Of a DNA stretch of 64,000 nucleotides, positions 1 through 64,000 are shown piece after piece. The position numbers were made by a program, and so were the translations under genes. Below the pieces are notes generated by a model. The model saw only the letters and a program-made list of their open reading frames with translations, ran no database searches and was not told the DNA's origin. Source of the DNA: Prostheceraeus crozeri (Eukaryota > Platyhelminthes > Polycladida > Euryleptidae); NCBI GenBank assembly GCA_907163375.1, contig CAJQUW010008928.1, positions 310,001 to 374,000 on the forward strand. The letters run 5' to 3'. Numbering within the stretch: the first letter of the stretch is position 1; each line of letters opens with the position of its first letter.

Positions 1-101
1 CTTATTTTGTATACTATCATTATCAGTCAAATTCGCTCACATTTCACCCCAAACGTGTAAAAACTGCGTATATAACAGGCGGGACTGGGTCTCGACCTGG
101 C

Positions 102-196
102 ATCGACTCATGTTCATTTAATGAAATCGAAACTGCATACACATTGGGGATTTAATAACTGCTGAGTTACCACTCTACCTAATATACTTACTCTAT
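102..196 (+). repeat. Dispersed repeat, copy 1 of 3
   Basis: About 90 bp recurs at 26160-26259 and 55952-56053. All three share blocks such as GAAACTGYATACA, TTGGGGATTTAAT and CTACCTAAT.TACTT, with scattered substitutions. All copies have the same orientation. No TIRs or ORF are visible, so it may be a SINE-like or MITE-like family or a conserved end of a larger element. Confidence 0.7.
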
Positions 197-576
197 GCTT
201 TAGCCTTTTAGCAACACTCTAGATATATTTTCATGGAAAAAATCGATTATTTTAAGAAATTTGTGCTTTTAAATGTTAAAAATTAAATTTCGGAAAAATT
301 CCACAGGTGTCTCTAAACTTATGGCCAGTACTGAATATCTTGTCGTCCATCAATCTCATTACTTCGACAGAATTGAGGCAGAAGATGATTGATCTGATTA
401 GTCGTCGTTGGCAGTGTTCGGATTCCTGATGGGGGAATCAAATGATCAGGACATACGATTACGCTGTTAAATTTTCCACTTTGTCATGAATTCGTTGCGT
501 TGTTTGTCAATCTAAATGTATCGCTATATAAAGATAAATTAAAAAAATCAACGTAGTCTCAAGATAAAATTGTTTA

Positions 577-611
577 TTCACGAATTTTCGTCTAAGACTT
601 CATCAGGTGAA
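577..611 (-). ncRNA. Hammerhead ribozyme-like motif, type I minimal form
   Basis: Read on the minus strand, five bases UUCAC are followed by the canonical core CUGAUGA, a helix II (GUCU paired with AGAC across a tiny loop), the second core box GAAA, a very short helix III region ending in UUC, and GUGAA. The last five bases pair with the opening UUCAC as helix I. This minimal layout is known from Penelope-like retroelement ends. No RT remnant is visible next to it, so it is probably a truncated terminal fragment. Helix III is shorter than usual and activity is unproven. Confidence 0.55.
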
Positions 612-3489
612 CGAAGTAAATATATCGCTATATGTACCGATGAAAATACAGCATTACTGTTGTTATTATGACATAAGGCCTGGGATTATTGTATCAAGAT
701 TTTCTCATTAAATGTTCCAATAATAGGCCTATTATGCTTAGGCCTACATTGTTTTCTTTTAATGGCATCTTTAAAATGCATCATTGTGATATATCGCCTT
801 AGTGTCAACTAAGACTTGGAGTCAATTATAAGATGCGAAGAAGTGAAGAATAATGGAAGAGAAGAAGCATCGCCTACACGTGTAGCACTTCTAGAATGTG
901 GTCTTTCACGGTCCTCACGATTCTGCCTTTTACGCAGCTTAGGAGTCCTGATGCAGTGTGAGAGTGCACAGCCAGTCGGCATAAGGCTTACAGGTCTACG
1001 TACGTTAGCATACCAAGAGTCAACTTGGTGGTTGCTGAAAAGAAAAGGACAATTTTGTATAGCTTCGAGTCAGTTGGAGATCAATTAATTCGAAACTATA
1101 TAAAATTTTCCTTTAAAACGAATTTATAAAGCCGGCATAGCCATATAAGCTATCGTGAGTACGGAAAGTGCCATTACTCCACCACAAAGTCAATTGAGCA
1201 TAAGCAGTGAACGCCACATGGTCCATGAAGACTGTGACTATAAGTTCAGCTTGCGAGGAAATGTGCATTTCTGTCAATTGGCCTCTATAACATGCACATG
1301 CAGCGAAGTAGACTTAGTAAACTGCATGTATATAGTAAGCCGTGATTTATAAATCCGTTCAAAATCAAATGAAGGACAGCATATTAGCTCCATTGTCACC
1401 GTTGCACTCGCGAATAGGTCCAACAGCTGCACTACTTGTCAATAGAAAAATGCAAATCTTATAACTTTTTCAACATTTTCCATTTTGGGAAATTTTTAAA
1501 AACTGTCGAAAGGAGTTGTTCAGATGTGCTGTGTGCAAGTTTCCCTATCAAAAGGTCAACCCTTGAAGAAATTGCGACGCATGCCAGCAAGCTAAAAAAA
1601 GAAATAGGCCAAATAGGGCTTACATGTCTAAGGCCTCAACCACACTGCGAACTTTTCCAAGCGTTTCCGAGCAAAGCGTTTTGCAGCAAATATAAAGTCA
1701 TCATTACAGCAGTTGTAGACTGCCACACTGCGAGCAAAGCAAACCAGGGCGATTAATACCTTACGGACATACGTTTGCTCGATACGCTCGTGATTGCTTT
1801 GCTTTCAGAGTGGCTGAGGCCTACGGCATAACTCACCTCTTTTTCTGGCATGGACAAAAGAATTTCCCTCAAACGTGAACAAATCCGCAAACGCTGTCAC
1901 AGAGTAATCTGCTCGTGACATGCATCTGTAATTTGTTTCCCACACTTGAAGGCAGAAGATCGAAAAGAAGTCTGAAGCTCTTCAACCGACTTCGAAATCC
2001 TGAAAATTACATTCACTCTCTGCCTGCATGTCTACTGCCAAGAAAGTCACGATAAGCTACAGGCTTGTGCGACAATACGACGGTCTTCCTTCCTCCTTCA
2101 ACTTTTTGCATTTTGTATGCGACTACTGTCGACAAGAAAGTCATTTATAGGCACGCACTACTTCCATGATTTTTAATGATTGTAGGCGTCTTCCTTAAAT
2201 TTGTTTTGAAAAGCTGTAAGCAATCTGTTCGCTCCATTCCACAAAGCGCCAACTTTAAATTTTCGAATTCATATTAGGAAGGAAATATCTCATCAAAAAG
2301 GTGAGGTGTGTATTAAGTACCTGAAAAATAAAGAGTATTTCGGAAACTGATTCCAAGCTGCATATCGATATAGAGTGTGTACATTCATTATAACAACCAT
2401 TCATTTATATTAATAATTAGCAAGTGCGATTATTCTATACACTCTGTATTTTCTCTTCAACTCGCAGCTTATTGGTCAATTTGTTTAATATGCAAATAGC
2501 CTATATTACATTAACTGATGTTTAATCTTTAGAAAGAGGCATGATTCGAATGATTCCTTGCACTGACCTTGCAGTGCTTGACAACATGTAGCATGATGAA
2601 AGCAAGTATTATAACAATGATGCGTGAATTCAATAAGATGCAATGCAGAATATTTACTTTCACCATCACTATTTGTTTATAAATAAGCTTTCTGTGATAA
2701 ATTGACTAATTGTTAAGCAATTCTTTCGAGACAATGTCACAAGGACACAGTATTACACAAAACGCATTTGAAAATCTCCTGTCTTTTTAAATATCCTTTT
2801 ATTTTTTTGCTTGCAGCAACATCATCGTCTATAAGTTCAGTAAAATAATGCACAATAATATATTGAATTGATCGACAAATATCTTATCATTGAAAAATTT
2901 GACGCTTCCTGAATCGATCAGCGTTTGCATATGTGAGCTTGAAAGTGGAGCTGGTTAAAATGTGTCACACCTAACTGCACGACCTACCCGACTTTACACT
3001 ATCGTTATCAGGCATCGTGTAAATGATTCATCACCGTTTTAACATCTGATCAATGTCCGATGTTCGGCCAGACAGCTTCGCCGATAAAGCATCACACTTA
3101 TCATTGCACGATATTCAGTCAGTAGCAATATAAAATGAATTGACGTGTTGTTGTCATCACGAATTGACGCTTTCAATGGCTGGTGCATCAATTTATGATT
3201 GTTTATTGAGACTTCTGACGGACTTCTGACTTGCAATGACCCATACAAGTCGTAATATTCAATGGCTCACCAGAAAATGCGCAACATGGCGCGATCTGAA
3301 GAGAGAGAATAAATAAAATCAAAATGCGATGAAAACTATGAAAGAGAAGCTGCTTCCGCTAAATTTAAATTTGGATTAACGACAAGTGCTTACTGCCTAA
3401 TCTCACCATGGCGGATAGGAAAGCAGTTTCTTTCTATTTCAGTCAAACTGTGTGTTTATAGTTTACGAAAGTAAAGCACTTATAGGTGA

Positions 3490-3560
3490 ATAACCCGACG
3501 TTTTTGCCGTCACGGTCTTCGTCAAGGGTATGCTGTACAACGTCGGGTTATATACATTTT
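3490..3560 (-). repeat. Penelope-type terminal fragment with decayed hammerhead-like motif
   Basis: The plus strand holds TAACCCGACGTT and, about 40 bp on, its inverse AACGTCGGGTTA. On the minus strand the order is UACCC, UUGACGA (one change from CUGACGA), a CCG/CGG helix, CAAA in place of GAAA, AACGUC and GGGUUA. This parallels the terminal repeats of the Penelope-like element at 12.7-14.4 kb. Two core changes suggest it is inactive. Confidence 0.45.
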
Positions 3561-6500
3561 TGTAAACTACGAGTGTGTATATTTTCTGTTTGAATAAATG
3601 CAATCTCCCATTAGTCGCTACAAGCTATGAACTACAAATGTGTATGCAAAGCTTCAAGGAAAATAAAGATCGTTATCCAAGAAAACTGGAATAAAAAATC
3701 AAGAAATATCGAAGTTGAAGATGAAAAGAGAGGAAGAAAGTGAGAGGTAGCAGCAGCTGCGAAGATCATTCAGCATATTCGAAGAGAAATCCTAAAGCAA
3801 GAAATAAACACGAGGGATAAAAAGAAGGACTGAGCAGCAAACAAAATCAAGCGAACAGCAAGCAAGCACGCAAATAACATTGACAATGACCAGCGATGAC
3901 ATCAAAAGAGGTGCACTCCATCAAGCGGTCGAGAATATGGGTAATTAGTCCATATAATAGAGAGGTGATAGTCCATATTTACACCTACAACTCACAAGGA
4001 CACCGCGATGTCCCGCGTAACAGAGACGAGTGTAAACTGGCTTCGTTAAAATGACAAAGTAACCTTGTGATGATAGCAGTACCCAACAAAGTATAACTAA
4101 TCCTATTTTGGGTTAGTGAAGTAGCTCATGTTTTAATGATCATTTAGCCGAAACATTTTTCTACTGCTATTTCAAAAGCACACGATCATTCTATAACTAA
4201 ACAATTTCAATTCAAAAGAACAACAGTTCTGAAATTGAAGTACACACGAAATTTGCTTATTGAAAATTTCAGAGAGATTGAAAGAGTGTTTTGGAAAATA
4301 CTCTTTCTCAAAATCACACCCTCTACATTTGATAACCTAAAAATGTTGTGAAATGAACGTCTTGCTGCTTTGTGCAAAAATGAAGGACATTTCAAGGGTT
4401 TCAGGATTTTTATATTTTCATATTTATTGGACAATTTCTGTTGGAATTTCTTTTAGGTTCATAAAAATAGGCCTACTATCAGCATCTGACGCAAGAAGCT
4501 GTTAATTTTTCCAAAGCTGAGAAGTCGACATTGCAAGCCGTTAATGACTTCTTAGTGATATTATTGATATGGAAGGGAGCAGTGATATGGGATTGGGTGT
4601 TGCCAGGGATGCACTACGGAAATCAAATCGGCTAGTGATGATGAGTTTAATATAAATTGTAATGCACTGATTCCAAACGTGTGAGCATAATGTAAAACGT
4701 GAACATATGTGAAACATATGAATATGTTACCGATTCGCAGTCTAATAGAAAGTGCACCACATGTCATTCGGTCATCGATTAGGGATAAAAAAACATCTCC
4801 ATCAACTTTGGTCTCTAAAAATTAAACCGATAAAAATCATTCTGTTCAAGATTTCAACATTGTAATTTCGATAATTACTGTACGAAAGAATTTATAAATT
4901 GCCATGTCACTACTATCTGTTTTTAAAGTAATAAACTGAACTGTCTAATGACTAGGCGGTTTAGAAACTTCTCCTACTTCTGTTTGACGATAATCATAAC
5001 CGTTTAACATAGTCGGGGAGCACCAACCCAGATTTTTAGATTAATGGACACTTCGTGCCTTTTTTGGTTGCCTTGTGGTTTTCTATAGTTCAAACCTTCC
5101 TGAATAATATTCCTGAGGGCAACCTTCTAGAACCAGTGCACAACACTCTCAAAATCGCATTTACATTTATGCCCGTATGGACCGCGAAAGCCGTTTCAGC
5201 GGTATGGGAAGAATCCAAATGCACCCACTATACCTAATGCAATATAGCAAAATTTTGTGTCTTATTGATGGAACAGTTCTGACTCTATGGTCACGACTAG
5301 TGAATTTAATCTCGATCTCGCCTCTCAATCTCAAGATCTCAAATCAATATTTTCCGAATACCGAGATCTCGAATTCGATGTTGCAAAGGCCTGTATCAGA
5401 TTGTGCTAATTACTCGGACAGTGCAATTAATTTCAGACAATTACCAATTACTGTTCAGCCGTCTATTTGTAGACCTAATGCAATTACCTAGTTCTATTTG
5501 TAATTGTCATTTTACAAAATTAATAAAAATTGCTAAAAATATCTGTAATTGAAATTAAAATAACAAAGAAGTTTTGCAAATGTACAGAACAATATGCTAC
5601 AACAACAAATGCAGAAATCCTCACAGCTGAGAATTGCTTCCTGCCATAACGAAATCACATAGACTCCCCGGCTAGCATGACAAAGGTTATCTACGTTCTA
5701 GTTTAGTTCGCACGGGCATTAATTTATCATCAATCATTTTTTGTCAAAATCAAGCACTTGCTAAATGGTGCCACCACAGAATTATATTCATCTGCGCGCG
5801 CTTCGGTTTCCTAGAAAGGAAGAATTGTATGTAACCTTAATATTGAAATGGCACATCACCGAATTAGAAAACTTGCTCCTTGTCGAATGGATAATTCGTG
5901 TATTGCTTGCTATTGGAAATGGCAAACAATGAGCTGTCGGCAGAGGACACCAGAGTCAATGAGAGAGGCATGCGTGCTGTGATATCACGTCGCACACACC
6001 AAAACAAACATCGATGCGTGGCTTCGATTCAATGTATGCACTATACAGTGAGCAATGCCGAGGAGAGGACCATCAAGTGAACTAATTTTCGTACGCCTGC
6101 TACTTTCTTTAATAATGATCGGAAGGGCCAACATTATGGAGAAAACTTGTGGGCAATGATCTGAATTCTTCGAATCTGAAGGAATTGTGGCAATCGAAGC
6201 ACTTTGCTGGAACTCACATTAATCCGCAAGCGACGCACGCCTTTTTTTCCTATCTCTGTAAGGTATTAGGAATTCCTTTTTGCCCACTTAATAGGTTCCT
6301 CAATGTTCCGTCAATTTCGCATGAATCACACTTCTAGCAAACCGAGGCAGATAAACAAAATATTTAATTCTGTGGGTGCCACACTTCTGATTCACACTGA
6401 AGGATGTCCACGTAATGTCAAGAGCGTCGTGGTCGAGCGGTGTCGCATAATCGGCGCTAGAATGTGATTAAGCAATGCATGACACGGACTTAAGAAGTCT

Positions 6501-6840
6501 CGTACCTGACAGTGGCCGATTTAATTTCTTAATTCCGTCTTTATTCATAATTGCAGAAATATTTCATTTGAGATGAATCAGAATGACCGATCCTCACTTG
6601 CGTAAATGCGATGAGCATAATGTTCCCAAGATTTCATTCTTTATTATCTCAAAGGAATAGAATTCTGTCAATCTAAGTTTTAAATATCAAGCTAGACAAG
6701 GCGCAAGCTTAGAAGATGAATTGAATTACAGGATTCTTGACAAGACCTGGGTAGAATAGCGAAGGGGGATCCACCCAGTATATAGTAATCCATGATCCAC
6801 CACTTTAATAGTGAGTGAGGTCAAGTATCGAGTGCTAGGG

Positions 6841-6960
6841 TGTCAGTGTTGAGGTGAACACCGGAGTTGACACCCAACACTTGTCTTGACGCTGGTGTTG
6901 ACATCCGAACACTAGTGTTGACACTGAGGACGAGTGTTGGTGCGGAGCACTGGTGTTACT
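6841..6960 (+). repeat. Degenerate GTGTTGACA minisatellite
   Basis: About 120 bp made of imperfect direct and inverted versions of GTGTTGACAYC and CCAACACTTG, about 20 bp apart. It abuts the hAT-like MITE starting at 6971. No ORF or known element is apparent. Confidence 0.5.
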
Positions 6961-6970
6961 GTAGGTCGAT

Positions 6971-7882
6971 CAGTGGTGGGCAACGCGTGGCCCGCCGTCC
7001 CATGCTGGGTGGCCCGAAACCGCTTCCCATATCAAAAGGGCCCGCGGACATTGTTTGAATAGGTGATGCGAAATTAAGCAACTCCGACTTGACCTTTAAA
7101 AGGCACATTTAAAAGGTTGAACTTCTAGAGAATTTGCAAAAACATTAACTAATGACTTACTGAGTTAAGTCATTAATGATTTACACAAACTTTTTCATTC
7201 GAATACTCAAAATATGCTGCGTTCGCAATGAATCTTCTCAATATGAACGCAAGTGACATAGCCATAAACTGCGTGAGTTCTAAGTCACATGGTGTGCGAT
7301 ACCTTGTTCAGAATGTTTCACCACGTAATAAACAGCGTTGCAGTTAGCCTATAGGCTACGCATGAAGGAGTCCAACCGCATGAAGATATGTAATATTTAT
7401 GAGCCAGCTTTTCTTTCAAGTATTCTTTCTGGATTTTTTTGTTCGTTGCACCAATTTTGCACTAGACTGGCATTATCGCACGAGTATCGCTAGGAGAGCC
7501 CTTGCGTGGTTTTCGAAAGCCATTTATGTTTGGGTGACGTAGGCCCATGTACAGTTAGGGGCATGAAGGCGGATAGGTACAGGCTACTATTTAGACCGAA
7601 GTTATAGACTGTCATTTTTCGATGAAATAAGGTAATATTATCATATCACCAATAAGATCATATTGCCATCATTTGATTTCAATAAAAGCTTCCGCAATTA
7701 GTTTGGCCTATTCGCATTTTATTATTCATACAGATTTTGAAATGTAAAATACAGTTCCTAAGAAGACAACAGTCTAGTTAGGTAATTCATACCTAATTCT
7801 GCCTTTTAAAATTGGTGGCCCTCGAGCCCTCTCGCGGGCCACTCCTTGTGGCCCTTTATCCTAGCTTGGTTGCCCACCACTG
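6971..7882. mobile_element. hAT-like non-autonomous transposon (MITE)
   Basis: The 912-bp segment is bounded by the perfect 14-bp inverted repeat CAGTGGTGGGCAAC, with the extended similarity GGCCCGC/GCGGGCC just inside. This terminal sequence type is typical of hAT/Charlie-like elements. A near-identical 8-mer flanks it (CTGTAGGT at 6959-6966, CTGTAGAT at 7883-7890), but four bases (CGAT) lie between the left copy and the TIR. The interior has no transposase. The family assignment rests on TIR sequence only. Confidence 0.6.
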
Positions 7883-10800
7883 CTGTAGATGGAGTCTGAT
7901 GTGTTCAACTGAAATCAATCATTGAGGCAAAATTGCCTATCCATCTGATTTGACAAATGTGCAAACACATTGCAGTACATGTACCGATTGTGATGTTGCT
8001 ACATTTGTGATACTAGATGTAAAAATATGCCATGACATCGGCAAGGATGGAAACATTGGATCAATGGAATGTGTCAGTAAATGCCGATAGATTTTTGAAT
8101 TATAAATAAATAATAAATAATAAATTCTGTGTCACAGTGGACATGCAACTACAGCAATGAAATTATGATTGTTTTTTCCTTCGTTGATTAATTGAAACCT
8201 ATGATCCTGGAACGCTGATGAAGTCTTTAGCATAGAGTAACCACCTAGATAGTGCGTAGATTGTCGACTCACTGTATACGGTGAAAATGTTTATGTGAAA
8301 AGATTCATTTTTTGCGGAGATTACGCTCCTGCGGTCCAAAAAAATTATTTGAGCAGTTTTTAAAAAGCTAAGTTTTTGTTAATTGATATACTACCGAAAT
8401 GATGCCACTTTATGAGTAGTATGAAACAAGTTGGATATCAAAGGAATGAATATTTGCTAACAAGCATCTTAATTAAGCGGAAATTAAGCCAATGATCAAG
8501 GAAATTTCATGAACTGCATTATAATGGAAGTCTTCAAGGAAAAGTTGAGATCTTATTGAGAACTTCTTGGCTAATATGTCATGTTTTTAATTCATTTTTC
8601 AGCGTCATGATTTTATTATTCACAAGACGTCATTTCTTGAATCTGAATAGTAATGTAGACCCTTATAGTCAGGAGATGACGCAAGTCAGACAAAATGACG
8701 CCAAGTTGGACATTTTGACGCAGTCAGACTTTTTGACACAAATGGACTTTCTTCCGCACGCTCGCATCTCACTAAATTTGGTGAACAGGTGAGTGTTGCT
8801 AAGATGTATTCAGTACATACATTCAATACATTCCGCCGGTTTCGGTTTCGGAGACTCCAGATTTTCATTCTTACTGACTTAAGTCATACTTTTTGACTCA
8901 CGACGGCATTCTGACGGGTTGGACTATTTGACTCAAGTCAGACGTTTTGACGCATATTGAATATTTGACTCACGATTGCTTTATAAGTTGGAGGGGAGAA
9001 TCATGCATTCATCATCGCGATCAACCATCACAGAGTAAGTTATAAAATGTTTCTACTTCTTCATATAGATTAGGCTTGCATGCAAATATGGCCTGGTAGA
9101 ATCAGAGGGACTGGGTTGACGATCGGTCACCTTAGAATTTATTATTCAAGATAGTCAATAAAAAAACTACCATAATCTAATTGAAGTGGGGAAATTTCAA
9201 GGTGCCGAATTGCATGACTATAGTGGGGTGACCTCCTGTCTTGCATAAATGCATCATATTAAATCGAGAAATTTATTTTTTCCAATATATGTTAGACACT
9301 GATGATAAAGCACTAGACATGCAGATTTGGCAGATAACTCTCAGCAATTTTCAGTTGCTACTTGCGGCATGCAGAAATTTTGCACAAATGCAGTAAAAAC
9401 AGAAAATGAAAACTGCGTCAACAAGCTCAGGGCAAGTTGCCATACAAATCCTAGAATTATTCATCTTGATCAAATGGTAGCTATTTACACAATAATATAA
9501 CCATAATTTGGCAAAAGTTCGCAAAATATCAATATTCAATGTTCTACAAAATATAAAAATATTAGTATAGTTTCTGGGTACAGAAAATACACAAACGGGT
9601 AGTAAAGCTTCTAAGTCTCATACGATTTCTTAAATGTTCTATAATCACAAGCGTGACATTCTCAGTGTCTCGTGCTCGAATCCAATCACCAATTATTTAT
9701 CACCTTGAAAAAACGCTTCCTCAGGGAAAGAATTTTACCACGTCACGCTTGCGAATTTTGCACAATAGCATTCCCATAGCAAAATTCTCTACAGCTAAAA
9801 TCAATACAAATCATGAAATATTGACAAGCCTGCAATCTTAAGAGCACACATGAATCTCAAGCAGAAAACAGTGAAAATGACCCTCTAGTTTGAGATGATG
9901 AATTGATGCGCATAAAGTAATAACGTGGGCAAAAAAAGGAAAAAATGCCGAACTACTCACTACGAAAGATAAAAGCATCTTTGTCAATTAAGGTGCTTTT
10001 ATTCGACATTCTTCTCTACAAGGTTAACAGCTTGCCCCGGTTCACCTTATCATTCTAATGCCTATGAAACAAAATTTCAACAATATCTAAATTGAAAGTC
10101 CATTTCCAGCCCCTAAAGTAAAGTAGCTGCATGCAATAAAATAGTGTCATTTCTTTAATGGCGTTTACCACATTTCACGCTTTTGCAGTTGCTTCAATTA
10201 CATTTAACTTTTGGAAAGCGTGCATGGGCATGCTTCGCCTGTTTGTTCATTGGAATTTACATGCAACATGAAATTGGCAACATCCTATTACTTCTACGAT
10301 TATAAGCCTTGTGCATAGTGTTAAATAGGTAGTCGCATTTGCAGGAATGGACAAGAAAATTATTTCATATAAAGTTCTACTATAATTTTATATTTTGCTT
10401 CAAATGAAAAGCGGCCATAGCAGTGAGCTTACAAAGCACAGTAATTTCATCGTTAACACCAGTAAACAATCTATGAATTAATTCATCGAGTTAAGTAATA
10501 CAATTAGCCTGATGCGTATGTACACAAACTTGGCTGTAGAGAAATATGGACCGCGGAAGGAAGGATGCTTGTCAAGAAGCAGTTAACTAGATAGCGGCAT
10601 AGGAACGAGACAGCACTTTAGGTATAGGAGTTCTTGAAAAGTATATTCTCCATTTCCAATAGGCCTGCCGTGAAACAGATTTTGAAGCTGCATTTTGCTG
10701 TCGAAAGCATAGCGCAAATGAGTGTATACGCCTACCTCTCAGAGTAACACACTATTTGATAAATCCAAAAGCAGACACCAGGAGAATAATATTGAACAGA

Positions 10801-12668
10801 CTATCGCAAAATTCAATTATGGGTAGGCCTTAATATTGCATGAACAGTTAACACATTGATTTTATCGGGATGTCAATTTTAGTAGCGTCTCGTTTTTGAA
10901 ATCGATCGGCATGTCATCAGGCAGGCTTCTGTTTAATTAAAAGCCTAATTAAGTCTGATAAAAATGACATAGGTTGCTCTTACACAGGTACATAAATTAT
11001 CTTTCTACAACACTCGTGCTATTTCCCATTATTGCATGTACCGGGTATGCTGCAATGTCGTCTGTTGTGCTGCGGCTATAAGCATAGCATTTATGCGTGT
11101 ATTTTTTAATGTCTGAATGTTCCATTGACTGTTCATTCTTTTTGGCAGGCTCTTTGGAACTTCTCTAAGATTACAATTATGCAAATTCCAGTATAGAAAT
11201 GTGCAGCAGTGATCAGAGATTGACAAGAAATACAAATGATAGTGTTGATTGAGACTCCTTTTTGCGATTCGTTGATTGCTATATCATAAAGATCAATTTA
11301 TTGATTACAGAGGCTGCGTAATTGCGATTATAACGACACGTATTAAGCCTATTTTGTCACACAAAACGCATAGCTGCAGTAACATCAGACTGACAATATA
11401 GGCCCCTAGGGCTATGACTGACAGAACTACTCTAAATTAAAAGAATGAGAAAAAACGATTACACAGTTCAACATTCCTGCTTGATTTACTCGACGGCGTC
11501 CGTCTTAGAATGATGAGAAGATATCGCTGATATAGCAAGAAATAATTTCTTGCAATTGTTTGTTTGCTAGTGTTTCATATAATTGCAAAGAGTTAATTGA
11601 TCACCTTATTAAACTAAAGTGCATTTGATTTTTTCAACTTCTGCTCGGGTTTGGGTTCAATATCAAAAAAGCTTGCTATTTTTTGATAATACATTTTATG
11701 CTTCTCATTTAGCGGCAACTTCACAGCTTTTGTCTTGACATTTAGGATACATTACATGTATACACACGATGAAAGCTGCAAATTCATAACTCACACGTAG
11801 GCTACATTTGCACATTATTCATGGCCTATGCGTTTCTTCACATGCGCCACATTTATGGACGTCTTAACATACAATAATAATTTGAATTTTGATAATATAG
11901 GCTTGTGTTGAGCAACAAAATTTGGGTCGACAGATCGTGTAAGCTTACTCAATTGAGTTCGATTTCATCTAGGATTTTTGAATCGGTTTAATGCAATGAA
12001 AGTGACGATGTCTGCTCAAGTGCTCACAAGTGCTGGTAGGTCTACACATACGCTAAATACCACACACGGGGAACATAATTTATAATATTGTTGCTTTATC
12101 TCCTCCCATCTCATGCCTCCCTTAAGCTCGTGAAAGTGAATAAATCATCACACTTAAAATACCATGTAAGTTCTGCAATACTTCGCGAATTAGAAAACTT
12201 TGTATGGTAGTCCCTACATGAATGAACCTAAAATTTCAAAGCACAAATTCACGTGCTTGCTTAAGATTAGCAAAGATCAAATGCAAAAACTTATTCAAAT
12301 TGAGAGTTGGGATTTTAATCCCGGAGGTGGGTGCCCAATATGCATATGGTTGCATGTAGCTCATATAATGTGCTAACATGTTATCACTGAAATTATTTCA
12401 AATACTTGTAATGGCCTGTTATTGAATACTGATAGCAGTTTTACAAAATAATCGTTTTTTTCATTGTGGATGTCTGTGCTGCAGGAACGATGACAATTCA
12501 TATTTCTCCGATAACAAAAAATATGTAAAAAAATAGTAGTATCGTACATGTAATTGTGAATTTTAAGTAGCATCTTCTATTATGTAGGCATAATATATAC
12601 AACAAGTAACAAACATCAAATATGCTGCTACTCATATTAGTAGAGTTGTCTGTACGGGAGGTCAGTCA
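7883..12668. other. Non-coding stretch with a GACGCA-motif array
   Basis: No gene is recognised. The only structured part is the periodic motif array at 8670-8975. A short (AATAAATAAT)n run sits near 8101-8125. The remainder is AT-rich intergenic DNA without long ORFs. Confidence 0.6.
8670..8975 (+). repeat. Quasi-periodic GACGCAAGTCAGAC array
   Basis: Successive units of about 17-20 bp follow the pattern TTTTGACGCAAGTCAGAC, for example from 8677 through about 8745, and again from about 8876 to 8970 with GACTCA variants. Units vary in spacing and sequence, unlike a recent satellite. A second array of the same motif, mainly inverted, lies at 25560-25870. Confidence 0.55.
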
Positions 12669-12670
12669 TA

Positions 12671-14236
12671 ATGAATGTAAAGAAAAAATTCTCTCTCAGT
12701 TTTACGACTTCTTTGTATTTTAAAATAAATTACCCGACGCGTTTCGTCTACACAGACTGTGTCAAGGGTGACGAACTGATGCTGTACAAGTGGGTTTATA
12801 TACAAACTTGTAAAAACAAAGAAAATGGATTTTTCTCATTGCGCCCAATTGCGTCTACTATAGGCACACCAACTCAAAAAGTAGATTGGCTGTCGAGTGT
12901 CATTCTCAATCAATTAGTTAAATATGTCCCACCACATATCAATGGTACTAACACATTGATTAATGAATTGAAAAGTAAAAGTCAAAATATTGTTAGTGAT
13001 GATAAAGTTTTCGTCTCACTTGAAGTAAAAAATCTGTACCCAAGTATACCCATAAAAGATGGTATAACAGTGATAAAAAATTTTGCTAAGCAACATTGGA
13101 ATCAAATCGAGACATACGGCTTCAGTGTCACAGATCTTATAGATTTTTTAAAATTTGTCTCGTATAATTATGAAATAACGTATAATGATAAAATATATCT
13201 ACAAATAAAAGGCTGTCCGATGGGGACGCATCTTGCACCTCCGTTTGCAATAATTTATATGAATAGTATAGAAAATAAAGCCCTAGAAAAATTAAAAGAT
13301 GATCAGAATATTTGTCCAAAAATTTACAAAAGATACATAGATGATATCATCTTGGGTCCTTTCCCGAAAGATAGGAATTTACTTCAGACTATCCAAGATA
13401 CTTTTAATTCTATAGATGATAATCTACAATCTACTTTAGAAGTTCCAGAAACTGACTGTCTGAATTTCCTAGACATAAGCATCTCGGTAAAAGAAAAATT
13501 GCAATATAATTGGTATAGTAAACCTTGCCACTCTGGCAGAAGCTTACGCAAGGATAGCTGGTTGCCGAACCATGTGAAAGATAATTTCATAAAAAATAGT
13601 TTTCGATACGTCGAGGCTCGATGCCCTTCAGATAAACCACACGATGCTATGAAAAATAGACTAAGTAACAATGGCTATAGTAAAAAAGATATGCACCCCA
13701 AAGATAGAAATAACAAATCAAGAAACATAAAAGAAAACAAAGTGAATTTAACACTTGATTTCCTTGGAGACAGTTTTTTGAGAAAAATCAATAAAATAAA
13801 AAATAAGTATGATATTCCAGTACGCATTACTAGTAAACCTGGAAAACAATTAGCTTCGAATTTCAAAAAATCGGATATAAATATGTGATCTTGTAGCATT
13901 TGTACAAACATTGGCCCGAGATATAGCTGCAAAAGTAAATATGTCAGTTATGTATTTTTGTGCAAGATATGTGACCAGACGTACATAGGTCAAACTTGTC
14001 GACCATTTCAAGTTCGCTACAGAGAACACGAGCGAAGTTTACGGTATGAAGACAAGAAAAGTGCACTAAGTGAACATGCGTTGACAGCCCACAGGGATAA
14101 AGTGATGACCATTAACAATTTCGACTACAAAATTATCGATAGACAGCAAACAGCGATTACTACTAGGGTGGCTGAATCTCTCTTAATTGCGACGAACATG
14201 CAAAAAATAAACAGAAGACATGAGCTGAACAGATGA
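12671..14236 (+). pseudogene. Penelope-like RT plus GIY-YIG endonuclease, one in-frame stop
   Basis: The reading frame runs from 12671 to a TGA at 13886-13888, then continues in the same frame to 14236. RT signatures are SLRPIASTIGTPTQ, KNLYPSIPIKDG, GCPMGTHLAPPFA, the catalytic YIDDI and LNFLDISISV. After the stop come Cys-rich spacing and a GIY-YIG-type endonuclease (CDQTYIGQTCRPF, RYREHERSL, then an E in RVAESL and a terminal N-R-x-x-E). The amino end is read from the left terminal repeat, and the usual upstream RT blocks are absent. It is therefore a 5'-truncated copy disabled by one stop codon, otherwise well preserved. The function would be target-primed retrotransposition. Confidence 0.9.
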
Positions 14237-14291
14237 GCTGCTTTCGCTGACAAATTTGTATATAAACCCACTTGTACAGCATCAGTTTGTC

Positions 14292-14330
14292 ACCCTTGAC
14301 ACAGTCTGTGTAGACGAAACGCGTCGGGTA
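14292..14330 (+). ncRNA. Degenerate hammerhead-like motif in Penelope terminal repeat
   Basis: The order is ACCC, UUGACAC (canonical CUGAUGA), helix GUCU-GUGU-AGAC, GAAA, CGCGUC, GGGU. ACCC and GGGU pair as helix I. The box GAAACGCGUC is intact, but the first box carries changes at the catalytic G and A positions, so self-cleavage is not expected. The mirror copy is at about 12731-12769 on the minus strand. Confidence 0.5.
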
Positions 14331-14399
14331 ATTTATTTAAAATACAAAGAAGTCGTAAAACTGGGAGAGAATTTTTTCTTTACATTCATTACTCATATT

Positions 14400-16391
14400 A
14401 GGCCTACCCATACTAATTCACAATTAGAAAGCAACATTCATCCTATAAGACATAATGAATCGACCTGTTTCGTAATCTCGAGATTGTAATTTTTTGGTGT
14501 CCCGAAATCCCAGTGGGCTTCCAAAATCTCTATATTGATTCCTATCCCGGGATTTGGAAAAGTACCCATGACTGCAGTCCGTACTCAATACTCAATCCTA
14601 ACCGTGACTCGTTCAATCCTGGGATTCCGCATTGATCCGGGACTGAAACTTTCCATGACTTTGGAATTCTTAATTTATAGTCATAAACACATGCACATTT
14701 TATATTCTCAACAGCAAGAATCATAGAGCTATTCAATAAGAGATAGTATTTCTATGCTTCTTTAAGCTTTGTGGATGGATGGTAACAATTGTGATAACGG
14801 GTTGGAGAAAAACCTTAAGTTCGGGATTCATAAGCGACCGATTAGTCAGCTCATCATCTGTCAGTCAATTATCTTCTTCTGTCACACGCCGTGTAATTGT
14901 AGATCAGATGCTGTTTAAAAATCGCTCGCCTTTCCTTACTGTGTAGTCTATGCATCATTACAACTCGTTGCAGCGTCATCGTCGATTTTAGGCTGACTGA
15001 TTTATTTGTACCAGATGAAATAAAACTCAATTACCTTTGCTTGCACTTTTAATCATTTGACAATCTCATACGTATTTTGAAAGATCATGTAAGTACAATT
15101 TAGGGAATCCAAGTTCGAGCTATTTCTTATTAATAAGATAGGTTTATAATTTGTCATGATGGTAATCACTAAGTTGCAATGATGTGTGACAATATATGTC
15201 GTCAAGCACACATTTACAGGTCTAGCTAAATTTTGATCAGATTTTTTCAACTTCAAGAATTTTAAGCTACTAATAAGCGCATTCATACCACAAAAAGCTG
15301 GTATAATGAAATGACAAGAGAATTTTGCATGAGGCATGACAGGCTTTTGTATATAAGGACAATGTGATGCAATCTCCAGGACTTTCCAAATCCTGGGATT
15401 CCGACATATCTCTAGACAGATAAAGTTTCTAAATTGATCAACATTGTGCCAAAAACGAAAGACAAGATGTGTTTCACAACTGCGTAATTCCAAGTTGAAA
15501 TGATATACCGCTAAGCCTATACAAATAATATGAGTCAAAGAATGCTTCATTCCCATTATGAGACTTCATTTTTCAAAATATTGCTTTATTTCCGACCAAA
15601 ACTATTTAATTCATAACAGAAATGGTGCAATGCTTGAAATATATCTAGGACTGTGAAATTAGAGTTGCCGTAAATCAAAGATGTACATCATTTACCTAGG
15701 ACAACTTGAGACAAATGTGGATCTAGGATAACTGAACTATATTTTCCTCACCGGTGATATATTTCTAAGAGAAAATATAGCACTGCTTTCAAATGGTAAA
15801 CATGCTTTAAATCAGGGGCCTACTTCAATTTGAGGTACCTAACCTTAGGATTCTTAGAAATGACGTTAGTGCATTTCAAAGTTAAGGCTAGGTTCATTAA
15901 GATGACGCTAGGTCCCCTAAAGTATCTGAGGTGCTGACTCAGCATCAAGAGAAACTTATATACGTAATTCGTTTATATTTGTGTTCGTGATATTCGTAGA
16001 TTTTCGTTTCCGACACTCATTTTGAAGTAAATGAAATCTACAAAGGGCTATTTCAATGAAAGTTCGCAACCTTGCTACCTAAAGGTTAGGTACCTAACGT
16101 CATGGTCCCTTAAGGTGGATAAGCGTATTTCAATCTTAAGGGAGCATTATCTTAAGGTACCTAGCGAGCTCCCTTAAGGTATTTAACCAAATATGAAACA
16201 ATTCAATGCCTCTGTCTGTCACCAGGTCAGATAGATATTTTACCTGACGTAATGAAATACGCCATTAAAAGTAACCCTCAAATTCATGAATGAATCTGGA
16301 GACGAATGACGTTCCATTTACTTCAGGATGTGTATTGGAAACAATAAGATTCATGTAAATAAACAAAAACGTGTTGATCTCAAAATTGGTG
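14400..16391. other. Non-coding stretch with decayed repeats
   Basis: No gene is supported. Around 15816-16200 there are several words related to GGTACCTAACCTTAGG and CCTTAAGGTACCTA in both orientations, together with two GGGC-TATTTCAATGAA-like starts (about 15816 and 16046). These suggest decayed ends of a DNA transposon that I cannot classify. Confidence 0.45.
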
Positions 16392-16394
16392 ATA

Positions 16395-16430
<36 letters not shown>

Positions 16431-16559
16431 GTATATCTTATCATTGAAAATCATAATTTCACATTGGAGATTACACATTTCACATTTAGAAAAGAAACAT
16501 CATGGAAGAGAAAGAAAAATAAAGTAACAACACATAAAACCAGCAAAGACAGAGATCCT

Positions 16560-19151
16560 CTAGTCGGGAACTATTTGATTCACAATACAACAAATCCATG
16601 GAAAAAATGAATGCAGCCTACGTGAAGTTTTAGACGGTGGCAGACACAGATGTCCTGAGCGCGACATTCGAGGGGGAACAAGATCACGTAGCGGATGGTC
16701 AGAGTAAGACTCACATTGGTAAAAGAATCGCACAGAACGCTGTCTTCTCAGATATGAAATGGAAGGGAAATTTACACAGCAACAGTTTTTACCACAAATA
16801 ATTTTGTGAACTCGGTTGTTGAACTTTTCCATTTTCTCCTCAATACCTTTCGGTAACCACGCAAATAATGGAGAAGAGTACAGCAGAATAGGCAAAATTA
16901 GCGATTTGTATACAGTAGACAGCTTGACATTAGAAAATAAAGGTCGCAATGTTCGAATGACATAAAGTCTTTGAGACGCTAGTCTTAATACGGCAGAAAA
17001 ATGGTCATCCCATGTGAGATTAGCATTCCACTGAACACCAAGTATTTTGCAAGACTGACTCAAAAGGACACCTTCATACATAACACGATCACTGAAAAAA
17101 CTGCGGTTGAAAATGATTTGTTTGGACTTTTGAATATTGAGGATCATCTTATTCTCGGTAATCCATTTTTCAATTGCAAATAAGTTGTTGGGTATGGCTT
17201 CATTCCTTATAACTGGCTCGATCAGGGTCACGTCATCGGCATACATAACTAAAGTTGCATTTGAGGATATTGATATGGATCCCATGAAGGACGCAAAAAG
17301 CACTGGCCCTAACACGGAACCCTGGGGAATACCTGATGTTACGGCAGTTGTTGGACCAAAAACTCCTTTCACACGCAAGCGTTGACTTCTTCCAGAGAGA
17401 TAGGACTTTAACCACTCTATAAATCCGATGTTGATGTCTGCATCATTGAGACGTCTGCAAAGTTCTTCCGGCCGAATCTTATCGAAGGCTTTGGTCAAAT
17501 CTAGGCACGTCATCCGAACACAATCCACTTCAGGGCCATCGAGGTACCTTGTTATTGCATCATGTATTCGCACCAGAGCACTCTCTGTCGATCCATGTTT
17601 TCTGAATGCATATTGATAAGGACTGTAAAGTTGAAATAATGAATTATACATAGATTTGACGATGAATGATTCAAAAATTTTGCTGATCGTAGACGTTAAG
17701 GAAATTGGTCTGAAGTCTTTTAAGGATGGATTGCGAGTCTTCGGAACTGGGATAATTTCAGCCATCTTCCAACAAATTGGAAATATACAGGTAGCGACCG
17801 AACACTTAAAAATATGATATAATGGGACGGCAATAAATTCAGCACCCTCTCGCAGCAGACGATTCGGGATTCCATCAGAACACGAAGATTTGTTGACTTT
17901 CAGATGTTTTAGAGCTTTGAGAACATCCAATAAATCAAAATCAACAACCCAAGGCTCATAACCTAGATGAGATTCATAATCCTGTCCAACATCATAATTG
18001 AAATTTTTGTTTAGCTCAGCTTGTAAGCAAGATAGGAAATTCTTAGTACCACCGAACTCATTGATCAATTTATAAAAATTGCTGGTCGTGCTCTTTCCCC
18101 GAACTTCGTTGACAACATTCCAAATATTTTTATTGGAATCAATACTGCTTTGAACCCAAACGTTCTTCGCCTTAACAATTTCTTCACGAACTTTAGCCTT
18201 TAAATGGTTATAGAGGTCCCAACGCCTCGCTCTATATGCTGTCCACCTTTGGTTGATCAAAGACTTAAGGACTGGCGTCATCCAGGGCTTGTCCCTATTT
18301 GAAGTTATGACATATGAAAAAGGAATAGTTGATAAAGCGTTGTGCAGTAGTGTATAAAATACATCGCACATCTGATCAACACAATTACAATTGGAGACAC
18401 ATGAGAAGTCCATATTTGAAAGTGCAAACAAAAACCGATCAATATGAGATTGGCGAAAATCCCAAACTTTTACAATACTTTGACTTATGTAATTGCAACC
18501 CTTTCCAGGCAAAATCACGGTATTATGGTCACAAGAGCTTATGGGTGGTGCAACAGAAGCGTCATCAGTGTAGGAATCAGTTAAGTTCACATTAATCCAA
18601 ATCTGATCTAAAATGGAACTGTTGCGGGTAGGAGATCTTACACAGTTATACAAGGAAAAATTTTCAGCAAAAACAGAACTGTCAAAATTATTAAAGTCAC
18701 CGCAAATCATCAAATTAGAATCAGGATACAAAAGTAGCTCAGTGTCTAAGGTTTCTACAAAGAAGTCAGAAATTTCTGATAACTCATTTGCACGCAAATT
18801 AGGAGGAATGTAGATGCAAGCTAGAAAAATATTCAACTCTGGAATTCTCAACGATAGAAATTCAGTAGTGCTGGGACTATCATAGTTTTTGATAGACGCA
18901 CACCGGAAAATATTGCTGACGAAAAGGCAAACACCACCTCCAACACGGCCAATTCTGTCATGTCGATAGATAGAAAAACTACGTAAATTCAACATTTCAT
19001 CACAAATGTCCGGTTTGAGCCACGATTCAGTTACAAACACAAAGCCTGGGTTTGTTGTTGATACAAGTTGTGTTAATTCATCTAGTTTTGGGAGAATGGA
19101 TCTTGCATTCAAAAGAATGACAGTCGGGAATTCCTTTTGAGGCTTATTCAT
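16560..19151 (-). CDS. LINE ORF2: endonuclease and reverse transcriptase
   Basis: About 863 residues from the first ATG at 19151. The open frame extends 12 bases further to a GTG that overlaps the ORF1 stop. The N-terminal APE-type endonuclease shows LLNARSILPKLDEL, FVTESWL, ICGDFNNF and a catalytic SCDHN. The RT shows CLDLTKAFDK, SGIPQGSVLGPVLF and the active-site MYADDV. The C-terminal region is Cys/His-containing (KIICGKNCCCVNF) as in CR1/L2/Rex-type ORF2. No frameshift or internal stop is present. The protein nicks target DNA and copies the element RNA by target-primed reverse transcription. ORF1 lies 8 bases upstream, suggesting coupled translation. Confidence 0.93.
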   Translation of the reverse strand: MNKPQKEFPTVILLNARSILPKLDELTQLVSTTNPGFVFVTESWLKPDICDEMLNLRSFSIYRHDRIGRVGGGVCLFVSNIFRCASIKNYDSPSTTEFLSLRIPELNIFLACIYIPPNLRANELSEISDFFVETLDTELLLYPDSNLMICGDFNNFDSSVFAENFSLYNCVRSPTRNSSILDQIWINVNLTDSYTDDASVAPPISSCDHNTVILPGKGCNYISQSIVKVWDFRQSHIDRFLFALSNMDFSCVSNCNCVDQMCDVFYTLLHNALSTIPFSYVITSNRDKPWMTPVLKSLINQRWTAYRARRWDLYNHLKAKVREEIVKAKNVWVQSSIDSNKNIWNVVNEVRGKSTTSNFYKLINEFGGTKNFLSCLQAELNKNFNYDVGQDYESHLGYEPWVVDFDLLDVLKALKHLKVNKSSCSDGIPNRLLREGAEFIAVPLYHIFKCSVATCIFPICWKMAEIIPVPKTRNPSLKDFRPISLTSTISKIFESFIVKSMYNSLFQLYSPYQYAFRKHGSTESALVRIHDAITRYLDGPEVDCVRMTCLDLTKAFDKIRPEELCRRLNDADINIGFIEWLKSYLSGRSQRLRVKGVFGPTTAVTSGIPQGSVLGPVLFASFMGSISISSNATLVMYADDVTLIEPVIRNEAIPNNLFAIEKWITENKMILNIQKSKQIIFNRSFFSDRVMYEGVLLSQSCKILGVQWNANLTWDDHFSAVLRLASQRLYVIRTLRPLFSNVKLSTVYKSLILPILLYSSPLFAWLPKGIEEKMEKFNNRVHKIICGKNCCCVNFPSISYLRRQRSVRFFYQCESYSDHPLRDLVPPRMSRSGHLCLPPSKTSRRLHSFFPWICCIVNQIVPD

Positions 19152-19159
19152 AAAATCGC

Positions 19160-19900
19160 TCACAGAAAATTTTTCTGGAAGATTTCACTGCGCAACACAA
19201 CTCGGTTTTTATATATCAATACATCCTCACCTTTTTCCTTTCTCTCAAAAAGTTCATTACGAAGAATCTTATATTGCAGCATTTGTTGCTTAGTTCTGTC
19301 GGGATTAACGTAGACATTCTTGAATGTTCCTGAATTTTTAAATTTCTTCGCGTTCCGCAGGAGCATATCTTTGTGCCTTTGATCAGAAAAAGTGAGACGT
19401 AGTAACCGAGGGATATTTGGTCTAATGCGTCCTATACGCTGAACCTTTACGATTGCACCATCATCAAAATCCAAATCAACTTCTTTCGCTATTTTTAAAA
19501 CACTTGAACGATCATGCTTTTCTCGATCAGTGAGAGAACCGTCAATCTCGTCAACACCTGAGATAATGACGTTATTGATTTTGAACATTCGATCATCAAT
19601 TTCTTCAAAAAGAGAATAAGGAAGCTCAGATGCTAACGACGAGAGACCCTGCTTTAGTTCGTGTATATCTTTATCATGCTTAGATAAGGTAAGCTTCATT
19701 TCTGACATATTGATCTCGATGCTTTCAACGCGTCTGTTCACCATATCGAGCACGTCTGAGATTTTAGATAATTCAGTTTTGAACGTATTTATCAAATCCA
19801 CTTTGCATGTATCTAAAAGATGCTTGACATCTGACATGGTAAGGTTATTTGTCGCGCTGTTTGACCTTGTCTTTCTTAAAGGTGGAGTCGCCGTTGCCAT
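19160..19900 (-). CDS. LINE ORF1: coiled-coil RNA-binding protein
   Basis: 246 residues starting at an ATG (19898-19900). Residues about 25-95 form a heptad-rich coiled coil (LINTFKTELSKISDVLDM and following). The second half resembles the RRM and C-terminal parts of L1-type ORF1p: NVIISGVDE, KVQRIGRIRPN, PRLLRLTFSDQRHKDMLL, KNVYVNPDRTKQQ. Such proteins trimerise, coat the retrotransposon RNA and act as chaperones. The stop codon falls 8 bases before the ORF2 ATG. An intact ORF1 next to an intact ORF2 supports recent insertion. Confidence 0.85.
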   Translation of the reverse strand: MATATPPLRKTRSNSATNNLTMSDVKHLLDTCKVDLINTFKTELSKISDVLDMVNRRVESIEINMSEMKLTLSKHDKDIHELKQGLSSLASELPYSLFEEIDDRMFKINNVIISGVDEIDGSLTDREKHDRSSVLKIAKEVDLDFDDGAIVKVQRIGRIRPNIPRLLRLTFSDQRHKDMLLRNAKKFKNSGTFKNVYVNPDRTKQQMLQYKILRNELFERKEKGEDVLIYKNRVVLRSEIFQKNFL

Positions 19901-19954
19901 GACCTAATCAAACCGTTGCAAGGAAAAAGATTTGCGACGTAAATGAAGTCGTTG

Positions 19955-20036
19955 GGATTTGAACCGAAAGCCAAAAAGTAATATCAAGGCAGAGTCACAG
20001 ATTCCTTGTATTCTAGCGCCTTTAGCAACTCGACCA
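19955..20036 (-). promoter_or_regulatory. tRNA-like Pol III box A and box B in LINE 5' UTR
   Basis: On the minus strand, TGGTCGAGTTGC (20025-20036) resembles box A of Leu/Ser-type tRNAs. GGTTCAAATCC (19955-19965) is a perfect box B, with 59 bases between. The acceptor stem does not close, so this is not a functional tRNA gene. It sits between the LINE 5' end and ORF1. Confidence 0.4.
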
Positions 20037-20410
20037 CGGAATCAACACCGACAGAAGCCAATAATAGATTTACTTAAATCGATCTTCAAATCCAATGATT
20101 GTGCAAGGCCACTAATTAATGACGTCAGTTTCAACTTTACAGAGTCACAACGAAAGCGACCGATGAACAATGCTCTATCGATATAGGAATCTACTAAGAA
20201 ACGCCGATTAGTAGGGATAATTCCGCACACAGATGATGGATTCCAATGGCACAACGACGCGAAGCACACACCGACGAGCACACAGACGAAAACTTGAGGA
20301 AAATTGACCCAGGGGAACCGATGTTAAGTTCAATGACAGTAGCAGGTGACAACAGAGCGCACAGACCGACCGATCACGTTCACGTTATCGATCACGAGGT
20401 TAAGATCGAA

Positions 20411-20690
20411 TAAAGATCGAAAGATCGTCGTTGGTTCTCAAGATGGGTGGCATAAAGTTCTCGATGACAGGCAGTCTATTGGCCACATTTGTAAGAGAGA
20501 ATAAACTGTAGCTAAAGAAGCGTTTTAAGGTACATACAAACAAAAACGGTTGTTGATCTCAAAATGGGTGATAAAGATCGAAAGATCGTCGCTGGTTCTC
20601 AAGATGGGTGGCATAAAGTTCTCGATGACAGACAGTCCATTGGCCACATTTGTAAGAATAAACTGTAGAAGCGTTTTAAGATAGTTAAAT
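20411..20690 (+). repeat. Tandem repeat, about 160-bp unit, interrupted by the LINE
   Basis: A segment beginning ATAAAGATCGAAAGATCGTC occurs at 20410 and again at 20570. Each is followed by the same block (TTCTCAAGATGGGTGGCATA, GATGACAG.CAGTC, ATTGGCCACATTTGTAAG). The preceding phase of the unit (AAACAAAAACG, TTGATCTCAAAAT) is found left of the LINE at 16362-16391. The array was therefore present before the LINE inserted. Confidence 0.7.
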
Positions 20691-21052
20691 TATCGATGTT
20701 TATGAAATCCCACATACAAAAAGCCATGAAACGAAATGTAGGACACTTTCTTTTTACTTCTAATTGATGTTGTATATGTAAATTGCGTCATACATTGCTT
20801 TTATGTGTGGTCTCGACTGATCACAACTAACCACTTGAGAAACTGAAATATTTGCCGAAATTATCTGAGAAACATAAGTTTTATATGATATAAGGTTTAT
20901 CAAAATTGAACCACAACTTCAACTAGAGAACTTCATTCGAGAATGCATTTTCTTTGCGCAATTATTTTTGAAACGGTCTGCATATTCTTAATTACCGCAT
21001 TGCTTTCCTATATCACAAAGAAATCTACCCTGTACCATATAAAGACCATATA

Positions 21053-22443
21053 CAGATATGGCCATAAGTTTACGGACACCTACTGATTACCAATGATTTG
21101 TTCGTTTCTGGTAATATCATCCTCTAGGACCGCTGGCGTTATTGTGGTAGGTAACTGATTTGCTCTCTTAACAATCACAACAAAGTCAATCGCTTGGCTG
21201 TCAGATGTCTATGATTTCAGAAATTCAAATTCAAATTCAGTCATAGTATTCACTTCATGCTGGTGAAACGCTTCACTTCGTCGAATAACCAGGGCAAAGC
21301 GAAACAAATATCGGCGTCTAATCGTGCCATTATCACTGCGTTGCACAATCAAGGACTTTCGACTCGCGAAATATCTCAAAGGGGGTAATCTGCAGTTGCC
21401 AACATAATAAAGACGTTTAAATTGGAATCGACTTTGGAAGTCAAAAAGCGGTCTGGTCGTCAGCGCATTACGTCGCCCAGGGGAGACCGCGTCTTGGTTC
21501 GTAAATGTGTCAATAGCAGATACTCTTCATCCAACTGGCTGGTGAATTGTAACAACTGGATGTGTTGTCCGTCGACGACTCCTGTCCGCTGAACTTAAGT
21601 CATGTAGACCAGCAAAAAACCCTTTTTGTGAATTACATACAGCGACAACGTCGCTTCAAATGCTGTAATGAGTTCAAGAATTTCACTGAAGAGCAGTGGA
21701 GGTCAGTGGAGGAAGGTGATTTTTTCAGATGAGTCCAACTTTCAGGCTTTAAATGTCAGAAGCCAACTGCGTCGACGAGTTGATGAGCGTTATAAACCTG
21801 AATGCCTGAAATTGTCTGAAATTTCCATTCTCTGTGATGGTTTGGTCATGCATCTCATATAATGATGTTGGACGATTGTTTATTCTGGAAAAAGGGACCG
21901 ATTTAATTCGAATTTGTACAAGAAAATCTTGGAGGAGCGTCTCCTACCATCTGTTGCTGAATGGTATCCAGATGGCCACTATCTTTTCCAGGATGATGGA
22001 GCTCCATGCCATCGGTTTAAAGCAGTTACCGCACACAAGACCAACCTCGGAATTCGTTCATTGGCTTGGTGGCCAGGACAGTCACCTGATCAGAATATTA
22101 TCGAAAATTTGTGGTCGCGTGTTAGCGCATTCGTTCAAGAGAAGAAACCGACCAATCGTTGTGAATTGATAAATGCTATCATTCAAGTGTGGCACCATCA
22201 AATAACGCCAGAAGCCATACAAAATCTATGTAAATCCATTCCCAGGAGAATCCAAGCTGTGGTCAATTCAAAGAGATTTTCAGCAAAATATTGAACTATG
22301 TAGCTCTCTGTATGCTGCTTACTTGAGTAGGATGCGTTCCGTTTGAATAGAAGTTGATTTGAATACATTAAGATCGAGATATCATGATTACTTCATTTTT
22401 TATGCTATAATCGTAGGTGTCCGTAAACTTTTGGCCATATCTG
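21053..22443 (+). mobile_element. Tc1-like DNA transposon, decayed
   Basis: A 1391-bp element has inverted ends CAGATATGGCCATAAGTTTA / its inverse (TAAACTTTTGGCCATATCTG), continuing into CGGACACCTAC. TA dinucleotides flank both sides (21051-21052, 22444-22445), as expected for Tc1/mariner. TIRs are about 31 bp with one length difference. The length is normal for the family, but the transposase frame is broken. Confidence 0.9.
21257..22294 (+). pseudogene. Tc1-type transposase, frameshifted
   Basis: Translated fragments in several frames give the helix-turn-helix region (LSTREISQ, then KRSGRQR about 21450), the first catalytic aspartate in FSDESNF (about 21725), DGAPCHR with the second aspartate (about 22000), and SPDQNIIENLW with the catalytic glutamate (about 22085). 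This is a DD34E-type catalytic domain. Frame changes occur near 21400, 21600, 21850 and 21910. The enzyme would cut and reinsert the element at TA sites, but this copy cannot encode it. Confidence 0.88.
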
Positions 22444-22445
22444 TA

Positions 22446-25400
22446 GAGGTTAGGTAGCTGATTAGGTATGTCTAGAGCTACGTTACTCTTTACCTTAAGT
22501 TTTGCCACCTAACATAGGATTGAAAGATGCTAAGATGCAAGTACTGTAAGATCTTTCGCTCTTCTCATGATGTGTTAGATAAGATATCTATTCCACGTGA
22601 CAGGCAGAGACAATTAATTGCTTGTTATTTGAATAGATGCTTCAAAGTTCCTGCTTTGAAGTTGTAATACGCTGATCCATAGAAATCCGACTTTTCGCTT
22701 TGTTTACTGACTAGAATATAGACAACAGCTGTTTGCTGTTTTTTGGAATTCACACTATATTTGATGAATACAATTGTCGCAAACAGACGATTCTTCATGA
22801 TGAACCAAAAGTACGTTAAGGTGTCTTCTTAAAGAATTTATTGGCTATAAAATTGTAATAAAAACTACTGCATGTACTCGTAGGCTTACAGGACCGACGT
22901 TTCGCGCATTGAAAGGGATAGGTACAAAAGCTAAAAGCAATCAACAAAAGGTCAGTACAGCGTCAGGAGGGACAAACATAGTTATTTACGCAGTGGATTA
23001 ATAAATTCTACCCTTACAATAATTGGTCAAAATCTTTTGCAGAAGTTGCCAGAACATGACGTTATAAGGATTCTTTGTTTCGCTTCATCTTCGAATTGAC
23101 AATTTTATTATAGAAGATTAGAAGTGCATGCCTCTTGACAATTATCTGAAGAAGGTTTACTTAAATAAAACTCGGAAACATTTCACCCAGTGGACCCTCT
23201 TATGTGAGCCTAGGCATTGATTTTGCCACTCTATCATGGCCGGGTGATGTATCATCGATTTTTGTGTTACTTCCTTTCGAGTCACACAGAGCAGTCGAAT
23301 ACATGAATAGACCTAATCCATTCCTATGGCCTGATCGCACCAGTTCAAAGATCACTAGTTGCACAGAAATAGTCAAACAGCTAGAACGAGAGTCCGAAAG
23401 GAACGATGCCGAAAATGTGACTTTCACAATATGAAATAAGCCTTCTACGAAGCTGCGCGTCTGCTGAGTTCTATCCGGTTCGTTATCTTGTCAGACACGA
23501 TAAAAACACATTTTAATGCACTAGGACGAAGATTGCAGTTTTTGGAAGCAATTTTTCCATGTTTCCGGTTTCAAAAATACTGTCTAGAGCCATGATTTTT
23601 ATATGCAGTTTCTTCAGGTCATTTTCTATGCATGCAAACCTGTCTGTGAGGCTAACTACATTCAGATTTGGCAAGTCTCCTAATGTTGAAAAATACAAGC
23701 ATTTTCAGTAATTTTTCATGTATACCTCAAATTCGGTAGTTTTGAATCCTTATGGATGCGTTGCTGTATCCACTGAATCAAACATTACGTTGCTTGAGGC
23801 TTGTCGGCATCTCTGTTATTTTTGTCTGCTTTTTCTGTTATTGCATGAATTGCATGAATGTTTTTAGTTGTGTGTACGTGTAAGTAGGTAAGATGAGAAT
23901 CGTTATTCGGCTTTCAGCCAAAAATTGTGCCAGAAGCCAGTGGATCCCTGGATTGTATAGATTACAATTATCTGTCCGATCTGAGGATTAGTTGGTTTTT
24001 GGATTGTTCATCATTGGTGGATGGCTTCACGCATCGAATGTATATAGCCAACGAATATCGAAATCAAATACTAGATGACAGCGTAGGGATAGCAAGCTGA
24101 CATGGAAGTCACGACTGTTACATATCCATTGTTAGCTAAGGGCTGCCAGGCGGATAACCAGAATGCACAGCCGATAGCACGGATATCCGTCAAAAAACAA
24201 CGAAACAGGTATCGGTTGGATATCAAGCATGTATCCGCTTAAAAGATACGGATCTCCTTGGGATAAAAATTTGTTATCCGCGGAGATAGACTGGGTATCC
24301 AAACGGCTCCTGACGTAGAAATAATGGTGTGCGTCCGTTCAACCGTGAAGATCCGTTGATATCCGGAGAAACTATGAAATGCTGATCGGATCCGTTTGCT
24401 CGGAGGGGTACAATTTAAAGAAGGCGACAATGATGCGCTTCAGAATCATCATTGTGCGTAACTTAGCTATGGTACAATGTAGACGAAAGTAGACAGCAAT
24501 GTTTTCTCGTAATGATGATATCTGCGTATGCATGTGAAAGATATTTCAGAAGTCTAATTATCGTATATCTACATGTGTATTCATACCATTGCTGCCCACT
24601 GCGATTTCCTGTTTTTTTTAGATTTTCTCATTTTCTAATCCCAGCATTATAATAATATCTTTAAGAACCTCAGAGCCCTATCGAATGCCTAGAGTGAATT
24701 GTGGTAGCCTACTTTTGGCTTCAATTCATAAATGACAATATTAAGAAAATAACAAAAATCATTGAAAATCATAGCCTGAAATGAAAGTGACATCTGCTGA
24801 TATCCTTCTATTATTGTTCTTTGTCCGATTTATATTTATTATTTGTTGCCAAGATTTTCCTCTAATTTTTGCTCACTTGGTGTGAGGCCTATAAATGCTC
24901 TGCTGTTTTATCCCTTTACAAAGTTCTTATTGACAATAGGCCTATTGCTTTCGGATATTGTAACTTCCATATTGTGCTCCCCTCCACATCCTTGTTAAAT
25001 TCACATTCTAAAAATTAGACCTAAACAATTTTCTTAGTTTCAATTCCATTCTCCAGTTTCATGCATTTTCAAGGAATGACATGCCTACTTGACGATCCCT
25101 TGAATAAGCCAAAGAATGTAGGCAAGGTCTACTATTCAGGTCATGGAGTGTCAACTTTCCGGTCTCATTACTTGACATGAGATGTCGATTTTCTAATCAA
25201 TCGATTCAAACATTCTGCAAATTATATTTCGATTGCGATGAATGTTCCAGATGACAGAAAATTACTTCTGCGATTAGCTCATTTATAGTGTGATCTTTGA
25301 AACTTTGAGCAAACTATCCTGACAAATAATTCTAACAGCGGATAATATTGAATTATAAGAAAGCATGATCGCCTTATTTCTGTTGTGTTAAATTTATCAT

Positions 25401-25559
25401 GAACCGCTGTCTGAACTAAGATTGTTGATCTTGGGTATCATTTAATATAGGCCTGTTTGATTCCATATTAAGTTGTTCTTTTGAGATAAGCGCTTTATTC
25501 GATACATAAAATTGTTGAGAGGACTTCTGACCGTATATTTAGATATTAATATACCGCAT
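22446..25559. other. Non-coding stretch
   Basis: No gene is recognised. A sequence like GGACCGACGTTTCGCGC near 22893 recalls Penelope terminal repeats, but its partner boxes are missing. A zone near 24150-24420 is enriched in ATATCCG/CGGATAT words. Small open frames lack domains. Confidence 0.5.
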
Positions 25560-25870
25560 TGCATTATCGATCGTTTTTGAGTCAAATATACCAAATGCGT
25601 CAAATTGCTCGGACGCGTCAGGAAGTTTTCAGAATATATTTCATGATTTTGAGTCAAATATACGAACTGCGTCAAAAAGTCTGACTTCAATTTTCATTTA
25701 CTTCAGCTTGAGTCAAATATACTCCTTGCGTCTAATATACCATTTGCGTCATAAAGAGCGACTTGCGTCACGTCCCGTATCTGAAGTGACGAATGCAGTT
25801 CGTAAAAATGGTTTTCCGCGTCAAATTCTCCGACTTGCGTCATAGAAAATCTCCATTAACATTTTTTAAA
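25560..25870 (-). repeat. Second quasi-periodic GACGCA/GACTCA array
   Basis: On the minus strand, TTTGACGCA and TTTGACTCAA boxes recur about every 17-40 bp (for example TATATTTGACTCAA several times, GACGCAAGTCG at both ends). The motif family is that of 8670-8975, in the opposite orientation. Confidence 0.55.
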
Positions 25871-25984
25871 GTTTATTATGATCAGTTTCTTTGATTATGA
25901 TGTTTTGATCTTTCAGTGGCAGGTAGTTTGCGATGTGATCATGCACAAGAAAATAATCTTATTGTAATAAAGCTGAATTTTAAA

Positions 25985-26600
25985 GTAGTAGCAACCCATC
26001 CAATTTTTAATTTAACAAACCATATTACCTCTCCAAGGTTGTCATGACATGGAGGATTTGTAAATTACTTTTCTTTCTTCTGTATTGCTATCATAATCAG
26101 TAATCTTTGTGTGCATTTCTCCAGAAGCACAAAAATTCGTATATCTCACATGTGGTACTTGTTCTCATGTCAAGTTCACTTTATGAAATCGAAACTGTAT
26201 ACACATTGGGGATTTAATTAATGCTGAGTTGCCATTCTACCTAATGTACTTACTCTATGGTCTCTATTGCACAATGAACTTTTGTAAGTCAGTTCAATAG
26301 AGCCAGTATTGCCAAGCAGTATTTTGTTCACTAAATAATGGACTAGGCACATTTGAGATAAGGTTGGGAAAGTCCAAATACTGATGAATGAGTTTTATTT
26401 CTCGTTTTAATGAGACAGAGCATTACAGTAATAGTAGCCCATCGAATTGCTAATTTAACAAACATTAATCAAAAAAAACTCCAAGGTTGTCATGAATCGG
26501 AAGATTTGTAAAGCATTATTATTCCTTCTATTTGCTATCATGATTAGTCGATTCCGTGGTAATTTCTTGAAAACTGCAAAAATTTGCTTATCTTGCTGGT
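25985..26600 (-). repeat. Duplicated LINE 3' end or flanking segment
   Basis: About 120-170 bp starting near 25985 (AATTTAACAAACCATATTAC, CTCCAAGGTTGTCATGA, GAAGATTTGTAAA-like, CTATCATAATCAGT) recurs near 26430-26600. The second copy leads directly into the C-terminal coding remnant of the RTE-like LINE, so the shared block is probably its 3' UTR. The first copy would be an extra truncated insertion. Copy 2 of the 90-bp dispersed repeat (26160-26259) lies between them. Confidence 0.5.
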
Positions 26601-27139
26601 CATCATCATCAGCCTTTCGTGCCACTGCTGGCAGATGGCCTCCACTCCCTCCCCCAGCTTCTTCGATCTTGCGCTTTCTGAACTGAATCCAGTTGATTCC
26701 GCTCTTTTCCTCCATATCGTCTCTCCATCTTCTCCTTGGCCTTCCTCTTCGCCTTGGTCTTTCTAACGGCGTCCATTCCGTTACTTTCTTGGCTCATTTG
26801 TTGTTGTTCATCTGGCTAGGTGTCCTGTCCAATGTCCCTTCATCGTTCTGATTTTACTCGTTATGTCAATGATGCCCATCCTTTCTCTGATGTTCTCGTT
26901 CCGTACTTCTTTGTGCCACAGCCAGTTTCTTTTCTTGTCGTTTCGTCAGTGTCCACGTTTCTGCACCATACGTCATTGATGGCAGTATGACCGCATCAAA
27001 CAACCTTCGCTTCAGGCACGTTGGGATGTTCCTGCGTTTGAGTAGTTCGCTGTATTGTCCGAACCTTCTCCAACCAGTATTTATTCTGTGATCTATTTCT
27101 CTGCCAATTTGGTTATTTCCTGTTAGCTATCTTCCAAGG
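26460..27139 (-). pseudogene. 3' part of RTE/BovB-like LINE (RT C-terminus), left of the nest
   Basis: Minus-strand translation from 27139 downward gives the continuation of the RT frame broken off at 50245. The fragments include HRINTGWRRFGQYSELL, FDAVILPSMTYGAETWTL, TKRQEKKLAVAQRSTER and, after frameshifts, a region like the usual LINE end (INWIQF.KR, then basic residues). An in-frame stop occurs a few codons in. This text is typical of RTE/BovB-type LINEs. It is separated from its 5' part by 23.1 kb of inserted transposons. Confidence 0.85.
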
Positions 27140-27624
27140 TACCGTAAGATGGGGTGAGTTCGCCACGTTTTCATGACATTTTAATGTGCATATCAGTCCA
27201 GAACCGAGATACATATGTCATAACCTACTCATATCTTGGCATGACTTAGTGGTATATAGTGGTATACAAATCAGCTTATTGAAATATTTGTTGTTGCCGT
27301 CAGATCAGCATATCTAGGGTGGCGAACTTACCCCCTCTTTTGGGGTGAGTTCGCCACTGTGTATTAATCTCATTTGATGGCGAATTTGAACCTCTATGGG
27401 GTTAGTTTACCCACCCTTACATTTTTAAAAGAAGTTCTCCACTATCAAGTAAATATTTTAAAACAAGTTCACCCACCATTAAGATTTAAAACTAAGTAAA
27501 TTCAGAATTATTTTCATTAATCAACAGAATACATGAAAGTATAGGCTATTACAGGACTGGTCATCATTATTACATTAATCAACAAAAAATTGACAATATT
27601 TCAATTAATCAGTATTCCAGTTTG

Positions 27625-28954
27625 TCAAGTGCATTTATGACAAGTGTAATAGGCATCTTTGTTGACTCCATTGCACGCTCCACAGTGCCATTCTGCACAT
27701 TCCATGCACTGATACCAATCATGCCCTTTGTAGCCCATATATGAAGCACCGCACTCACCACAACAGTCATCTTCATCATCAGTAGTTGGAGCTGACGCCC
27801 TTTGCCCACTAGCTCCACTGGTGCCAGCTTGCTCTCCAGTACTCAGCCGTTCGGCAGTTGCCCAATTCTTACCAGGTTCTGGCTTTGTGGAGTCTACTTT
27901 CCTTCCTCGTTTTGGTTTAGGCTGATCCTGTCCGCGGTTTTTCTTCAGCATTTCAATCAGTTCTGCATCCAGTTCTCTGCCAATAGATTCTTGCGTTTGC
28001 ACTCCAGATGGGACTTTTTTCAACACAATGACAGGATCAAAAGGGACAAAGCCACAGGTCTTGAATCCTGCTTTCAGATTCTTTGAGAAACTGTCTTCAC
28101 ATTTGATAAACAAACGTTTAAGCAAACCTGGAATGTATTCCTTGGGGATCGCACCACGTCTTTGACTTTCTAATCGCCACTGATCCAGAATGCTGCGCCA
28201 GGCCTGTTTCATACTTTTCAATACAGCCACATCCAGTGGCTGGATAAGATGAGTTGAGTTAGGAACTAATGAGGCAAAATAAATTTCATTCTCATGACAC
28301 AATGATATTACCTCTTCAGAAAAATGAGATGCCAAATTGTCCCCAAACTCAATCTTCTTTCCTGAAAGATCCTTGCATCTTTCTAGAAGAATTTCCCTGA
28401 ACCATTTGATGAAGGTCTCAGAATCAAACCAACCTTTACTTGTGCAGCCATATGTAGGCCTACATCCCGGAGGTCCACCAGTCACCCAACTCTCATACAA
28501 ATGCTGAGATTTATACACAATCATTGGAGGGAGCATCTCACCGTCGGCTGAACCACACATCATTATGGAAATGCTGACCTTGGAATGCTACCTACATAAT
28601 TCCACCCTTTTTGTGCCTCTTCGTACAAGAACTTTCTTACAGCCAGGATCGTCCGTTATGTTCGTTTCATCGTAGTTGAATACATTAGACGGTTCAATGT
28701 TGCTTAAGACATCTTAAAGTTATTGTAAAATTTATTCAGTCAGTCGCACCAACTGAAGAACGTGCCTGTTTGATGTTCCCTGCTAGCCTTTGGGTCATGT
28801 TATTGCGTTTCACAAATCCTCTGATGAAGTCCACACCAGGGTAGTTATTATGAAATCTTGTTTCAGTCCTTCCTTTTCTATCCAAAACTCTCTTCAGCAT
28901 GAGACGGACATCTAAAGGCGATAAAGGAAACCCCCAGTCTGCCACAGCTTGCAT
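27625..28954 (-). pseudogene. pogo-type transposase, C-terminal part
   Basis: Reading down from the Polinton boundary: an amino segment AVADWGFPLSP, LDVRLMLKRVLDRKGR (CENP-B-type DNA-binding remainder), a decayed stretch with stop codons (28560-28736) holding NYDETN with the first catalytic aspartate, then 27625-28563 with GDNLASHFSEEV (second aspartate), NSTHLIQPLDVAVL, and a C-terminal PHD-like zinc finger (CCGECGASY, WYQCMECAEWHC, CHKC). It is the second half of a DDE transposase related to Tigger/jerky proteins. Stops and frame changes show it was decaying. The upstream half lies on the far side of the Polinton. Confidence 0.85.
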
Positions 28955-28955
28955 G

Positions 28956-29335
28956 AGTAGTGAAAACTGTGCCCTACTTGCCACGGATAGGTACATGGAT
29001 AGGTACATGTAAAGTTTAGTGTTATCAATAGGTACATGGATAGGTACCTGTAAAGTTTAGTGTTGTCAATAGGAACATGGATAGGTACATGTATACTTTA
29101 GTTATCGATAGGCACATGGATAGGTACATGTATAATTCAGTGTTATCAATAGGAACTTGTATGAGATCTGTTTTACTGGATAGGTACATGTGTTTGGTAC
29201 ACTCAGTTGAGTACACTGTGTTTGGGAACGTCTGTGATCGAACTTGTGTGGTTTGGTTCTGAGCACTTGGGTACGTACCGATAGACGTCCGTTGTTTGAT
29301 TTTGAATGGGTTTGCTCAATTGCGACTATTGTGAC
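28956..29335 (+). repeat. Polinton left terminal inverted repeat
   Basis: 380 bp. Its outer half is built from about four 40-55-bp subrepeats based on GGATAGGTACATG and TTTAGTGTTATCAATAGG. The inner half is unique sequence ending in GCGACTATTGTGAC. Compared with the right copy it lacks one GGTACATGGATA unit and has an extra 14 bp (around CTCAGTTGAGTACA). Confidence 0.95.
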
Positions 29336-29396
29336 TATTGCAACCATTGTAATCAAGATGACACATTGATTTTCCTTTTACGTAGACAAACTATGC

Positions 29397-29404
29397 TATA
29401 AATA
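29397..29404 (+). promoter_or_regulatory. TATA box of UBA-RING gene
   Basis: TATAAATA lies just inside the left TIR. It is only 14 bases from the first ATG (29419), so transcription may begin near the ATGs at 29431 and 29434. Confidence 0.5.
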
Positions 29405-29418
29405 TGAGATAGTTTTTG

Positions 29419-29928
29419 ATGGCATACATAATGATGACTAGTATCCCAACGTCGTGGGTTGTCGCAAGAGACCTTGGATATTCGTTCAAAGCCATAGAAA
29501 CTGTAACAAATCTCAGTGAAAATATCAACGCTGGTGATTTAGTTGATCGACTAATGGATCTAGATGAGCATGCTATGAATCACAATTTGGATCGTAGGTG
29601 GATAGAGGATTTCTCCATGCTACACTGCAATGATAGTGAAATTAGGAGGATCAAATTGGAACGATATGGAAAGAAGGAGACATCTGACAGTGTTTTAATA
29701 AAAAGTTCTCCCAATAAAAGTGACTTCAGAAGGAAATTAGAACAAGAGACATTTAAATTATTATGTGAACGGAACTGCGTTAAATGTTTTAAACAGGAAC
29801 GATCCCTTCTCTTTTTGCCATGTTGTCATAGCGTTATGTGTTCTACATGTTATGTACCCTTTGAAACTTCATCTTGTCCCCTTTGCGATGAAGAAATATC
29901 TTCAACAGTCACTGTATATCGTACATGA
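29419..29928 (+). CDS. UBA plus C-terminal RING protein (IAP-type E3 ligase without BIR)
   Basis: 169 residues from the first ATG; 29431 is an equally possible start. Residues about 10-50 (VARDLGYSFKAIETVT, NAGDLVDRLMDLDEH) look like the UBA domain of cellular IAPs, which binds ubiquitin. Residues about 116-160 form a RING finger: NCVKC, LLFLPCCHS, MCSTC, CPLCDEEI, ending TVTVYRT like IAP RINGs. There is no BIR domain, so caspase binding is not predicted. It may ubiquitinate host death or defence factors. It is the first gene inside the left TIR. Gene capture from a host BIRC-like gene is plausible. Confidence 0.8.
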   Translation: MAYIMMTSIPTSWVVARDLGYSFKAIETVTNLSENINAGDLVDRLMDLDEHAMNHNLDRRWIEDFSMLHCNDSEIRRIKLERYGKKETSDSVLIKSSPNKSDFRRKLEQETFKLLCERNCVKCFKQERSLLFLPCCHSVMCSTCYVPFETSSCPLCDEEISSTVTVYRT

Positions 29929-29983
29929 TGAGTCATCATGCAGGTCTGTGATTGGTCACTATTGTGTCTTTGTTTGACTTTTC

Positions 29984-29992
29984 TATATAAGG
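29984..29992 (+). promoter_or_regulatory. TATA box, TATATAAGG
   Basis: TATATAAGG lies 47 bases before the ATG of the next gene, with an inverted CCAAT box (ATTGG) about 30 bases upstream. The following GGACATTGTACC closely matches GATGACATTGTTCC after the TATA box at 48932, so the two outer genes share a promoter type. Confidence 0.7.
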
Positions 29993-30038
29993 AGGACATT
30001 GTACCGTTCTATTTCAAGCATAATTTGAGGCTAATACA

Positions 30039-30662
30039 ATGTCAATCAGCATGTCGTTCACTACCAACATTCCCATTTCAATAATTTACCGAAGTCAACT
30101 CTTCACGGGCAATATATTTTATTCTGCCGTGAATATAACTGGCTATAAAGCGGATTTGGTGGATCTGATGGAGGAAATAGTGAAGTATTTCCGCTGCGGA
30201 GAGGACGTTGTGGTGCAGAGAATGTTGATGAGAGTCGTGAACAACGCTCTTACACGAGTTGCAAGATTCTGGCTCAACGAAGTATTTCGCCCACTATCTC
30301 AAACGGAGATTGTACCGGAATACTCTCGCTGTTGGTGCACCAGTATCCAACGGAAACTCAACACATGTCTCCATGACATTATCACCTCCAGCTACTATGA
30401 CGAGAAGGGTGACAAATGCAAACTGGACTTGTTCAGTGGACCGCCATCAGTAAGCATCAATGTGGCTGCTCAAGGACATTCTGAGGTAATCAGTTTGCGG
30501 GCATACTATGCCAATATTTTAAAGACTTTCCATTCAAAGCCCTGCTGTATGTGCTGTCCAATTTCAAAACATCTAATGAAAGACATTGAGCAGCTCATAA
30601 CTGCTACAAATCAGACTCTAGCCGATGTGAGTGTATATCAGTTTCCCTCTACAACTTGTTGA
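30039..30662 (+). CDS. Unknown Polinton protein, 207 aa
   Basis: Starts at an ATG 47 bases after a strong TATA box. Predicted mostly helical in the middle (DLVDLMEEIVKYF, VQRMLMRVVNNALTRV). There is a Cys-rich tail (KPCCMCCPISKHLM) that could bind a metal but matches no finger I know. It has no signal peptide and no obvious membrane segment. I do not recognise the family. Its position among TIR-proximal, TATA-driven genes suggests an early or host-interaction role, which is inference only. Confidence 0.75.
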   Translation: MSISMSFTTNIPISIIYRSQLFTGNIFYSAVNITGYKADLVDLMEEIVKYFRCGEDVVVQRMLMRVVNNALTRVARFWLNEVFRPLSQTEIVPEYSRCWCTSIQRKLNTCLHDIITSSYYDEKGDKCKLDLFSGPPSVSINVAAQGHSEVISLRAYYANILKTFHSKPCCMCCPISKHLMKDIEQLITATNQTLADVSVYQFPSTTC

Positions 30663-30790
30663 GTGTTTTATGTAATTTTATAAGTACCAGCAACAAACTC
30701 TGTGTGAATGCTTGTAAACTTTTGTATATAATGTTGTAAGTACTAAGCAAAAATTGTAATTGTATTATCTATTTCCATATTAGAATAAAA

Positions 30791-31183
30791 ATGTCTGTAA
30801 AACGGAAGGCATCTTCTCGTCAATCGAAACGGTCTTTCAAACCTTCAAGTCAGTTTAAAAAGGCGTTGCGAAAGTTAAACAGGATACATGATAATAAGAA
30901 GAAGTGTAAATTGATTCAAAATTCAAGTGATGATTTCATTCGTGATTTAGCTTTTGCAATACACAAATGTCTACCTATTTACAAGCCTCTGTTGAATGCT
31001 GGCTCTTTGAATAGCATTAAAAAGTTTTCAAATCCAAGGAGTAGTGATAAGAAAAGGCGAAACTTAATTCAGCGCGGTGGTGGTGGGTTTCTAAGTATGT
31101 TAAATGATATTGGAAACAGTATTAATGGTGTAATCAATAGTCCGCTTGGAAGGATTGCAGCAACTGCTGCAATGTTAATATAA
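30791..31183 (+). CDS. Small basic Polinton protein with IQRGGGGFLSML motif
   Basis: 130 residues. The first 40 are strongly basic (MSVKRKASSRQSKRSFKP). Residues about 85-103 read KKRRNLIQRGGGGFLSML, a basic run followed by a glycine cluster and a hydrophobic helix to the C-terminus (PLGRIAATAAML). The same layout recurs in small proteins of other Polintons and adintoviruses, often compared with adenoviral core or pVI/pX-type peptides. The likely role is DNA condensation or membrane interaction in the particle. No TATA box is seen upstream. Confidence 0.7.
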   Translation: MSVKRKASSRQSKRSFKPSSQFKKALRKLNRIHDNKKKCKLIQNSSDDFIRDLAFAIHKCLPIYKPLLNAGSLNSIKKFSNPRSSDKKRRNLIQRGGGGFLSMLNDIGNSINGVINSPLGRIAATAAMLI

Positions 31184-31241
31184 GGTTAGCGAATGATAAA
31201 GTGACACGTCATCACTTTGATTGATGAGTCATATATAGGTG

Positions 31242-31250
31242 TATATAAGG
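31242..31250 (+). promoter_or_regulatory. TATA box, TATATAAGG
   Basis: TATATAAGG followed by AAGACGCTTT, about 90 bases before the ATG at 31335. ATGAGTCAT and CGTCATCA motifs (AP-1/ATF-like) sit within 45 bases upstream. Confidence 0.6.
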
Positions 31251-31334
31251 AAGACGCTTTAATGATATTTTACCACTTTCAAGTGACAATTCATTTGCGC
31301 TGGTTGAAAGCTCCGAATTAGTACTTGTTGAAAC

Positions 31335-32069
31335 ATGACTCAGAAAATGTATACAATCAGAGAGGAAGGTGACGCTTTTGAGCAAGATCTCTTGAAGCTT
31401 CGTCCGACACGAAAGGTGCAAGGGATTGGAAATACGTTCTATTTTCAAACCTTGAATTATGGTGATGATGGCTTTTATCTTCAAGTTCCATTCTTCCACA
31501 GTAATGGTATGTCTACATCAGGGTATAGCAATATGAGACAAATGCGAGTGACTTTTCCAAAATGGCAACAGGTGATTCTTAAAACTATTGACTCTTTCGC
31601 GAAAGAATGTGTTGAGCTGCCTGAAAGTGCTCCCACTCATTGGAGAAAGGCATTAGAGGAAGGAGTTGGTTATAAGGAATTGCCGGAATTCGATACACTG
31701 TTTTTAAAACTATCGGATCATTTTCAAGCATTCGATCTCTTTACAAACGCGATGGAATGTGAGGATCTCAAACGGGGCCGCTATATGGGCTTAGTGCACG
31801 TTACCGGACTTTATATTGGCTCACATGGCTCGACTGGTAAAGTCGCATCTTTGCAAATGAAGGTTCTTCAACTAGTCTATGAACCACTACCAATTGATAA
31901 ATGTTTAATTAACATTGATAAGACTGCTTCAAGTGATGGGAAGGAAGAGAGCAAAAAGCGAGGGCGGAAATCTAAAGATGGGAATCCTAAATTGAAGTTG
32001 AAGCGCCAAGACGCTGACTTGAAAACTTTTTATAATCCTAATTGTGATGAGGAAACACAAATGTTTTAA
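31335..32069 (+). CDS. Unknown Polinton protein, 244 aa, basic AT-hook-like tail
   Basis: An ordered N-terminal region (residues about 1-185, containing FYFQTLNYGDDGFYLQVPFF and YMGLVHVTGLYIG) is rich in predicted beta strands. The C-terminal part is charged, with KKRGRKSKDG, which looks like an AT-hook or nuclear signal. A nucleic-acid-binding role, for example single-strand DNA binding during replication, would fit its TATA-driven, probably early expression, but I have no homology to support it. An AATAAA lies near 32124. Confidence 0.7.
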   Translation: MTQKMYTIREEGDAFEQDLLKLRPTRKVQGIGNTFYFQTLNYGDDGFYLQVPFFHSNGMSTSGYSNMRQMRVTFPKWQQVILKTIDSFAKECVELPESAPTHWRKALEEGVGYKELPEFDTLFLKLSDHFQAFDLFTNAMECEDLKRGRYMGLVHVTGLYIGSHGSTGKVASLQMKVLQLVYEPLPIDKCLINIDKTASSDGKEESKKRGRKSKDGNPKLKLKRQDADLKTFYNPNCDEETQMF

Positions 32070-32210
32070 TTTGTAAATGTTTTAATTTGTAAATGTAACT
32101 TGAAAGTTTCTATTCTGAATGTAAATAAACTTGATCTGGAACATGTGTCTGTTTTGTTGTTCTAAGCAAAATTAGTGGGATGATGAGTTTAATGTTAATG
32201 GAATTATAAG

Positions 32211-32846
32211 ATGACAGATTTTCGTCTATTCACTGATCGCACAATGTGTGTCGCTGGACCAAGTCAGTCCGGTAAAACTACATTTGTAACTGAATTGCTA
32301 CAATATAGAAATGAAATGTTTAACAAGGAAATTAAGAGAGTCAAATGGTATTATGGAATATTTCAACCACAACTACATTCTGCACTTCGCCAGAAAGGTT
32401 ATGAGGTGAAGCAAGGGTTGCCATCAACTGAGGATATCAAAGCAGGTGACTTACTAGTATTAGATGATCTATTACGAGAAAGCAAATCTTCAAAGGATGT
32501 AACTGAAATGTTCATTCAAACTGCACATCATAGGGAAGCTTTTATTATCTACATCACCCAAAACATCTTCGATGGAGGGAAAGAGCAAAGAACTAGAAGT
32601 TTGAATACACATTATTTGGCAATATTTAAAAATCCAAGAGATAGCAGTCAGATACATCATCTCAGTAGACAGATATTACCTCAACAACCTAAAGTACTTT
32701 CAAAAATATATGAAGATGTAACAAAGAAACCACATGGTTATCTATTTATTGATCTAACCCAGGAATGTCCGGAACGACTTCGATTTCGAACAAATATCAT
32801 ACCTAATTCCGCTGAACCAATGACAGTTTTCTCGGTTCACAGTTAG
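32211..32846 (+). CDS. Genome-packaging ATPase (FtsK/HerA, A32-like)
   Basis: 211 residues, a usual length for Polinton ATPases. Walker A is GPSQSGKTT (residues 16-24) and Walker B is LLVLDD (81-86). A downstream ITQNIF (about 122) holds the sensor-like region. It would drive DNA into a preformed capsid. It opens a plus-strand block of closely spaced genes (gaps of 10-50 bases) with the structural proteins and protease. No TATA box lies upstream, suggesting a late or polycistronic transcript. Confidence 0.95.
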   Translation: MTDFRLFTDRTMCVAGPSQSGKTTFVTELLQYRNEMFNKEIKRVKWYYGIFQPQLHSALRQKGYEVKQGLPSTEDIKAGDLLVLDDLLRESKSSKDVTEMFIQTAHHREAFIIYITQNIFDGGKEQRTRSLNTHYLAIFKNPRDSSQIHHLSRQILPQQPKVLSKIYEDVTKKPHGYLFIDLTQECPERLRFRTNIIPNSAEPMTVFSVHS

Positions 32847-32855
32847 TTTTAAGCA

Positions 32856-33536
32856 ATGTACTTTGTTGCCTTATTATTTTCAAACATGTCGTATTCAAAG
32901 ATGGTAGTCATTCCTCAAGAGGAGTATGTACAATTGACTACATTACAAAGTGCACAGGAAGTCAAAAATATAGATCAACCTATTACGAATCAACTTAAGG
33001 AACTAACACAAAAGGATATGGAAATTCAGAAGATTAAGGATCCCTATCGACGAATGCAGTTAGCAGCTGAAAACATTGACGAGAGGCGACAGATTCGTGA
33101 CAAGTTGCGACGATTTATAACCTTGTCAACACCTCGACCATATCGTGTGCGCGCTGAGCGATTATTTGACTTCATTGATCCACATGTGAAGTTCAATGAG
33201 AGAGGGGAGATAATAGATGAAACAACTGGTGATGTTATTAGAAATAGTCACATAGATGACCTTCTGCAATATGCTGTCAGAGATGTAAGGCGAAAACTAG
33301 GTGCACCACAAGGGTGGACATATTTTCAGAAAATTTTATCTGATCAAAATGTACCTCACAATATTATTGGAGGACCGACTGTGAATGAATTGGATAGGGG
33401 TCACTTACAAGATGGATCAAAGAGTAAAACACCCACGATGGCGGTCAAGCGAGAGCTTGCAGATCCCGACGATCTGCAACCAAAAAGAGCTACTAGGCGC
33501 TCAATGCGTGTTGCGAAGGAGTATAGTAAATATTAA
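32856..33536 (+). CDS. Conserved Polinton protein of unknown function
   Basis: 226 residues from the first ATG. A second in-frame ATG at 32886 (MSYSKMVVIPQEEY) begins the part that looks like other Polinton proteins and may be the true start. It contains a coiled-coil-like segment (QLTTLQSAQEVKNI, KDPYRRMQLAAENIDERR), then a globular part with GWTYFQKIL and a basic tail (KRATRRSMRVAKEY). Its place between ATPase and integrase is typical. A minor virion or assembly role is a guess. Confidence 0.8.
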   Translation: MYFVALLFSNMSYSKMVVIPQEEYVQLTTLQSAQEVKNIDQPITNQLKELTQKDMEIQKIKDPYRRMQLAAENIDERRQIRDKLRRFITLSTPRPYRVRAERLFDFIDPHVKFNERGEIIDETTGDVIRNSHIDDLLQYAVRDVRRKLGAPQGWTYFQKILSDQNVPHNIIGGPTVNELDRGHLQDGSKSKTPTMAVKRELADPDDLQPKRATRRSMRVAKEYSKY

Positions 33537-33565
33537 GCAAATATGAATTAAGCCTCTCTCATATC

Positions 33566-33892
33566 ATGTCGTTACAAAAATTTTGCTGCTGTTTGAAATC
33601 TGCGCTCGAAGGTAAAGCAGAAGAGGGCATAGAGGTTGATATCAATTGTGTTAGCAGTTGCTGTGCGAGTAATACGCGTGCAAATCAGAACAAAGACGAT
33701 GAGTACAGCAGTGAAACTCAGAAAGATTTATTACGACTTAAATCATCCCGCAAGTTTCAGTCGTCCGGAGGTTCTAGCCCGTGCAGCAGGTGTGGGAATA
33801 GAGAAAGTCAAGAAGTGGTTGAGGAGTCAACCGACTTACACTCTTCACAAAAATGCGAGAAAGCGGTTTCCAACAAGAAAATATGTTGTTAA
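33566..33892 (+). CDS. Cysteine-rich ORF overlapping the integrase start
   Basis: 108 residues from an ATG 29 bases after the previous stop. Cysteines cluster at both ends and the middle (KFCCCLKS, INCVSSCC, PCSRCGN, KKICC). The final 194 bases overlap the integrase gene in a different frame. The integrase frame is +1 relative to this one. Spacing matches its neighbours, but the overlap and odd composition leave doubt. It could be a small metal-binding protein, or an upstream frame that shifts into the integrase. Confidence 0.45.
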   Translation: MSLQKFCCCLKSALEGKAEEGIEVDINCVSSCCASNTRANQNKDDEYSSETQKDLLRLKSSRKFQSSGGSSPCSRCGNRESQEVVEESTDLHSSQKCEKAVSNKKICC

Positions 33893-34787
33893 CAATATAG
33901 ATAGTCAATGGCAAGCGGACTTGGCTGACATGCAACAGATATCACAGTACAATGATGGCTATAAATACATCTTAACCGTAATAGATATTTTATCTCGCTA
34001 TGCTTGGGCACGTGCGCTGAAATCTAAACGAGGACCAGAAGTTGAAGCGGCTTTTCAGAGCATTTTCGATGAGGGGCGTGTTCCGCAAAGAATACAGACC
34101 GATCAAGGGAAGGAATTCGAAAACTCTCATGTTCGAAGTCTCCTTAAAAGTCATAATGTGGAATTGTTTAGTGTCAAAAGTGCTTATAAAGCTGCCATGG
34201 TTGAGAGGTTCAATCGCACACTGAAGACAAAAATATGGCGCTATTTCACTGCAAAAAATACACATGTTTGGGTAGGTGAGCTGCAGAAATTTGTTAAGAA
34301 TTACAATGAAAGCTACCATCGAATCATTAAGATGAAACCAGTTGATGTTACCCCAGATAATGCGATGGATGTATGGCTTCGATTGTATGATAAGAAAGCG
34401 AAAAACATTTCCAATGAAAAGAAAATTAATGTTGGTGATAGAGTTCGGATTTCAAAGGTTAAGTCTACATTTGAGAAGGGGTATCTACCTAATTGGACTG
34501 AAGAAGAGTTTTTTGTGGATGAAGTAAATACAAAATTTAGACCCACCATGTATAAATTAATAGATTACCATGGCAATCCAATTGAAGGAAAATTTTACTC
34601 TTATGAATTGCAAGTAGTAGACAGAAGTGAAGAGGTGTATATGATTGATAAAATAATTAGGAGGAAAGGTCATGGCAATCAAAGGAAATATCTAGTTAAA
34701 TGGAAAGGATATCCTGATTCATTCAATAGCTGGATAACGCACCAGGATCTACAAAATGTGGAGATGGGAGACACTCGTAACTTTTAA
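33699..34787 (+). CDS. Polinton retroviral-type integrase with chromodomain
   Basis: 362 residues from the first ATG; the frame opens upstream at a TTG, but that region is shared with another ORF. The N-terminal helix-turn-helix-like part is followed by an rve core with D74 (WQADLADM), D135 (IQTDQGKEF) and E169 (MVERFNRT), a D-D-34-E spacing. The C-terminal residues about 309-350 form a chromodomain (YMIDKIIRRKGH, RKYLVKWKGYPDSFNSW). The enzyme joins the TIR ends to target DNA and makes the 6-bp duplication. The chromodomain could bias insertion to modified histones. Confidence 0.96.
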   Translation: MSTAVKLRKIYYDLNHPASFSRPEVLARAAGVGIEKVKKWLRSQPTYTLHKNARKRFPTRKYVVNNIDSQWQADLADMQQISQYNDGYKYILTVIDILSRYAWARALKSKRGPEVEAAFQSIFDEGRVPQRIQTDQGKEFENSHVRSLLKSHNVELFSVKSAYKAAMVERFNRTLKTKIWRYFTAKNTHVWVGELQKFVKNYNESYHRIIKMKPVDVTPDNAMDVWLRLYDKKAKNISNEKKINVGDRVRISKVKSTFEKGYLPNWTEEEFFVDEVNTKFRPTMYKLIDYHGNPIEGKFYSYELQVVDRSEEVYMIDKIIRRKGHGNQRKYLVKWKGYPDSFNSWITHQDLQNVEMGDTRNF

Positions 34788-34827
34788 GCTAATATAGCAT
34801 GTGACTTCTTCCATATATGACTTTAAC

Positions 34828-36405
34828 ATGTCTACTAACTTCAATATCATTCTTCCAAGCAATAGCAACCCCAAGATATTCCCAAGTAACAAACCATCTC
34901 TATACTCTGTTGAATTCGCTAATCCAATTACTCTGCATGGACCCCATGAAGTTGCTCTAACTGAAATTACTTATTACAACGATATCAGTTTGCTAAAGAA
35001 CAACTATTTTGAATTACATAAAGAAGTGCGAGAGAAGGATGATTGCTTTCGCATATTTCAAAATAGTCTACATGGTACATGGGCTTTTCATCATCTAACT
35101 TTACATCCTTTTTCAACATCTTTACCATCTGTTCAAAACATGATTAAAATTCAAAAGGCATTTGCAACGTCAACTTTTGATTCTAAGGTTCCCACAATGA
35201 GCTTGCAAGATACAGAAAAGGAAATCGGTAGAATGTTTGAACGAATAAATGATCTCTTCAAGCTGACTTTGAATAAATTCTACAAACCAGTCATAAAGGG
35301 GTCAACAAAATTGATGAAGGAAGGGAAGCATGTTCTTCTTGTATTAGGTAAGGATTTGAGTCATACTTTTGGGTATTCCAGAACAACTTTCTCATCAAGG
35401 TATTGGTACAATGGACGTGGGTGGAATTCGGAGAGGAAAGTCACTGATTTTAAATGTAGAATTGTGCCATTGTATGCATTACAAAAAAGGAGCATCCGAG
35501 TAAAAAATAAATTTGAGGTCATTAGAAGTGTTGAAGACTTTGCAAGAAAGTTTCAAGGATCAGTGCCAGAAACGTTAATGACTTGTGAATATAAGAAAGA
35601 GAAAGTAACTTTATTTACTGTTGAAACGGAGGCAGAATTTATTGTTTTTACTAAAAAGACACCATTGGAAAAGTCTGAGTCCGCTGTTATTGAATTTGGA
35701 TCTGAAATGATTGGGATGTTTAAGGGCCTTGAAAGCGCACCTTGGTTGACAGAATTAAATGATACATTCAAGGTTCAATTGTCCTCTTCTAAACTCAAAG
35801 CATCAACAAATGCTTCATGGGATATCCACGTATACAGCGAAGACATATCGGGTGATGAATTGTCTACTTCCAGTGAACTTGTAAAAAGAGTTAATTTGAA
35901 CATTGAAAGCTTGAAAACGCCATCTGAATTGTGTACAAAGTTAAATGAGTTTGGTGTAGATTACCTTGATGCAGATGAATATCACTTTTCTTATGATCCA
36001 CATAAGAAACGCATGATTCTAAAGGTAGGGAAGAACTCTCTTATCAAGCTGGATAGCGTGTTAACGACCACATTGGGATTCTCAAAATCAACTATTTATG
36101 AAGGTACATCAATAGGCGATACAGCCCCATCACTAGAGCGTGATATAAGTAACTTATACGTCTATTGTAACATTATTGAATATACAAGGGTTGGCGACAT
36201 TGAGGCCCCACTTCTGCGCACATTTCCTCTCTCATCCGTAAGGAAGCAACTAATCAATCGAGAATTTTTTAACACAATGTATCTACCAATCAGCCGAAAT
36301 TTCATCAATAGAATTGACATATCAATTCATGATGATGCAGGAGAAGTAGTACCGTTCTGTGGTGGTGTTACTGTTTTGACCCTACATATTAGGTCACGAG
36401 AATAA
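34828..36405 (+). CDS. Penton-like minor capsid protein
   Basis: 525 residues from the ATG at 34828; the open frame extends 27 bases upstream only to a GTG. The opening NFNIILPSNSNPKIFPSN and HEVALTEITYYNDI match the conserved start of the large Polinton protein that carries the jelly-roll minor capsid (penton) fold. Long for a bare single jelly roll, so additional domains are likely. It would occupy the fivefold vertices. It is followed by the pVI-like and major capsid genes. Confidence 0.75.
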   Translation: MSTNFNIILPSNSNPKIFPSNKPSLYSVEFANPITLHGPHEVALTEITYYNDISLLKNNYFELHKEVREKDDCFRIFQNSLHGTWAFHHLTLHPFSTSLPSVQNMIKIQKAFATSTFDSKVPTMSLQDTEKEIGRMFERINDLFKLTLNKFYKPVIKGSTKLMKEGKHVLLVLGKDLSHTFGYSRTTFSSRYWYNGRGWNSERKVTDFKCRIVPLYALQKRSIRVKNKFEVIRSVEDFARKFQGSVPETLMTCEYKKEKVTLFTVETEAEFIVFTKKTPLEKSESAVIEFGSEMIGMFKGLESAPWLTELNDTFKVQLSSSKLKASTNASWDIHVYSEDISGDELSTSSELVKRVNLNIESLKTPSELCTKLNEFGVDYLDADEYHFSYDPHKKRMILKVGKNSLIKLDSVLTTTLGFSKSTIYEGTSIGDTAPSLERDISNLYVYCNIIEYTRVGDIEAPLLRTFPLSSVRKQLINREFFNTMYLPISRNFINRIDISIHDDAGEVVPFCGGVTVLTLHIRSRE

Positions 36406-36448
36406 GGCTTTACGCTATTGTGACTTCCATAGTTATTCAATAGTCATA

Positions 36449-36931
36449 ATGACAGGCATTTACAGTAGACCATCATATCAGAGCGGTTATCCCGTGTTTG
36501 TTGGAGGTAGACGACAAGTTGGAGGAGGCATATTTGGTGCACTAAGACGTATGGTTCTTCCAACACTCAAAAAGTATGGCGTACCAATCATGAAGCGTGT
36601 TGGAAGCAGGGCTTTAGATTTTGGTGCAAATGTTGCAGCTGATGCGCTTCAAGGTGAGGATATCGGTGAATCTATGAAAATGCGCGCGCAGCAATCTGCC
36701 ATAGACGCATTAGATGATTTAACAAAGACGAGACGTACAGTTCGGAAGAAGCGTAGGAAGTCAAGACAAGTTGGATCAGGCCGAGTTACTAAGCAAAGAC
36801 GCAGGAAAAGTAAAAAGCCGACTAGAGCAGCACGTTCTAAATCTAGACGTCGAGTGAAAACAAGAAAGCGCAAACGAAATTCCACAGCTACTAGAAACAA
36901 GTCAAAACGAAGGAAGACAACATATTTGTAG
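36449..36931 (+). CDS. Basic pVI/pX-like virion protein
   Basis: 160 residues. Residues about 25-45 (GGGIFGALRRMVLPTLKK) form a Gly-led amphipathic helix like the membrane-active segment of adenoviral pVI. From residue about 93 the chain is almost entirely Arg/Lys/Ser/Thr (VRKKRRKSRQ and onward), suited to DNA condensation. A Gly-Gly sequence near residue 26 could be a protease site. It lies directly upstream of the major capsid gene. Confidence 0.8.
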   Translation: MTGIYSRPSYQSGYPVFVGGRRQVGGGIFGALRRMVLPTLKKYGVPIMKRVGSRALDFGANVAADALQGEDIGESMKMRAQQSAIDALDDLTKTRRTVRKKRRKSRQVGSGRVTKQRRRKSKKPTRAARSKSRRRVKTRKRKRNSTATRNKSKRRKTTYL

Positions 36932-36941
36932 AGCTAATACG

Positions 36942-38225
36942 ATGCAGAGTATCAATTCGGCTTTGTGTTTCTTCGATTCTCCCCCTCATCAGACAGACAT
37001 CATCTCCTCAACAATTGTAGACATAGTCCCCACAACAAATATCGATGGTAACCAGCAGCCTATTCAGTTTGATATACCTGCCAATCCTCAAGATTATATT
37101 GACTGTCAATCCATTGATTTAGAGTTGTGTATACAAATTAAGAAGACTGATGGTACAAATATCGATTCATCCAAGGATAAAGTGGGGTTAGCAAATCTTC
37201 CTATTGCCAGTCTGTTCTCAGATGTGTATCTAATATTGAATGACAAACAGATTGAAGGAGGGGATCGAGGATATCCATATGGAGCATATATACATACAAT
37301 GACTCAATTTCAAAAGCAAGCTAAACAGTCACACTTGCAAGTTTCTGGGTGGTATGATGATCAGCAAGGGAAATTTGATGATGTCTCAAATACAGGGTTG
37401 AAAAGACGAATGGATTTAACAGCGGATTCAAAGGAATTATACTTGAAAGGACCCGTCTATCTTGATTTCCTTCGTCAATCTAGATATCTGCTATCACAGG
37501 TTAAAATGCAAATAAAATTTATTCGCGCAAATCCTGAGTTCGCGTTAATGGCTTTTGGAGCTACAAACTATCAAGTCAACATAAGTAATGCCGTGCTCAA
37601 TGTAAGGCGAGTAACAATGAACCCGTCAGTCATCAACGAGCATGCGACAGGATTGAGGAAAAACAATGCAATATATCCAGTTAATCACAGTGTGTTGACA
37701 AACTTCACAATTGGTGCGGGATCATCCTCACATGCCTACCCAAATCTTTTTCCCACTGCAATGCCAAAGGCGGTGTATATCACATTTGTGGAAAATGAGG
37801 CATTCATTGGTGCTTTTGAAAAGAATCCATTCAATTTCCAACACTTTAATGTTAGCAAACTAGCACTCTATCAGGATGGGAAATTTGTATCTTGCAAAGC
37901 ATATGAGCCTAATTTCAAAGATGGTAAATTCGCACGTGAATATGGTTCTATTTTCACCGCCCTCAACATGTTTAATACAGACGATTCAAATGGAATTACA
38001 ATGGATATGTACAAGAATGGCTACTTCTTCATTATGTACAACCTCACAGCAGATGCAGATCTAGGTGGTGAAAGCGTAGGAGTTACAAAGCCTGGAAATC
38101 TACGACTGGAGGTATCATTTGAGTCACCTTTGAAGAAAACAATTACTTGTCTCATTTATGCTATCTATGATAGCAAAGTTGAGATAACAAGAATGAGAGA
38201 CGTGACTGTCAGCTATCAGAGATGA
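36942..38225 (+). CDS. Major capsid protein, double jelly-roll
   Basis: 427 residues, normal for Polinton major capsid proteins. Diagnostic stretches include DIPANPQDYIDCQSIDLEL, LFSDVYLILNDKQI, YPYGAYIHTM and VNHSVLTNFTIGAG. The region around residues 45-120 is the classic N-terminal jelly roll of this family. Trimers would build the icosahedral shell. Its TGA overlaps the ATG of the protease gene by 4 bases (ATGA, 38222-38225), so the two are probably translated from one message. Confidence 0.95.
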   Translation: MQSINSALCFFDSPPHQTDIISSTIVDIVPTTNIDGNQQPIQFDIPANPQDYIDCQSIDLELCIQIKKTDGTNIDSSKDKVGLANLPIASLFSDVYLILNDKQIEGGDRGYPYGAYIHTMTQFQKQAKQSHLQVSGWYDDQQGKFDDVSNTGLKRRMDLTADSKELYLKGPVYLDFLRQSRYLLSQVKMQIKFIRANPEFALMAFGATNYQVNISNAVLNVRRVTMNPSVINEHATGLRKNNAIYPVNHSVLTNFTIGAGSSSHAYPNLFPTAMPKAVYITFVENEAFIGAFEKNPFNFQHFNVSKLALYQDGKFVSCKAYEPNFKDGKFAREYGSIFTALNMFNTDDSNGITMDMYKNGYFFIMYNLTADADLGGESVGVTKPGNLRLEVSFESPLKKTITCLIYAIYDSKVEITRMRDVTVSYQR

Positions 38226-38686
38226 GTAACTTAAGCAACATAGAAATCTTGAGGAAAATGAGGAAAGCTCATCCCTACTCCAAGACAATATTTCTCAATG
38301 TCTTTTCTAGAGATAATTTACCTGATTCAATTCCTTTCTATCCTTGTTCGCTTATCATCAATACGGATACCAACAATCTTCCCGGAAAACATTGGATTGC
38401 TGTATACATCAATCGTTATAAAGTTGCCGAATATTTTGACTCTCTTAATCAACCTCGTTTACATGATATCGCATTATGGATGAACAGGTTTTCCTGGACT
38501 GTTAGGAAAGTGACATCGTTCCCACTTCAAAGTAATACATCTCTAATGTGCGGTGGCTATGTACTCTATTTTGTCAACGAGAGACCATTGAAAAATAACT
38601 GTAAAAGTGCTTTAGAACTATTTTCAAAAAACTGTGATAAAAATGATGTAATTCTTACTAAATATGTTGAAACAGTTTTGAAATAA
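38222..38686 (+). CDS. Adenain-like cysteine protease (maturation protease)
   Basis: 154 residues. The catalytic triad is visible in family order: H57 in GKHWIAVYI, D73 in EYFDSLN, C110 in SLMCGGYV, with the oxyanion glutamine Q103 in PLQSN. Proteases of this type trim pVI-like and core proteins after assembly. It ends the plus-strand late block. The stop codon overlaps a polyadenylation signal AATAAA (38682-38687). Confidence 0.95.
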   Translation: MSNLSNIEILRKMRKAHPYSKTIFLNVFSRDNLPDSIPFYPCSLIINTDTNNLPGKHWIAVYINRYKVAEYFDSLNQPRLHDIALWMNRFSWTVRKVTSFPLQSNTSLMCGGYVLYFVNERPLKNNCKSALELFSKNCDKNDVILTKYVETVLK

Positions 38687-38687
38687 A
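38682..38687 (+). terminator. Polyadenylation signal for the capsid/protease block
   Basis: AATAAA overlaps the protease stop codon (TAA at 38684-38686). The next gene is convergent and begins its 3' end at 38835. Confidence 0.6.
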
Positions 38688-38749
38688 GTTTTATGTTGTA
38701 TCATTAACTTGCTCTCTTTTTTCCAAAACAAGGGTTTATAAGGAAAACA

Positions 38750-38833
38750 AAAACATGCTCATATTTCATTATCTATTCACATATATACAAAAAACATGTT
38801 CACATTTCATTATCTATCCACATATATACAAAA
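38750..38833 (+). repeat. Tandem 43-bp duplication between convergent genes
   Basis: Two copies of ACATG.TCA.ATTTCATTAT, CTAT.CACATATATACAAAA follow one another with three substitutions. They fill the gap between the protease and TBP-like genes. Confidence 0.65.
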
Positions 38834-38834
38834 T

Positions 38835-39404
38835 CTACAATTTGGTTTTCATGAAACATTTTTTCAAATCACATATGATGGGAGGCACATCACTTATGTC
38901 TTTAATGCCGGTTATCACAATCTTTCCATTATGGAACACATGAACATGATATGGATGCCAGTTAGTCAATTGAGCTGCTGGAAATAACTCCACTTCATAA
39001 GTTAGATTATGTGATGATGTAACTTTACGGAAATCATAGTGATAATGTAATTCACATAACACGGTCATTGTCTTCACTTTCCAATCAGATAATGAATCAC
39101 CAAGTAAATGTTCCAAAGTTAAGTGTAAATATGAGAGATCACCCTCCATGACCCTTCCAATACATTGGATTGTTCCATTTGGAAAGAATAGGATAGTGAG
39201 AGATCTATCCTTCCTCTGAATCCTCCATGTTAACATTGAGGGTCTTCCAAGATGTAAGCTCGTTGTCGGCTTCAATTTGCGTTTTATCAGTAACCATTGT
39301 TTTCGGTTGGGTATATTCCTCTCGATCTCTTGTAGATTGAGTTTTGACTTTGCTTTTGTAGTTAACATCCGATTTACAACTTCCAACCGTTTGATGTCCT
39401 CCAT
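38835..39404 (-). CDS. TATA-binding-protein-like protein
   Basis: 189 residues from an ATG at 39402-39404. From residue about 56 it follows the TBP saddle: MLTWRIQRKDRSLTILFF, NGTIQCIG (TBP repeat 1: strands ending SSGKMVCTG), a helix LSYLHLTLEHLLGD, WKVKTMTVLCELHYHY (TBP: IQNMVGSCDV), YEVELFPAAQLT (TBP: YEPELFPGLIY) and HNGKIVITGIKD (TBP: VSGKVVLTGAK). The first strand and stirrup of repeat 1 are not evident, so the fold may be incomplete. It would bind promoter DNA in the nucleus or in the virus factory. The start overlaps the upstream PC4-like ORF by 200 bases in another frame. Confidence 0.75.
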   Translation of the reverse strand: MEDIKRLEVVNRMLTTKAKSKLNLQEIERNIPNRKQWLLIKRKLKPTTSLHLGRPSMLTWRIQRKDRSLTILFFPNGTIQCIGRVMEGDLSYLHLTLEHLLGDSLSDWKVKTMTVLCELHYHYDFRKVTSSHNLTYEVELFPAAQLTNWHPYHVHVFHNGKIVITGIKDISDVPPIICDLKKCFMKTKL

Positions 39405-39765
39405 CTTTAATGAATGACGTTATCTGTGGTAGTATCTCCCTTGTAAAGGTTTCCCATGTGACGTCACTGAAACGAAAAAATCGATATTCAACATCTTCAC
39501 GTTTTGGTGAACAGACGTATAGTTTGACTGATGAATCACACTTTATCCATACCTTGTCATCGAGAGGAATCTTGATCCGAGTCTTATGGTTGTCAATGAG
39601 ATCCGCAAAGTCTTTCAGTGAAGGCAATGAGTCAATACTAATGCAAACGCCACGATGTTTTCGATCACTATTTGCTATTGAATGACGAAATGCTATTCTG
39701 TTAGAATTTGTTATGTGAACGTTTTGAACGTCACTAAGTTTCCATGTTCTAATGTAATGAGGCAT
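39205..39765 (-). CDS. Protein with two PC4-like repeats (coactivator/ssDNA binding)
   Basis: 187 residues from the first ATG (39763-39765). Residues about 5-60 (TWKLSDVQNVHIT, RIAFRHSI, RGVCISIDSLPSLKDFADLI) and about 63-122 (KIPLDDKVWIKC, VKLYVCSPK, RFSDVTWETFTREILPQI) both match the pattern of PC4/Sub1: four strands, a G/F-x-IS/FS turn, then a helix. PC4 binds single-stranded DNA and connects activators to TFIID/TBP. The tail is charged and shares DNA with the TBP-like ORF. The assignment is by pattern only. It is downstream of polymerase B on the same strand. Confidence 0.5.
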   Translation of the reverse strand: MPHYIRTWKLSDVQNVHITNSNRIAFRHSIANSDRKHRGVCISIDSLPSLKDFADLIDNHKTRIKIPLDDKVWIKCDSSVKLYVCSPKREDVEYRFFRFSDVTWETFTREILPQITSFIKDGGHQTVGSCKSDVNYKSKVKTQSTRDREEYTQPKTMVTDKTQIEADNELTSWKTLNVNMEDSEEG

Positions 39766-39827
39766 GTTCCGAAAGCTATGTCTCAAATTTAAGTTTAATG
39801 TTTGCCTAAAGTTTGCTATTTTATTAG

Positions 39828-39997
39828 CTCAACATATCGGAATGATGTTGAGTACAAATTCTTCACATATTCATTCACATTAGGACTACCTATTTATTAG
39901 TAATCATTTCTACATATCGGAAAGATGTAGAAATTTCAATTTTAGTAAGACTACTTATGTATTAGTAAGTGTTGCTACATGTCGGAAGATGCAGCAA
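39828..39997 (-). repeat. Three tandem hairpins with a conserved loop
   Basis: Hairpin 1 (39828-39852): stem CTCAACAT/ATGTTGAG, loop ATCGGAATG. Hairpin 2 (39906-39934): 10-bp stem ATTTCTACAT/ATGTAGAAAT, loop ATCGGAAAG. Hairpin 3 (39972-39997): stem TTGCTACAT/ATGCAGCAA with one mismatch, loop GTCGGAAG. Stems differ but stay paired, and the loop core TCGGAA is constant. Between them TATTAGTAA recurs. They lie between the polymerase stop and the PC4-like start. Confidence 0.9.
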
Positions 39998-40044
39998 TCG
40001 CAAGATCTATTACAAGTGGAATATTATATTGTTTTTATTTAGAC

Positions 40045-43000
40045 TTATTCTACATCACCTGTGACAGGAAGGCATCTCCTTCTCTTCGACGGTGGGGGAA
40101 GACCTAGGCTATAGTGTCCATATGGTAATGATAAATTTTTATCCAGCCAACAGCGCTTATCCTCCCAAAGTGAAAGACCTCGCTTCCTAAATGATTTTGT
40201 GCTAACTATGTGATTTTTTGAATTTATAATTGTCATATCTTCAGTTGTATCATTCTCACTATAATAGACACTCCTATAGTCATCATGTTTCAATTTTTTA
40301 ACTGCTGCTCTCTGAATTCCTTTTGCACGTTTGATGCTATGATTGGTAGAGTCTAGATATTTCATGGAATACATTTTCGGTTTTAGTAGGATCATTTCCT
40401 CAAGCAACTTTCCAGCACACTCATCCTTAAAACAACCTAATCTAGCTTTGTTTGTAGTTGAGTATAGTCGGTGATGACTGTCATAGTTTGAAGAGTCAAA
40501 CTTTTCACCGAAGTATAGAAGTATATCTTCCAGACGGACAGATGGTGATGTGTATAAACATAGGAAGAAACTATCGGTATCACCTCCACAAAGTCGCGTT
40601 CTATTTATCAGTGGACATCCTTTTAGATCATTGTAATATAATTGATACATTTCCAACTTACTATAGTCAAGTACTGCTTGACCAACATATATTAATTTAT
40701 TTAAAACTATTGAAGGTTTGTACATTTCCATACCAACCAGATCTTCATCAAATATTTTGTGTTGAACATAGAGAGGATGATTTGACAATTTCAGTAGTTG
40801 TTTCTCATTGTTGACTAGTTTAAATTTTTTCCTTCTCCTTACATTTTCCATTGTTTTACCATATAAAGAATTATTTTTCAATTTGTAGAATGACTTTTCG
40901 AAGTCAGTGTTTGATTGAGCCCTCTTTTGAGAGTTCATATCAATGTATGTTTTTAACCAAGGCTTTTGTGTGAATTTTATGCCACTATGAATCTTCTTGA
41001 TTCTCATGCCCATGCTCAAGTAAAATTTTAAAATTGAATAGTGGACTACATAATTTTCCCTATCAAATTGATGGAGCAGAAGTTTCTTGATAGAAGAAAA
41101 ATGTGTATTTGGTCTTACTTTTTCATATAGATTTTTCATATAGTGTGAAAACATTCTCTTTTCAATCATCTGCATTTCTGGAGCTAATGGGAAATCGGCA
41201 GTGTCATCATGAATGGCTGCAGGATACTCTAAATCTAAATCAAAAATGTAGCCGATTTCACCATCATCATCTATATTTTGAACATTTTCTTCATTTAAAA
41301 AATTATCTAATTCACTTTCATTCAACCATTTGAAATTTGAGTGGGGTAGATTCCTACTGAGTGAAGAACCGTAAAGGTTATTAACATCTAAGTAGGTCAA
41401 ATGTCGACTTTCATGTATATTATTTCCTAATTCTTCAATGCGTGCACGCGCTCGGTGAATGTTGGTGAAAGTCATACCCCCTCTAATTCCTCGTTCAAAT
41501 AGATTGTACATATTTTCATCTTGTATGTAGTGTGGGGGATCATTGGAAGAGAAATTTAGTGCTGAGGTAAAGCTAAGATGTGGGAGACTGACAAAATGTA
41601 CAGGGTCGACTTCATCCTCACGTTGACTCAATGCTCTAAACACTTCAAATATGTCTGCCAACAATAAAACATCTAACTTCAGATATGCCAGCATGTAATC
41701 ACCAAATGTGCTACAATTAAATTCAATCCACGCCTTGTTAGCGTGTTCATATTCACTATCGGAACAGTGCTCACGAGTAAGATCATTATAGAATTCAAAT
41801 TGTGGTGGTAGACAGTCTTCCGTCAACGTGTTTAAGTTTTTGAAGTATGAATATGGAAACACTCCCTTCTGATATAAAACATTATCACTTAATTGTGGAA
41901 ATTCTACCCTTAATGTCTCTACATGCTCATACGTTTGCAAGCCCTTGGCTAATTCACTCAAGGATGCACTTAGAAATTGATATGAGTCTAAGAATTTTAG
42001 TTTAAAGTATACTGTCTTCCCTTTGTATTCATTTACAGGGACACTGGCGGATAAAGTTATATATTTTTCAGCAGTTGCTGCTACAACATCTAATTTCCAA
42101 GACTTCATTCTTCCAATCGCTTTATAGCAAACGATGTGGCTATCATAATTTTTAAAATTGTGGAAAAATATGGGGAGCTCCCGTCTGTTAAGTCTTAACC
42201 GGAGATTGCATTTCCTACATAATGTTTGCCTATATCGTCCGGTGATATGATCATGATCACGAACTTTTATGACTTCATCGCTGAATTTTGATTTACATTT
42301 GTTGCAACATTCTGCATTCTCGTGGCGTGCTTTTTCATCCGCTGACAGTGACATTGGCTGCCTAGTTGTTGCACATTGGTTGTCATATAAGTCTTGGGCT
42401 ACAGTTTCTAAGTGGTGCAAGAAACTAATAATGCAATTTTCTCCCTCAAAGAGGTAATACTTGTTTTCAAATTTTGATTGAAGGGCATTATGCCAGACAT
42501 GATAAGCTCCAATAGCCGCAGGTTTATGTATTTTATTATCAATGTAGCACTCTATATCTGCATAAATTACTAAAGGAGGACTTAGTTGATATTCCATGCT
42601 ACTTGTTAGTACTTTTAGATCTGTCGGCATTTTTTCTATTTGTGCTTTTCCTCGAATGCAAAACTGGAAATGTCGTTCTAGTGTTGTCTTATATGTGAAT
42701 GACTGAGTGCATCTTTCGCAGAAGTATTTATGTCTTTTTAAAGTTCTCCTATACAATCTTGACAGCTTTGGAATTCCACAATAGTGTGCTGCTCCATTGT
42801 TTAGAATTAGCAAAATATTAACCGTTTGCCTACCAGTAAAGTTACTATTGTAACGAACACCTTTGAGTCCATTTTCATAAAAGTGAATGTTAATTTTAAT
42901 ATCATTATTTTTCTCAAATTTTGGAATATCTTTGATTGATACTGGTGTGGAAATGCCTTCCATATTTAGCTCAGATGTCCACTCACTATATGATTTTACT

Positions 43001-43902
43001 TCATTCCTTGAATAAGGTACTTCATTATAATGCAATATTGATAAAACTGCATATAGGAAGCAATCATTTGCATTTGAATTAACATTAATGACAGCTTTAG
43101 AGTTTTTTAACTTCTTTGGTAGAGGAAATGATTGTCCACCTGACAGTATTGGACTTGTTATTACATTGAACTCTATATTTTGTACATCATCTATAATCCA
43201 ATTGCTACCCTTTTTTGTGAAGGCTTCAATATGATTTATTAGACTATTTAGATGATCCTGAAACCAAGCATCATAGTCATAAATATAGTTTGAGGATGAT
43301 GAGGTAAAGTGTGCGAGAAAAGTTTCTTCTTCTTGAGGATTAGAACGGACATAACGAATTTGTGCAATCAGACGACCGCGCAATTGATAGCTCCTTAGTA
43401 AGTCAGACACTAAATTCCCTAACATGGAACGCATGCTTTCTAAAAATGATGTTATGTCCACAGTAGGTGTTGTTGGCGTGATATCATACACACGTGCATG
43501 GCCATTGAGTGCGCTTTCACTGAGACTAACAGTTCCATAGTTATTATGCATATTCATCTCACTATTTGTGTTATGTACATTCATATGCTGTCGAAATCTA
43601 CTTATAGAGTTATACGTTTTGCCACACCGAGAGCAGTATTGCATAAAGTTTTGTATGTTAGTTGAAGCGCTGGTTGTTGGCTTAGAAGTAGATCTATTTT
43701 GATTATTTGAATTTGACTCTGTTATGCTATCATTCGGTTTATTATTGCATACAAGTTTATGTCTCTTAAGATTATCCATCCTATTCGTCTTATATGGACA
43801 CTTGCTACATTGATACGTTTTTCCTAACTTACAAAATTTTTCATGTCGTTGCAAATTGCCTATGAGAGTGAACACTTTTCCACACTTGGTACAGACAACC
43901 AT
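40045..43902 (-). CDS. POLB: Protein-primed DNA polymerase B, Polinton type
   Basis: 1285 residues from an ATG. In order: C2H2-like fingers near 4-24, 32-52, 90-110 and 395-416; an OTU/papain-like segment about 270-385 (NANDCFLYAVLSILH, later AHYCG); exonuclease I YADIEC (447); an endonuclease VII-like HNH insert about 533-566 (DHDHITGRYRQTLCRKCN); exonuclease II FFHNFKNYDSH (579); exonuclease III YLKLDVLLLAD (740); polymerase A YLDVNNLYG (837), B KNNSLYGK (1009) and C GGDTDSF (1106). It replicates the linear element using a terminal protein primer. No break is seen. A TATA box and CRE lie just upstream. Confidence 0.97.
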   Translation of the reverse strand: MVVCTKCGKVFTLIGNLQRHEKFCKLGKTYQCSKCPYKTNRMDNLKRHKLVCNNKPNDSITESNSNNQNRSTSKPTTSASTNIQNFMQYCSRCGKTYNSISRFRQHMNVHNTNSEMNMHNNYGTVSLSESALNGHARVYDITPTTPTVDITSFLESMRSMLGNLVSDLLRSYQLRGRLIAQIRYVRSNPQEEETFLAHFTSSSSNYIYDYDAWFQDHLNSLINHIEAFTKKGSNWIIDDVQNIEFNVITSPILSGGQSFPLPKKLKNSKAVINVNSNANDCFLYAVLSILHYNEVPYSRNEVKSYSEWTSELNMEGISTPVSIKDIPKFEKNNDIKINIHFYENGLKGVRYNSNFTGRQTVNILLILNNGAAHYCGIPKLSRLYRRTLKRHKYFCERCTQSFTYKTTLERHFQFCIRGKAQIEKMPTDLKVLTSSMEYQLSPPLVIYADIECYIDNKIHKPAAIGAYHVWHNALQSKFENKYYLFEGENCIISFLHHLETVAQDLYDNQCATTRQPMSLSADEKARHENAECCNKCKSKFSDEVIKVRDHDHITGRYRQTLCRKCNLRLRLNRRELPIFFHNFKNYDSHIVCYKAIGRMKSWKLDVVAATAEKYITLSASVPVNEYKGKTVYFKLKFLDSYQFLSASLSELAKGLQTYEHVETLRVEFPQLSDNVLYQKGVFPYSYFKNLNTLTEDCLPPQFEFYNDLTREHCSDSEYEHANKAWIEFNCSTFGDYMLAYLKLDVLLLADIFEVFRALSQREDEVDPVHFVSLPHLSFTSALNFSSNDPPHYIQDENMYNLFERGIRGGMTFTNIHRARARIEELGNNIHESRHLTYLDVNNLYGSSLSRNLPHSNFKWLNESELDNFLNEENVQNIDDDGEIGYIFDLDLEYPAAIHDDTADFPLAPEMQMIEKRMFSHYMKNLYEKVRPNTHFSSIKKLLLHQFDRENYVVHYSILKFYLSMGMRIKKIHSGIKFTQKPWLKTYIDMNSQKRAQSNTDFEKSFYKLKNNSLYGKTMENVRRRKKFKLVNNEKQLLKLSNHPLYVQHKIFDEDLVGMEMYKPSIVLNKLIYVGQAVLDYSKLEMYQLYYNDLKGCPLINRTRLCGGDTDSFFLCLYTSPSVRLEDILLYFGEKFDSSNYDSHHRLYSTTNKARLGCFKDECAGKLLEEMILLKPKMYSMKYLDSTNHSIKRAKGIQRAAVKKLKHDDYRSVYYSENDTTEDMTIINSKNHIVSTKSFRKRGLSLWEDKRCWLDKNLSLPYGHYSLGLPPPSKRRRCLPVTGDVE

Positions 43903-43932
43903 GATTATTGATGAGGATTGAAATTAGCAAGC

Positions 43933-43963
43933 CCTTATATACATCTACCAGCTAATGACGTCA
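43933..43963 (-). promoter_or_regulatory. POLB promoter: TATATAAGG and CRE
   Basis: On the minus strand TATATAAGG (43933-43941) lies 31 bases before the POLB ATG. TGACGTCA (43956-43963), a perfect cyclic-AMP/ATF response element, lies 14 bases further up, with a second TGACG half-site beside it. Host ATF/CREB-type factors could start early expression. Confidence 0.7.
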
Positions 43964-44075
43964 GCGTCATCACCAGCCAATACCGTATGTTCCGATCTGT
44001 TGTAAAGACAAAACATATAATTTCAACAATTATTTTTTTTCAAAAAAGAAGAAAATAAAAGTTAAAGTAATAAAG

Positions 44076-46101
44076 TTACAGTCTGACACATTTAACAATA
44101 CCACTATGGTAGAGTTTTAGGTGACTGCAGCTGTCACTACAGCCACCCAAATCGTCCATCCTCGTAAGGCGCACTCTTCCGATGCCATTTTGGGAGCATT
44201 CCAGGTGCACAAGCGTTTCTTTGTTATGCTGTTGGCTGGTGGTAACTTGGGAGGCCAACAGGAGGTTTGATTGAGTAATATTTCTTAGAGACTCAATCAA
44301 ACCTCTATTGTCCTCCTCCAACTTAGCCTCGCGGGCCTCAGCCTCCTTTAGGCGCTCTTGGCAACGACGGAGTTGCACCTCAACGTCTTGTACCTCTGCT
44401 GTCGCGTCGAGATCCACATCATACTGCCGGACAGGGAGAGCAGCTGGAGGTGCGGGCGCAGCAGCGTGAGGGGAAGGATCTGCGGCTGGGATCGGACAGG
44501 AAGGAGCTGCGGCTGGGATCGGAGAGGAAGGAGCTGCGGCTGGGATCGAAGAGGAAGGAGCCAGTGTCATCATCGGCGATAATGGAAGGCGCACACTCCA
44601 GCTCGGAGAAGCCCGGATGTGGCTGAACGAGACTTCCTCCTGAGATGCACACATCGCGGAGTCCTGTAATCGAAAGAAACAATTGTTTATCATCTATTTA
44701 GCATTTTACCATTGATGAGATACAAAAGTGAATTTCTCTTACCTCCGGCTGGATTGTGACCTTCTGATCGGTTCCAACCTCCGTCTCACGGGGCAACGAG
44801 TCATTCTAAAAGATAAATCAATCTATTACAAACAAAAAACATATTTTAATAGAAAATTCTGTACTCATGCAGTTGACCAACTTTGATACTTACATTTGTA
44901 ACAGGATCATCATCCTCATCGGAAGAAGATGTCGGGGAAGAAGTCGCTGACGACGTTTCCTCATCAGATGAAGTCGCTGATGAGGTTTCATCGTCCTCTG
45001 ATGAGGACTCCCGAATAGGATACGGCTTTTCCTCATTCTCTTCCACCGATGTACTGGTCGCTGGCGTCGAAAGGAAACTTCGATGCTTCCTGAGGGACAG
45101 CGATCGCGCAACCTGCAGAGAAAAATAATATAACATGTTCGCAACTCATTGAGAAGCATACATGTTCTTGGAAATACTTCATGCATTGAGAAATATTATT
45201 GACAAATAACTAAACAATGACACTTACGGGACTAGGAAGACACATCTTCTCCGGTGTAGGCAAACGGGGTATACTGTTCACACCTGTAAACAGCTGAAGA
45301 AAAGAACATATTCAATTTCGCATAAAGAGCTAATGAATAACTTTAATACTTACATTTCTCAAGCATTCAGCCGCTTTCTCCTCTTCAAAACTGATACAAT
45401 TCTGTTGAGGCAACTCACTCTGAAATGTTGTGACAATGTTGAAATACTTTTTACATGATAGAATAATTAATGGAGTAAATGTATTCTCACATTTTTAGTG
45501 ACGATCTTTTTCTGAATTAAGACCTTGGTCTTCTTAGGAGGAGGCATCTCATCATTATCCTGAAATGATTAAACGATATATGTTTTTATGTATAATGGAC
45601 CAATAATTAATTTATTCGGATTTAAGAAGCTATCCTTTGAAGGTTTTATGTATGATTGGCAGAACTCACCTCAAAATCGCTTAAGGTGTCATCGATGAAC
45701 TGTCGTGACTTGGGGGCTTTCTTTGGGGCTCGGGACTTGATAGGTTTCTTTATTGCTGTAGGCTCATCAACCTGTGAAAGGACACCTTCCATCGGCCTCT
45801 CCTTTTGAAATAACCGCTCCAACCTCCTCTTTTCAGCCTTTGAGGTGAGGTTGATTCCCTTCCTCCCATTTTGTTGAGCACATGGTGTATGTTTCTCAAT
45901 GAATGCCTTAGAGGCTTCGGTATTAACCTTTTCAGTACTCCGTTTATATGACTTGCAGGTTAGGCAGTACAGATACGTGCATTCACTTTTGAAGATACAG
46001 TTCTTGTGGCCGCTCTTATTAGCATGTCGAACGGGTATTTTGCACGTCTCACAGAAATGAAAAATTAGGCGCTGTCGTGCAAGACTCTCTTGTCGGACCA
46101 T
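44076..46101 (-). CDS. Spliced gene, seven coding exons, Cys-rich head and coiled-coil tail
   Basis: Predicted coding exons (minus): 46101-45670, 45559-45491, 45419-45354, 45293-45228, 45112-44894, 44805-44743, 44663-44076. Each is a multiple of three (432, 69, 66, 66, 219, 63, 588), giving 500 residues. All introns (60-115 bp) are phase 0 with GTGAGT/GTAAGT-like donors and pyrimidine tracts before CAG or TAG. The N-terminal part has zinc-ribbon-like cysteines (FCETCKIPVRH, GHKNC, CLTCKSYK), then a basic linker, an acidic serine-rich middle, a Pro/Ala repeat (SSPIPAAAP) and a coiled coil (LKEAEAREAKLEEDNRGLIE). I do not recognise the family. Confidence 0.75.
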
Positions 46102-46103
46102 CT

Positions 46104-46853
46104 CTGTGGAGGAAAAAAATTTGATTATAATTTTATCTCTTATTAAATGAGAACTCATTTATATATCACCAACAAAACATTATGAAGTACTAACTTGATA
46201 TTGAATAAATCTTAGAAAGATTTGAAATCTGAAGTTGAAATTGAAACCGAAAGTCGAAAGTTTAATTTTCATTCGAAAACGGTTTGCTCATAGAAAGAGT
46301 TGAAATTTACAAGTAGCTGTCTTGAAATTATTTAATTTCGAAATTAATTTGATGAAATGAAAGTGAAATTTCGAAAATTTCAACCAATCCTCAATTTGTT
46401 TAATTAAACAAGTTTGAATTTTATACATCTGTTAGCAGATGACAGACTGAATATTTAAAATGGATGAAGGCTTTATTTAGGTATCTTTTATTTATAAACA
46501 AACTGTGAAAATCTTGTTGATTCAAATACACTTACATTTAAACTGATATATTCATGTCTCTCGCTCAGTGACTTAATATAGGATGAAAAATTAAAAAAAA
46601 CATGGTTAATAATATAACATAAAGTGTTCCTATCCTAAAAACCCAAGCTTCTATATTTAAAGCTATTTGGTTATAAAAACTTAATAAAGTTCCTACTCCC
46701 GAATATCCTATAAAGTAGCACAACATGACAATGAAACTCACTTCAGAATTGTAATAAGAACCGGAGAACGGAGGAACGAAGAACGACGTCTGTTATGGAC
46801 ACTAAATAATTTGAAAATGAGTGAAAATTCGTTGTGTGCAACTTCTTTATATA
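46104..46853 (-). promoter_or_regulatory. TATA promoter, 5' UTR exon and leader intron of the spliced gene
   Basis: TATATAAAG at 46845-46853 on the minus strand is followed by about 80 bases free of ATG to a donor CTGAA|GTGAGT (exon end 46742). A pyrimidine-rich tract ends in CAG at 46106-46104, two bases before the coding ATG at 46101. This predicts a 638-bp leader intron. The splice prediction is from consensus only. Confidence 0.55.
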
Positions 46854-47274
46854 TGAAATTGACAAAGCAACTATGAACAAAGACCTTATGACATCACATC
46901 TTGGAATTGGTACGGTTAAACAAAATTGATAACTCAAACAAGAATTGGAACAGCTGGTTTATTTTTAACCTTAGAAATGGAAGTGCCATCACATGTGTTG
47001 AAAGATTTCTACATGTAAACAGTAGAGTGAATTCAAAGTAATATGAACTGATGGACTGATGTATTATTTGATATACATGTTATTATTAATAGTCATATAA
47101 TGATTCATATTTGAAGTTATAAAACGTGTGGTTTGAATAGAACATTAAAATTTGAATTAAGCGCTAAATTTCGAAAATTCAAATTTCGCGCCAAAATTCG
47201 AATAATCAAATTTAAAGATTTTTTCGAAAATTTGAATTTCGCGCCAAAATTCAAATAATCAAATTAAAATACTA

Positions 47275-47428
47275 GGTTAGGGTTAAGGGTTAGGGTTAGG
47301 GTTAGGGTTAAGGTTAGGGTTAGGGTTAGGGTTAGGGTTAAGGTTAGGGTTAGGGTTAGGGTTAAGGTTAGGGTTAGGGTTAGGGTTAGGGTTAGGGTTA
47401 GGGTTAGGGTTAAGGTTAGGGTTAGGGA
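47275..47428 (+). repeat. Telomere-like TTAGGG array
   Basis: About 150 bp of TTAGGG with regularly mixed TTAAGG units. It lies inside the Polinton, about 2 kb from its right TIR. TTAGGG is the metazoan telomere repeat. An antisense open frame of Asn-Pro repeats is only its translation. Confidence 0.95.
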
Positions 47429-47465
47429 AGCAAGAAGAGTATCTATGGCACCCGGAACCCATGGG

Positions 47466-47558
47466 TAAATAAATTTTCGAGTGCGCGAAGCGCACGAGAA
47501 AATTTATTTACACTATAATCCGAAAAATTTCGAGGGCGCGAAGCGCCCGAGAAATTTT
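47466..47558. repeat. Two adjacent hairpins with CGCGAAGCG tips
   Basis: The first (47466-47510) pairs TAAATAAATTTTC with its inverse around GTGCGC-GAA-GCGCAC. The second (about 47523-47558) pairs AAAATTTC with GAAATTTT around GGGCGC-GAA-GCGCCC. The tip GCGCGAAGCGC-like structure is shared while the stems differ. A run of C follows. Confidence 0.85.
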
Positions 47559-47734
47559 GAGGCCCCCCCCCCGCCGTGTATGAAGTGTATGAAGTGTATG
47601 AAGGTCAAAGGTCAAGGTCAGGTCTAAGGTCAAGGTCAAGTGTAGAGGTTTGTATATTATGGTCATTTTTAGTTGTAAAACTTTAACTTTGAAAATTTGT
47701 AAACTTATTCATTTTTGTAAAAAAACTTGGAATT

Positions 47735-48055
47735 TTTCAAGTTGCATACAGATGCATACAACTAGGATTTTTTCATCAAATGGGTACATACAATATATCA
47801 TTCGAATGCTCTTTTCATGCTGATTCTAATGGTGTATTGTATGACACATGTATGACATATAACTAGAGAGCTACATGTCTTTAAAAAATGGGCTAAAAAC
47901 TTAGTGAATTTAAAAATCTAACATTTGTCTGCTTGCATACAGTTGCATACAACTAGGATTTTCCCATCGAATAGGTACATACCTTATATCATTCTAAAGG
48001 TCTTTTCATTCTCATTCTTATGGTGTCGTGTATGACACATGTATGATATCATCCT
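47735..48055 (+). repeat. Direct duplication of about 195 bp
   Basis: Blocks TTGCATACAG.TGCATACAAC, TAGGATTTT.CCATC-like, GGTACATAC.-TATATCATTC, GTATGACACATGTATGA occur at about 47737 and again at about 47932, with about 80% identity by eye. No coding potential is seen. Confidence 0.7.
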
Positions 48056-48307
48056 GGACTGCTACAAGCATTTTAAAATTAACAACATAACTGTTTCTTT
48101 AAAAGTTATATGTTCCTATTTATTTCAAGTTGAAGTCTTCATACTTGATTTTTTTTGTTTCAATTCAGTTATTGAACATCATTAATTGTAGATAGTTATT
48201 CCCCTTTCCCATTCAGACCTTAATTGAAGACCGATTTGTGAAATGATAAAACAAGTCTGTTCATATATACAAATAAATATTAAATAAAGAGATTAAGAAA
48301 AAACACA

Positions 48308-48772
48308 CTAAATGTCATCAAGGTAAGGAAAGGGTACAAGTTTTTTCAAGTCCACTTGCACATGGATCCTGGTCTTTTTGGGCGCACAGGGACAGCGACG
48401 TGGTGTGTCAAGGTCGATGACCGAAAATTCGAGAGCGGTTGTGAGGTTCCGCTCGTTCGGCTCCATCCTCATGAACACCCGTTTGGTGTGATACTTTTTC
48501 GGGGCGTTCTTGACTTTGACCGTGACCCGTCCATAAAGTGGCGTTCGCATGGACTTCTTATTCATGTGACGCATCGTCTCAATTGATACGTCACTATCCT
48601 CATCACTCGAGTAGTCGGGCGATGCAGGGGCTTGGGTGAACACCACCGGCTCCTCGTTTGGTGTTGTCGATCGCTCCATCGGAGATTTGGGAGGTGTACT
48701 GGTACGTTCCACTGGCGAAGTGGTACGATCAGCAGTACCGTTCTCAACTGCGGCTTTCTGTTTGCGATCCAT
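48308..48772 (-). CDS. Unknown Polinton protein, 154 aa
   Basis: Starts at an ATG and has a TATA box (TATATAAG, 48854-48861 on the minus strand). The first 65 residues are low-complexity Ser/Thr/Pro (TTSPVERTSTPPKSPMERS) with an acidic SDEDSD patch. Residues about 80-150 look folded (YGRVTVKVKNAPKKYHTKRV, RIHVQVDLKKLVPFPYL). I know no homologue. It is divergent from the gene at 48997, sharing a 220-bp promoter region. A regulatory or host-interaction role is possible but unsupported. Confidence 0.7.
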   Translation of the reverse strand: MDRKQKAAVENGTADRTTSPVERTSTPPKSPMERSTTPNEEPVVFTQAPASPDYSSDEDSDVSIETMRHMNKKSMRTPLYGRVTVKVKNAPKKYHTKRVFMRMEPNERNLTTALEFSVIDLDTPRRCPCAPKKTRIHVQVDLKKLVPFPYLDDI

Positions 48773-48931
48773 TATGACTTGTAGATTTAAAATAATTGTA
48801 ACTTGTAAACGTGAGGATTAGAACCTTTGATAAGAATTGGTACAAACCTCGGACTTATATACTTTTTAAACAAAGGAAATCCTAACAGCCAATCAGAGAG
48901 GTACCGAACTTCCCTAAAGAATATATATAAC

Positions 48932-48940
48932 TATATAAAG
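48932..48940 (+). promoter_or_regulatory. TATA box, TATATAAAG
   Basis: TATATAAAGGATGACATTG starts 65 bases before the ATG at 48997. It resembles the promoter at 29984 at the other end of the element, including the GACATTGT.CC after it. Confidence 0.7.
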
Positions 48941-48996
48941 GATGACATTGTTCCAAACTGTTAAGTACTTATCCTCAACGTTCCATAACAAGAAGC

Positions 48997-49287
48997 ATGT
49001 CCTCAAAACCACTATTTTATTTTCAAAATGACAGCCAAGTCATTATGGGAGGTCAGTTGGACATGACCATGCATCTGTCTTGCGGCTGCAAAGTGGCCCT
49101 ATGGAAGACCTTGACTGTCTCTGCACTTCAAAGGCGGAATGGACTACCGGTGAAGTGTCCGGTACACGAATGTGACCATGACTTTAGTAAAAATCCGACA
49201 TTCCATGAGTGGTGTGATGACTTCTTGAAGATCATGGAGTCCCCTGAGGGACGTGATTTGCACCCCTCATTTATTTTTCACGCTTAA
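48997..49287 (+). CDS. Small Cys/His protein, 96 aa, zinc-finger-like
   Basis: The last gene before the right TIR. Metal ligands could be LSCGCKVALW, KCPVHECDHDF and HEWC, a C-x-C plus C-x-x-x-x-C-x-H layout that is not a standard RING or C2H2. It has no transmembrane segment. TATA-driven and TIR-proximal like the UBA-RING gene at the opposite end. Function unknown. Confidence 0.65.
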   Translation: MSSKPLFYFQNDSQVIMGGQLDMTMHLSCGCKVALWKTLTVSALQRRNGLPVKCPVHECDHDFSKNPTFHEWCDDFLKIMESPEGRDLHPSFIFHA

Positions 49288-49423
49288 ATTAAACTTACAT
49301 TGTAAATCTCTTGTCTTTTCATTTTAAACATAGTTCTGGAATTGGTTTTCTTATTGGGGAGCAACTAAATCATAACTGCACAGTAAAGTTTCACATCTAA
49401 ATAGTGCTACATTAAAAATAATT

Positions 49424-49801
49424 GTCACAATAGTCGCAATTGAGCAAACCCATTCAAAATCAAACAACGGACGTCTATCGGTACGTACCCAAGTGCTCAG
49501 AACCAAACCACACAAGTTCGATCATAGACGTTCCGAAACACAGTGTACCAAACACATGTACCTATCCAGTAAAACAGATCTCATACAAGTTCCTATTGAT
49601 AACACTGAATTATACATGTACCTATCCGTGTGCCTATCGATAACTAAACTATCCATGTACCTATCCATGTACCTATCCATGTTCCTATTGACAACACTAA
49701 ACTTTACAGGTACCTATCCATGTACCTATTGATAACACTAAACTTTACATGTACCTATCCATGTACCTATCCGTGGCAAGTAGGGCACAGTTTTCACTAC
49801 T
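49424..49801 (-). repeat. Polinton right terminal inverted repeat
   Basis: 378 bp, inverse of 28956-29335. It starts internally at GTCACAATAGTCGC and ends CACTACT before the target duplication. There are few substitutions relative to the left end, which points to recent insertion or terminal copy-correction during replication. Confidence 0.95.
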
Positions 49802-49807
49802 TGCATG

Positions 49808-50040
49808 GTTTCCGCAATTTCATGCTCTTCCGCGGGAGAGAAAACTGGCTGCCCACCAGACTTTAAAGGGTGCTTGGCATTGACTTTGTCACTCAGTGTC
49901 TTCCTTGGTACATTGAAAGTGGCTGACGCAGACCTGCTTGACTGTCCACCATTTCGTACAGCCGCCACAGCTCCTTCCATAGCCTGTGGAGTATGCTGAC
50001 GGTACGTATGACCAGGTGCAGATTCATATGTTCTTGGCAT
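49808..50040 (-). pseudogene. pogo-type transposase, N-terminal part
   Basis: From the ATG at 50038-50040: MPRTYESAPG, then a psq-type helix-turn-helix (AVAAVRNGGQSSRSASATF, NVPRKTLSDKV) and the beginning of the linker (SPAEEHEIAETMQ), where the Polinton entered. The next codons are found on the other side at 28954 (AVADWGFPLSP). The TGCATG duplication encodes the shared Met-Gln boundary. This half has no stop codons. Confidence 0.9.
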
Positions 50041-50244
50041 GCTATTTGACATAAAGCAAGCAGAAAATGACAAGCAGAGCATTTGCTGTGCCTAATGAAC
50101 AAAGGACGACCGGTGCGATTTGCTCAGTACAGCCAGCCAATCACACGGCGCCATTCACAACGGCTAGTCGGAGAAACAAGACATTCGTTATCTAATGCAT
50201 GGCGAACTTAGCCTCGGAGGGCGAACTCACCCCATCTTACGGTA

Positions 50245-52354
50245 TTGGTATAAATTTACTAATTCTAATATTTCTCCATCAATTTGAATTCCTTGTCGCG
50301 TTGTTTGCTTTGCTATTTCATTACACATAACTTTTGTTTTCTTCTTGTTCATTTTCATACCATCTTTCCTTCCTTCTTCGTTTAATGATGTTATGATTCT
50401 CTGCATGTCTTCTTCTGTATTCGCTAACAGCATTATATCATCAGCAAATCTGAGATTGCTTAGATTTTCTCCGTTTATACCGATTCCTTCGCTGACTACT
50501 CTTCGAAATATATCTTCTAATGCTGCTGTGAAGAGAATTGGTGATAAAGTATTACCCTGACGTACTCCCTTTATGATTTTCACCTTTTCACTCATTATGC
50601 CGGTTCTGATCTGTGCTGTACCACCGTTGCATGGTTTTTTTTCAGGATGTTAATAAACTTCGTTTGTACTCCTTGCTTTGTTAGAGCATCAAATACTGCT
50701 TTGTGTTTAATGGAGTCAGGGGCCTTTTCATAGTCAATGAAGGCCATATATAAAGGCATTTGGTATTCATTTGCTTTTTCAAGGACTTGTGTGACCGTGT
50801 GGAGGTGGTCAATAGTGGAATATCCTTTACGATATGCAGCTTGTTCAGGGGGTTGATTGTCCAATATGTTTGATATTCTTCGTTTTTCACGACTGTCATA
50901 TATAATTTGTAGACGTGGGATAGAAAGCTGATTGGTCGGTAGTTGCTCAGTTCCATTTTGTCTCCTTTTTTGTATATCAGTGATATTATCGCATTCTTTC
51001 ATGTTTCTGGTATCGCTTCTTCTTTTGTTATTTGATTAAACATTTCTGTCAGCTTCTCTATAATTGCTTGTCCCCCAGCCTTAATAATTTCAATTGCCAT
51101 CCCATCTTCGTCTGGAGCTTTCTCGTTCTTCATATCTTTGATAGCCTTTTCTACTTCGTCCTCTAAGAAGATTGGTTGATTTTCTGTCGGCGCTGTTTGC
51201 ATATTTTCATATTTATCATTGTACAGCTCCTGATGAAATTTGGCGCAACTTTCTGAAATTCCGTCTCTATTTCTTGTGACAGTTCCATCCGCCTTTTTCA
51301 ATGCTGGCATCAGCAGTCGCTTTTCAGTTTGATTCTTTATTGCTTCTTTCAAGCCTTTGCTTCTTTCGACTGCTTTCTGTATCAGTCTTGTGTTATGTAT
51401 CCTTAAGTCCTTTCTCATTTTCTTGTCTCTCTTTCTTTCTTTTTCCAGTTACGTCTTCGCACATTGTTTAATGATCTCAATGTCTTATTCTACATCGTTT
51501 TCCGGACGTATCTTCGTTGGAAAGTACCTAAACCTGTTCCGTAGTTCAATTTGGTATTCTTCTTTCTTTTCAAATAGCGCTTCCGTATTGATTCTTACTA
51601 CATTACTTCGCATCATTTTCTTTCTTTCCAGCCCGGTATTCAGTTATATTCTGCATCTCACTATTCGGTGATCGCTTCCAATGCTCACTCTTTGAATCGC
51701 TTCACTATTTTGAATAATGTACTTCTTGTTACTCATGATGTAGTCTATCTCATTTTCCACCATTACTCCAGGACTTTTCCATATCCATCGTTTGTTTTGC
51801 GGCTTTTCAAACCAAGTGTTAGTAATACTGAGCTTGTGGGCGAGTGCGAAGTGCATCATTCTAGTTCCTCTTTCGTTTCATTCTCCTTGTCTCCGCGAAA
51901 GTATCGCCGCTCCGAAAGTACCGACTTTCGCGTTGAAGTCACCCATTATGATTTTGTACATGCTTGCGTTGTCGTGTATTGTTTTGTGAAGGTCTTCATA
52001 AAACTCCTCAATCTCTTCATCTGTGTGACTGCTCGTAGGGGCATAGACTTGAATTACTTGTTGCGAGTACCTTCGGTTTATCTTCATTGTTAGTTATGAT
52101 ATTCACTCGCTGATTCCGTTGAATTCAGTTATGTGTTCCTTTACATCTCTGTGCACCAAAAATCCAACTCCAGCTGCTGATCCATTCCCTCCTTTAGTGT
52201 ACAGCAAATGGCAGCTGTTGAGATGTGCCAGCTGTTTTCCTTTTCTTCTGACTTCTGCTCCATTTGATCCCTGTTTCGGCCAGTTCGTTTTCGAGTTCAT
52301 CTAATATCTCCTGATGTTTCAATGCTCGTACGTTGCATATCAATACATGAAGTG
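50245..52354 (-). pseudogene. 5' part of RTE/BovB-like LINE: endonuclease and RT
   Basis: Frames on the minus strand give, from 52354 down: RKGKQLAHLNSCHLLYTKGG, AAGVGFLVHRDV, QVIQVYAPTSSHTDEEI, IIMGDFNAKVG, GSDHRIVRCRI (APE-type endonuclease), a linker, [45 protein letters not shown] (motif A), GVRQGNTLSPILF (motif B) and FADDIMLL (motif C). It breaks off at NLYQY, where the pogo-like element inserted, and resumes at 27139. Several frameshifts are present, so it was dead or dying. The RTE/BovB assignment comes from remembered motif style. Confidence 0.88.
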
Positions 52355-52362
52355 TAGAAACC

Positions 52363-53080
52363 AGGGATACGGAGTCGGAGTCTGGAGTTCCATCATTTTT
52401 GCTGGAGGCTTATAACTAGACCCGAAGTATAACACAAACAAATTATTTATCCTCGTGCATAGCTGTCACTGTTTTGATGTCAACTTTCTCCGTCAAACAA
52501 AAGTACAGAGGCATTGCTCCATGCAAGGCTTGTAATAGTTGAGGGAATGAACCTTGATAGTAAAAGAAGGATTGTCTTTTCACTCGGTGATATAATAGAG
52601 AAGACAAGCCTTCCTAGCCTCGATCGCACCTGCGCACCAAACGTCACATCAGAGACAAACCTGAAATACTAGTTTGTTTGAGAACATTACCTCTTACTCT
52701 CACGTTAATCGTGTGTGATATCTCCTCCAAAGCGCATATTAAAATCGAAAGTGTACTCATATTTTTGGAGAAGGATGGGGTATTTTCCTGCCTGGTAGAG
52801 ACTGAAGACCGTGCGAAGCACACATCAACAAGATAGGTGGAGCCGAGTCGCATGCATCCAACTTAAAGCGACATTTGACAAACTTTCATCGAAAATGATT
52901 GATAATTGATACAGCAATGATCACTAAAGATAGGTTCAGGTAAGCATATAATGATCTATGAGGTAGGTTGCCCGTTTTTCTAAAACATTTGGCTATACAT
53001 ACTTGCCACCCTGAGTCGGAGTCCTATCAACTCCCGGAGTCGGAATCCTATCAAATTGATAGGACTCCGCATCCCTGGAC
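52363..53080. mobile_element. MITE, hAT-like, inside the LINE 5' region
   Basis: 718 bp with inverted ends AGGGATACGGAGTC (52363-52376) and its inverse (53063-53076, one mismatch). It is flanked by the 8-bp duplication TAGAAACC (52355-52362, 53081-53088). Four bases (GGAC) separate the right TIR from the duplication. An internal GGAGTCGGARTCCTATCAA repeat lies near the right end. No ORF. Confidence 0.65.
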
Positions 53081-53088
53081 TAGAAACC

Positions 53089-53473
53089 CGGTGATTCTTA
53101 GCACCCTCTTCTTTTCGGCTGCCGGGGACTGAGGGCCATTTCATTATCTTTGACATTTCGTGAGGGTTGTGGGTTTGTACCGTATCCTCACCACGCTGGT
53201 TCGATGTGGGTTGGTGAGCGACCGATTTTTCGAGGGGGTCACCTCTAACCTTTGGCTATAAAAGCCGTGCCCTACAAGGCAGCAGGGGATTTGAAATCAG
53301 AATTAACCTTCTCTTAAGAGACCACCGTCCAAATAGCACTAAATAAATAGATAAAAGAAGAGAAAAAAAGAAAAGGGGGAAGATAGGATGTGTGCTGACT
53401 TGATCTTACGAGTTCATCCGCCCATTGACAGATCTTGTTTTTTTATCCTGCCGGATGTCTAATCATCCTCCTC
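53089..53473 (-). other. LINE 5' leader or flank, no gene
   Basis: Continues the LINE upstream of the MITE (CGGTGATTCTTAGCACCCTC on plus). It ends at the N-RAG-TP-like element. It contains a TATAAAA-like sequence near 53261, but no coding frame. Confidence 0.45.
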
Positions 53474-53477
53474 ACAA

Positions 53478-55882
53478 CACACCCGGCGGGAACGAGGATC
53501 AAACGAAAAAATACGAGCCCTTAGGCACTTGTATTTTTGGAAAATATACATGTCACAGATGTCATGTATGTCAGTCGCCAAAATCATCTATGAGCTATTG
53601 CCAAATTATGACGTCATCTTTCAAAATGGCCGCCATAATCATAAAAATGGGCTATATCTCGAAAACGAGTGATTTTAAGGCCCAATAATGTATTACGAAC
53701 AGATATAAAGTCGACCATTTTCTTTCATTTGAGACTAGTTTTACGCCCATAAGTTGGTTAGATGTCAAATAATGACGCTATAGGCCTAATTCAACATGGC
53801 CGCAAATTGCGAAAATCTGCTGCAACCCAAAAATGAATAATTTTAAGGCCTGAGTATTTAGGCCCTACGTAGAGTCAACATAGTCGCTATTTCTCCTAAC
53901 ATAATTAACGCATCTTAAATTATCCAAGACATGGATAGAAAATCCTAGAGATCTCTGTCTTAATGAAACCGCAATATTGAACTTATATTTTTGAAATAAC
54001 GAAGTTTATAATTTACATTCAAATCACTGTAAGTAAAATGTTCTATTTGTGCAGACTTCATTTATGATGCTGAGAACAGATGTTCACATTATTGGTCATC
54101 TGCAATTGGTAACTATTTTCAGTGTTCGAATTCTTGAATACAAATTAGCGATTTGGTTCGTCATGCGAGTGGATGTAGCTATCACTAACAATCGGCGCTT
54201 GGTAACATTTTATTCGAGGAATGCTATTGTACTATTCAAGAGCATTTTGTGCTTCACTTAGCATTGATTGCGTAATTGCTTATTCCTTGATTAGCATCAG
54301 AAAATGACGAAGCACTACCTATTATTGACTTATCAGGCCGAAGCGCTGATTGAAGTGATTACTACTCCACGCTGCTATAGCACAAACAAGTGGACGCATT
54401 GCACAAACGTATTTAATCATTCGGTTTAAGACTTTCTGGATCGTGTGTCGTGCATTCTCGGACCATGTCTCATAATCAACGCGTTCACACATCTTGAAAA
54501 CCGTAAGAAAGTCTGCTTACTGTGTTTGCAAAAAGCCAGTAACCAAGTAACTGAAGTCATATTGAAGCGCATAAGAGACTACTTCATTGAGTATTTTGAT
54601 GTTAATGAAACATGCTGCCCTTCAGCGATTTGTTCCAAGTGCAGGGCCGATCTTCTTGCAGTGAGTGAAGGAAAGATGAATAGAAGCGTTCTGCCAGAGG
54701 TGTTTGATTTCGGTTTGATAGTTCCACACTTAACCTCCACACGAAATCAACCCAATCCAGTATGCAACTGTCATATATGCGATGTTGCCCGACTATCAGG
54801 CACTCAAATTCCAAGACGAAAGAAAGGTAGGCCTTCAAAATCTCCTGTTCATGTTGCAACCTGCGGAGGCACAGTTAAGCTATGTTCGTCATGCAAATCA
54901 ACAGTTGGCAAAGGACTTTCCCATAGATGCAATATCAGCACTCACAGGAGGAATTTAGTAGGAATTTGTGATGAAGTAGATCAGGACACCCGAGAACTAA
55001 TAGCTACCAACATCATCTCTTCCAAATTTCATGATGAGAGATCATCTGATGTCAAGCTGAGAACTGGAGGGCCGAATCCTCTTCCTCTCAGTCGTACCGA
55101 TCGCAAACAGTCAACTCCATTTTCGCCTTCTCAGCTCAGCAATTTACAGATAGCTTTATCTGCATCTAACAGTAGTATGAAGCACAAGGTAGTCCCATTT
55201 CTGAGAACTATATTAGGGAGAAAGTCTGTTGAGCAAGGCTGCGAACGATACTTTCAAACTAGAGACTGTCAGTTGGAGCAATACTTTTCTCTTACTTTTG
55301 TTAATTTGCAAGTGTCCTCAACAAATGATTTAATGGCACATCCAGTAGTTTATTGCAACAGTGTGGAGGAACTCATCGCTAGCACGTGCAGTGCAAGAGG
55401 TTTGGACATGACAGAAGTCAACATCAAGTTCGGTATTGATGGAGGAGGGGGCTATGTTAGGAGAAATAGCGACTATATATGTTGACTCTACGTAGGGCCT
55501 AAATACTCAGGCCTTAAAATTATTCATTTTTGGGTTGCAGCAGATTTTCGCAATTTGCGGCCATGTTGAATTAGGCCTATAGCGTCATTATTTGACATCT
55601 AACCAACTTATGGGCGTAAAACTAGTCTCAAATGAAAGAAAATGGTCGACTTTATATCTGTTCGTAATACATTATTGGGCCTTAAAATCACTCGTTTTCG
55701 AGATATAGCCCATTTTTATGATTATGGCGGCCATTTTGAAAGATGACGTCATAATTTGGCAATAGCTCATAGATGATTTTGGCGACTGACATACATGACA
55801 TCTGTGACATGTATATTTTCCAAAAATACAAGTGCCTAAGGGCTCGTATTTTTTCGTTTGATCCTCGTTCCCGCCGGGTGTG
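53478..55882 (+). mobile_element. Transposon with about 428-bp inverted repeats, N-RAG-TP type
   Basis: 2405 bp. TIRs lie at 53478-53903 and 55453-55882, start CACACCCGGCGGGAACGAGG, and are nearly identical by eye. They are flanked by a 4-bp duplication ACAA (53474-53477, 55883-55886). 5'-CAC ends with a 4-bp duplication are as in Chapaev-type elements. It carries one ORF resembling the N-terminal region of RAG1. The ORF is cut off where it meets the right TIR, so this is an internally deleted, probably non-autonomous copy. Confidence 0.85.
54445..55485 (+). CDS. RAG1-N-terminus-like transposon protein, C-terminally truncated
   Basis: 346 open codons. There is no ATG near the start (the frame opens at GTG), so a first exon may be missing. 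Zinc-binding groups appear in RAG1 order: VCLLCLQKAS, then SAICSKCRAD, then NCHICDVARLSG and the basic RRKKGRPSK (RAG1 has a C-x-x-C pair, FCHNC, then CDICNTAR and RKS). A further pair follows (KLCSSCKST, HRCN). Later parts, HPVVYCNSVEELI and IKFGIDGGGGY, match invertebrate N-RAG-TP-like proteins as I recall them. The chain ends within a few residues of GIDGGGG because it runs into the TIR, losing the rest of the presumed catalytic domain. Confidence 0.7.
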   Translation: MSCILGPCLIINAFTHLENRKKVCLLCLQKASNQVTEVILKRIRDYFIEYFDVNETCCPSAICSKCRADLLAVSEGKMNRSVLPEVFDFGLIVPHLTSTRNQPNPVCNCHICDVARLSGTQIPRRKKGRPSKSPVHVATCGGTVKLCSSCKSTVGKGLSHRCNISTHRRNLVGICDEVDQDTRELIATNIISSKFHDERSSDVKLRTGGPNPLPLSRTDRKQSTPFSPSQLSNLQIALSASNSSMKHKVVPFLRTILGRKSVEQGCERYFQTRDCQLEQYFSLTFVNLQVSSTNDLMAHPVVYCNSVEELIASTCSARGLDMTEVNIKFGIDGGGGYVRRNSDYIC

Positions 55883-55951
55883 ACAAGGCAGATGCCAAGT
55901 GGGGGAGCCGGTTTAGTCGTCGACCACCCAACCATTGGATACATTTGGTAC

Positions 55952-56053
55952 TTGGTCTCAAGTCGAGTTTCTTTAATAAAATAGAAACTGCATACATTTT
56001 GGGGATTTAATTAATATTGAGTTGCTACTCTACCTAATATACTTGGTTTATGA
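55952..56053 (+). repeat. Dispersed repeat, copy 3 of 3
   Basis: GAAACTGCATACATTTTGGGG and CTACTCTACCTAATATACTT match copies 1 and 2 with scattered changes. Confidence 0.7.
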
Positions 56054-56159
56054 TCTGTCCTGGCTGTTCGTGCTTTTTTGTTATAAGTACCCTGCATGGA
56101 AAAACATTATGAATATACAGTGTTACTAACAGGAGGGGTTTCATACTGACAGCAAAACG

Positions 56160-57440
56160 GCTGGGTTTGTTCCTTTTTTTGTTTATTTATCGAAGTCAAT
56201 GAGTAAAAGTAAAAACAAAAACTTGGCCTGCGTTTCGAGCATTCGCTTCTTCTCAAGGGCAATTCGTATATGGAGGGTCTTCGTGTCTTAGTTTTATAGG
56301 AGCTAAGCAGTTCTGAGTGAAGAAAACTCAACGGTAGATAAGAGACATTTTCAAAAATAAATTGCAGAAAAATCAATTGGAGAAATTGCTTATAGTAGAG
56401 AAACTAACTAAAGCTTCCTATTATTTTTACTTCGGTGAAGGATCATAAAGATGAAGTTGACGGAATTTGTCCCTTGAGAACGATTGCCTCTTCTGATGAA
56501 AATCCAACGGAAAAAAATGATTGGCTGGCTTCCAAAGCAAGCGAAACTAAATTTTTGAAAAAAATCACATGCGGACCGAAGTGGCTTAGGCCTAGCAGCA
56601 AACGTAAACGAAAAGAAAACCTCCCAAAAGTAAAGCAGATGCTTATCTAAAATTAAAATTCATCAATGATAAAACCAATAAAAGTTTAAATCGTTGATTA
56701 AAAAATGCAATTTGATATGTAGGGCCTACATCAATTTTTAGGAAGATGCATCTTTTGTGAATTTTAACTAAAAAGTGGGAGTTGGCTTCCAAAATATGCA
56801 ATAAACAATTGCATCACTAACTCCATAAAACGAAGGAGCGAAAAATGCCCTGATGCAATTGACAAAAATGTAGTCTTTCAAAAATTATAAAAGACTTTAC
56901 AGAGAAGGGTTGCACATATATCCCCCATGATGGAGTTTTGAAAAATAGAGAGAAAAATAATAATCACTCGCAAATTTGACTTTCCTATCAGGGTTGTCAA
57001 TTAGCCGAGTTGCTTAATACTGTAGAAAATCCTCGAACACGAAAAGCAGAGAAATAACATTCTACTTGCAAAATTTGTGTACATATGGTTCAGAGTTGCA
57101 CCTGGGAGGACGGATTCATTGGCTATTCGTTTGTTTGTAAATATTGTATATTGGTCAAACAAGTATGTAATTCCAAAGTAGATATCGTGAACACGAATAT
57201 TCTCTCAGAATGAATAATGACAAGTGCGTTCTCTGACCATTCTAAAAATGACCACATGAATTCTTTAACAATCAAAGACTTCTACGTGATAATAATGGAC
57301 CGTCGCAGCACACCTGTTGAAGATGGAATCATTGAAGCGCAGATGATTGAAACTCACCTGCCTGAGCTAAATCGGAAGTATGAAATAACCAGTTGGTCAA
57401 CTCCGATGTATGCAGCCACCGTCTAATCCCAGAAGATGAG
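56160..57440 (+). pseudogene. Decayed Penelope-like element
   Basis: RT remnant near 56440-56530 (PLRTIASSDENPTEKNDWLAS), comparable with SLRPIASTIGTPTQKVDWLSS of the 12.7-kb element. At 57075-57426 a GIY-YIG remnant follows over frame changes (RYREHE-like, SDHSKNDHM, IEAQMIETHLPELNRKYE). Upstream at 56220-56266 on the minus strand are GCCC, UUGAGAA, a small helix, GAAACGCA and GGCC, a degenerate hammerhead-like terminal motif. Many stops. Confidence 0.75.
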
Positions 57441-57559
57441 AGTAGTCTCGCTTGGCGCTTTTGTAGTCTGAACCTTTTTATGCTGGTCTCAGCTTTCGAA
57501 TAAACACCGACAGCAGCTAATAGTTGTAAAGGGAGATTCCAGGAAAACTCCAAACATGA

Positions 57560-60500
57560 GTAGGGCCTAACTACCTCACACTTACAGCAATCAATCTAAG
57601 ATATATCTTCATCACAAAAACATTTTCTAGATTAAAGACAATGATTTTCTAAGATTGATCAAAAAGATTGCGCAAAAGATTGAAATTAAAAATTTTGCTG
57701 GCTCCATGTAGACATACACTACTTCGATCCTAAAGTCTTAGTAGAGTATGCTTGTATATCGACTGACAATACAAACATCGACCTACAGTTTTGTTTCAAG
57801 GCATGAGATTATCTTGCTAATTATTTGCGATCATTACTTCACCCTAATCGATCCCGGCGACCCGATGATGTACGCATGATCTTTGCATAATTCTGTGCGT
57901 TGTGTGAGTCAATGCATGATTTTTTTGGTCAAGCAATTGCTGCTCTACTTTTCTCCATGAAAATATTAGCTGTGCTGTCAAATGGAGATTCTTTATTTTT
58001 CGCAGTAATTGGTTTCATTCGAAAGAAAGTTATTCCTTATTAGATTATCCTCGAAGACGCAAGCTATGACTGTTCTTCAAATAACTCAAACGTCGTTTAA
58101 GATAATCTCATCATTGCAGTCGCCTCGCTATATTACTGACGGTGATCAAAATCTCAGTCGATCAGATCTTGGAAGACTTTGTCAAGTCCATAAGTTACCT
58201 CCATTTACTCGTTGATCAAATGACCTTACCAAGACTGTGATTGGATTGTTGAGGAAAGCATTGCAGTCGTGCTATTCTGTTGCCGCTACCTACGTCGTGG
58301 TCCCCAGCATGTCTAACAGCCACTCGTCTGAGTGAAAGTCGCATGCTCGTGATATTTCCCTCCTCTTTTCTATTCAGTTTCTCTGTCTGATTGTTTCCCA
58401 TCGTCTGAGCACATTCATACATCCTTGCATACAAAACTCGCTCACACATCTAATACAAGACAATCAAACAGTCGCGCATACTCGCGCCTGACGTGATTTT
58501 GCCTTGTCTTGTGAACTCGCGTGGCGCGGCCTCCTCATTTGCTGATAGGACATCTCATCGAATGCATGCTACTCGACGTCACTTGCTGAGTTCGACTTTG
58601 CAACGAAAGCCGATCAAAGAGCCCATTGTCTGATGGACCCATCGTCTTGCAATTCGATGCGACAGTGAAACTCAGGGATATACATGTACATGGAATAAGT
58701 TACCACTGAAATGAAACCGAAACATGGCGAATAGCATCGATCTCCAAGTGAATCGTGATGGAAATGCTTCTTTATTTTCTATGCATCGGATTCTGCTTAT
58801 TATTTGTGGATTAATCAGGAAAAAGATCGGTGAGTAAATTTGAAAATGCTTCATTCCTACTAACATTTTCACGATTGTAATCAGTGTCATCATCTGAATT
58901 ATGAATTAATGGAATTTTGTATCGAATCTTATTTGAAGACAAAATTTTATCTTTCATTCTGCACATGCTCATTAAAAATGAAGCAGGATGCCTCGGCGGA
59001 AAATGCATCTTGCAGTCTATCGCCCTAATATCAGTCAAGAAAACAGCGAAATGTGGGATTAATAAGTTCACCTATTCGTCTTTAACCAAATGTCACAATT
59101 AGATTGATAAATTATTGAAATAATTAATGTTTGCAGTAACATTTGACAGCACATTTCACACCGTTCTACTTCTCTCGGATTTCTTTTTTAATTTAAAGGT
59201 CTCTAACGTCATAAGCGACGTATGGGTTAATTACTGTTGTTTAGACATGTGAAACTAATTAGTAAGCTTACGACATATACGCACGAAGAGAAGGGAAACC
59301 GTCAGTCACTGAAATCCATGCTGATGTTGCATATAATGCCTATTGCCGATCGATTACATGCATATAAATATACATGCATCCCCATCTATTCTATCCAGAT
59401 AACTAAATTTTGCCGACTTGAAATGATAATATAAATAATATTCAATGAAAATGCTCTATGTTTATTGAATATTCATTCGCTGGCATGTGAGATCCAAAAA
59501 CAGACAGCATTCAATCAAACATTACAGCTGACCACATTCAATCTAACTACAACTTTCCATTTGCCTGCATAATTCGTCGTGCACAATATATCAATTTGCG
59601 GTATGCATATATTCTGGAGTATGATAAGCATGGGAATTTGTAGAGACGGACGAGTCATTCTAATAATGATAATTACAAATGTACTTTTACTTTAACGCCT
59701 CAATATTGATATTTGTGAGTCAACAACATCATGAACAGAAGTCAAAATGTCACAAAGTTAAAGACAATGATGCTTAACAAAAACGATGAAAATTTTTTAT
59801 ATATGTAGGCCTATATATAGCAATATACTTAGTAAATAACAATGACAAGTATCATGAGATGGCGAAAATATTTTCACGTGGAAGTCCAATTGTGTATAAT
59901 TTTAAATAACGAAGATACCTGAGATTCATGATGAAGTTCTGAATTATTAGGTTATAAACGAAAAGATTCATAATGAGGACAGAAAACGTTCGCCAATCAT
60001 GAGATCATAAATGAAATTTTGCTTTTCCACGTGCAAGAGCTCAACACAGTTTTCTTGTGGCAGTAAATTAATATTTATCGTCTTTGACTTTGACATCAGT
60101 ATCTACAAAATTGGAAATCAGAAGTCCTCATCACTTACAATAACACTTTTCATTCTACACATGCTTCACATGCATTATTAATTTAGATCTAAATTGAAGG
60201 ACTTTGATAAATGAACACAACAAAATGTGATGGAAAGATATCAAAAATAGCATGAACAGACATATACAATTTAGAAATTCCTTTGTAAATGCAAAGCGGA
60301 GCTTTAGCTCATTAATATTACACGAATATTCGAATATCATGAAACTATTGTATTGCAACTCTCTGCACAGAGTTGATTTGATGTGCATCATGCACCAAAT
60401 GCACAAAAATGCACACACTTCGACGAATTCTTTCTCACTGATCGATAAACACTTCCCATCAAATCGCCCTTACTACATTTTATTTAACAGAAGCCACTTA

Positions 60501-60840
60501 AAACTCAGATACAACTGCATGAACAACATGAAAGCAATTATCAAGGACACAACTCAAAACATTTGAAAGAAAACAATGAAACACGTCAACAGAAAAATTC
60601 TGAATTTGGCCAAGAACAACGAAGTAGCAACAAAGAGCATGAACATAATAATTGCAACTGCAGAGTGAAAAAAGACCACTCGCTCAATGGCCAGTGTCTT
60701 CAAGAGTGCGTCGTTTAAAAGGCTACAGTTAAGTCCTCAAATGAAAATGCAAAAATCTACAAGGAAATGCGTGAAGAAGATTTCAAAACCAGGCATCGTT
60801 AATGCAAATAAGTCTTTTACGAACCTCAGATGTAAAAATG
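57560..60840. other. Non-coding stretch
   Basis: No gene is recognised. It is AT-rich with short domainless frames. Nothing periodic or palindromic stood out. Confidence 0.5.
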
Positions 60841-60849
60841 TAAGGCACA

Positions 60850-61853
60850 CTCAAGTCAACTATTGAATGTGTGTCGTTGTGATCTGATACAAGTGACGGA
60901 CGCCAAGATGATTCCATCGGACATAGTTGCCCCAGAGCACCGACTGTTGGTAATTGAAATGAAGCTACACTTCAGACCAAAGCAACTGGCACGGACCGGT
61001 GCTGAAAACATCAAGTGGTAGAAATTACGAAAACATGCTCTCCAGATTGCCGACAAGTTACAAGATGCGAGGATGCTGGACACTGACAAACCGATTGACA
61101 AAATGTGGAGTTCACTAGTGGATGAGGTCCGCAGAGCAGCGTCTGATGTCTTGGGTAAAACGAAGCCTGGACGGAAGCGACTTGGTAAGGAAACCTGGCG
61201 TTGAAACGAGTTAGTACAAACAGCAGTGAGAGAAGAAGGCTTGCAAGGTATGGAGAGAGTCACGAGCGGCCGATGACTTGGAGCGGTAGCAAAGGGAAAG
61301 CCTGATCACTGTGCTGACTTGTATGAGGAGCTGAACACACGAGAGGGTGCAAACAAGGTGTATTGGCTAGCGAAATCCCGACATCAAGCAACCCAAGATC
61401 TCGGACAGATCATAAACATCAATAATGCAAACCACCGAGTACTAAACCGCAAGAGATACTTTATCGGAGGAGCGAGTACTTCGAAGGTATTAGTAATGTC
61501 GAGTCCCCACAGCCGCCGATTGAGAGTGCTGAACCGGTAGCTGGAGCAGTGCCTGAGATCACACCGAAGGAGGTCATGGCAGCGCTGGAGACGGGGCCAG
61601 ATGACATTCCAGCAGAGGTGGGAAACTGCTTGGAGGGCAAGGTGTAAATTGGTTAACGTCGCTGTTCAATCGTATTGTGACAGAAGGTTCTGTGCCGCAA
61701 GAATGGTCGAGCAGCATCACGGTGCCAATATGAAAAGGCAAAGAGTGATGCCAGTGAGAGATTCAACTACAGACCGATCCGTCTGCTTTGTCACTCAATG
61801 AAAATTTTAGAGCTCGCAGTGTGCTAGACAAGCGCCTCCGAGATATCACCAAC
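60850..61853 (+). pseudogene. RTE-like LINE, 5' fragment
   Basis: Plus-strand frames give PSDIVAPEHRLLVIEMKL (end of the endonuclease), KMWSSLVDEVRRAASDVLG, KTKPGRKRLGKETWR, LYEELNTREGANKVYWLAK, SRHQATQDLGQI, GPDDIPAEV and NYRPIRLLCHSMKI over many frameshifts. These are typical of RTE elements. The fragment ends at LDKRLRDITN, where a CR1-like LINE is inserted; it resumes at about 62703. Confidence 0.85.
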
Positions 61854-62702
61854 TATATTGACTCTCCTAACGCAAAATTAGTAAATATGCTGATGACCTG
61901 ACGCTCTTAGAATCCTGCACGACTGCCAATCCATGCCCGAACAAATTTGAGATCATTCTTTCGTGGTCACGTCAAAATAAAATGCCACTGAATCGCAAAA
62001 AGTGTCAGCAGATGTTGATCCACCGTGTAAAAAATTCCTTGGTTGCGCCTTATGATGGAATTGCTGTATCTTCCTCAATTACCATTCTCGGCGTAACCAT
62101 AACAGACGATCTTAGGTGGAATAAACATTTTGATCGTATAATTCTCTCTGGATCCAGACGATTGCATTTAATTCGGGCATTAAAACCTTATGTTGAGAAG
62201 AGAAAGTTGATTGAAGTATACAAGTGTTCGATTATGTCAGTCCTACTTTATGCATCTCCCCTCTTCTGTAAATTGCCAGTTTCAATTACCACGAAACTTG
62301 AGAGAGTTCAAAGGAGAGCTCATTGCATTATTTGTGAACCTTTATGTGGCTGTTCTGTGACCGGCAATTTGACAGATACCCGAAACAAATTAGCTCGGAA
62401 TTTCTTGTTGAAATGTAATTATCTCGAACATCCCCTGCACTCCTATGTTCCGCCAAAATTGCCTCGCTCAGGTCAATATACTTTCCCCTACTGCTGAACT
62501 AGTAGACGCCAGAACTCTTTCTTTCCTTGGACTTGCATGTTGATAAATGTCGAAGGTTCGGAATTTTTCTTGTGAAAATAACTATATCGTTCAGATCATT
62601 TTGATTTCTATAACTTCCTGTATTTTTGTAATTAACTTGTGCATCATGTCGATTTTCATTGCCTTACAATATACGCCTTATTATTATTATTATTATTATT
62701 AA
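61854..62702 (+). mobile_element. 5'-truncated CR1-like LINE inserted in the RTE element
   Basis: It holds the last part of an ORF2 (61883-62497) and ends in an (ATT)n microsatellite (about 62678-62700). Similar short sequences, ATCACCAAC left and ATCACAAC right, may be the target duplication. The RTE reading frame resumes immediately after. Confidence 0.75.
61883..62497 (+). pseudogene. CR1-like ORF2, C-terminal 204 codons
   Basis: Opens at the RT active site KYADDLTLLES and continues without a stop through ILGVTITDDLRWNKHFD, LHLIRALKPYVEKRKL, SVLLYASPLFCKLP and a Cys-rich end (HCIICEPLCGC). It aligns by eye along its length with the C-terminus of the intact ORF2 at 16560-19151, so both belong to related lineages, though their 3' microsatellites differ (ATT versus TAAG). 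The earlier RT and endonuclease parts are missing, as usual for 5'-truncated LINE insertions. Confidence 0.85.
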
Positions 62703-63415
62703 CATCACAACAAAGAAGTGCGGATTCATCCAAAGTACCGGTATTATTGATGCGATTCATGCGGTTCGGCTGTTAGTAGAAAAGCACCGAGAAAAGAACC
62801 TGCCACTACACCTAGCGTTTCTCGATCTAGAGAAGGCGTTTGACAGGGTTCCTCATGCGCTTATCTGTCACGCTCTGCGAGCGTACGGTGTCCCCGAGGC
62901 GTAAGTTCAGTGGATACAACTGCTGTACCGCGATGTCTCAAGCGTGGTACGTTGCATAAAGGGAAATTCAACGAGTTTTTTTCCATACAAGTCGATTTTC
63001 ATCAAGGCTCTGCACTGTCACCGCTACTGTTTATCTTGTGTATGGACACGATGACAAGCCCATCTCCAAACGCCAGATCCGTGGTACTTGCCTTATGTTG
63101 ATGAACTGCTGCTAACTGCAGCAAGTAGAGCGGAACTGGAACATCAGATACAGCAATGTAAGGCAAGGTTGGATAATTTCGGTTTGCGATTGAACTTGAA
63201 CAAGGCAGAATATCTGGAATGAGGAAGGCAGATGAATGGCAGTGTGAGAGTGGGCAACGATGAGCTGCCGAAAATCACCCAGTTTAAATACTTGGGCTCA
63301 AAGATCTCGGCTGATGGGGAATCAGTACCTTATGTGTGTGGGCGTGTAAGTGCTACGTGGCTAAAATGGCGGCGATGTTTTATGTGACAGAAGAATGCCA
63401 CTGAAGCTGAATTCG
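62703..63415 (+). pseudogene. RTE-like LINE, RT fragment after the insertion
   Basis: KKCGFIQSTGIIDAIHAVRLL, LHLAFLDLEKAFDRVPHALI (motif A), LLYRDVSSVVR, HQGSALSPLLFILCMDT (motif B), YVDELLLTAASRAELEHQI (motif C changed from Y-A/V-D-D) and ITQFKYLGSKISADG. Several frameshifts and a changed catalytic box mark it as dead. Confidence 0.85.
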
Positions 63416-63416
63416 A

Positions 63417-63417
<1 letters not shown>

Positions 63418-63487
<70 letters not shown>

Positions 63488-63500
63488 TATATATTATATT
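63418..63500. repeat. (AT)n microsatellite
   Basis: About 65 bp of perfect AT followed by TATATT variants. It breaks off the RTE remnant. Confidence 0.95.
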
Positions 63501-64000
63501 TAAGAAAGAAATAGGCGACTAATTTGGAATAATAAAAAAGACTTTTTTTCTTCTGAAAAACATCTGATGAAAATCAATAGTGAAAATAAATGTTCGTCAA
63601 AACGATTAAATCCTAATGACATTGTGAATCAAAATTATCGAATTAAGACAAATAACAGATATTACAACAATAATAACTATAGAATATGCAACAATAGAAG
63701 AAGAGAACAAGTTGATAACGATATTAATTGGAGATTGAGTGAAAAATCTAATAGACGATTGTATTTTAGTAGTAAGTAAAACTCCACTTCTGGATAGCGC
63801 AAGATGGCCGCCATCGCTGACGTCCCCTCCCCCTCTGGACCGGCAGAGTGTCGTGGTCGGCCGCCGTGGTGTTTCGGGTCTGACGTCCCCCCCCTCTGGT
63901 CGACCGTCGTGTAGCGCGCGGTGATGTGGTGTCTAGGTTGGCGTGGTGTGCCGGCCAGGTTGCCGTGGTGTGCCGGCCAGGTTGGGAGGGGTGGACTGTC
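63501..64000 (+). other. Non-coding end of window with GC-rich minisatellite
   Basis: After an A-rich part without a recognisable gene, base composition changes sharply near 63800 to GC-rich. At about 63935-63984, GTTGSCGTGGTGTGCCGGCCAG is repeated. CTGACGTCCCC also recurs (63818, 63880). Confidence 0.6.

Follow-up and report, generated by a model that had tools for sequence, protein, structure and literature searches.

The locus studied here raises two questions: does a Polinton carry its own TATA-binding protein (TBP), as an original prediction from the sequence had proposed, and which promoters would such a protein serve? We addressed both in the window, a stretch of 64,000 nucleotides of contig CAJQUW010008928.1 from Prostheceraeus crozeri, and then in the rest of the assembly and in metagenomes.

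The TBP homologue and the element that carries it

Pfam TBP (PF00352) matched the 189-aa open reading frame in two stretches with E = 5.6e-13 and 49 bits (cut-off 22.9), and the same family was matched by 17/17 members of profile A1, which holds 17 sequences of the Polinton TBP family. Comparison of the single 189-aa sequence with the PDB by phmmer gave 36 matches at E up to 10, of which 34 were named TBP/TFIID or TBP fusions. The best match (E = 7.5e-5) was labelled only ECU04_1440 protein, with an alignment resembling those of the TBP matches, and one match was unrelated to TBP (E = 0.5). With profile A1, 35 PDB matches were obtained at E <= 0.001, namely 34 named TBP/TFIID or TBP fusions and the ECU04_1440 protein. 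Positions 5-172 of profile A3 (43 sequences) aligned to residues 10-179 of human TBP (1jfi_C) with E = 5.9e-36, which covers the complete core. The peptides IQCIG, YEVELFPAAQL and HNGKIVITG, from which the prediction had been made, were present in the reading frame and aligned to TBP as claimed, and the profile matches lay above background. As judged from these profiles, the reading frame at 38835-39404 encodes a TBP homologue with two repeats.

Metagenomic relatives of the window TBP numbered 16 in one search and 119 proteins in an iterated search, and each of the 119 listed carried the TBP Pfam label. Many close relatives were listed at 119-137 aa; since their N-termini lie close to the overlap with ORF2, the partner gene described below, this short size is probably an artefact of gene calling. 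PHROGs gave no TBP match for the window protein, and two TBP and two major capsid protein (MCP) queries found no relative among IMG/VR viral contigs.

The surrounding element is a Polinton, as had been supposed. Its terminal inverted repeats aligned at 92% with gaps and the 6-bp duplication TGCATG flanked both ends (Table 1), which together delimit an element of 20,846 bp. These repeats, the duplication, the rve-chromodomain integrase and, on their probable labels, PolB and the protease and capsid block are shared with Polintons/Mavericks and adintoviruses. The genes on the plus strand were, in order, RING, three small genes, ATPase, g32856, g33566, integrase, penton-like, basic core-like, capsid and protease, followed on the minus strand by TBP, ORF2 and PolB and then by small ORFs; TBP sits between the protease/capsid block and PolB.

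The integrase label is firm. Those of PolB, capsid, penton, protease and ATPase are probable assignments drawn from motifs, weak matches, synteny and partly recall. Among four aligned PolB sequences GGDTDSFF was invariant and KxxxNSLYGK nearly invariant, and we take both to be PolB motifs; Pfam, NCBIfam and the PDB gave no polymerase match for the window PolB. The MCP candidate gave no match in Pfam or the PDB and was presumed to be the capsid protein after Polintons/adintoviruses. The core-like and penton/minor-capsid-like labels are likewise our assumptions.

Other features of the region were also recorded. The first gene of the element encodes a RING finger (29419-29928; Pfam C3HC4 1.4e-9), and a telomere-like TTAGGG array lies within the Polinton at 47277-47430. 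The element seems to interrupt a DDE_1 transposase gene, with the catalytic part on the left (27625-28563) and a further piece, presumably helix-turn-helix-like, on the right (49802-50082).

Table 1. Positions in the window of the ends, genes and promoter signals of the Polinton.
Feature	Position	Strand	Basis or context
Target-site duplication TGCATG, left copy	28950..28955	.	by eye
Left terminal inverted repeat	28956..29339	.	repeat comparison
TATATAAG	29984..29991	+	55 nt before ATG at 30039
Candidate box TAAGCAAA	30744..30751	+	47 nt before ATG at 30791, outer gene also with TATA box
TATATAAG	31242..31249	+	93 nt before ATG at 31335
Candidate box TAAGCAAA	32163..32170	+	48 nt before ATPase ATG
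Packaging-ATPase-like P-loop protein	32211..32846	+	AAA_14 6.7e-5, below cut-off; Pox_A32 0.054
Candidate box TAAGCAAA	33534..33541	+	32 nt before ATG at 33566
rve integrase (INT), C-terminal chromodomain	33699..34787	+	Pfam rve 3.1e-13, Chromo 1.2e-9, above cut-off
Candidate box TAAGCTAATA	34785..34794	+	43 nt before penton-like ATG
Penton/minor-capsid-like protein (presumed)	34828..36405	+	homologues, duplicated, in L029 and L043
Small basic protein, core-protein-like (presumed)	36449..36931	+	homologues adjoin MCP in L029 and L043
Variant box AGCTAATA	36932..36939	+	shortly before MCP ATG
Major capsid protein, MCP (presumed)	36942..38225	+	162 metagenomic relatives, 120 listed
Ulp1-like cysteine protease, PRO (probable)	38222..38686	+	Peptidase_C48 E = 0.033, below cut-off; syntenic homologues in L029 and L043
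Polinton TBP, 189 aa, two TBP repeats	38835..39404	-	Pfam and family-profile match
ORF2, upstream partner gene, overlaps TBP start by 200 nt in +1 relative frame	39205..39765	-	homologous overlap in L017, L029, L043
Variant box AGCTAATA	39822..39829	-	upstream of ORF2-TBP
PolB, N-terminal zinc fingers, protein-primed type B (probable)	40045..43902	-	motifs
TATATAAG, outer-gene TATA class	43934..43941	-	39 nt before PolB ATG
TATATAAG	48854..48861	-	89 nt before ATG at 48772
Right terminal inverted repeat	49420..49801	.	repeat comparison
Target-site duplication TGCATG, right copy	49802..49807	.	by eye

Lineages, descent and the DNA-binding face

We searched the assembly of the window (2.05 Gb, 14,165 contigs) for TBP and distinguished four lineages, T1 to T4. 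T1, the lineage of the window, had at least 150 copies whose TBP protein was identical to that of the window (the best of 10,671 first-look candidates), and at the DNA level eight T1 loci were about 1-2% divergent from the window, suggesting a recent burst of Polinton copies. For T2, at least 150 of the best-ranked matches were scored, 145 of them without stops; PolB adjoined TBP in 6/6 loci examined, and the stretches read around TBP yielded no homologue of capsid, integrase or ATPase. T2 copies on contigs C1764, C6222, C2643 and C381 were paired on opposite strands at a spacing of about 4-6.5 kb, an arrangement suggestive of head-to-head elements.

A single stretch of 9.9 kb in T3 (locus L029) carried PolB, two penton-like genes, ORF2, TBP, protease, capsid, core, integrase and ATPase; L030 is a decayed copy. 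T4 (L043-L048, with content inspected in L043 and L044) held the T3-type block without PolB in the stretch read. TBP adjoined PRO/MCP in T3 (L029) and T4 (L043, L044), and the capsids of both lineages were 43% identical to that of the window. The proposal of a Polinton with its own TBP-like protein is borne out by profiles and context, and extends to several diverged Polinton lineages. In a further capsid lineage on C8677 (L053, 54350-55800) the protease adjoined the capsid, with no TBP in the 1 kb after the protease, and additional apparent capsid lineages were seen on C12088, C2364 and C13101.

The T4 TBP is under purifying selection. Among 11 T4 loci chosen by their MCP, 10 held a full TBP and 9 of these 10 were open; pN/pS was 0.34 for TBP (10 full copies), 0.33 for PRO and 0.31 for MCP, a rough measure in copies that share ancestry.

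Linkage of TBP and capsid in metagenomes was assessed indirectly, with exact equality of longest-contig sizes as the fingerprint. Among the 119 TBP hits, 43 had a longest contig of 3 kb or more, and nine of these matched the exact size of the contig of a listed MCP hit (120 listed, 162 found), where chance gave a mean of 0.26 and a maximum of 4 in 2000 trials, and eight of the nine pairs agreed in source. The match at size 3433 (P0002/P0157) is probably due to chance, with differing sources and an MCP only 46% identical, and eight pairs remain. In the three closest linked pairs the TBP/capsid identities dropped together (71/72, 65/66 and 49/56%).

ORF2 and TBP overlapped in the +1 frame in 4/4 lineages, with offsets between their starts of 361, 289, 241 and 322 nt in T1, T2, T3 and T4, respectively. 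The ORF2 proteins were 15-25% identical to that of the window (alignment A4), and the recognisable part was the N-terminus. ORF2 seemed to us to resemble the PC4-like single-strand binding protein fold. We do not claim this identity: Pfam gave no PC4 for five ORF2 proteins, and the A4 profile had no match. With ORF2a, phmmer returned two unrelated PDB chains, one of them at a nominal E = 5.5e-4 made up of three 6-bit stretches of a triplicated chain.

A tree was built from 32 rows, comprising 24 Polinton-type TBPs, the long-branch row P0116 and cellular TBPs including the host's TBP and a TLF-like gene; its root is arbitrary and long branches were flagged by the program. A 100/98 branch parted the 24 Polinton-type TBPs and P0116 from the cellular TBPs. 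Since P0116 sits within them, the 24 alone were not a clean group (two changes; one in 10% of bootstrap trees). Their Polinton setting is direct for T1-T4, comes from matching contig sizes for P0025, P0030 and P0090, and is presumed from relatedness for the rest. The TBPs of T1-T4, all from one genome, were scattered over the Polinton side of the tree, and this argues for an old possession and not a recent host capture. Canonical host TBP exons were present in the same genome (part of the gene was read).

In human numbering, Phe210, Phe284, Phe301 and Thr309 were kept in 24/24 Polinton-type rows, and in 24/24 rows Phe193 was replaced by Pro, Val216 by Gln and Thr218 by another residue. Three of the four DNA-kinking phenylalanines (193, 210, 284 and 301) were kept and the fourth, Phe193, was Pro throughout. 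Asn163 was kept in 19/19 rows reaching that position and Asn253 in 19/24, the window protein being among the five without it. We take Thr218, Thr309 and the Asn163/Asn253 pair to contact the central base pairs; if so, the change in the Polinton TBP sits at the centre of the box, where the box proposed below departs from TATA. In the stirrup, E136, L139, F140 and P141 were invariant and E138 reached at least 90% across the 43 rows of A3 (numbered after its first row, which is without the initial Met). We take the YExELFP stirrup to be the TFIIB-contact site. In PMC3142196 the first TATA step is described as kinked by Phe284/301 and the last by Phe193/210. On this alignment, the N-terminal half of the DNA face of the Polinton TBP is remodelled. 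The protein shares with cellular TBP and its paralogues (TLF/TRF2, TBP2) the two-repeat core from end to end, the stirrup and Phe210/284/301, whereas the three replacements and its position on the opposite side of the tree set it apart.

Promoter signals of outer and inner genes

The original prediction had further held that several genes of the element have strong TATA boxes and that the element may reprogram promoter choice. TATAWA was present within 100 nt upstream of 8/8 outer genes of the window element and of 0/10 genes from ATPase to ORF2 (Fisher p = 2.3e-5), under an early/late split set by position and gene type after the sequence was seen; 11% of random positions of the element had TATAWA within the same distance. 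Doubtful ORFs, such as 44076-44693 (no TATAWA in the 130 nt upstream shown), were excluded from the 18 scored. In T3, 2/9 starts (PRO, core) and in T4, 3/14 starts (PENb, ORF2b, TBP) had TATAWA within 100 nt, near the random 11%, and T1 is thus the one lineage whose inner block is clearly free of TATA. The TATA boxes are therefore real for 8 of the 18 genes examined and absent from all 10 between ATPase and ORF2. Reprogramming of promoter choice thus finds support in outline, with a refinement: these boxes sit on outer genes, where host TBP would suffice, and a different box recurring in the TATA-less inner block is the more likely target of the Polinton TBP.

An unbiased scan of 6-mers lying 7-60 nt before starts in T1, T3 and T4 gave TTAAGC as the top 6-mer in T1 (4/8 occurrences), AAGCAA in T3 (7/11) and ATGCAA in T4 (7/12). 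Random placements did as well in 0/300 cases for T3 and 0/300 for T4, and in 49/300 for T1, where the enrichment was not significant, probably because the T1 element contains simple repeats. The three forms combine to TAWGCWAA, which was clear in two lineages and weaker in T1. Counts of WWGCAA in sense and antisense orientation were 5/1 in T1, 7/2 in T3 and 9/2 in T4 (21 vs 5 in total).

The candidate box lay mostly about 30-50 nt before the start codons of several virion-block genes, with a full range of 10 to 60 nt. The distance of about 10 nt that separates it from the ATG at T1 MCP and T4 PENa is too short for a TATA position. Outer genes had it too, as at g30791, beside a TATA box, and at RING, in the related form TATGCTA. 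The virion genes without the box were core, INT and g32856 in T1, PRO in T3, and MCP, PRO, INT and g32856 in T4; these could be co-transcribed. The T3 PolB start was left out of the scoring. An earlier motif guess, GCTAATA/AGCTAATA, was absent from T3 and was superseded by the 6-mer scan, and a splice-acceptor reading of the box was ruled out, the T4 form being without AG. In T3 only 42 nt lie between the divergent starts of a penton-like gene and ORF2 (L029, 4264-4305), an interval that leaves room only for very compact promoters or for a shared one.

Possible roles of the Polinton TBP

We propose, with slightly less than even confidence, that the Polinton TBP is a virus-encoded selector of late promoters that works like herpesvirus vTBP and replaces host TBP at virion genes. 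Outer genes with ordinary TATA boxes (PolB, RING and others) would be readable by host TFIID. The Polinton TBP, with its remodelled N-terminal DNA face, would bind TAWGCWAA, which resembles a TATA box but has G-C at its centre, at virion genes that would be the late genes; once bound, it would bring in host TFIIB and RNA polymerase II by way of its unaltered YExELFP stirrup, possibly assisted by the ORF2 protein. The TBP gene and a promoter-like signal common to related elements suggest such a private switch for virion genes. T2 speaks against this, since it keeps TBP and yet the capsid gene was not found nearby in the stretches read. So do the non-significant enrichment in T1, the boxes at outer genes, the virion genes without a box, the boxes about 10 nt from the ATG, the TATAWA at some inner starts of T3 and T4, and the C8677 capsid lineage with no TBP in the 1 kb after its protease. 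A broader form of the proposal, possible but held tentatively and with more doubt than confidence, is that a clade of Polintons has a minimal virus-specific pre-initiation module, in which a TBP of altered specificity is joined by an overlapping-gene partner and the GC-centred TAWGCWAA late box co-drifts with the TBP (TAAGCWAA, AAGCAA, TATGCAAA).

The distribution of TATAWA allows another role, in which the Polinton TBP boosts transcription generally by binding ordinary TATA boxes where host TBP is limiting, with TAWGCWAA read by something else. TATAWA stands before 8/18 genes in the element of the window and, in T4, before the start of TBP itself, and the C-terminal Phe pair that kinks the first TATA step (PMC3142196) is intact. 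However, a host TBP gene is present, and a plain TATA reader would not need the change of the N-terminal DNA face that was found in 24/24 rows; we consider this role unlikely.

The box itself may be a host activator site or an initiator, the TBP having an unrelated task. T4 has ATGCAAA(T/G), whose form ATGCAAAT we take to equal the octamer site of POU proteins, and the box stands anywhere between 10 and 60 nt from the ATG. T1 and T3, in contrast, use TAAGCWA or AAGCAA and not the octamer, and the mostly fixed orientation (21 sense, 5 antisense) is unlike a typical activator site, which makes this reading improbable in our judgement, if worth keeping in mind.

Conservation of the TFIIB-contact stirrup alongside an altered part of the DNA face would also fit a decoy role, in which the protein sequesters host TFIIB/TFIIA and depresses host transcription to the element's advantage. 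There is a model for this in TLF, a TBP relative that, according to PMC3142196, binds TFIIA and TFIIB but not TATA. Retention of three of the four DNA-kinking Phe and of Thr309 in 24/24 rows argues against a decoy, as do the two promoter classes that it would leave unexplained, and we give it very little weight. That the TBP is a captured host gene carried without function is already contradicted by the results and hardly credible: broken copies exist (the TBP of L041, and L030 as an element), but its pN/pS of 0.34 is like that of capsid and protease, the 100/98 branch separates it from host TBP, and it is present in four lineages.

Polintons occupy a central place in ideas on how eukaryotic DNA viruses evolved, and we know of no account of the timing of their gene expression. 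Because a 20-kb element encodes a direct and compact homologue of TBP, and a candidate late box recurs in diverged lineages, that timing can be put to a direct test. If true, late-promoter selection by the Polinton TBP would provide a small-scale parallel to late-gene control in herpesviruses, and an example from nature of a TBP whose DNA specificity has evolved. Within the available parts of the literature searched (PMC11071308, PMC11071296, PMC10120064, PMC12220804, PMC8097293, PMC4028283, PMC7786948, PMC10675990) we found no TBP gene described for Polintons, Mavericks or adintoviruses; an earlier mention elsewhere is possible.

Virus-encoded TBP genes are also present in mirusviruses, at 59% of genomes vs 0% of Nucleocytoviricota in PMC10132985. 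Mirusviruses are large plankton-infecting viruses. In its proposed working, the Polinton TBP would be most like the vTBP of beta- and gamma-herpesviruses (KSHV ORF24, EBV BcRF1), with which these viruses pick out a deviant TATA box before late genes; KSHV ORF24 and the TATTWAA late promoters, as presented in PMC6541308, are a precedent for virus-encoded TBP activity at late genes. The two differ: the herpesvirus protein is described as a TBP mimic within a six-member complex, whereas the Polinton protein is a compact sequence homologue, and the herpesvirus box is TATTWAA where the candidate Polinton box is TAWGCWAA.
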